The position numbers and the translations under genes are program-made. DNA of 29,448 nucleotides from the IMG/VR virus record IMGVR_UViG_3300030382_002467, positions 1-29,448 of that record; one strand, given 5' to 3'. The notes under the pieces are model-generated. The model was not told the DNA's origin and did not search any database. It saw only the letters and a program-made list of their open reading frames with translations. Source of the DNA: a virus. Shown piece by piece: positions 1-29,448 of this stretch (within the stretch, counting starts at the first letter, position 1; every line of letters begins with the position of its first letter).

Positions 1-120
1 TCAACAATGTTAAACAGTGATCCAGCTATTACTATTGCAATGCCTCCCGTAAAAATTGAAGCAAGGAAGCGTAATAAAGGTAATAAGGGTCGTAGAAGAG
101 GTGGCGGAGGTTTACGTTAA
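1..120 (+). CDS. C-terminal end of an unknown protein (5' partial)
   Basis: The window opens inside an open frame that runs to a TAA at 118-120 and gives 39 residues. The tail is strongly basic and glycine-rich: after MPPVKIEARKR it alternates Lys/Arg with Gly and Asn and ends RRRGGGGLR. The TAA abuts the ATG of the next gene, so it belongs to the same operon. A basic, flexible C-terminus fits a virion or nucleic-acid-contacting protein, but the folded part lies outside the window and no function can be assigned. Confidence 0.6.
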   Translation, partial: STMLNSDPAITIAMPPVKIEARKRNKGNKGRRRGGGGLR

Positions 121-324
121 ATGGGAAGAGTAATAAAAGATACAGTAAAATCAACAAGTTTTCCAGTTGTAAAAACATTAAATGAGTTTGATGATGGGAA
201 CTGGGAGGATATAACTATTAATTGGGAGTCTTCAATATCAGCAATTGCCGAAGCTTCTTGGTCTGTTGATCAGGACACACGTAGAAAATTTAATTTTGAT
301 CCAGAAAGGTTAAGGACAGCATAA
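121..324 (+). CDS. small hypothetical protein (67 aa)
   Basis: The ATG follows the preceding TAA without any gap, and the gene ends two bases before the GTG of the next one, so it sits tightly inside the late operon. The product has a basic start (MGRVIKDTVK) and then an acidic, Trp-containing middle (FDDGNWEDITINWESS). It has no membrane segment and no motif I recognise. Position and coding context support a real gene; the function is unknown. Confidence 0.55.
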   Translation: MGRVIKDTVKSTSFPVVKTLNEFDDGNWEDITINWESSISAIAEASWSVDQDTRRKFNFDPERLRTA

Positions 325-326
325 AG

Positions 327-734
327 GTGGCAGGTAGAAACTATAAAGACGAATATGAGAAGTTTCAAAAAGATAAATCAGAATATCGTGCCAAGCTAAA
401 TAAATACAATAGAGACAAAGGTACATACGGAAATGGTGATGGACAAGATGCTACTCATAAAAGTGGTAAAATATCTGGCTTTGAACAATCTGGCACAAAC
501 AAAGGTAAAAAGGAGAAAAGTCGTTTGAAAGGATCAAAAAGAAATTTTGTAAATGGCGGTACTTTAAATGGCCCATCTCATGAAGGCGGTGGTATTCCAA
601 TTGAAGCAGAGGGTGGTGAGTTTATAATTAAACGAGACTCTGTAAATGCGAGTACATTAGACACATTAGAATATATAAATAAGCATGGAGACTTACCATT
701 GTCTGATGCTAGAAATAGAAGGAGTAAAAAGTAA
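327..734 (+). CDS. small virion-associated protein with GPSH/GGI/GGE motif
   Basis: This gene probably starts with GTG (327-329), two bases after the previous stop, with AAAGG just upstream. The stop overlaps the next ATG (TAATG). The 135-aa product has a charged, Lys/Tyr/Asp-rich first half (KDEYEKFQKDKSEYRAKLNK) and a distinctive second half: NGPSHEGGGIPIEAEGGEF followed by IIKRDS. A motif of the form GPSH-GGI-x-x-x-GGE-(F/A)-(I)I is, as I recall, recurrent in phage tape-measure and other virion proteins; this is memory, not a search. The motif lies at about residues 78-104. Its role here is not known. A linker or cleavage/docking site in a minor virion protein is the most I would infer. 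Confidence 0.6.
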   Translation: MAGRNYKDEYEKFQKDKSEYRAKLNKYNRDKGTYGNGDGQDATHKSGKISGFEQSGTNKGKKEKSRLKGSKRNFVNGGTLNGPSHEGGGIPIEAEGGEFIIKRDSVNASTLDTLEYINKHGDLPLSDARNRRSKK

Positions 735-1333
735 TGGCAATAGGGAAATTTTTAAAAGGCATCGCAAAAGATTTAAAAAAGGGTGCAAAAGGATCAAAAG
801 AACATCAAGCAGAGAAAGCCAAAAAAGATAAGGGTAAAGGTGGTAAAAATTGGTATCCTGGGAAGTATGCAAAGAAAGCAGCCAAATCAGTTGCAAAAGA
901 TATTAAAAAGGGTTTAAAAGGTTCTAAGGAATATCAGGCGGAGAAAGCTAAGAAGAAGGCTGTGAAGGCTAAAAAGAAAGAAGGTAAAACTTGGACAAAA
1001 GCTGTTAAAAAGCAAAAGAAAGCTGGTGGGTCATCAATGAGTAACCTTATTAAGCGTAGAAATGCTGCCAAAAAAGGTTCTGAAGCTTATGCAAAAGCAC
1101 AAAATGCAATTAATGAAGCATATGGCAGTAAAAAAGTTCACAAGGCAGATGCTCCTAAAAAAGCAGATAAGAAAAAAGTTGCACCTAAAGGGCCACCTGG
1201 GCCAGGCAGAGATGCTATTGACTATGGTCAAGATATTAAAATAACAAAAAGTCCAGGCCAAAAATTTGAGAAGGGCGGTAAGGTAGAAGGTAATCCATAT
1301 GGATGGCCTACGAAAGATTCGAGGAACAGATAA
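734..1333 (+). CDS. lysine-rich basic protein with internal duplication
   Basis: The 199-aa product contains about 55 lysines and is strongly basic throughout, with few acidic residues, which suggests binding to DNA or another polyanion. Residues 10-31 and 53-74 are near-copies of one another (18 of 22 identical, sharing KGSKE and QAEKAKK), so the N-terminal half arose by internal duplication. The C-terminal part is Pro/Gly-rich (PKGPPGPGRDAIDYGQD) and ends FEKGGKVEGNPYGWP plus a basic tail. The start ATG overlaps the previous TAA. It could be a packaged DNA-condensing or DNA-coating protein, but no known family is recognisable and this role is inference. Confidence 0.6.
   Translation: MAIGKFLKGIAKDLKKGAKGSKEHQAEKAKKDKGKGGKNWYPGKYAKKAAKSVAKDIKKGLKGSKEYQAEKAKKKAVKAKKKEGKTWTKAVKKQKKAGGSSMSNLIKRRNAAKKGSEAYAKAQNAINEAYGSKKVHKADAPKKADKKKVAPKGPPGPGRDAIDYGQDIKITKSPGQKFEKGGKVEGNPYGWPTKDSRNR
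761..955 (+). repeat. diverged direct repeat inside the lysine-rich gene
   Basis: Two copies, 761-826 and 890-955, encode 22-residue units that differ at four positions (I/V, L/I, A/L, H/Y). At DNA level they differ mostly at third codon positions, which suggests an old, selected protein duplication rather than a recent slippage product. Confidence 0.8.
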
Positions 1334-1590
1334 TGCCAAAAGGAAAAGGAACATACGGCAGTCAAGTAGGGAGACCTCCTAAAAAGAAGTATTATGGTGG
1401 TGGAAATGTTGACCCATTTTCTACAAAAAACCCAGAAGGTGTTCCAGCACAGCAAGCAGTAGAAGCAATGGAGAACCAAAACATGGCAAATGAAGGATTA
1501 CCAACAAGTAATGCAATGGAACGTAGTCAAACATCTCCTGATACTGAGCAGTATGATAAAGGTGGGCCAGTAAGGGAAGGTCGAGCATGA
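1333..1590 (+). CDS. small Gly/Pro-rich hypothetical protein (85 aa)
   Basis: I chose the ATG at 1333, which overlaps the preceding TAA as TAATG, the usual junction in this operon. An in-frame ATG at 1303 would add ten residues inside the upstream gene. The product starts MPKGKGTYGSQVGRPPKKK, contains YYGGGNVDP, and ends EQYDKGGPVREGRA. It is low-complexity, probably largely disordered, and rich in Gly, Pro, Asn and Gln. The GG-x-V element near the C-terminus recurs in several other proteins of this window. The function is unknown; a minor virion protein is plausible from position. Confidence 0.55.
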   Translation: MPKGKGTYGSQVGRPPKKKYYGGGNVDPFSTKNPEGVPAQQAVEAMENQNMANEGLPTSNAMERSQTSPDTEQYDKGGPVREGRA

Positions 1591-1796
1591 TAATATTCTA
1601 TTGTCACAAATGCAATAAAAAGATAGAATGTGAAACAAAAGCAGAGATGGTATGTGATTGTGGGCATTATGTCAAGAAACGTAATAACGCAAAAGACCAT
1701 GTCAATATGCGTACTACTTGGTCTGGGACTACACAAGTAGAATTTAATCAAACAACAATGGAAGATTCCATTGAAGACATGAGGAACAATAATTAA
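1587..1796 (+). CDS. small zinc-ribbon protein
   Basis: This is a 69-residue protein whose ATG overlaps the previous TGA (ATGA) and whose TAA overlaps the next ATG. The N-terminus reads FYCHKCNKKIEC with a later VCDCGHY, giving Cys6-x2-Cys9 and Cys23-x-Cys25 (Cys15 is also available). This spacing suits a single small zinc ribbon. The remainder is polar and contains no other motif. Zinc-ribbon micro-proteins in phages can bind nucleic acid or act as structural pins, and the sequence does not decide which. Confidence 0.65.
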   Translation: MIIFYCHKCNKKIECETKAEMVCDCGHYVKKRNNAKDHVNMRTTWSGTTQVEFNQTTMEDSIEDMRNNN

Positions 1797-3445
1797 TGGC
1801 TTGGTCATTTTCAGATGAAATACATGCACTTGCTGGATATGATGCTGATAGTACAAGTACAGCTGCTTCGGGAGAGACTTTTGTAGTGCATACTAATCAG
1901 TGGTTAACAGAGGGAGCAAGAGAAGTTATAAATAATCTCCCAGCCAATCTTCAAAAATTATGTACTGCTATGCAATCATTCACATCCGCAGCTGCTGGTT
2001 CTGAAGCAGAAACATTAAATACTGGTAAAGTTTTTAATGTATTTGCTGGTAGTGTTAATTGTAGAACGATTGCTAATACGGATAAATATAGAGCCTCAGA
2101 TAGTGGAGATGTTTTATATGCGACAAGTACTGATCCAGCATATTATATTGAATCAAATTTTATTAATGTTTTGCCAGCAAGTTTATCTTGCAAATACGAA
2201 GAAGTTCAATATCCAACTGTTGCAAATACTGATACTGCTATTGCTGTATTCCCAGATGAAGCAGAACATTTAGTAGTATTATATGCTTCAATGAAGGCAC
2301 TTCAATATAGAATGCAAATAAAGTCAAGTGATCTTCCATCTGATTCTGATTTAAATGCAGTACCCCCAGATGTTCCATCATTAGCTTCGGTTACCTTTAC
2401 TAGCGTAGACAGTACCCTAGATGCAGCTCTCCCAACATATGCAACGGCAACTGTAGTTGCGGGTGGTGTATATGGTGCGAATACTGCCCCAGCTTATACA
2501 AAGCCAGGGCATCCAGCACAAGTATCATTTAATAATTTTTTTGAAAGCGGGTCATTAAATCCTCTTGATGATAGTGACCCACTTGCATTTAGTGTTACCG
2601 CAGTACCTCCAGACAATGTTTCAGATACTATAGCTAATTTTTCTGCTGATGCTGATGTGGACGATGCACTAGCAAACGCTAAAGCCTTAATTAATGGTAA
2701 TTCCCCCTCAGCTACAACCGATGCATTTGGTGCTCTTTCAAATGAGGATATAGAGCTTACTTCTTCTGCTATTCAAGTAGCATCCCAAGAGATTGGTAGG
2801 GCAAATACTGAATTACAAAAAAGCCTCACAACATTTAACACTGATTTACAAAAATTTCAAGCAAGTGGACTTAATAAATTTAGTGCTGAAGTCGCAGAAT
2901 ATCAAGCAGAAGTAAATGCACAAGTTCAAGAATATTCTCAAAAATTATCTCGCTATCAATTAGAACTTAATACTGTTTATCAAGCATGGGCTAAGACAGA
3001 ATCTGATAATCTGCAAGTATTTCAATCAGATATACAGAATGAATTAAATGAATTCAATAAAAAAAATGTATCGTTTCAGGCGAACATCCAAGAAGCAATG
3101 CAGGAAATACAGGTTGCAAACCAAGTTAATATAGCTAAAGCTCAGGGTGAGCTACAGAAGAATATAAGCAATGAGGATCGAGACCAGCAGAGGCAATTGC
3201 AAAATGGTATAAATGATATGCAGGCGATTGTTCAAAATAATCAAAGTTTAATTAGTAAATATACGGCAGAATCTCAAGCATATACAGCAGAGGTTAACGC
3301 CCAGGTACAAGAATTTACAACAAAAATACAAAAGCATACAGCTGATTACCAATGGCTTCAAGGTCAATATGCTTCACTTAAAGCTGATTATATGGCAGGT
3401 CTCACAGCATTAAAGGGTGGAGCAGTAGCAGGAGGAGGAGCATAA
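1796..3445 (+). CDS. virion structural protein, connector-like N-terminus with coiled-coil C-terminus
   Basis: The 549-aa product begins MAWSFSDEIHALAGYDADS. Its first ~200 residues contain EVINNLPANLQKLC and PDEAEHLVVLYASMKALQYR, a helix typical of phage head-tail connector/adaptor proteins, where a Pro-flanked beta region leads into such a helix. The middle is Pro/Ser/Thr-rich. From about residue 310 to 535 it is Gln/Asn-rich alpha-helical coiled coil. The phrase AEVNAQVQE occurs twice (near residues 370 and 495), followed each time by a Lys-rich helix. The end is Gly/Ala-rich. Similar proteins are, from memory, common in uncultured marine phage contigs. The role is probably in the neck or tail; assignment to an exact ring is inference. 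Confidence 0.65.
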   Translation: MAWSFSDEIHALAGYDADSTSTAASGETFVVHTNQWLTEGAREVINNLPANLQKLCTAMQSFTSAAAGSEAETLNTGKVFNVFAGSVNCRTIANTDKYRASDSGDVLYATSTDPAYYIESNFINVLPASLSCKYEEVQYPTVANTDTAIAVFPDEAEHLVVLYASMKALQYRMQIKSSDLPSDSDLNAVPPDVPSLASVTFTSVDSTLDAALPTYATATVVAGGVYGANTAPAYTKPGHPAQVSFNNFFESGSLNPLDDSDPLAFSVTAVPPDNVSDTIANFSADADVDDALANAKALINGNSPSATTDAFGALSNEDIELTSSAIQVASQEIGRANTELQKSLTTFNTDLQKFQASGLNKFSAEVAEYQAEVNAQVQEYSQKLSRYQLELNTVYQAWAKTESDNLQVFQSDIQNELNEFNKKNVSFQANIQEAMQEIQVANQVNIAKAQGELQKNISNEDRDQQRQLQNGINDMQAIVQNNQSLISKYTAESQAYTAEVNAQVQEFTTKIQKHTADYQWLQGQYASLKADYMAGLTALKGGAVAGGGA

Positions 3446-3446
3446 T

Positions 3447-3806
3447 ATGACAGTTAAAGATATTGTTTCACAAGTAGAAATGCTTTATGGAAAAAGGTCT
3501 CATGCGTACTTATTTAGGCTTATAAATGACTGTCTTTTAGATATGTCATCAGAGGTGCAGAGTTATCAGAAAACAGCAAAAGAAACATTAACGCAGTATA
3601 AAAGGTGGTATCCATTAAAAGACTTTTCAGATGTCAATGGGAGTGCCACAACGGATATAATTGATGTATTTAGGGTAGAGATACTAGATAGTGATAGTAG
3701 GTATAATCTTATTCCTAAAATATCTGATCCGCATAAACTATTAAAAGAAGATACTGATGACTCTTCACATAGTCATTCAAACACAACAGGGGATGTAACT
3801 AGCTAA
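3447..3806 (+). CDS. adaptor-like small structural protein (119 aa)
   Basis: The gene starts one base after the previous TAA with AGGAGGAGC upstream. The product opens with a helical stretch (TVKDIVSQVEMLYGKRSHAY, then LFRLINDCLLDMSSEV) followed by a beta segment with TDIIDVFRVEILDSDSRYNLIPK, then an acidic, His/Ser-rich tail. A short helical N-terminus followed by a '...VFRVE..DS' beta segment is reminiscent of the first half of tail-tube-A-like or head-completion adaptors. The next gene may supply the missing second half. No enzymatic motif is present. Confidence 0.5.
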   Translation: MTVKDIVSQVEMLYGKRSHAYLFRLINDCLLDMSSEVQSYQKTAKETLTQYKRWYPLKDFSDVNGSATTDIIDVFRVEILDSDSRYNLIPKISDPHKLLKEDTDDSSHSHSNTTGDVTS

Positions 3807-3807
3807 T

Positions 3808-4230
3808 ATGGCACTTAAAGATAAACCAAATAGTAAATTCGGATGGTTCTTAGACAATGAAACTCATCATGGATCACGTATGTGTGTCCTTGTTGATAGA
3901 GCTTCAACGGACTCAACGAATAGAGAAGGCAATTATGATACATATAATGAAGATAGTGTCACAGATGGCATTCGTATTCATTATCATGCAAAATATCCAG
4001 AAGTAGATGCATTAACTGACAATTTTGCAAACTTCGGAACAACAACAAATTCAAGCTATATTGATACAGGGTTACATCCTGCTATACTTGATTATGTAAA
4101 AGCAAGGATAGAAGAAGATAATGGTGCATTTGATAAAGCTGGCTTTTTTATGAACAAATATAAAGAGAAGATACATAAGTATCCTCACCGCAAGTCAGGT
4201 GCAAGATCACTTAGTGTCCCACGAATTTAA
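3808..4230 (+). CDS. adaptor-like structural protein (140 aa)
   Basis: This gene begins one base after the previous stop and ends in a TAATG overlap. The protein has a beta-rich start (KFGWFLDNETHHGSRMCVLV), then GIRIHYHAKYPEVDAL, then a helix LHPAILDYVKARIEEDNG, and a basic end (KYPHRKSGARSLSVPRI). The 'hPaildyvkarieed' helix following a beta strand of the form 'irihY.akyp' is the arrangement I associate with head-tail adaptor proteins in podo- and siphophages. Together with the preceding 119-aa protein it may form one functional adaptor. Family assignment is inference from memory of such proteins. Confidence 0.5.
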   Translation: MALKDKPNSKFGWFLDNETHHGSRMCVLVDRASTDSTNREGNYDTYNEDSVTDGIRIHYHAKYPEVDALTDNFANFGTTTNSSYIDTGLHPAILDYVKARIEEDNGAFDKAGFFMNKYKEKIHKYPHRKSGARSLSVPRI

Positions 4231-4604
4231 TGGCAAAAAGAATCCTATATAAAAATCATTGTACACCACAGGAACAAGTATCAAGTGGTGGAAGATATTA
4301 TTTAGATGGAGACTGTGGAAGAAAGCTTGCTGGCTCTAATCTATATGAACTTGGGGGTGATACAACTACAACTGGAACACTTACTTCAACTGGAGACCTT
4401 GGTTCTGATAGTGGATTTGATTTTATAGCTGTAACTGCTACATCAATCTCATCTGGCACAGTATTAATATCTTTAGATAATGGGACTACAGATATTATTA
4501 AACTTTTAGAGGGCGAGTGTTTTGCTTCTAAGATTCGTAGTGATGCACAGCCAGTTGTAACAATATCGGGAACAGCAACAGTAGATTATATGACGGGGAC
4601 TTAA
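4230..4604 (+). CDS. small beta-rich structural protein (124 aa)
   Basis: The ATG overlaps the preceding TAA. After a basic, Cys-containing start (MAKRILYKNHCTPQEQ) the product is rich in Thr, Ser and Gly, with alternating hydrophobic residues (FDFIAVTATSISSGTVLISL), consistent with a beta-sandwich decoration or head/tail accessory protein. Three cysteines occur in the N-terminal half (two around residues 11 and 29) and one in the C-terminal half. No specific family is recognised; context places it among virion components. Confidence 0.5.
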   Translation: MAKRILYKNHCTPQEQVSSGGRYYLDGDCGRKLAGSNLYELGGDTTTTGTLTSTGDLGSDSGFDFIAVTATSISSGTVLISLDNGTTDIIKLLEGECFASKIRSDAQPVVTISGTATVDYMTGT

Positions 4605-4607
4605 ATT

Positions 4608-5147
4608 ATGGCAGAACCAAATGATAGAAGAGTAATATGGGGAACACATGTAATACCGCAAGTTAGTTTTACTACTACCGATCTAGAGGAGACAAGAGAA
4701 GAAGGGTCTAGTGTTGGAAGAGCGGATTACACTGATTATAAACTTGACACAACAGTAGCAAAAAGATTTGGTGGTAAAGGAAGTGTTACTATAAATACTG
4801 ATCAAGCTGTTGATGGATGGGTATCATTTCTAAGCCCAGTTGACAACTTATGGGAAGCAGTAGATAATGTATGGAATCTTGACCAAACTGTTTGGGATGG
4901 TGAGCGTGGAGTAACGACAAGTGCTGCCGTTCTTAGAAGTGATACTGTAAATATAGACTTTTTATATGTAAAGAATTTAGGTAGCGTAGAATGTCAATTA
5001 GCCCTTGAAGGGGATGAATTTGATATATTAATACCAGGCGGAGCAGCTGTGTCGATGAGAGTAAATAGTATTAGCTCAGCAAATATTAAAGTACAAACTG
5101 CTTCTAGCACTACAACAATAGAATACGTAATAGCAAAAACGCCTTAA
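4608..5147 (+). CDS. structural protein, beta-rich (179 aa)
   Basis: The product starts MAEPNDRRVIWGTHVIPQVS and consists mainly of alternating hydrophobic/polar beta segments with many Thr, Val and Asp, including SVECQLALEGDEFDILIPGG and a closing TTTIEYVIAKTP. The 'gg..v.mrv' and 'ikv.....ttieyviak' end resembles small jelly-roll decoration or tail proteins. It lies between another small beta protein and a tail fibre, with a short gap (5148-5162) carrying a good AAGGAG site for the next gene. No enzymatic motif is visible. Confidence 0.5.
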   Translation: MAEPNDRRVIWGTHVIPQVSFTTTDLEETREEGSSVGRADYTDYKLDTTVAKRFGGKGSVTINTDQAVDGWVSFLSPVDNLWEAVDNVWNLDQTVWDGERGVTTSAAVLRSDTVNIDFLYVKNLGSVECQLALEGDEFDILIPGGAAVSMRVNSISSANIKVQTASSTTTIEYVIAKTP

Positions 5148-5162
5148 TAAGGAGAAACTGAA

Positions 5163-6473
5163 ATGGCATCTTTAACAGGAGAAACAATAGCATCGTCATA
5201 TGACTTGATTGTAAAAAGGCATGAGACTTATAGCCAAACAGGCACAAATATTGAATTAATGACCGATAGTAGTGGGGCGACAGCAGCTACAGGATTATAC
5301 TTAGAATCTGGAGCAACTACTTCTAATATCGGTATGGGGGTTGCTGCACCAGGAGTACCTCTTGATGTACAGTATGATGTATCAGATGGTTCTCGTATTG
5401 CTCGATTTTTAAATGGGGAACTAACGAATGATGAATCTGTATCTATAGCTGTAGGACGACATCCTTCAGACAATTACAATATGGGTATATTGGGATTTAA
5501 ATTTCTTACGGCTAACTCTGACCAAGATAGTTATATAGGACTTGGATTAGAAAATAATGAATTTATTTTAAATGTGACTGGACATGGTAAAGTCGGTATG
5601 GGGACTGTTACACCAGTATCAGCATTAGAGATTCAGGCTGGAAATAGTACAACTGGTGCCATCCTAACTCTTGGAACACAAGAAACTACTGTTGTAGCAA
5701 ATGATGTTTTAGGTCGAATTAATTTTTATGCACCTAAAGAAACTGATGGGACTGATGCAATTGCAACCGCAGCATCTATTTCAGCAGTAGCACAAGATAC
5801 ATTCACTGCAGCGGCTAATTCAACCGCTTTACACTTTCAGACTGGGGATAGTGAAGATGCTACAGGTACTACTGCTTCAATGGTGATTGATCAAGATGGT
5901 AATATTGGTATTGGGACTACTTCACCAAACAGAGCCTTTCATGTTGAGCATGGTACAGACAACACAGTTATTGCTCGTTTTGCCAATACATCTTCTGAAC
6001 CAAAATGTATCCTATTAGAGCATCCTAATAAAGATTCTGCTTCTGACAATACTGCTGATGATGAGTTTTTTGAATGTAAGGATGACGATACTGTTCATTT
6101 TGTTATATATGGCGATGGAGATTGGAGCACTAAAGATGGTTCAGAGGTAGCATCAGATAGGCGAATAAAAAAGAATATAACTGACGCAACTTCTAAACTT
6201 GATGATATAAATAAAATACAAGTAAGAAACTTTAATTTTTGTAATAATGATGGTAGTGATTTAGCCAATACTACGCTAGGCAAAAAACGTATAGGATTTA
6301 TAGCCCAGGAATTAGAAGAAATATTCCCATCAGTTGTTCACGAGAAACCGCATTTATGGGCAGGTAAAGATTATGATGACTTTAAGAGAGTTAGTTCAGG
6401 GGCACTTGTACCTATGCTCGTAAAAGCAATACAAGAATTATCAGCTAAGGTAACAGCCTTAGAAAACGCATAA
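5163..6473 (+). CDS. tail fibre/spike with C-terminal S74 intramolecular chaperone
   Basis: AAGGAG at 5150-5155 supports this start. The 436-aa protein has three copies of a fibre motif of the form (I/V)G(I/M)G-x3-P-x3-(L/F)-x-(V/I) at about residues 55-70, 142-158 and 246-262, typical of phage fibre shafts. From Ser331 it reads SDRRIKKN, then IGFIAQELEEIFPSVV and LVPMLVKAIQELSAKVTALENA. This is the Peptidase_S74 chaperone that folds the trimer and then cuts itself off. By analogy with endosialidases, Ser331 and Lys336 (spacing of five) would be the dyad and cleavage would fall just before Ser331. It is probably a host-recognition or baseplate-type fibre. Confidence 0.85.
   Translation: MASLTGETIASSYDLIVKRHETYSQTGTNIELMTDSSGATAATGLYLESGATTSNIGMGVAAPGVPLDVQYDVSDGSRIARFLNGELTNDESVSIAVGRHPSDNYNMGILGFKFLTANSDQDSYIGLGLENNEFILNVTGHGKVGMGTVTPVSALEIQAGNSTTGAILTLGTQETTVVANDVLGRINFYAPKETDGTDAIATAASISAVAQDTFTAAANSTALHFQTGDSEDATGTTASMVIDQDGNIGIGTTSPNRAFHVEHGTDNTVIARFANTSSEPKCILLEHPNKDSASDNTADDEFFECKDDDTVHFVIYGDGDWSTKDGSEVASDRRIKKNITDATSKLDDINKIQVRNFNFCNNDGSDLANTTLGKKRIGFIAQELEEIFPSVVHEKPHLWAGKDYDDFKRVSSGALVPMLVKAIQELSAKVTALENA
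6153..6470 (+). other. S74 chaperone domain, first fibre
   Basis: This segment encodes residues 331-436 of the fibre. Ser331/Lys336 match the known autocleavage dyad spacing, and the C-terminal helix ends in a short coiled coil (ELSAKVTALE), as in other S74 domains. Confidence 0.85.
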
Positions 6474-6490
6474 CAAAAAACGAGGACGTA

Positions 6491-6724
6491 ATGTCAAATA
6501 AAGAAAACAAAACAGTAGAAAAAGTAGAAAATAAAGAAAATAATGTAGCAAAAGTAGCAAAAGTCGACTATAAGGCTAAATGGGAAGAAGCTAGGGAAAA
6601 TCTACTTATTCAATTAAAAGAAAGCTTAGAACAAATAGAAGCACACACTACTAGGGCAACCAAGATAAGGGGCGTTGTAGAAGTAAATGATCAGATGTTC
6701 TTAGAAGAAGATAACGAAAATTAA
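6491..6724 (+). CDS. small charged helical protein (77 aa)
   Basis: An AGGACG sequence precedes the ATG. The product is highly charged: a Lys/Glu/Asn-rich, repetitive N-terminus (VEKVENKENNVAKVAKV) is followed by a helix YKAKWEEARENLLIQLKESL that continues to TRATKIRGVVEVND and an acidic tail. It looks like a short coiled coil without enzymatic features. Directly downstream of a fibre, it could assist fibre assembly, but that is only positional inference. Base use matches its neighbours. Confidence 0.5.
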   Translation: MSNKENKTVEKVENKENNVAKVAKVDYKAKWEEARENLLIQLKESLEQIEAHTTRATKIRGVVEVNDQMFLEEDNEN

Positions 6725-6727
6725 ATA

Positions 6728-6760
6728 ACACATTCACGCTCTGCCAAGAGCTTAAAGTGT
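6728..6760 (+). promoter_or_regulatory. small intergenic hairpin before the 115-aa gene
   Basis: GCTCT (6738-6742) pairs perfectly with AGAGC (6747-6751) around a GCCA loop, and ACAC (6728-6731) can pair with GTGT (6757-6760) across an internal loop. It lies in the longest gene-free stretch of the plus-strand operon (56 bases), just before an AAGGAG site. No T-run follows, so it is not a standard terminator. A translation-control or RNA-processing element is possible. Confidence 0.35.
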
Positions 6761-6780
6761 AACTCACAAGGAGAAATAAA

Positions 6781-7128
6781 ATGGCAAAAACATTAAATAA
6801 ATATACTGTACAGGAATCGAATAATCTTCAAGTATATGAAGACTATTATTATAATTCTGTAACTCTTACAACTTCTTATCAGGATTTATTTTTAGATTCA
6901 ACGGCAGGGGCAGCTGCCAAACAAGTAATATTATATTCTGTTCATACGACTGCTGTTATTGAGGCAACTGACATTTTGTCAATAAAGCTTAATGGCTCTA
7001 GTACAGTTATGCAAATAAGAGGAAGTATGTTACCATTTACTATAGATAATATGGTTATAACTCAAGTGGAAATACTTACTAGCGATGTTGATTCAAATGA
7101 GAATATTGCTGTGCTTGCATTTGTTTAA
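6781..7128 (+). CDS. small beta-sandwich structural protein (115 aa)
   Basis: AAGGAG at 6769-6774 gives a strong ribosome site. The product (MAKTLNKYTVQESNNLQVYE...) alternates beta strands and contains YNSVTLTTSYQDLFLDS, LYSVHTTAV and LSIKLNGSSTVMQIRGS, ending ENIAVLAFV. This is the profile of a single-domain virion decoration or fibre-associated protein. The isolated position behind a hairpin-containing spacer and its strong ribosome site suggest higher expression than its neighbours, which would suit a protein needed in many copies. The family is not recognised. Confidence 0.5.
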   Translation: MAKTLNKYTVQESNNLQVYEDYYYNSVTLTTSYQDLFLDSTAGAAAKQVILYSVHTTAVIEATDILSIKLNGSSTVMQIRGSMLPFTIDNMVITQVEILTSDVDSNENIAVLAFV

Positions 7129-8051
7129 TGGCAAATTTTAGTAAACCAAAAGTACAGTTAAGTAAGTCTAACTTTAAGAAAGCTGTTCTTAATTCTAATA
7201 AGAAACTTGAGTCTAAAAATAAATCTCTTGAAAAATCTATCAAGGATCAAAAAGGGCAGTTAAAATCTTTAGACAAAGAGTATAGCTCCGAAGCTAATAA
7301 ACTTAGAAAACTTCTTATAGATGTTGAATTTAACGAGGAAAGACTTCAAAAGATTCAAGGTGGAGTTTATTCCACTGATAAACTTTTAAAAACTAAACTT
7401 GATGCTGTTTCTTCTGCTGAGAAAGATGCTAAGGGCTATGAGAAAAAGGCGTTAAAGCAGGAGGAAAAAGAGCATAAGCTTAGGGATGAGATTGCACAGC
7501 TTGAGTTTTATAAGAAAAAACTTGAGTCTTCTAAAGTTGAGCTTGCTGGTATTCAGGTTAAAAAAGACAATGCCCTAAAAGATGTTTCCCTAGTTAAAAG
7601 TGAGATAAGTAAGATTAAGGCTGATGGCGAGAACATGGTAGCTAACTATAATCAAGCTTATAATGAATATGAAGTGGAAATAGAGAAGCGTCAAGAGTTT
7701 GCAAAGACATTAGAAAATACATTGTCAGGCACAAAAGATGAGATAGCTGTAGAAAGAGGAAGACTTGACAGTGTCCGCAAGGTAATGGAAAATGAAAAAA
7801 ATATAGCAGACAATGAATTACAGGCTGTTAAAAACCTTACAAATGATACAGAAGATAAATATATTGGATGGGAACAGAAAATAGTAAAGATAACAGAGAA
7901 GGCGGACAAGGAAGAAGATCGTATTAAAAAAGCAAAAGAAAGATATGAAAAGTGGCGTATTGGAGTATTAGAAGAAGTTGCTCGTATGAAGCTTAAAAAG
8001 AAAGTTGATAACATAGATAAAGCAGGCTTATCAGAAATATTAAATGGCTAG
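7128..8051 (+). CDS. long coiled-coil protein (307 aa)
   Basis: The start overlaps the preceding TAA. The 307-aa product is almost entirely charged alpha-helix with heptad-like hydrophobic spacing from about residue 20 to 285 (for example KLESKNKSLEKSIKDQKGQL and LEFYKKKLESSKVELAGIQV). There is no signal peptide, Walker or metal motif. Within a tail gene cluster it may be a rod-like virion spacer, scaffold or fibre-assembly factor. Lys/Glu abundance can mimic many unrelated coiled-coil families, so no name is given. It overlaps the next gene by eight bases. Confidence 0.6.
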   Translation: MANFSKPKVQLSKSNFKKAVLNSNKKLESKNKSLEKSIKDQKGQLKSLDKEYSSEANKLRKLLIDVEFNEERLQKIQGGVYSTDKLLKTKLDAVSSAEKDAKGYEKKALKQEEKEHKLRDEIAQLEFYKKKLESSKVELAGIQVKKDNALKDVSLVKSEISKIKADGENMVANYNQAYNEYEVEIEKRQEFAKTLENTLSGTKDEIAVERGRLDSVRKVMENEKNIADNELQAVKNLTNDTEDKYIGWEQKIVKITEKADKEEDRIKKAKERYEKWRIGVLEEVARMKLKKKVDNIDKAGLSEILNG

Positions 8052-9261
8052 TGCTGGCACAAGTGCTGTAAGGATAATTGATAACGACAATGATGTCGTA
8101 ACAGTCACTGATAATCGTCTTGACGTAAATGCAGTATTGTCAGCTTCGGATAATATTGAAATTGGTAATGTAGATATTCAGCTTGATGGTACTGCTGTTT
8201 CTAAGGCAAGTGGCTCATTGGACGCTGGGACTATTCGTGTTACCCTTGCTACTAATGACCCTTTAATCCATGCCGAAGATGATGCACATACTACTGGTGA
8301 CCATGGCATTATGCCTCTTGCTGTTAGAAATGATACCCTCGCAGCTTTGGGTGGTGCAGATGGTGATTATGCCCCATTACAAGTAGACTCTAAAGGAAAT
8401 TTATATGTAAGTATAATTAATGACACGCTTTATGCAGGAATCGCATGGGCACAAAATAGATCAATGCCAACAGTTCCATCAGTCAGAAAAGATACTCTTG
8501 CACATCTTTCTGGTGTAGGTGATGGAGATTATACTCATTTATATGTTGATAGCATAGGCGGTCTCTATGTAACTGGTAGCGAGGTTGAAAATGCTGCTGT
8601 TCAAAGTGAACCTTTGCTTATAGGAGGTAGATATGATTCTTCCGCTAGAACACTTCACGATGGAGATGCTGGTGCAGCTGCACTAAATGCTTCTGGTCAT
8701 GTCATTGTAGATGTTGTAAATGGAGGTCAATTAGATACAATTATTGATACATTGGAAACTACGCTGACTGCCATTGAAACAGATATTGCAGCTAATGAAG
8801 TTCTATTGGGGACTATTGATTCAGATACAGATGCAATAAAAACAGCTGTAGAAATTTTAGATAATGCTATTAGTGGAAGCGAGATGCAAGTTGATATTGT
8901 ATCTTCTGCCACACTATCAGTTAATTCTCATGCAGTAACTAATGCTGGTACTTTTGCAGTACAGGCAGGACATGATATTACTGGTCTTGCGAGTGATGAT
9001 AATGATACAGTAGGTACAAGTGCTGAAAAGATTTCTGGAGCAGATGGTGATGTTGCTTGTAAGCGTGTTGATATAATGGCACATCCAGATAATACTGGAT
9101 ATATATGGATAGGAGATAGTGCGGTTTCTGTTAATGGTTTAAATGGAGGTATAAGACTTTCTCCTGGGGATTTTTATAGTATGGATATAGACAATACAGG
9201 TGATGTTTACGCCATAGCAACTGTTGATGGTGAAAATGTTTGTTTTAATTATTTTACATAA
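8044..9261 (+). CDS. repeat-containing tail fibre/appendage protein (405 aa)
   Basis: The gene overlaps its upstream neighbour by eight bases. The protein starts with TSAVRIIDNDNDVVTVTDNR, has three diverged repeats (about residues 90-123, 141-177, 190-223) and a heptad segment (residues 227-275, LDTIIDTLETTLTAIETDIA) that could be a trimeric coiled coil. It ends in a beta domain: RVDIMAHPDNTGYIWIGDSA, then IRLSPGDFYSMDIDN and VYAIATVDGENVCFNY. That end resembles a widespread small beta-sandwich in phage appendage proteins. A trimeric fibre or tail decoration protein is the best reading; receptor specificity cannot be deduced. Confidence 0.6.
   Translation: MASAGTSAVRIIDNDNDVVTVTDNRLDVNAVLSASDNIEIGNVDIQLDGTAVSKASGSLDAGTIRVTLATNDPLIHAEDDAHTTGDHGIMPLAVRNDTLAALGGADGDYAPLQVDSKGNLYVSIINDTLYAGIAWAQNRSMPTVPSVRKDTLAHLSGVGDGDYTHLYVDSIGGLYVTGSEVENAAVQSEPLLIGGRYDSSARTLHDGDAGAAALNASGHVIVDVVNGGQLDTIIDTLETTLTAIETDIAANEVLLGTIDSDTDAIKTAVEILDNAISGSEMQVDIVSSATLSVNSHAVTNAGTFAVQAGHDITGLASDDNDTVGTSAEKISGADGDVACKRVDIMAHPDNTGYIWIGDSAVSVNGLNGGIRLSPGDFYSMDIDNTGDVYAIATVDGENVCFNYFT
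8311..8712 (+). repeat. three diverged tandem protein repeats in the 405-aa appendage protein
   Basis: The units share a pattern of P-x-x-(V/I)-R/G-x-D-(T/S)-L/A followed by a Gly/Asp turn (GGADGDY, VGDGDY, DGDAGA) and a strand such as LQVDSKGNLYV, LYVDSIGGLYV or LNASGHVIV. They look like stacked beta modules of a shaft. Confidence 0.65.
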
Positions 9262-9824
9262 TGCCTAATACACTTACAAAGGCAACTAGGCAAAGCTTTA
9301 CAACTACTATGAATTTTTATCATGCAATGACAGACCATGACACAGAATGGATAATATGCAACAATGATTCTTTCTTCAAATTAGGAGGGCAAGATACAAG
9401 TGTTGACGATGAAGAGGCAGGGATTATTTCATCATCAAATCAGGCAATAATAAGAAGTTTATGGTTTATTGCACCTTTTAATATGACTGTAACACACATA
9501 TCTGGAAATGTTATGGATGATGATTTAACTACCCATCAAGATGCTAATTTTTTAGGTATATGGATTGTATCGAGTTTTGGGACTTCAGGAAATACTCCAG
9601 CAGCAAAAACAGGTACTCAGACTTTTACGCTTAAATATATAACTCAAGATTGGTATGCAGCAGGTTTAGGGCAAGGAGATGATACATCATATGCTTTTTA
9701 CGATACAAGTCCATCACTTACTTTGTCTGCTGGTGATGCTGTATGGGCAGGACATATGAACTTTAGAAGTAGTCTATCTGACGCTACTACAGTACAAATG
9801 TCAATATGGGGACATGAAACTTAA
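9261..9824 (+). CDS. beta-rich virion protein (187 aa)
   Basis: TAATG overlaps the preceding gene. The product MPNTLTKATRQSFTTTMNFY... contains segments such as IIRSLWFIAPFNMTVTHISG, FLGIWIVSSF and SLTLSAGDAVWAGHMNFRSS, ending VQMSIWGHET. This 'shift in molecular surface then amplitude' pattern, with 'GDavwaG' near the end, occurs in small phage tail or capsid decoration proteins that I cannot name with certainty. It forms a pair with the preceding appendage protein, and no enzymatic residues are apparent. Confidence 0.5.
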   Translation: MPNTLTKATRQSFTTTMNFYHAMTDHDTEWIICNNDSFFKLGGQDTSVDDEEAGIISSSNQAIIRSLWFIAPFNMTVTHISGNVMDDDLTTHQDANFLGIWIVSSFGTSGNTPAAKTGTQTFTLKYITQDWYAAGLGQGDDTSYAFYDTSPSLTLSAGDAVWAGHMNFRSSLSDATTVQMSIWGHET

Positions 9825-9835
9825 TATGGGAATTT

Positions 9836-10606
9836 ATGAGTAAAAATGTAGTAAAACGAGCAATAGTAACACCTGACAAACATTTCCCATTAGCGGATAA
9901 AAAAGCAATTAGTGTTTTATGTCAGGCAATTGAAATAGTAAAACCAGATATATATGTTGATCTTGGTGATATTGGAGAATGGGAAGGTAGTAGTCACTGG
10001 CAATGGAGAAAGAAGAAACGTCCACCGCTAGAGTATCAGACTCCTTTTATAGACCAAGATATAAAGGATGTTAACAAGGGGATGGACATAATAGATGAGT
10101 CTCTCGATAAAGCAAACTGTAAGGTTAAGCATATGATCGAGGGCAATCACGATGATTGGATGAACAGATTTGTAGATGAACATCCATATCTGAAAGGATA
10201 CAGGTTTAAAGAATGTGTAAAACTAGAAGAAAGAGGTTATACGTATCATCCAACGGGCAAATACATGAAGCTTGGGAAGTTAGCAATATATCACGGGCAT
10301 CACTTTGCTGGGATAAACCATACGAGGAATCATTTACTAAGGCTTGGAACGAACATAATGTATGGTCATCATCACGACATACAACAGTCATCTGTTACCC
10401 ACTTGGATGGGGTGAAGTCAGCGTGGAGTATAGGGTGTCTGAAGGACATGAAATCGGAGAAGAATGAATTTTTACAACACAGGATGCACAACTGGTCTCA
10501 TGCATTTGCAATCGTTGATTTCTATGACAAAGGCTTTTTCACTGTGCATGTAATACAAATTATAAATGGTAAGACCTCTTTATGGGGTGAGCTTATTAGT
10601 GGCTAA
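9836..10606 (+). CDS. calcineurin-like metallophosphoesterase
   Basis: The 256-aa protein carries the full metallophosphoesterase metal-ligand set: D14-x-H16 (PDKHFP), D45 in VDLGD, N104-H105-D106 in EGNHD, H153 in YHGHH, and H178/H180 in YGHHHD. This predicts a two-metal phosphoesterase active site; the substrate (nucleic acid, nucleotide or phosphoprotein) cannot be read from the sequence. The gene lies between a tail protein and the lysis-like genes, co-directional with virion genes. It may therefore be a virion-associated or late-expressed enzyme rather than a replication enzyme. The ribosome site is weak (GGGA upstream of ATG 9836). It overlaps the next gene by eight bases. Confidence 0.88.
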   Translation: MSKNVVKRAIVTPDKHFPLADKKAISVLCQAIEIVKPDIYVDLGDIGEWEGSSHWQWRKKKRPPLEYQTPFIDQDIKDVNKGMDIIDESLDKANCKVKHMIEGNHDDWMNRFVDEHPYLKGYRFKECVKLEERGYTYHPTGKYMKLGKLAIYHGHHFAGINHTRNHLLRLGTNIMYGHHHDIQQSSVTHLDGVKSAWSIGCLKDMKSEKNEFLQHRMHNWSHAFAIVDFYDKGFFTVHVIQIINGKTSLWGELISG

Positions 10607-11384
10607 TTCAATAGCAGATATGTTAGCAATGGAAACGGCAGAGCCAGATGCTACATTAACACCACTTGATGTGTTTGGAGAAAAGTCTAAAGATGCTGAT
10701 GATGCTAGAGAAAAGGTTAATTCATTTGCATCAATACTTTCTGGTACTGGTGGTAAAAATATATTTGGTCAAGACGTTGCACCATTAACTGAAGAAGATT
10801 TATTGGGTATGGTAATGGGCACTACTGGTGGCCCAATGGGTAGCGGTAAAGGATTATTAAAAGGAATTAAAAAATCTCCTAAAGTAAAAACTTTGTTAAA
10901 CAAGGTATTTAAAGGTGATAGGGATGTAGTTTTAGCAGATTTAACAGATGAAATGGGGAATGTGTTTAAGCAACCTTTTTATAAATCAAGTGGAAGAAGT
11001 GGAAGAAGTGCTTTAAAGCGTCAGGCTGGAGAGTTAGATAAAAGGGCTGGCGAGTGGCTTCCCTTTATGGGTAGAACTGAGAAGTCAGGAAGAGTTATGG
11101 ATGCATCTGGAAAAATTAGCGGACAAGCTCCAGAAGGATGGTTTATAAAAGGAACTAAAACTGGCCCAAGCACAAAAGGCAAGCCGTTTTGGGAACATTT
11201 AGGGTCAGGTGGTACTGATTTAGAAAAAAGACTAGGTTCTATGGGAGATATTAGTAAAGAATTAAAACGTTTAGAGAGTACAGGTTATTTTAAAAAAGAT
11301 ATTTCTGGAAAGGGTGCAAAATCAATGAATAAATGGTTAAAAGAGCAGGGCGTATCAATTGCTGATGTTCTTAGTTTTCAATAA
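10599..11384 (+). CDS. probable virion/ejection-associated protein with PxDVxGEKS motif (261 aa)
   Basis: I chose the GTG at 10599, which has GGGGTGAG eight bases upstream and overlaps the phosphoesterase stop by eight bases. An ATG at 10566 would overlap by 41 bases. The product begins VANSIADMLAMETAEPD and has LTPLDVFGEKSKDAD at residues 20-34. It then has a Gly-rich stretch (GTTGGPMGSGKGLLKGIKK), a helical/basic middle and a Gly-rich C-terminus ending WLKEQGVSIADVLSFQ. The segment P-x-DV-x-GEKS recurs in the 923-aa protein downstream, suggesting a shared docking element. GTTGGPMGSGKG resembles a P-loop but no other ATPase motif is present. The function is unknown. Confidence 0.55.
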   Translation: MANSIADMLAMETAEPDATLTPLDVFGEKSKDADDAREKVNSFASILSGTGGKNIFGQDVAPLTEEDLLGMVMGTTGGPMGSGKGLLKGIKKSPKVKTLLNKVFKGDRDVVLADLTDEMGNVFKQPFYKSSGRSGRSALKRQAGELDKRAGEWLPFMGRTEKSGRVMDASGKISGQAPEGWFIKGTKTGPSTKGKPFWEHLGSGGTDLEKRLGSMGDISKELKRLESTGYFKKDISGKGAKSMNKWLKEQGVSIADVLSFQ

Positions 11385-11385
11385 A

Positions 11386-11541
11386 ATGAACGGAATAATA
11401 GATACATTGAAAACAACGGGAGCAGGTGTAAGTGGATGGTGGTTGTCGGTTAGTGGCTGGCTTCCAGAGGTTGTATCACTAGGGGTTGGAATTGCAACTT
11501 TAGTGTACCTTATAATTAAAATATATAAAGAGCTCAAGTAA
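11386..11541 (+). CDS. holin-like small membrane protein (51 aa)
   Basis: The ATG at 11386 lies just after the previous stop; an in-frame ATG at 11359 lies inside the upstream gene and is less likely. The product MNGIIDTLKTTGAGVSGWWL continues to WLPEVVSLGVGIATLVYLII and a basic end KIYKELK, i.e. one transmembrane helix (about residues 28-46) with a charged C-terminal tail. Size, topology and position suit a class II/III-like phage holin that would permeabilise the inner membrane at lysis. Other small membrane proteins cannot be excluded. Confidence 0.6.
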   Translation: MNGIIDTLKTTGAGVSGWWLSVSGWLPEVVSLGVGIATLVYLIIKIYKELK

Positions 11542-11559
11542 ATTACATGGGAGGTGTAG

Positions 11560-11811
11560 TTGGACATAATAGGCATAATAGAAACAATTGGGATTCCAGT
11601 TTCCGTAGCACTCGGTCTAGGCTATGCACTAATGTATTTAATAAAATTTTTAACAAGAGATGTACAGGAAGATATAAAGAATTTACACGATATAACTGTG
11701 AAGCTTATAGACAGTAATCGTGAATCAAAGGATGAAACTAAAAAAACAATGACAGCAGTTAATGTAATAAAAGACATCGTAATAAAACTTTTCAAACAGG
11801 GAGAAAAATAA
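11560..11811 (+). CDS. small membrane protein, holin/antiholin-like (83 aa), TTG start
   Basis: The best start is TTG at 11560, supported by GGGAGGTG ending six to seven bases upstream; no ATG or GTG fits the N-terminus as well. The protein starts MDIIGIIETIGIPVSVALGL with a hydrophobic helix through GYALMYLIKFL (about residues 8-31), then a charged helix RDVQEDIKNLHDITVKLIDS and a Lys-rich end. One N-terminal membrane helix followed by a cytoplasmic helix resembles BhlA/UviB/YvrJ-type holin-like proteins. That family placement is inference from shape, not a match I can verify. Confidence 0.6.
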   Translation: MDIIGIIETIGIPVSVALGLGYALMYLIKFLTRDVQEDIKNLHDITVKLIDSNRESKDETKKTMTAVNVIKDIVIKLFKQGEK

Positions 11812-11964
11812 ATGTTAGAATTTTTATCAAGTAACTGGGAATATGCACTGATAGGTATTCTCTGTATAGATAAGGTCGTTGCACTTAGCCCAACAGAGTG
11901 GGATGATCTTATATGGACATCAGTTAAAAAAGGAATCTATAAAGCGGTAGGTAAAAATGTTTAA
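11812..11964 (+). CDS. small hypothetical protein, lysis cluster (50 aa)
   Basis: The ATG directly follows the TAA of the 83-aa gene. The sequence is MLEFLSSNWEYALIGILCID, then KVVALSPTEWDDLIWTSVKK and GIYKAVGKNV. The first part is mildly hydrophobic (a possible short membrane helix, residues 8-24); the second is amphipathic with a basic end. Small proteins with a 'LSPTxxDD' turn are, in my memory, common near phage holin genes. It overlaps the next gene by eight bases. A membrane-associated lysis or entry accessory is plausible. Confidence 0.5.
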   Translation: MLEFLSSNWEYALIGILCIDKVVALSPTEWDDLIWTSVKKGIYKAVGKNV

Positions 11965-12109
11965 ATTGATAATAGCAAAAGCAGTTGCAAAGCATGGTCT
12001 TCTTCCTCTTCTTTTAAAGGTGGGAGATATTGCTGTAAAAGTGACAAAGACAAAAAAAGATGATAAAGCTTGGGCTAAAGTTAAAAAGGTTATAAGTGAA
12101 AATCTATAA
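11957..12109 (+). CDS. small basic amphipathic protein (50 aa)
   Basis: The ATG at 11957 overlaps the preceding gene by eight bases, and the gene itself overlaps the next GTG start by 14. The product MFKLIIAKAVAKHGLLPLLL continues VGDIAVKVTKTKKDDKAWAK and ends KVKKVISENL. It is a basic, hydrophobic/amphipathic peptide, too short for a folded enzyme. By placement it belongs with the three preceding small proteins. Membrane association is likely; whether it is a holin, antiholin or a virion micro-protein cannot be decided. Confidence 0.5.
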   Translation: MFKLIIAKAVAKHGLLPLLLKVGDIAVKVTKTKKDDKAWAKVKKVISENL

Positions 12110-12188
12110 TGAAATAGTATTTGATGTAGATGGGAATGTAGTATATGAAGATAGCTTCGAGTATAGTGGTGATGTTATGCTTTGTCAA
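12096..12188 (+). other. N-terminal KIYNEIV...EDSFEYSGD tag, copy 1
   Basis: This stretch encodes residues 1-31, MKIYNEIVFDVDGNVV... ending EDSFEYSGDVMLCQ. Copy 2 starts at 16911. The two copies match at KIYNEIV and at EDSFEYSGD and differ in the loop between (seven residues longer in copy 2). Confidence 0.75.
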
Positions 12189-14867
12189 GAGGATGATCCA
12201 TATGATATAAATAAGGATGGTCGTCTAGATATTCTTGATGTAGTGAGAGCTGGTAATGCGGGTAATCAAGAGCTAGCAAAAAATATCTTAAAGGCTATAG
12301 GTCGGGGTATGTCTGGAACGGATTATATGGCGTCCTTGACTGATCAAAGCCAAGAAGAAATAGTGCCTGTAGATGTAGCAGGAGAAAAATCAAGGGCTGA
12401 TGAGCTTTTAATGCAACAGAGTGGTGCTTTAACCGCTAATCCAATGCCATCTCTTCCTTCTATCTCAAATGTAGGGGCTGCTCCTTTTTCTGGCTCTATT
12501 AATTGGAATGCAATTCCTGGTGGATTTCAGCCACTACCACAGATAGCAGGTGGGAAAAAGAAGTTATATCAGCTATCTAAGTTTCATGGAGGGATGAACC
12601 AAAAGTCTTCTCCAAGAGATATATCTGACGCAGAATGTCAAGAAGCTACAAACGTGACAGTTTCACAAGTTGGAAGAATAAAACTTCTTGGGGATATAAA
12701 AAGTACTAGTAGTGGAATCACTACAACTACTTTAGCTGATGCTGGCATTCCATCTCCTGGGTATGGGCTTTATGTATTTAAAAGTGGATACTCATTAGCG
12801 TCAACCCCAGTTCAAGGTGATTATACAATTAATGTTTCGCAAGATGGAGGTGTGTGCCAACTATATGACGGATCGGATACTGGAACACTTACAATATCAA
12901 ATACAGCAACTCATGTTGCTCCTGTGTTTTATGCAGCTGGCAATGGACTTTATGCAAGCAATGCTAACCTTCTTCACGCTGGGCATGCAAATGATACAAG
13001 AAAAGCTGCTATACTTGTATATAGAAAAGATTACAATGCTAATATCACAACTAAAGTTTGGTCGACTGGTGAGGCACTTTTAACATCCCCAACATTTATT
13101 GAATCTGCTGCTGGAAATTCAAATAATGAAGCTAATGGCAAGGTCACATTAGAATGGGATGATGGCACTGTTTCATTTGATCCTGTTGCTGTTGATGGAG
13201 CAGCAGCGGTTCATATTGGATCATCTGGGTCTGGTAATTGGGGCACTTCAAGTGGAACTGGTTACTTTTTTTACATCTCATGGCTATTTGATAATGGTTG
13301 TGAGACTGGGTTGACTGCCCTTCAAAAGACTGGCGGTAGTTATGCAAGTGGATACACATTCCAAGAGGAGCAATTATCGTTTAATTTCTCTGTTAAAAAC
13401 GTTGATTCAACAGGGGTTTCTGGCACAAATTATCTTGGAGGTAATGCCAGAATACATGGAGCACGTATTTATTATAGAGAGGCTGGAACGGTGGAAAGAT
13501 ATATGCTTGCAGAGGTTAGTCTCCTTGATGGTATTATGGGTGCTGCTGATTCTACATTTACTCCCTGGGATCACAATAGTGATGTTTATGATCTCGCAGC
13601 AAACATTACATTTAGCTCTCCCCCATCATTATACACATATGTTTCAAAAAATGGATATTATGCAAATGAAATGTATGATAAGTCTTCTGAAACTATTACC
13701 GATGATACCGCTGGGCCAGCAGCTCATGAAGTAAGGTATAGAACAGCAGCTGTTGGTTCTAATGGTTCTGTATTTATAGGTTGTATTAGTTTTAGGGGAA
13801 AGGTAATTATGGATGGGATGATGTATTCTATGCCTAATAAACCTGGGGTATTCCCAGAGCTTAATGTATTTGATTCTCCTTCATCTGATGGAACACCAAT
13901 AACAGCACTAGTGGCATTCAAAGATAAGATACTACAATTTAAACAGGATGCATTATATGTTATAAATATATCAAATCCAACACAGTTTTATGTAGAAGCT
14001 TCATTTAGAAATTGTGGTATAATGAATCCATGTCAGGCATTTCAAACTCCATTTGGAGTAATATTTGCAAACTATATTGGATGTTTCATATATGATGGAA
14101 GTAAAGTAATATCTCTTACATCTGGTAAATTTTCTATTGCTAATTGGGGTATTTCTGAGGGTAGCGTTGTAGATACTCCTGCTGCTAGTAAAGATGCTGT
14201 AAAAGTTCCTTGTGTTGGATATGATCCACGTTCACAAAGTATTATAGTTTTAAAAGATGTTGGAGATAATGGAACTTCTTCTACCACCCCGAATGCAGAA
14301 AGTGCTTGGGTATATCATATGGGAACACAATCATGGACTGAGGGAACTTCTATGATTTCACAGTCAAATGCAATTCGTCATTCCAATTTTGTTATATCTC
14401 CAAATGGATATTTGAGTATATGTCAGAGCGATGTAGAGACATTAAAAACATATAATATTGGAGAGGCAGCTACACAATCAATAACATATTGGACGAAAGA
14501 TTTAGATTTTGGATTACCATCTCAGACAAAGTATTTATATAAAGTTTATATTACATATAAAGGAGACGCATCTGGACTTACAGTTAAATGGGGTGCAGAT
14601 GGTCATGATAGAACACAATCAGAGGTAGCTGATCTCTATAGTTTCGCAACAAATTCTCATGGAGGTACTGAGAGTTTAACTCCACTTGAAGATAAAGATG
14701 ATGGTAGTGATGCTATAGAAAATTGGCATGTTGCAACGTTATACCCAGATAATTCAGCTGAGGCTGGCGGTTGGTATAGTATGTCAATATATATGAATGG
14801 GACAGTTGATGATACTTTCGAGATAAATGATATTTCAATACTATACAGAGCGAGACCTATAAAATGA
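12096..14867 (+). CDS. 923-aa stopper/hub-like virion protein with mosaic N-terminus
   Basis: The start is GTG (12096), giving MKIYNEIV as in the gene at 16911. The N-terminus is a mosaic: a tag (residues 1-31), a dockerin-like calcium loop (D37-x-N39-x-D41-G42, D48), and a PVDVAGEKSRAD segment (91-102). From about residue 155 the protein reads KFHGGMNQKSSPRDISDAEC then QEATNVTVSQVGRI. This 'GG-N-x-s-P-x-x-I-x-x-x-E-x-x-E-a-x-N' element opens a large family of phage stabilisation/tail-tubular-like proteins, commonly followed by beta-propeller repeats. The remaining ~750 residues are beta-rich, matching that. It probably forms a tail tube/hub or stopper beneath the neck. Confidence 0.65.
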   Translation: MKIYNEIVFDVDGNVVYEDSFEYSGDVMLCQEDDPYDINKDGRLDILDVVRAGNAGNQELAKNILKAIGRGMSGTDYMASLTDQSQEEIVPVDVAGEKSRADELLMQQSGALTANPMPSLPSISNVGAAPFSGSINWNAIPGGFQPLPQIAGGKKKLYQLSKFHGGMNQKSSPRDISDAECQEATNVTVSQVGRIKLLGDIKSTSSGITTTTLADAGIPSPGYGLYVFKSGYSLASTPVQGDYTINVSQDGGVCQLYDGSDTGTLTISNTATHVAPVFYAAGNGLYASNANLLHAGHANDTRKAAILVYRKDYNANITTKVWSTGEALLTSPTFIESAAGNSNNEANGKVTLEWDDGTVSFDPVAVDGAAAVHIGSSGSGNWGTSSGTGYFFYISWLFDNGCETGLTALQKTGGSYASGYTFQEEQLSFNFSVKNVDSTGVSGTNYLGGNARIHGARIYYREAGTVERYMLAEVSLLDGIMGAADSTFTPWDHNSDVYDLAANITFSSPPSLYTYVSKNGYYANEMYDKSSETITDDTAGPAAHEVRYRTAAVGSNGSVFIGCISFRGKVIMDGMMYSMPNKPGVFPELNVFDSPSSDGTPITALVAFKDKILQFKQDALYVINISNPTQFYVEASFRNCGIMNPCQAFQTPFGVIFANYIGCFIYDGSKVISLTSGKFSIANWGISEGSVVDTPAASKDAVKVPCVGYDPRSQSIIVLKDVGDNGTSSTTPNAESAWVYHMGTQSWTEGTSMISQSNAIRHSNFVISPNGYLSICQSDVETLKTYNIGEAATQSITYWTKDLDFGLPSQTKYLYKVYITYKGDASGLTVKWGADGHDRTQSEVADLYSFATNSHGGTESLTPLEDKDDGSDAIENWHVATLYPDNSAEAGGWYSMSIYMNGTVDDTFEINDISILYRARPIK
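12204..12239 (+). other. dockerin-like calcium-binding loop
   Basis: This stretch encodes DINKDGRLDILD (residues 37-48), matching the classic dockerin/EF-hand loop D-x-N-x-D-G-x-(L/I/V)-(D/N)-x-x-D, followed by a helix VVRAGNAG. Only one loop is present, whereas true dockerins usually have two. Confidence 0.65.
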
Positions 14868-15925
14868 GTAATTGGGGTATACCAAATAGACCAAAGATTT
14901 CCAATAGGGTTGAAAATAGACCAATTGATAATGAGGGTACTGATGGTGATGTTCAAATAAAAGGAACTGGTCTTGGAGCTAAATTATTTGCTAAATGGTC
15001 AGGCAGATGGTGGGATGTTCCACTCTCTATAGATGGTATAACAAAGATTGGTACTACTGATTCTGACTATCTTAGTATTGATAGGGATTCTGTTGATATA
15101 TATAAAAACAAAGTAAAAGTAGCTGAGTTTGGAGAAGATATATCTTTTTTTGGGAAAATTATAATTGGTGATCCAGATGGGACATTTAGTTCAGAAGACA
15201 ATATAAATATCGGCAATAGTCAAAGTGGGCTGGGAACGTATAATGTAGCTATTGGCTATCAAGCTGGGGAAAGCTTTACTAGTGTTTCCCAATTAAATGT
15301 ATGCTTGGGTTATCAGGCAGGCAAGGAAATAACAAGTACAGGTCTTTATAATGTATGTATTGGAGGCTTTGCTGGAAATGCTGTTACAGAAGGCGACAAT
15401 AATCTTTTATTAGGCTATCGAGCAGGTACTGCAAGTTCTCCTGTAACGGTAACTACAGCAGGTAATACCATTTGTCTTGGGGATGATAATATTACATCCT
15501 TTTATTGCAAGGACGATTCTATTGCAACTTCTGATGCTAGGGATAAAACAGATATAGCTAATTTTGAAAATGGCTTAGCCTGGATTAATGCAATGCGTCC
15601 TATTACTTATAAATGGGATATGCGTTCTTCTTATATAGGAGAACATGGGACTGAAAAAGATTTATTGGAAGCTTCGCCAGATGGAACTCATAAAAAATCT
15701 TCATTAAATATAGGATTAGTGGCACAAGAAGTTTTAGAAATAGAAAAAGCTAATGGATATGGCGATGATAATGATACAAGCCTTCTTGTAGACATAGTTA
15801 GTGATGGTGCTAGGTATGGATTAAAATATTCAAGGCTAACTCCAATACTAGTTAAAGCAGTACAGGAATTATCAGCAAAATTAGACACAATGCAAACAGA
15901 AATTAACAATTTAAAACAAGGATAG
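14864..15925 (+). CDS. second S74 fibre, with YadA-like repeats
   Basis: ATGA overlaps the preceding stop. The 353-aa protein starts MSNWGIPNRPKISNR and contains KGTGLGAKLFAKWSGRWWDV. It has four shaft repeats of N-x2-(I/L)-G-(Y/G)-x-A-G at about residues 127-135, 145-153, 163-171 and 180-188, spaced 17-18 residues, reminiscent of trimeric-autotransporter head repeats. It ends with an S74 chaperone: Ser223-x4-Lys228 (SDARDK), NIGLVAQEVLEIE and a coiled-coil tail. Autocleavage would fall before Ser223. As with the first fibre, it is probably involved in adsorption or penetration, but the two have very different shafts. Confidence 0.8.
   Translation: MSNWGIPNRPKISNRVENRPIDNEGTDGDVQIKGTGLGAKLFAKWSGRWWDVPLSIDGITKIGTTDSDYLSIDRDSVDIYKNKVKVAEFGEDISFFGKIIIGDPDGTFSSEDNINIGNSQSGLGTYNVAIGYQAGESFTSVSQLNVCLGYQAGKEITSTGLYNVCIGGFAGNAVTEGDNNLLLGYRAGTASSPVTVTTAGNTICLGDDNITSFYCKDDSIATSDARDKTDIANFENGLAWINAMRPITYKWDMRSSYIGEHGTEKDLLEASPDGTHKKSSLNIGLVAQEVLEIEKANGYGDDNDTSLLVDIVSDGARYGLKYSRLTPILVKAVQELSAKLDTMQTEINNLKQG
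15242..15427 (+). repeat. four tandem YadA-head-like repeats
   Basis: The units are NVAIGYQAG, NVCLGYQAG, NVCIGGFAG and NLLLGYRAG, with 17-18-residue spacing, each followed by a Ser/Thr-rich loop. The layout fits a left-handed trimeric beta-roll shaft. Confidence 0.75.
15530..15922 (+). other. S74 chaperone domain, second fibre
   Basis: This segment encodes residues 223-353. The Ser-Lys spacing is again five. It has an extra loop (EHGTEKDLLEASPDGTHKKS) before NIGLVAQE that the first S74 domain lacks. Confidence 0.8.
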
Positions 15926-15929
15926 AGTT

Positions 15930-16907
15930 ATGGCAATAAGTTTAGCAAGAGCACATACGGCAGGAAAGAAACTAGATATAGCTAGAAAACAAGCAGCAGA
16001 ATATGAAGCACAAGCAAAAAAAGCAAAAAATCGTGGGTTCTTTAGTGGTATCCTGGGTAAAGGCTTAGGGAGTGTTATAGGTGCTGGTGCTGTTGGTGCT
16101 TTAGGCTTAACTGGCTTTGGAGTGCCACTTGCTATGGCTTTAGGCAGCATGGCAGGTAAGAAGGGTGCACATGAATTGACAAGAGGTATGGGTGCAGACG
16201 CAAGTGCAATATCTGAAAGCGATATGTATGGATTTGGAAAAGAATCAGGAAGTTCACTAAGGAAAGACTTAGAGTCACAAATGGTTGTTGATCCTTTTAA
16301 AGAGAAAGGTGGATTTGGCAAAGAATTACTTTCTTCAACTTTAAGTGCTGGCTTGGCTGGTGATCTTGGGGGTGCTACTAAATCTTTAATGAAAGGTGAT
16401 GTTGGAAAAGCATTTGTTGACCCTGAAGCAATAGGAGGTTTGGATAAAGGTGGGGCTGCTATGTGGGCAGGTGCTAAAGAGTCAATAGCTGGGCTAATAC
16501 CTGGGTATTCAGATATTACTAAGGGAACTGACACTACAATGGACTATGAGTCTTTAAAGGGCTCAGGCATGACTGGGCCAGAATATGATGCTCTTGTAAC
16601 TTCAAGACAAACAAACTATATAGATGATGCTGATGACTGGTTCGGAGATAATGAAATTATAAATCCCGAACTTGATGAATTGGGATATTCAATAGCTGGA
16701 GATTGGGCACAGGGCGGTCAAGTTCCACAACAACAACAATTATTACAACTACTTGCTTTAGCTTCAACGCAACAACAACAAAATGCATATAGTGATACTC
16801 CCCTTGAAGAAGTTAAGCAGCTTTCAATAGCAGATAAGTTTGCAGCACAAGGTAAAACGCTTGGTGGAAATGACATACAATCACTATCACAAAAGCTAGG
16901 GAGATAG
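15930..16907 (+). CDS. internal virion (ejection) protein candidate, Gly/Ala-rich (325 aa)
   Basis: AAGGAT upstream supports ATG 15930. The protein has a basic amphipathic start (LARAHTAGKKLDIARKQAAE), then a long Gly/Ala-rich hydrophobic segment (residues 37-77, including GKGLGSVIGAGAVGALGLTG), typical of ejection proteins that insert into the host membrane. The middle is mixed and contains a GGQVPQQQ element at about residue 262 with two glutamine runs. Position directly before three larger proteins of similar character suggests a T7 gp14-like role: a tunnel component formed on DNA entry. That equivalence is inference; direct homology is not visible. Confidence 0.6.
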   Translation: MAISLARAHTAGKKLDIARKQAAEYEAQAKKAKNRGFFSGILGKGLGSVIGAGAVGALGLTGFGVPLAMALGSMAGKKGAHELTRGMGADASAISESDMYGFGKESGSSLRKDLESQMVVDPFKEKGGFGKELLSSTLSAGLAGDLGGATKSLMKGDVGKAFVDPEAIGGLDKGGAAMWAGAKESIAGLIPGYSDITKGTDTTMDYESLKGSGMTGPEYDALVTSRQTNYIDDADDWFGDNEIINPELDELGYSIAGDWAQGGQVPQQQQLLQLLALASTQQQQNAYSDTPLEEVKQLSIADKFAAQGKTLGGNDIQSLSQKLGR

Positions 16908-16910
16908 GTT

Positions 16911-17024
16911 ATGGCAAAAATCTATAATGAGATAGTAATTGACATGAACCCAGAGTCTTCAACCTTTGAAGAAGTGCTACATGAAGACAGTTTTGAGTAT
17001 AGCGGTGATATGATACTTGCACAA
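16911..17024 (+). other. N-terminal KIYNEIV...EDSFEYSGD tag, copy 2
   Basis: This stretch encodes residues 1-38: MAKIYNEIVIDMNPESS..., then a loop, then HEDSFEYSGDMILAQ. The protein diverges from copy 1 immediately after the tag, with no similarity in the bodies. Confidence 0.75.
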
Positions 17025-17876
17025 GATGAGGGTGGTGGAGATACTGGTGGGCAGGCAGGCTTAACGGGAACAATTGGTGCAGCTAAAGTTGTTTGGCAAA
17101 ATCCAGACGACCCAACCCAAACAGAAGAGTTCAGAGCATACAAAGACGGCCCAGAAGGATGGGAAAAAAAGACTCTGTATCCAGAATATGCTTATGATAA
17201 GGGAACAAACGCTTGGACAGCAACTGGAAAACATATTCCAAAAAGCGATACACATCATTATACCACAATGCAAGAAGCAAATGCCAAGCAAGTAAAAGGA
17301 GAAGATACGGATTGGGGTGCTGCAAATATTACAAAAGATATGTTTATAAATGCAGATGGAAGCACAAAAACAATTCAAGAAATTTACACCACATTAGACC
17401 CATTGCTACCCAATATGACAGGCGAAAAGCTAAAGCTTCAGATTCAAGATATGCTACCTAAATACGAAGGAGTTTCTGAGGAAGAGAAAGGGTTTGCAAG
17501 AGAGGGTTTCCAAAAAGATGTATATGGAGTGTCAAAAGATGCTGGTAAAGCAGGTGCTCAAATGCAACAAGCTTATGGGTCTGGAATGGGTTCTAGTATG
17601 AGAGGTGCTATTGCTGGACAGAAAGATGTTGCACAGCAGTTTAAGCAAGCAGAGCAAGGATATGCTCAAGATGTATATGGGCTTGAGAAAAAGGCAGGAG
17701 CTGACTTTGAAACTGGTGTTGGGGATTGGCTTCAATCTGATTGGTTTACAACTCCTGAAGGGGATACTGACCAAACTACAGCATGGGATGACTTTAGAGA
17801 GGGTGGTAAAGTCCCAACGAAAGAAGAAACATTTTTAGATGTATTAAGCAAATTACCAGATGCAGGAGGCAGTTAA
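16911..17876 (+). CDS. internal virion protein candidate with shared N-terminal tag (321 aa)
   Basis: The start is ATG 16911 with a purine-rich site upstream. Residues 1-38 form the KIYNEIVIDM...EDSFEYSGDMILAQ tag shared with the 923-aa protein. Then comes a Gly-rich linker, a region with few motifs, and from about residue 195 two similar segments (FQKDVYGVSKDAGK and YAQDVYGLEKKAGADF) separated by a Gly/Met/Ser-rich stretch, AYGSGMGSSMRGAIAG. The end is FREGGKVPTKEETFLDVLSK. A mix of amphipathic helices and Gly-rich segments suits an ejection protein. The tag implies that it docks on, or is processed like, the stopper protein. Confidence 0.6.
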   Translation: MAKIYNEIVIDMNPESSTFEEVLHEDSFEYSGDMILAQDEGGGDTGGQAGLTGTIGAAKVVWQNPDDPTQTEEFRAYKDGPEGWEKKTLYPEYAYDKGTNAWTATGKHIPKSDTHHYTTMQEANAKQVKGEDTDWGAANITKDMFINADGSTKTIQEIYTTLDPLLPNMTGEKLKLQIQDMLPKYEGVSEEEKGFAREGFQKDVYGVSKDAGKAGAQMQQAYGSGMGSSMRGAIAGQKDVAQQFKQAEQGYAQDVYGLEKKAGADFETGVGDWLQSDWFTTPEGDTDQTTAWDDFREGGKVPTKEETFLDVLSKLPDAGGS

Positions 17877-17877
17877 C

Positions 17878-19965
17878 ATGGCAATTAAAGACATAAATGT
17901 AATGTCAGTAATAAATCAAGAGCTCGCAAAGATGGAAAGGCGAGGAGGCTCTAGAGACTATGTAGATGTTATATCTGATACAATGCGTTATGCAAAAGAA
18001 GATCGTGCTTGGAGTGATCGTAAAAATGCACAAATGCAGAAGATGCTAGATGTACAGTCTGAGGGATATAAGACTAGCTTTAATGCTGTTGATTCTGAAA
18101 AGTATTATGATAGAGTTGATTCTTATATTGACAAGAATCGTGGCTCAATGGATGAGATTACATTAGAATATGCTGATGCCTTAAAAAGAAACATTGGAGA
18201 TCATAAGGATAGAGTTGTTCAATTTAGAGAAGATATTGATCTATTTGAAGCATCTAAAGATGACTGGATGTTAAAAGCTAATGACTATTTTGACAGGAAA
18301 GAGCCATTAGATGAAAATGATTATAGTGATATTCAAAGTTCTATAGATGATTATGTTAGTATGAAAAATAGAATAATTGAAAACAATGCTGAGTTTCTTC
18401 AACTTCCTCAATTTAAACATGTGTATACAGGAATGGTTGGTCAAGAGGCTGTCATAAATGACCTTTTAGCAGAAGCTAAGGATCAACAGGTTTTTACCGA
18501 ATATGAGCATGAGTATTTAACTAGAGCTATGCAAACAGGCAATTATCAAATATTAGAAGAAGAAAGGGCAAAGAAAAAAGCTCTTCAAGGTGAATATATG
18601 AAACAAGAAGTTTCTAATATTGCTCCTGCTCTTGCTAAGGATGATATTTATCTAGCATTAGAACGGGGTGAGACAATTACTGTTCCACAGGGTATGACGA
18701 TTATGGATACCCCAGAAGGCATGCCTTTAAATAAAAATGGAGAGGATTTCGACAATAGTCTTTTCCTTTCTGAAAAAACTCAATCTAAAAACGAATTGAA
18801 TAGATTGAATGAACTTTATAAGACGAGCACTGGCGATGATTATGTCATCAGGATGCGTGGAGCTTCAGATGCAAAGCCTTCTTGGAGAGCTGGTGAATTA
18901 AAAATATTTAAAGATAAATTAGGCCTAACAAGTGATCAGATTAATGATTTAAGTGGTAAAGAGGGTGCTAAGTTGATGGATGATTATGCTAAAAAAGAAG
19001 GCATTGATCCTGATAAAATTGATCCACAGACTGGTGAGGAGATTGTAGACGATAGTGCTCTTCCTGAGATTGCTGCTTTATCTGCCTTGGGATTTGGTCT
19101 TGGGCAGGCTACTGGGACAAATGAAAAGATAGCTAAAGCTAGTAAAATGATGCTAGATGAGACTATAAAGAGTGGCAAAAATATCATGAAGATTGCAAAG
19201 AATGTTGATGTCAATGATATAACACATTTTCTTGATGATAAAGTTGTTCAAGGTGCAGTTGAAGACCTTGAAGGATTAAAAGATGCAATGGTAAAAGCTA
19301 AAGATAGCGGAGAATATTCCAAAGAATATAAAGATGCTACAAAAAAATATAATAAAAAAGTTAAACAGCATGCCAAGGCATTAAAAAGTGGTGGGAAGAT
19401 AAAACTTGAAGGTATGACTGGAGTTGGTAAAACATTAAATAGGGCTATAAAAAGCATGACTCAGACAGAGCTTGAGAAATTGCTTAGAAATCCAAACAAA
19501 TGGAATACAATAAAGGCTAAAAGGTTTATGATGAAAACAGTACCTGGGCTTGCAAAGGGATGGAGACAATTTACACCTGGTGGTGGGTTTACTTCATTTG
19601 AACTTGGAAGAAGGGCAACTGAGAAATTGGTAGAACAGGTTACAGGAGAAGGAATTACAGCTACAGCTATTGGCTTTGGAGGTGGTTATGCATCTCAAAA
19701 ATATGCTTATAATAAAGCTAAAAGTTTCATTTCTAAAAAAATCGCAGAAAAGGGTGGGAAGCAATGGCTTGTTAAGACATTAAAAAAGAAAATAGGAGCA
19801 AAAGCAGCTATTGGTCTTACAACTGGCGTAACTGCTGGTGGTGGCACACCGCTTTCTATAGCAACTGGAACCATTGGTGCTCTTGCTGGGGCTGGCATGG
19901 CTATTTGGGATATTATGGAGATATTTGACCTTGGCCCATATTCAGAAAAAGAAGGAGAAGAATAA
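17878..19965 (+). CDS. large internal virion (ejection) protein candidate (695 aa)
   Basis: I chose ATG 17878, which has AGGAGG (17864-17869) eight bases upstream; an ATG at 17860 lacks such a site. The first ~300 residues are charged and helical (ELAKMERRGGSRDYVD and EDIDLFEASKDDWML are typical). The middle contains an acidic segment (DPDKIDPQTGEEIVDD) and then a Gly/Ala stretch LPEIAALSALGFGLGQATG. The C-terminal ~100 residues hold several Gly/Ala-rich, membrane-active-looking segments (AIGFGGGYASQ and TGTIGALAGAGMAIWDIMEI). Helical body plus membrane-active end matches T7 gp15-type ejection proteins, immediately before a giant gp16-position protein. Homology is inferred from architecture. 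Confidence 0.6.
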   Translation: MAIKDINVMSVINQELAKMERRGGSRDYVDVISDTMRYAKEDRAWSDRKNAQMQKMLDVQSEGYKTSFNAVDSEKYYDRVDSYIDKNRGSMDEITLEYADALKRNIGDHKDRVVQFREDIDLFEASKDDWMLKANDYFDRKEPLDENDYSDIQSSIDDYVSMKNRIIENNAEFLQLPQFKHVYTGMVGQEAVINDLLAEAKDQQVFTEYEHEYLTRAMQTGNYQILEEERAKKKALQGEYMKQEVSNIAPALAKDDIYLALERGETITVPQGMTIMDTPEGMPLNKNGEDFDNSLFLSEKTQSKNELNRLNELYKTSTGDDYVIRMRGASDAKPSWRAGELKIFKDKLGLTSDQINDLSGKEGAKLMDDYAKKEGIDPDKIDPQTGEEIVDDSALPEIAALSALGFGLGQATGTNEKIAKASKMMLDETIKSGKNIMKIAKNVDVNDITHFLDDKVVQGAVEDLEGLKDAMVKAKDSGEYSKEYKDATKKYNKKVKQHAKALKSGGKIKLEGMTGVGKTLNRAIKSMTQTELEKLLRNPNKWNTIKAKRFMMKTVPGLAKGWRQFTPGGGFTSFELGRRATEKLVEQVTGEGITATAIGFGGGYASQKYAYNKAKSFISKKIAEKGGKQWLVKTLKKKIGAKAAIGLTTGVTAGGGTPLSIATGTIGALAGAGMAIWDIMEIFDLGPYSEKEGEE

Positions 19966-19968
19966 CAT

Positions 19969-22900
19969 ATGGCAATGCCTTATTCTGTAAGGGTAGCAAT
20001 TGATTCTTTTAGAGAAGAAGAGCCAACCTTTTCTACCCTTAGTGATGAACAAATATATAAACATTTAAAAACTTACGAACCTCATTTAGAATGGAAAGAG
20101 GCTGATAAAACTCCTGCTAAAACTAGAAGGAAAAAAGATTCGTCCCCTTCTTATATGAATGCATTTGCAGAGTGGTTTGACTATGGAATAAATGAACAAT
20201 CTTCTGATTGGATGAAAGCTGCATATAACAACTCGCTTACAGGCATGACAGAACAGCTTATGAAGGGAGAGCAAAGATACGATCTAAAAGATTATGATCC
20301 TAATATACTAGCTGACATAGGCTCTATGGCACTTTCCTTTCTTATGCCACTTGATTTACTTACTTTTGGTGCTGGTGGTAAATTTGTTGGACAACCTCTT
20401 GCTAAGATGGCAACAGCAGGCATGAAGAGTAGGGTTGGTGCTAAGTTTGGCACACGTGCCTTAGATGCTATGATACCAGCTGCTATTAACCAAGCAGGCA
20501 CACTTGCTACATATGAAGGTGCTATGGGTGGTGTTTTAGCAGGTATAGAAAACGAGAATGTTATGGAGGGTATAGGCAAAGGTGTTCTTCATGGTAGTAT
20601 TATGGGTGGAGCTGCTGGGCTTGTTGGTGGTGGGTTAGCATTTAAAAATGCCAATGTACTAAAAGCATTAAGTAAAGAAGGTAAGATTGCTAAGGCTGGC
20701 CAAGAAGCTACGAAGAAACTTACAAGCTATGATAAAGCTTTGATGCGTGCAACAGGTATGCCAGGCCAGATTGTTGGTGAGTCTGCTACCTTTACCGCAG
20801 GTGAAACCTTAGAGACCGCTATTGATCCTGACAGAGATGTTAGATTAGAAGATATTATTACTTCCCTTGGAAAGAATATTGGACTGTTTAGTATTCTTAA
20901 AGGTAAGAGTAAATTACTACAGCGTGGCAAAGAGCACGTAAAATTACTTGAAGAACAAGAAGTCCTTAAAAATGTTACTGATGGTTTAAACAAAAAGAAA
21001 ACAAGAGAGTCTGAAGTTTATCATAATACATATGATAGGTTGATGGAAGAAAAGGCAGCTGAGACAGACCCAAGAATTAAAGAACGAATCCAGAAAGATG
21101 CTGATACAATTAAAGCTGAGGCAAGTAATATAGATAAAGGGCACTTTGAAAACAGAGATGCCTATAAGGAATTGATAGATATTTTAGACCTAATGTCAGA
21201 CCCTAAAAAACCCGTAGAGCCAAGCGTAGAGAATTATACTAAAATTGTAACAGGTTTAGAAGCACTTATTGAAGCTGAAAATAGACTTGGCAAGACTGGT
21301 GCATATAAAGCCCTTACATCTCAGATGGAGAGAACAAAGAAAGAAGCAAATGATATTCTTGATAATCTAAATGAAAGATTAATAAACGAAGCTGAGAAAA
21401 TTGAGAGCACAGAAGAAAAGCAAATAAGATTGCAAGCAGAAGCTCAAGAACGTGGTGTTAAAGATATAAGTATTGGTAAGAAGAAAATAGCAATAGAGGA
21501 AGCAACTCCAGCACAAATTGAAGCTCGTCTTAAACCTTTAAGAGAAAAAGAGCAAAAGCAAATAGAATTAGCAGCTGCTGAGGCTGGATTACCATCTGCT
21601 GATATAATAGCTGAACGTACTGCTAAGAAAATGGGTCAACTTAACCCAATAGATGCTTTTAAAGAACAAGGATTAAGCACTAAGGTAGAGATTTCTGAGT
21701 TAAAGGCAGGATCAGGTAAGCATGCAAAAGCAAACAAGTATGTTGGTAAAAAAGCTCATGAGCTAATAAATGAAGCGAAAATAGCTGATTCTACAAAGAA
21801 AAAAATATACTTAGGTGTTAAAGAATTTTTTCCACAATCTCGTGGTAAAATGGCACATCTTAGTGAAGTATTAAAGTATGCTGAGTATCTTGAAAAAATT
21901 GGAATAAAATTTGATGACAGTAGAGCTTCTCACTTTAAAAAATATTTAAAAACAACAGGGCAATGGGAAAATAGAAAATCAATTGCAGGGAGGCTTCAAA
22001 AGTTTTATGGTGGTACTCATGATACTTCGTGGGGTTTGATTACTCAAGGTCAAGGTTATGCTGGTAAGTATATGAGAATTGGTGTTGGACTTGCTAATGT
22101 TGGAGTTCTTGATGTAAGATGGGGAGCTATTGTTCCAGGCAAGGCTACAAGGATAACATCTACTCAAAAAGGCTTAATGTCAGAAGTAATGGAATATCTC
22201 CCAGAAAAGATTAATTTAGATAAAAAAGCTCCAGAGATACCCAATATTGTTAAAAAGCCAATTGCTAAAAAAACAGTTCAATCCTTATTTGAAACGTTTT
22301 ATAGGTTTCCAAAGCGTATTTCAGAAATGATAGGGCTGAAGGTTGGCGATATTAATGTAAAGAATGGAACTGTTAAATTTAATGTTACGAAGGGTAAAAA
22401 AGGTGACACAATAGTAGAGACATTTGATCTTAAAACATTAGACCCAGTTTTATGGGATACAGTTGTTTCTTTAAGAAAGAATAAGGCTAAAGGTGATTAT
22501 ATCTTTAGCGATATGGGTAAAAAGAAATTTAGCAATGATACTGTTAATGGTATATTAGATTTTCTTATCAAAGAATCTGGTGTTACCCCAGTTTCTATGC
22601 GTGGTGGTAAAAAGTTTACATCTCATCACTTTAGACATAGTGCTGCTACAGATGCGGAAACTATTTTTAGAGAATCTGGTGGTAAAAAAGATTATGTAGA
22701 TTTAGTTCAACAAATATTATTATCCCATGAACCAGATAAACTTACTAGAACACACTATATAGATAAAAAAGCAGTAGATGTTAATAAAGAATTAGCTGAG
22801 TTTTATGCTGCAAGAGAGGGGATTGAAAAATCTACTAAAAAAGATGCAGATATAGCAGTAGATCGTATTAAGATAGCTGAAAAAGTAAAGAAAACATCTA

Positions 22901-25900
22901 AAGAACAAGTAGAATCAATAGCTGCGGAGATGCAAACATCAGCAGTAGAGCTAGGAGAACAGGTAAAGTACTTTAAAAAGAAATTCCCTCAACTCACTAT
23001 CACACTTAAAAAGACTCTTGGAAAGTATAGAGGCGAGTATGTTCTTGGTCGTATTACTGGTCATGCTGTTGAAATTGCTAAGGGTAGAGCTGGTGCTGAT
23101 ACTATCCCGCATGAGGTTGCTCACCATGTTGTAGATGTTCTTCGTCAATTCGGTGACGCTGGTAGTAAAAAATTAATTAGAAAGGGTGAGAGACTTTTTG
23201 GCGGTGAAGAAAAGTTAGTACAAGCTGTTGGTGAATATGGTGCAGGTAGACTTAGAAATAGGTCTATGGTAAGTAAAGCTAAAGCTTGGGTTCAAGAATT
23301 TTGGAGTAACATGAGGGCAAGGCTTGGATGGTATACAGAAGCTGATATTACTAGGGTTCTTGGTAAGAAACTTATGACTGGTAAAATACCAACTGGCGAG
23401 ATAGCTGAGTTTAAAGCTAAGTATCAAACTAAGGGTGATGCCATCAAGGAAAAGAAAGATTTGAATAGGCAGATAAATTCTCAGATTCGTAAAATAAATA
23501 TTCCAACTCCAATTCTTAGGGAAGCTAAAGAAGCTATATTTGGAACTGAGAATCTAAGTAAATATACAGAGTGGGCTAATGTTCATCAGATGAGAGAGTT
23601 TAATGAATTTGTTCATAATCCTAAGAACTGGCATGTTAATAAGGTAGAACAATTAAATGCTAAGTATGCTATAAATCCAGAGGTATCTAAACAACATCTT
23701 CGTGACATGGGTGTAAAGGGAGGTATTCCTGAGAATGCTACATTACATACCATTAAAGAATATCAATCATTCATTAAAGAAAATTATACTAAGTCTGTTA
23801 TACATGACAACACGCATGATTGGATATTAAACTTAAAAGATACAAAGTATACAGCTGCTAAAGTTCTTGGTAGGGCTATTACCCCTGTGTGGTTAGTCCT
23901 TAAAAATCATGGAGGTAAGCCAGGTAGGAAGATATCAGAAAAGCTTTTAAATCATGAGTGGGCAGAACATGTTTTATATAAAGGGCCAGGAGATCAAGCT
24001 ATTCACTTAATAAAGAAGACTCTTGGAAAAGATAAACAATATACTCACCTATTTGACATAGAACGTACAGAAGCTCGTTTAAAGAGAAAGAAGGGTGATG
24101 AAGACTATACTAAAGAAGGGGAGATGTCAGTAGAAGACAAAAGATTCTATAAGAACATGTTTAAAAAAGGTACACCTGAGTATGAAGCTTATAATACATG
24201 GACTAATAAAGAAAATAATGGTTACGCAGATTTTACATGGGATACACTTTTTAAAGAATTATCTGAGCATCATAATCCATCAGAGATTGCAAAGCTTAAA
24301 AGAGAATTAGATTCTAAGAGGGTTGAAGGCTATATGACACGTCTATGGACAAAGCGTGCACTTGAAACTATTAAAGAGGATAGCCCCTGGATGGATAAAA
24401 TGGTAACAAGGAATTTAAGTGAAGCTGCTAGGCGTGAAGCAGAGATATGGGGTCAAAATAAAAGCAGAGAAGAAATTTCTAATAAACGTAGAGAGCTTGA
24501 AAAGAGTGAAGAATTTAAAGATAGCATTCGTGAAGAGTTATATGATGCCATGAGGTTTGGATATGCAACTGTTAAAAACCCACATCTCATTGAACGTGGT
24601 GCTTTAATGCCTGAGTATATAGAGGTTACTAATGAAAATGGAAGGCTAGAAAAAGTAAAGGTTTATGAGGATGGCATAGGAAGCGCAGAGGCGTATGTAA
24701 GTAGAATGTCTAAGTTTCTTTCAACTGTGCGTTACTTCCCTGAGTGGACTGGGCTTGGAAGCAAGTATAAACTTGGTGAAAGTAAAAGACTTCAAGTGGA
24801 AGCACTTGAAACTGATGAGACTGTAGGTGCTTATGCAGCATTGGCAATTAAAAGACAACTAGGTGTTGACAGAACACATATGGAAAGTCTTAATCGCCCT
24901 ATGTATAAAGGTCTTGCTTGGTTTACAAATCTCTCAGCTGCTGTTGGATTGTCATCTCCTCTTTCTGGTGTAAAGAATTTAATGATTGGTCAGCCTAGAA
25001 CTGCTGGTCATTTTGGTTTTAGAAATACAATGCGTGCCTGGGCAAGAGGTTTTGATTCTATTGTAAAAGCAGATGCAAGAACAAAGGGCCAGCTTGAGTA
25101 TGGCTCTAAATCTTTGGAACTTGAGCGTATTAGGCTTGGTGAAGAAGGTGCTTGGAGAAATGTAAAAATGTCCAAATTATTTAAATTTAATCTAATGACA
25201 CAGACAGAAAATATGAATAGAATAGTATCTTCACATGCTGGTCAATTATATTTTGGAGAGGTTCTTTCTAAGCTTCGTGGTGAAAAAGGCATGTTTAAAA
25301 TGGGAACAAACAAAGGTCGTATGCGTAGGGTCATGTCTGAAGTTTGGCATTTAACTCCAGAAGAAATTAGATTACTTGAAACAACAAAGAATTTAAATAC
25401 TAATGAGATTGCTCCAAAGTATGCAGAGATAATGCATAAGGTGGGTCACTTTTCTCATGTATCTACTCAAGGAGGTACATCTACTGTTCTTCTTCCTCTG
25501 TGGATGTCTTCAAGGGAGGGTAGACCTCTAACTTTATTTCAGCGTATGGCAACATCTACTACAATAGATAGTTATAGAAACTTTGTTAAGCCAGTTTTAG
25601 ACTATGGTAATGTTGCTCCTATTTTACGTGCTACTATGGGACATGCTCTTAGTGGTGGGGCATTATTCTTCATGTATAAAACATTACTTAGTAAAGAACC
25701 TCCTGTTGGGTCAAAGCTCGAACAAGATGACGGATGGGATAGAGTTATGATGAATTTATGGAGGTCAGAGTTTCTTGGAGTATTTGGTGAGATACTAAGT
25801 CCATATGATAAAACTATTGCTGGTTCACTTGCAGAGCCTATGATTATACGTCATCTTAGTGAAGCTAAAGATAACGTTCATAATCTCTTGACTGGTGGCA

Positions 25901-26466
25901 AAACATTCAAACAAGCAGTTGGGGATTATTTAAAAAATACAGTCGTAGTTGCAGGCCAAGTTGGTGAGTTTGTACAAAAAAGTAGGTCTCCATACTATGC
26001 TAAATTTAAAAATGCAAGATCATGGACAAGTAAATGGAAGATGGAAAAGGGAATGTCGAAGTATTCTCCTGATGGAATCAGTACGAGAAGACAATCTTCT
26101 TATAGAGATTTAAGAGATGCAATACTATTTGGCTCAGAAGAAGATATTGCCCTTAATTATTGGTCTGCATTTAACACTATAGTGACAGATTATGAGGTTA
26201 AAAATCCTAGATCAAGTAAGGCTTGGAGAGAAAAGCAAGCAAAGACAGCTATCAAACAAATGATAAATCATTTTAATCCACTTAATATCTCAGATAGCAT
26301 GCAAGGTACTCCACATACAATGAGGAAAGAATTTTTAGGCTGGCTTACACCAGAGAATAGAAAGGCAATATTGGAAGTTGAAAAAGACTACTATTATAAA
26401 ATAAGAAAATATAATAGATATATAAATAAAGCTAAATGGAGGAACAGATACTACACATATGTGTAA
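19969..26466 (+). CDS. giant polyvalent-type ejection protein with tyrosine recombinase and zincin domains (2165 aa)
   Basis: ATG 19969 has AAGGAG upstream. The N-terminal ~250 residues have Gly/Ala hydrophobic segments (about 113-135 and 185-225), then coiled coil (about 330-560). Residues ~600-690 look like a tyrosine-recombinase core-binding domain, and ~750-940 hold the catalytic domain with R783, K809, H886, R889, H920 and Y930. An HEVAH zincin motif sits at 1048-1052. The C-terminal half is largely helical with hydrophobic segments near 1645-1675 and 1885-1910. It is the last and largest virion gene, in the position of T7 gp16. The domain mix matches polyvalent proteins injected by phages. 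Delivery with the genome is inference; the recombinase residues are directly seen. Confidence 0.75.
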   Translation: MAMPYSVRVAIDSFREEEPTFSTLSDEQIYKHLKTYEPHLEWKEADKTPAKTRRKKDSSPSYMNAFAEWFDYGINEQSSDWMKAAYNNSLTGMTEQLMKGEQRYDLKDYDPNILADIGSMALSFLMPLDLLTFGAGGKFVGQPLAKMATAGMKSRVGAKFGTRALDAMIPAAINQAGTLATYEGAMGGVLAGIENENVMEGIGKGVLHGSIMGGAAGLVGGGLAFKNANVLKALSKEGKIAKAGQEATKKLTSYDKALMRATGMPGQIVGESATFTAGETLETAIDPDRDVRLEDIITSLGKNIGLFSILKGKSKLLQRGKEHVKLLEEQEVLKNVTDGLNKKKTRESEVYHNTYDRLMEEKAAETDPRIKERIQKDADTIKAEASNIDKGHFENRDAYKELIDILDLMSDPKKPVEPSVENYTKIVTGLEALIEAENRLGKTGAYKALTSQMERTKKEANDILDNLNERLINEAEKIESTEEKQIRLQAEAQERGVKDISIGKKKIAIEEATPAQIEARLKPLREKEQKQIELAAAEAGLPSADIIAERTAKKMGQLNPIDAFKEQGLSTKVEISELKAGSGKHAKANKYVGKKAHELINEAKIADSTKKKIYLGVKEFFPQSRGKMAHLSEVLKYAEYLEKIGIKFDDSRASHFKKYLKTTGQWENRKSIAGRLQKFYGGTHDTSWGLITQGQGYAGKYMRIGVGLANVGVLDVRWGAIVPGKATRITSTQKGLMSEVMEYLPEKINLDKKAPEIPNIVKKPIAKKTVQSLFETFYRFPKRISEMIGLKVGDINVKNGTVKFNVTKGKKGDTIVETFDLKTLDPVLWDTVVSLRKNKAKGDYIFSDMGKKKFSNDTVNGILDFLIKESGVTPVSMRGGKKFTSHHFRHSAATDAETIFRESGGKKDYVDLVQQILLSHEPDKLTRTHYIDKKAVDVNKELAEFYAAREGIEKSTKKDADIAVDRIKIAEKVKKTSKEQVESIAAEMQTSAVELGEQVKYFKKKFPQLTITLKKTLGKYRGEYVLGRITGHAVEIAKGRAGADTIPHEVAHHVVDVLRQFGDAGSKKLIRKGERLFGGEEKLVQAVGEYGAGRLRNRSMVSKAKAWVQEFWSNMRARLGWYTEADITRVLGKKLMTGKIPTGEIAEFKAKYQTKGDAIKEKKDLNRQINSQIRKINIPTPILREAKEAIFGTENLSKYTEWANVHQMREFNEFVHNPKNWHVNKVEQLNAKYAINPEVSKQHLRDMGVKGGIPENATLHTIKEYQSFIKENYTKSVIHDNTHDWILNLKDTKYTAAKVLGRAITPVWLVLKNHGGKPGRKISEKLLNHEWAEHVLYKGPGDQAIHLIKKTLGKDKQYTHLFDIERTEARLKRKKGDEDYTKEGEMSVEDKRFYKNMFKKGTPEYEAYNTWTNKENNGYADFTWDTLFKELSEHHNPSEIAKLKRELDSKRVEGYMTRLWTKRALETIKEDSPWMDKMVTRNLSEAARREAEIWGQNKSREEISNKRRELEKSEEFKDSIREELYDAMRFGYATVKNPHLIERGALMPEYIEVTNENGRLEKVKVYEDGIGSAEAYVSRMSKFLSTVRYFPEWTGLGSKYKLGESKRLQVEALETDETVGAYAALAIKRQLGVDRTHMESLNRPMYKGLAWFTNLSAAVGLSSPLSGVKNLMIGQPRTAGHFGFRNTMRAWARGFDSIVKADARTKGQLEYGSKSLELERIRLGEEGAWRNVKMSKLFKFNLMTQTENMNRIVSSHAGQLYFGEVLSKLRGEKGMFKMGTNKGRMRRVMSEVWHLTPEEIRLLETTKNLNTNEIAPKYAEIMHKVGHFSHVSTQGGTSTVLLPLWMSSREGRPLTLFQRMATSTTIDSYRNFVKPVLDYGNVAPILRATMGHALSGGALFFMYKTLLSKEPPVGSKLEQDDGWDRVMMNLWRSEFLGVFGEILSPYDKTIAGSLAEPMIIRHLSEAKDNVHNLLTGGKTFKQAVGDYLKNTVVVAGQVGEFVQKSRSPYYAKFKNARSWTSKWKMEKGMSKYSPDGISTRRQSSYRDLRDAILFGSEEDIALNYWSAFNTIVTDYEVKNPRSSKAWREKQAKTAIKQMINHFNPLNISDSMQGTPHTMRKEFLGWLTPENRKAILEVEKDYYYKIRKYNRYINKAKWRNRYYTYV
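21766..22788 (+). other. tyrosine recombinase (integrase-type) domain inside the giant protein
   Basis: RISEMIGLKVGDI (R783) gives box I, TKGKKGD (K809) the beta-hairpin Lys, HHFRHSAAT (H886, R889) box II, and LSHEPDKLTRTHY (H920, Y930) the His and nucleophile. The R-K, K-H and H-Y spacings (26, 77, 10) agree with XerD (24, 72, 9). The R889-H920 gap (31) is a little longer than in XerD (23). Confidence 0.85.
23026..23268 (+). other. zincin metallopeptidase-like domain
   Basis: TIPHEVAHHVVDVLRQFG contains HExxH (H1048, E1049, H1052), preceded by a beta segment with GRITGHAVEIAKGRAGAD. Glu1089 in VGEYGAG is a possible third ligand. The layout (Gly-rich beta hairpin, then T-x-P-HE-x-x-H) resembles the zincins of phage polyvalent proteins. 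Activity is not proven by sequence. Confidence 0.65.
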
Positions 26467-26490
26467 TATGGGAGTGTTTTAGCTCCGTAT
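26466..26490 (+). terminator. imperfect hairpin at the convergent gene junction
   Basis: GGAG (26471-26474) pairs with CTCC (26483-26486) over an eight-base loop, and ATAT (26466-26469) can pair with GTAT (26487-26490) with one wobble and one bulged G. It fills the 23-bp space between converging stop codons. No T-run follows on either strand, so any terminator role is weak or factor-dependent. Confidence 0.35.
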
Positions 26491-27017
26491 TAGCCCTTTA
26501 CAGCGACCTTTATACTTTTTTGGGGTTCTACCCACACTGGAGCGTTAGCATAGCTTAAATAGGCTTCTACACCATATATAGCAATAAGTAGTGCATCTGC
26601 CGTTTTTAGTGTTATCTTCTTTGCACTTGGACATCTTTCTATTGCCATTTGCTTTAACACTTTCTTCCGTATATCTTTTTTAAGTCCTTTTTTTATCTCA
26701 AAATGTGACTGCCATGTCTTTGGAGTTACAAGCATTGGCTCTATTTCATGTGAAGCAAGTATTCCCTGCCATTGTCCATAGTTCTCACCAAATGTAAATG
26801 ACCCAACCCTACCATCTGTAGGGAATGCCCATACCTTCTCCAAGAATACTCTTGTCCTATGTGCTGCGACATCGCTGAGACACATGCCTATTAAGTGTGC
26901 CATCGCATCTACTGTTCTAGGGCAGTTATGAATTTGCACTGTCTCATCGGTGATAATGGCTACACCACCACCTTTACCTGGGTCAATTCCTATTACTTTT
27001 TTAAAAGGGGATTTCAT
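26490..27017 (-). CDS. RuvC-like Holliday junction resolvase
   Basis: The 175-aa protein begins MKSPFKKVIGIDPGKGGG and has the RuvC/RNase H-fold acidic set: D12 in GIDPG, E60 in FLEKVWAF, and D141 in LKTADALLIAIYG. These would bind the two metal ions that cut four-way DNA junctions. The start ATG has GGAGG upstream and overlaps the helicase gene by 17 bases. Phage resolvases of this type clear branched DNA before packaging. The gene is the last in the minus-strand replication operon. Confidence 0.88.
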   Translation of the reverse strand: MKSPFKKVIGIDPGKGGGVAIITDETVQIHNCPRTVDAMAHLIGMCLSDVAAHRTRVFLEKVWAFPTDGRVGSFTFGENYGQWQGILASHEIEPMLVTPKTWQSHFEIKKGLKKDIRKKVLKQMAIERCPSAKKITLKTADALLIAIYGVEAYLSYANAPVWVEPQKSIKVAVKG

Positions 27018-28350
27018 CTTGCTGTGCCTCCGTTAGTGGCGGTACAAACAGCTCATCTTCATTGTTATACATCTTACACTTATCTCCATCATATGCCATT
27101 TGTATTGATCCTGTTTCTCCGTACCTGACCTTTGCAGCTACAAGTACTAATTGATTTTTATTTTCTGGCTTCGCTGTTGCTGGTACTTTATATGGATAGT
27201 AAACAAAGAATACATTCTCCGCTACTTGTTCTATTGCACCTGATTCTGCGAGGTCAGATAGCTGTGGTTTTGGATTCCCCCTCGTCTCCAAAGCTCTATT
27301 TAACTGGGATGCTAAAATTACAACACAGTTATACTCTTTTGCAATCCATTTATAGTCATTGACTATTCTCTCAAGCTGGAGTCTTCGTTGATCTTCCTTT
27401 CCTGTTGGAGTTATAAGCTGAATATAATCATCAAATATAACATCGGGTTTAAACTTCTTTATCTCTGTAGCAGATGCTGGGAAGTCTCTTATCTGATCGT
27501 ACATACGAAAATGTTTAGGGTTATATTTCTTTGCAATATAATCACGGACTCTATCAAGCTCCTGTAATTGTTTCATATCATATATACCTTGCCTAATCAT
27601 TGTATACGAGAGTCTTCCTGACTCCAAAGCTAATAGCTTTTTCAACACTTCAACGTTTGTGAGTTCCCTGTTAAACAGTAAAACTTTTCGTTTACTCGCC
27701 AAAATATTCGAGAGTAAATTTAGAAGCATTGTAGATTTACCATGCCCAGGTCTGCCACCTACTATTGTTATCTCACCCCTTGTAAGACCACCTGCAAACT
27801 TATCAACATTCTCAAACCCAGTCTTAACAAGTAGTTTATCAGTATTTTGTATTGATTCTATTGCATCACCAAGAGCCTCATTAATATCAAATGTACTATC
27901 AGGTCTTAGACTTATAAGCTCACCAATATTAGTATGGGCTGAGACAAGGACATCTAAAGCATCTATCTTATTGTCCATTGCCTTTTCTTCTATCTCTTTA
28001 GCTGATTCAATAACAAGACGTAGTAGATACTTCTCATATATCTTCTTTGCATATACCTCTATTGTGTCTTTGCTACCTGCTCCTTCCGTACAGTCTACAA
28101 GGAATACATTGGTTACTCCTTGTATGTGATCTCCTTCATCAAGGGTTGAGGTGACAGTCATAAGATCAACATGCTCTCTTCTTCGTATCATTCCTGCAAG
28201 CACGTTCCACAGCACTTTACATCTGCTGTCGTACCATACCTCATCTGAAACTATATACTTCGCTATATCATTGAATTTAGAAGGATACATAATAACAGCA
28301 CCAACTACAGCAAGTTCTATTGTTGCATCATTAGGAAGTTCTTTGTTCAT
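27001..28350 (-). CDS. dnaB: DnaB-family replicative helicase
   Basis: The 449-aa protein has an N-terminal helical domain (residues ~5-140: NDATIELAVVGAVIMYP) and a RecA-like core: Walker A GRPGHGKST (199-207), a Glu after it (LFNREL, E229), Walker B DVIFDD (303-308), and ASQLNR (347-352) followed by LSDLAESGAIEQ. This is the DnaB order and length. It would unwind the phage fork as a hexamer. AGGAGG lies about ten bases before ATG 28350. It overlaps the methyltransferase by one base and the resolvase by 17. The C-terminus is acidic (AQQDEIPF). Confidence 0.92.
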   Translation of the reverse strand: MNKELPNDATIELAVVGAVIMYPSKFNDIAKYIVSDEVWYDSRCKVLWNVLAGMIRRREHVDLMTVTSTLDEGDHIQGVTNVFLVDCTEGAGSKDTIEVYAKKIYEKYLLRLVIESAKEIEEKAMDNKIDALDVLVSAHTNIGELISLRPDSTFDINEALGDAIESIQNTDKLLVKTGFENVDKFAGGLTRGEITIVGGRPGHGKSTMLLNLLSNILASKRKVLLFNRELTNVEVLKKLLALESGRLSYTMIRQGIYDMKQLQELDRVRDYIAKKYNPKHFRMYDQIRDFPASATEIKKFKPDVIFDDYIQLITPTGKEDQRRLQLERIVNDYKWIAKEYNCVVILASQLNRALETRGNPKPQLSDLAESGAIEQVAENVFFVYYPYKVPATAKPENKNQLVLVAAKVRYGETGSIQMAYDGDKCKMYNNEDELFVPPLTEAQQDEIPF

Positions 28351-29258
28351 TAAAATAGTTCCTCCTGTGCTGTCTTGGTATTAATAAATCTAGCATACTC
28401 TTCGTTAAGTTCTATGCCTATCCATTTTCTGCCAAGTCTTTTAGCTACATTTGCTGTTGTACCGCTACCCATGAAAGGGTCTAATACCACATCTCCCTCT
28501 TTTGTTCCCGCTTTTATGCATAGCTCTGGTATTTTTTCAGGAAATACAGCAAAGTGAGCTTCACCTGATTGTGCGGTATTAATACTCCACACACTACGTT
28601 TATTTCTAAACTCTCCTGTTGGCTGCGAATCAGCTGCTATATTATTAGCAAGGAGAACATCTCTCCTACTATCTCCACGTGATGCTCTATTATCACCTAC
28701 ATACACAGCTTTTTCCTGTATAGCTTCATAGTCAAAGTAATATTTAGGTTTAAGCGACAAGAGGAATATATACTCATGAGACTTAACACATCTATCCTTT
28801 ACTGCTTCTGGCATTGGGTTTGGTTTATGCCATATTATATCTTGACGTAAATACCATCCATCTTTTTGAAGTGAAAATGCAAGCATCCAAGGGACACCTG
28901 TAAGGTCTTTTGTTTTTAAGCGTGGATGTTTAGGTGGTGCTTTTCGTTGCATCCTATAGTTACCACCCGTAGCATCATTGGTAATAGAATTGCCACCTTC
29001 CCAGTGACCACCTTTAGCACCGAAGTATGTATCTCCAATGTTCAGCCACAAAGTGCCATCATCTTTTAGTACACGTTTTGATTTATTAAACAGGGTTGTG
29101 AGGGTTCTTACAAAGTCTTCGGGTACAAGCTCCTCACCTAACTGCCCATCAGCATTGTAGTCTCTAAGACCCCAATACGGAGGAGAAGTTACTATAGCCT
29201 GTACTGACTTTTCTTTTATTTCGTCTATTTTTTCAAGACTGTTCCCAATCAGTAACAC
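28350..29258 (-). CDS. beta-class DNA methyltransferase (N4-cytosine or N6-adenine)
   Basis: GTG at 29258 is the best start, with GGAGA about eight bases upstream. The 302-aa product has TSPPYWGLRDY (catalytic motif IV, residues 24-34) ahead of DPFMGSGTT (SAM-binding motif I, 260-268), the permuted order of beta-class amino-methyltransferases. SPPYW is common in N4-cytosine enzymes, but N6-adenine cannot be excluded. Between the motifs is a region with GTLWLNIGDTY. There is no restriction partner nearby, so it probably protects phage DNA from host restriction or acts in DNA marking. It is in an operon with the helicase. Confidence 0.88.
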   Translation of the reverse strand: MLLIGNSLEKIDEIKEKSVQAIVTSPPYWGLRDYNADGQLGEELVPEDFVRTLTTLFNKSKRVLKDDGTLWLNIGDTYFGAKGGHWEGGNSITNDATGGNYRMQRKAPPKHPRLKTKDLTGVPWMLAFSLQKDGWYLRQDIIWHKPNPMPEAVKDRCVKSHEYIFLLSLKPKYYFDYEAIQEKAVYVGDNRASRGDSRRDVLLANNIAADSQPTGEFRNKRSVWSINTAQSGEAHFAVFPEKIPELCIKAGTKEGDVVLDPFMGSGTTANVAKRLGRKWIGIELNEEYARFINTKTAQEELF

Positions 29259-29448
29259 TATCTTTCTCCAGTAACTGAGAATATCTGAGCATTGTAGTCT
29301 TGATAAGGCGTGGTGTTATCTTTACGCCATATTCTGTAGTACCACCAATATCATTGAGAAACCTTACTACCTGGCTCTCATAAAAAGATACTATCCAGTC
29401 GTGGAGCTCTTGTTCTGATTCGAATCTATCTGCGAAGCTGTTTGCGAA
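29233..29448 (-). CDS. C-terminal part of unknown protein (N-terminus outside window)
   Basis: An open frame enters from the window edge and ends at TGA (29235-29233), overlapping the methyltransferase by 26 bases. It gives 71 residues: ADRFESEQELHDWIVSFY, then a mixed section with LNDIGGTTEYGVKITPRLIK, ending KDSVTDWEQS. It is helical and charged, with no recognised motif. The overlap with the methyltransferase start suggests translational coupling in the replication operon. Confidence 0.6.
   Translation of the reverse strand, partial: FANSFADRFESEQELHDWIVSFYESQVVRFLNDIGGTTEYGVKITPRLIKTTMLRYSQLLEKDSVTDWEQS

Follow-up and report, generated by a model that had tools for sequence, protein, structure and literature searches.

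Results

A Portable N-Terminal Tag on Phage Virion Proteins

We describe a tag that, by sequence comparison, occurs only at the N termini of many unrelated phage virion or late proteins and of one SAR11 protein, and that passes from gene to gene and from phage to phage in the form of a DNA cassette with an edge at the start codon. The reading we prefer, at a confidence somewhat short of even, is that this portable module of about 31–41 residues serves as a recognition hairpin for one general partner. The DNA analyzed, called the window here, comes from an uncultured phage and makes up an entire IMG/VR virus record (29,448 bases).

The window contains two tagged open reading frames (ORFs). The first, at 12096–14867, encodes 923 amino acids (aa) from a GTG start immediately 3′ of an upstream TAA; the second, at 16911–17876, encodes 321 aa. 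Both tags follow the motif (M)KIYNEIV.D-loop-.EDSFEYSGD..L. Aligned, they agree at 58% overall with 22 identical columns, KIYNEIV and EDSFEYSGD being the same in both, and the difference in length comes from the loop that joins KIYNEIV.D to EDSFEYSGD, where one tag has a 6-residue gap. A search of the whole record with the 321-aa tag recovers the 923-aa tag at an E value of 1.6e-7 and finds no third copy in the 29,448 bases. The original prediction, that two proteins of this phage carry the same N-terminal tag on unrelated bodies, is borne out by the recovered ORFs, their alignment, and this search; the two bodies have no detectable similarity and fall into separate BLAST clusters. The N-terminal location given there (residues 1–31 and 1–38) also stands, with the conserved part refined to the extents in Table 1. 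For the EDSFEYSG stretch, one gene has GAAGATAGCTTCGAGTATAGTGG and the other GAAGACAGTTTTGAGTATAGCGG. Its four differences in 23 bases are all synonymous and in third positions, so the likeness in DNA that had been pointed out is real and follows from the likeness of the peptide.

Table 1. Positions of the tags, the cassette, and the protein bodies in the window
Feature	Position	Strand	Basis
Tag 1, 923-aa residues 1–34, predicted β hairpin, strands 2–9 and 15–22	12096..12197	+	Searches, alignment, model; similarity to tagged L020 ends at codon 34
Exchangeable N-terminal cassette, codons 1–90 of the 923-aa gene	12096..12365	+	blastn breakpoints at start codon and near codon 91; protein alignment
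Single EF-hand/dockerin-like loop DINKDGRLDILDVV, right after tag 1	12204..12245	+	Sequence
Body of the 923-aa protein, tail-nozzle-like	12366..14867	+	70–77% identity to untagged relatives; Foldseek
Tag 2, 321-aa residues 1–41, same hairpin motif, longer loop	16911..17033	+	HMM i-Evalue 1.9e-24 (profile includes tag 2)
Body of the 321-aa protein, unrelated to the 923-aa body	17034..17876	+	Clustering, blastn, model

The Tag Is Confined to the N Termini of Otherwise Unrelated Proteins

Viral contigs were searched with the two window tags and then with growing alignments, and successive rounds confirmed 19, 41, 130 (80 kept), and 171 (80 kept) loci in largely overlapping sets. The final profile, scanned over all 32,577 ORFs of 259 sequences, gives 248 matches that correspond to 122 distinct proteins with many unrelated bodies. 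All 248 begin within 5 residues of the start codon and none is internal; an in-frame stop lies no more than 15 codons upstream of the tag in 99 of the 122. Because the search patterns are blind to position, we regard this location as a strong result. Profile-profile comparison matches the window tags to those of other families at an E value of 3.8e-18. The tag is thus conserved far beyond this phage, to which it might, in the original prediction, have been limited.

The sequence beyond residue 42 falls into 41 BLAST clusters. Two of these are one SAR11 family, and the 39 viral families are an upper bound, as some clusters are probably remote relatives of each other. PHROG families among the carriers include head scaffold (phrog_8865), tail-tip J (phrog_31), internal virion protein (phrog_418), virion structural protein (phrog_11190 and phrog_8003), and tape measure (phrog_27166); there is also a weak P22 gp7-like match, and the nozzle-like protein of the window is a further carrier. 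The tag is present in 43 of 47 virus records searched whole. Most genomes carry a single tagged protein, which differs from phage to phage, and two or three occur only in G005, G026, G027, G028, and the window. Among the contigs, L149 also has three tagged proteins, one of which (8503–12102) bears a Hint/intein-like domain directly behind its tag.

The range of carriers bears directly on the docking or sorting role first proposed for the tag, in which both window proteins would be sent to one virion site. A site-specific docking peptide would work as a capsid targeting sequence does, holding its carriers at one place in the virion (the portal or tail hub, for instance). This role would suit the finding that nearly all carriers are virion proteins and that both window carriers lie inside the nozzle/ejection gene cluster; N-terminal targeting peptides of 10–30 residues do exist in T4 and P1. 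However, scaffold, tape measure, tail-tip J, and the cellular SAR11 protein share no site, and orthologs without the tag are common, some of them near-isogenic with tagged ones (see below). A single virion address is improbable for a module found on scaffold, tape measure, J, nozzle-like, internal, and cellular proteins alike. Carriers this varied are better accounted for by a general partner or by a cis effect on the making or keeping of the protein. What survives of the earlier proposal is that the tag is a separate and widely conserved module.

The tag has no match in Pfam, PHROG, NCBIfam, or the PDB, and no published paper describing it was found in a search with only limited coverage of subscription papers. 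Among 50,697 phage records, no cultured phage with the tag was found, only weak partial matches. Those to Erwinia, Klebsiella, and faecal phages (E about 1–7) were not used, the Erwinia match being in addition not N-terminal, and an Alcaligenaceae match (L071) was set aside for want of a proper start. As for a tag-partner gene beside the tag, clustering of neighboring genes returned only the usual neighbors of each body family. A neighboring acyl/acetyltransferase was rejected as a tag-modifying enzyme because it also adjoins untagged genes in cultured pelagiphages. At L181, L182, L184, and L185, all from cultured pelagiphages, a gene annotated as an acetyltransferase or toxin-activating lysine-acyltransferase immediately precedes the gene of the internal virion protein or the J-like gene.

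Selection Acts on the Translated Peptide

The consensus of the tag is MKIYNKIV.D-turn-(V/I)(I/L)EEDSYEY.GPVALC.GGG, in which K, I, Y, E, Y, and G are nearly invariant; across 32 diverse tags E, Y, and G are invariant, and conservation of specific residues reaches codon 30. The GC3 of the tag tracks the GC of its contig (rho 0.82, over a GC range of 28–62%), which indicates that the tag DNA is free to drift. Pooled dN/dS is about 0.10 in the two conserved strands, a rough value in that the pairs are non-independent and were found by similarity. A conserved DNA motif is ruled out by the GC3 tracking together with the synonymous drift. A Shine-Dalgarno-like sequence precedes the start of the tag in 90 of 122 cases, as against 54 of 525 internal ATGs. 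An internal start that would make the tag optional is rare: just 6 of the 122 have a site of this kind after the tag. Taken as a whole, the ribosome sites, GC3, and dN/dS establish, within the limits of comparative analysis, that the tag is a real translated N terminus kept for its peptide under purifying selection.

The same observations weigh on a second explanation, that the tag is a cis-acting expression, solubility, or stability module whose hairpin and early codons aid translation, folding, or keeping of the protein with no specific partner. Such a module would suit any body, a host protein included. It would also agree with the optional, exchangeable nature of a cassette that begins at the start codon, and with the ribosome sites at the start of the tag. 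Yet specific residues are conserved to codon 30 while synonymous sites are free, which exceeds what translation or solubility would need. We consider a purely cis-acting role unlikely, if a serious alternative, and rank a binding partner above it because the conservation sits in specific residues through codon 30.

The Tag Is Predicted to Form a β Hairpin

The length of the turn varies among tags by up to about six residues, as expected of a hairpin. In the model of the 923-aa protein the tag forms two strands (residues 2–9 and 15–22; pLDDT about 58–66) followed by a very low-confidence stretch, whereas in the model of the 321-aa protein it is without order and mostly below a pLDDT of 50. Both models are poor and based on shallow alignments, with a mean pLDDT of 43 for the former and a pTM of 0.27 for the latter. 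The predicted fold, a β hairpin with a variable turn, is therefore a low-confidence assignment, moderately confident in one model and absent from the other. In both, the tag lies outside the confidently folded domains, which argues against the tag being part of a single folded domain, an outcome that the original prediction had allowed for.

A Cys is frequent at the junction between tag and body (71 of 109 viral tags), and the junction residues vary. The idea that this Cys marks the old N terminus (an M-C start) of untagged homologs was discarded, as those examined (cultured pelagiphage, roseophage, and coliphage homologs and untagged IMG/VR loci) do not start with MC. A further reading is that of a removable propeptide, cleaved off during maturation. 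The N-terminal position of the tag, the flexible-looking segment behind it, the frequent Cys, and the Hint/intein-like domain of the L149 carrier could all be read in this way. Against it, the strongest conservation lies inside the hairpin rather than at the variable junction, and J and tape measure proteins are not known to be usual prohead-protease substrates. Cleavage as the purpose of the tag is thus very improbable.

The Tag Is Exchanged as a Cassette between Phages

At the internal virion protein, the tagged locus L260 and the untagged locus L263 match at 98.3% across the 1,204 bp that end at the ATG; there they diverge into a 108-bp tagged and a 30-bp untagged segment, and the following 788 bp are 99.7% identical. 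Between L259 and L260, 109 of 112 bases of the cassette are alike (97%) and the bodies are 81% identical. Tagged orthologs are in the minority, at 4 of 17 for the internal virion protein and 4 of 33 for J. Given that most genomes have one tag, on a varying carrier, and that most orthologs are without it, the tag is not essential.

Similar breakpoints bound both window tags. In blastn comparisons of the 923-aa gene with untagged L002 and L005, similarity ends at the start codon and returns near codon 91; in L002, L003, L004, and L005 the first ∼90 residues are replaced by unrelated sequence. Against tagged L020, in contrast, the gene is 91% identical through the upstream DNA and the tag (97 of 102 bases in the tag), and similarity ends at codon 34; the two proteins are only 54% identical despite this. 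The nearest relatives of the 923-aa body (77% and 70%) are untagged, whereas more distant ones are tagged. For the 321-aa gene and untagged L004/L005, similarity ends at codon 2 and returns near position 17184. The possibility that one window tag was recently copied from the other was rejected, as each is closer to the tag of its own body family elsewhere than to its counterpart in the window.

Presence and absence alleles in near-isogenic phages, and the replacement of the first ∼90 nozzle-like residues by unrelated sequence in each relative, might also be expected if N termini were swapped to escape host recognition, under diversifying selection by host defenses. The strong conservation of the tag is, however, the reverse of what an escape surface would show, and the tag is found on a host protein as well; we regard this as the least probable of the explanations considered.

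The host protein is a small chromosomal protein encoded near dcd and murA, tagged in some SAR11 genomes (L170–L179 and L188) and untagged in others (L189, L190, and L192). Untagged members of the family start MGIHYDYKST, and tagged forms read ...EFFEYAGPMALA-GIHYDYKST. Two forms keep the original Met behind the tag (SGKIASV-MGIHYDF and EGLVINL-MGIHYDY), which suggests that the tag was placed ahead of a start that was already there. A sample of 398 genomes of the SAR11 phylum yielded a single match, this protein.

The Bodies of the Window Proteins and Their Neighbors

The top seven Foldseek matches of the 923-aa protein are podovirus tail/nozzle chains (E 1e-7 to 2e-5, with low TM-scores from the low-confidence model). 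Its body is probably nearest to podovirus tail/nozzle proteins, and we call it nozzle-like, which fits better than the earlier label of stopper-like. The loop behind tag 1 has no Pfam dockerin match at E ≤ 1; similar EF-hand/dockerin-like loops (D.N.DG.....D) occur in untagged L004/L005 and tagged L067. For the 321-aa protein no family was found in Pfam, PHROG, or NCBIfam, and its model, with a small β region at residues 60–104 and long helices at 172–274, is too poor for a fold search; ejection-type is a name taken from gene context only. Its family has a conserved C-terminal motif, (GG.VP)....F(L)..L..LPDAGG (17790–17873 in the window; also in L004, L009, L011, and L013), and a similar GG.VP stretch occurs in the neighboring 325-aa protein.

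Elsewhere in the window, a 2,165-aa protein (19969–26466) contains a tyrosine-recombinase (Phage_integrase) domain at about residues 760–990, odd for a giant protein inside a virion gene cluster. Two tail-fibre-like proteins are encoded at 14864–15925, with a Peptidase_S74 intramolecular chaperone domain, and at 5163–6473, with a C terminus that matches many tail-fibre families.

Discussion

The model we favor is one in which the hairpin strands KIYNKIVID and V.EEDSYEY, followed by G-P-V-A-x-C and often by a Gly-rich or acidic linker, would be recognized by one putative general partner, whether a host factor that is widely conserved or a phage factor that is common. Once bound, the partner would help the carrier to be made, to stay soluble or stable, or to enter assembly, whatever its body. 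The tag would then not be an address for one particular virion site, and in the window phage it would render the same service to the nozzle-like and the ejection-type protein. More doubtful is the broader proposal of a general-purpose late-protein tag that has one partner across unrelated hosts and phages, fits nearly any virion protein, and was captured by a SAR11 gene.

Nearest in kind are the capsid targeting sequence (CTS) of T4 and the N-terminal targeting stretch of P1 DarB, with phage protein mosaicism as the general phenomenon. The CTS of T4 IPII and IPIII is about 10 residues long and leads to proteolytic processing, the DarB stretch is shorter than 30 residues, and both occur only on head-internal proteins within a single phage group (PMC9958956, PMC9024508). 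Like these, the tag is a short N-terminal peptide that is common to, or transferable between, different virion-bound phage proteins, and it may work somewhat like a CTS. Unlike them, it has a predicted hairpin and is found in many unrelated phages, on head, scaffold, tail, and host proteins. We do not file it as a CTS because one defining feature of that class is a head-internal carrier, whereas the J, tape measure, and nozzle-like proteins that bear the tag are not located in the head. In tblastn searches of the 50,697 phage records, T4 and P1 gave no match to the tags at E ≤ 10, a comparison in which short peptides can be missed.

Both features of domain mosaicism are seen here: a homologous fragment on otherwise unrelated phage proteins, and its spread by recombination between genomes (L260/L263 and L259; the window against L002, L005, and L020). 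Published cases center on receptor-binding proteins, endolysins, and replication proteins that have recognized domains (Smug et al., 2023; PMC10684548). The tag differs from these in being short, in its scaffold, tape measure, J, nozzle, and ejection carriers, in its near-isogenic alleles, and in its cellular carrier. It shares with the N-terminal anchors of tail fibres and tailspikes a conserved N terminus and a variable body, but those anchors bind one virion position and their bodies are all receptor binding (PMC10684548), whereas the bodies behind the tag differ in place and job.

Not previously described, this short module cuts across the usual functional borders between head, scaffold, tail, and ejection proteins and reaches a cellular gene, and its near-isogenic tagged and untagged alleles occur in natural populations. 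For annotation, it would be wrong to name a protein after a tagged one that it resembles at the N terminus. The tag could be a ready-made handle to purify or steer virion proteins, and, if there is indeed one partner, that partner would be a common point in the making of otherwise unrelated phages.
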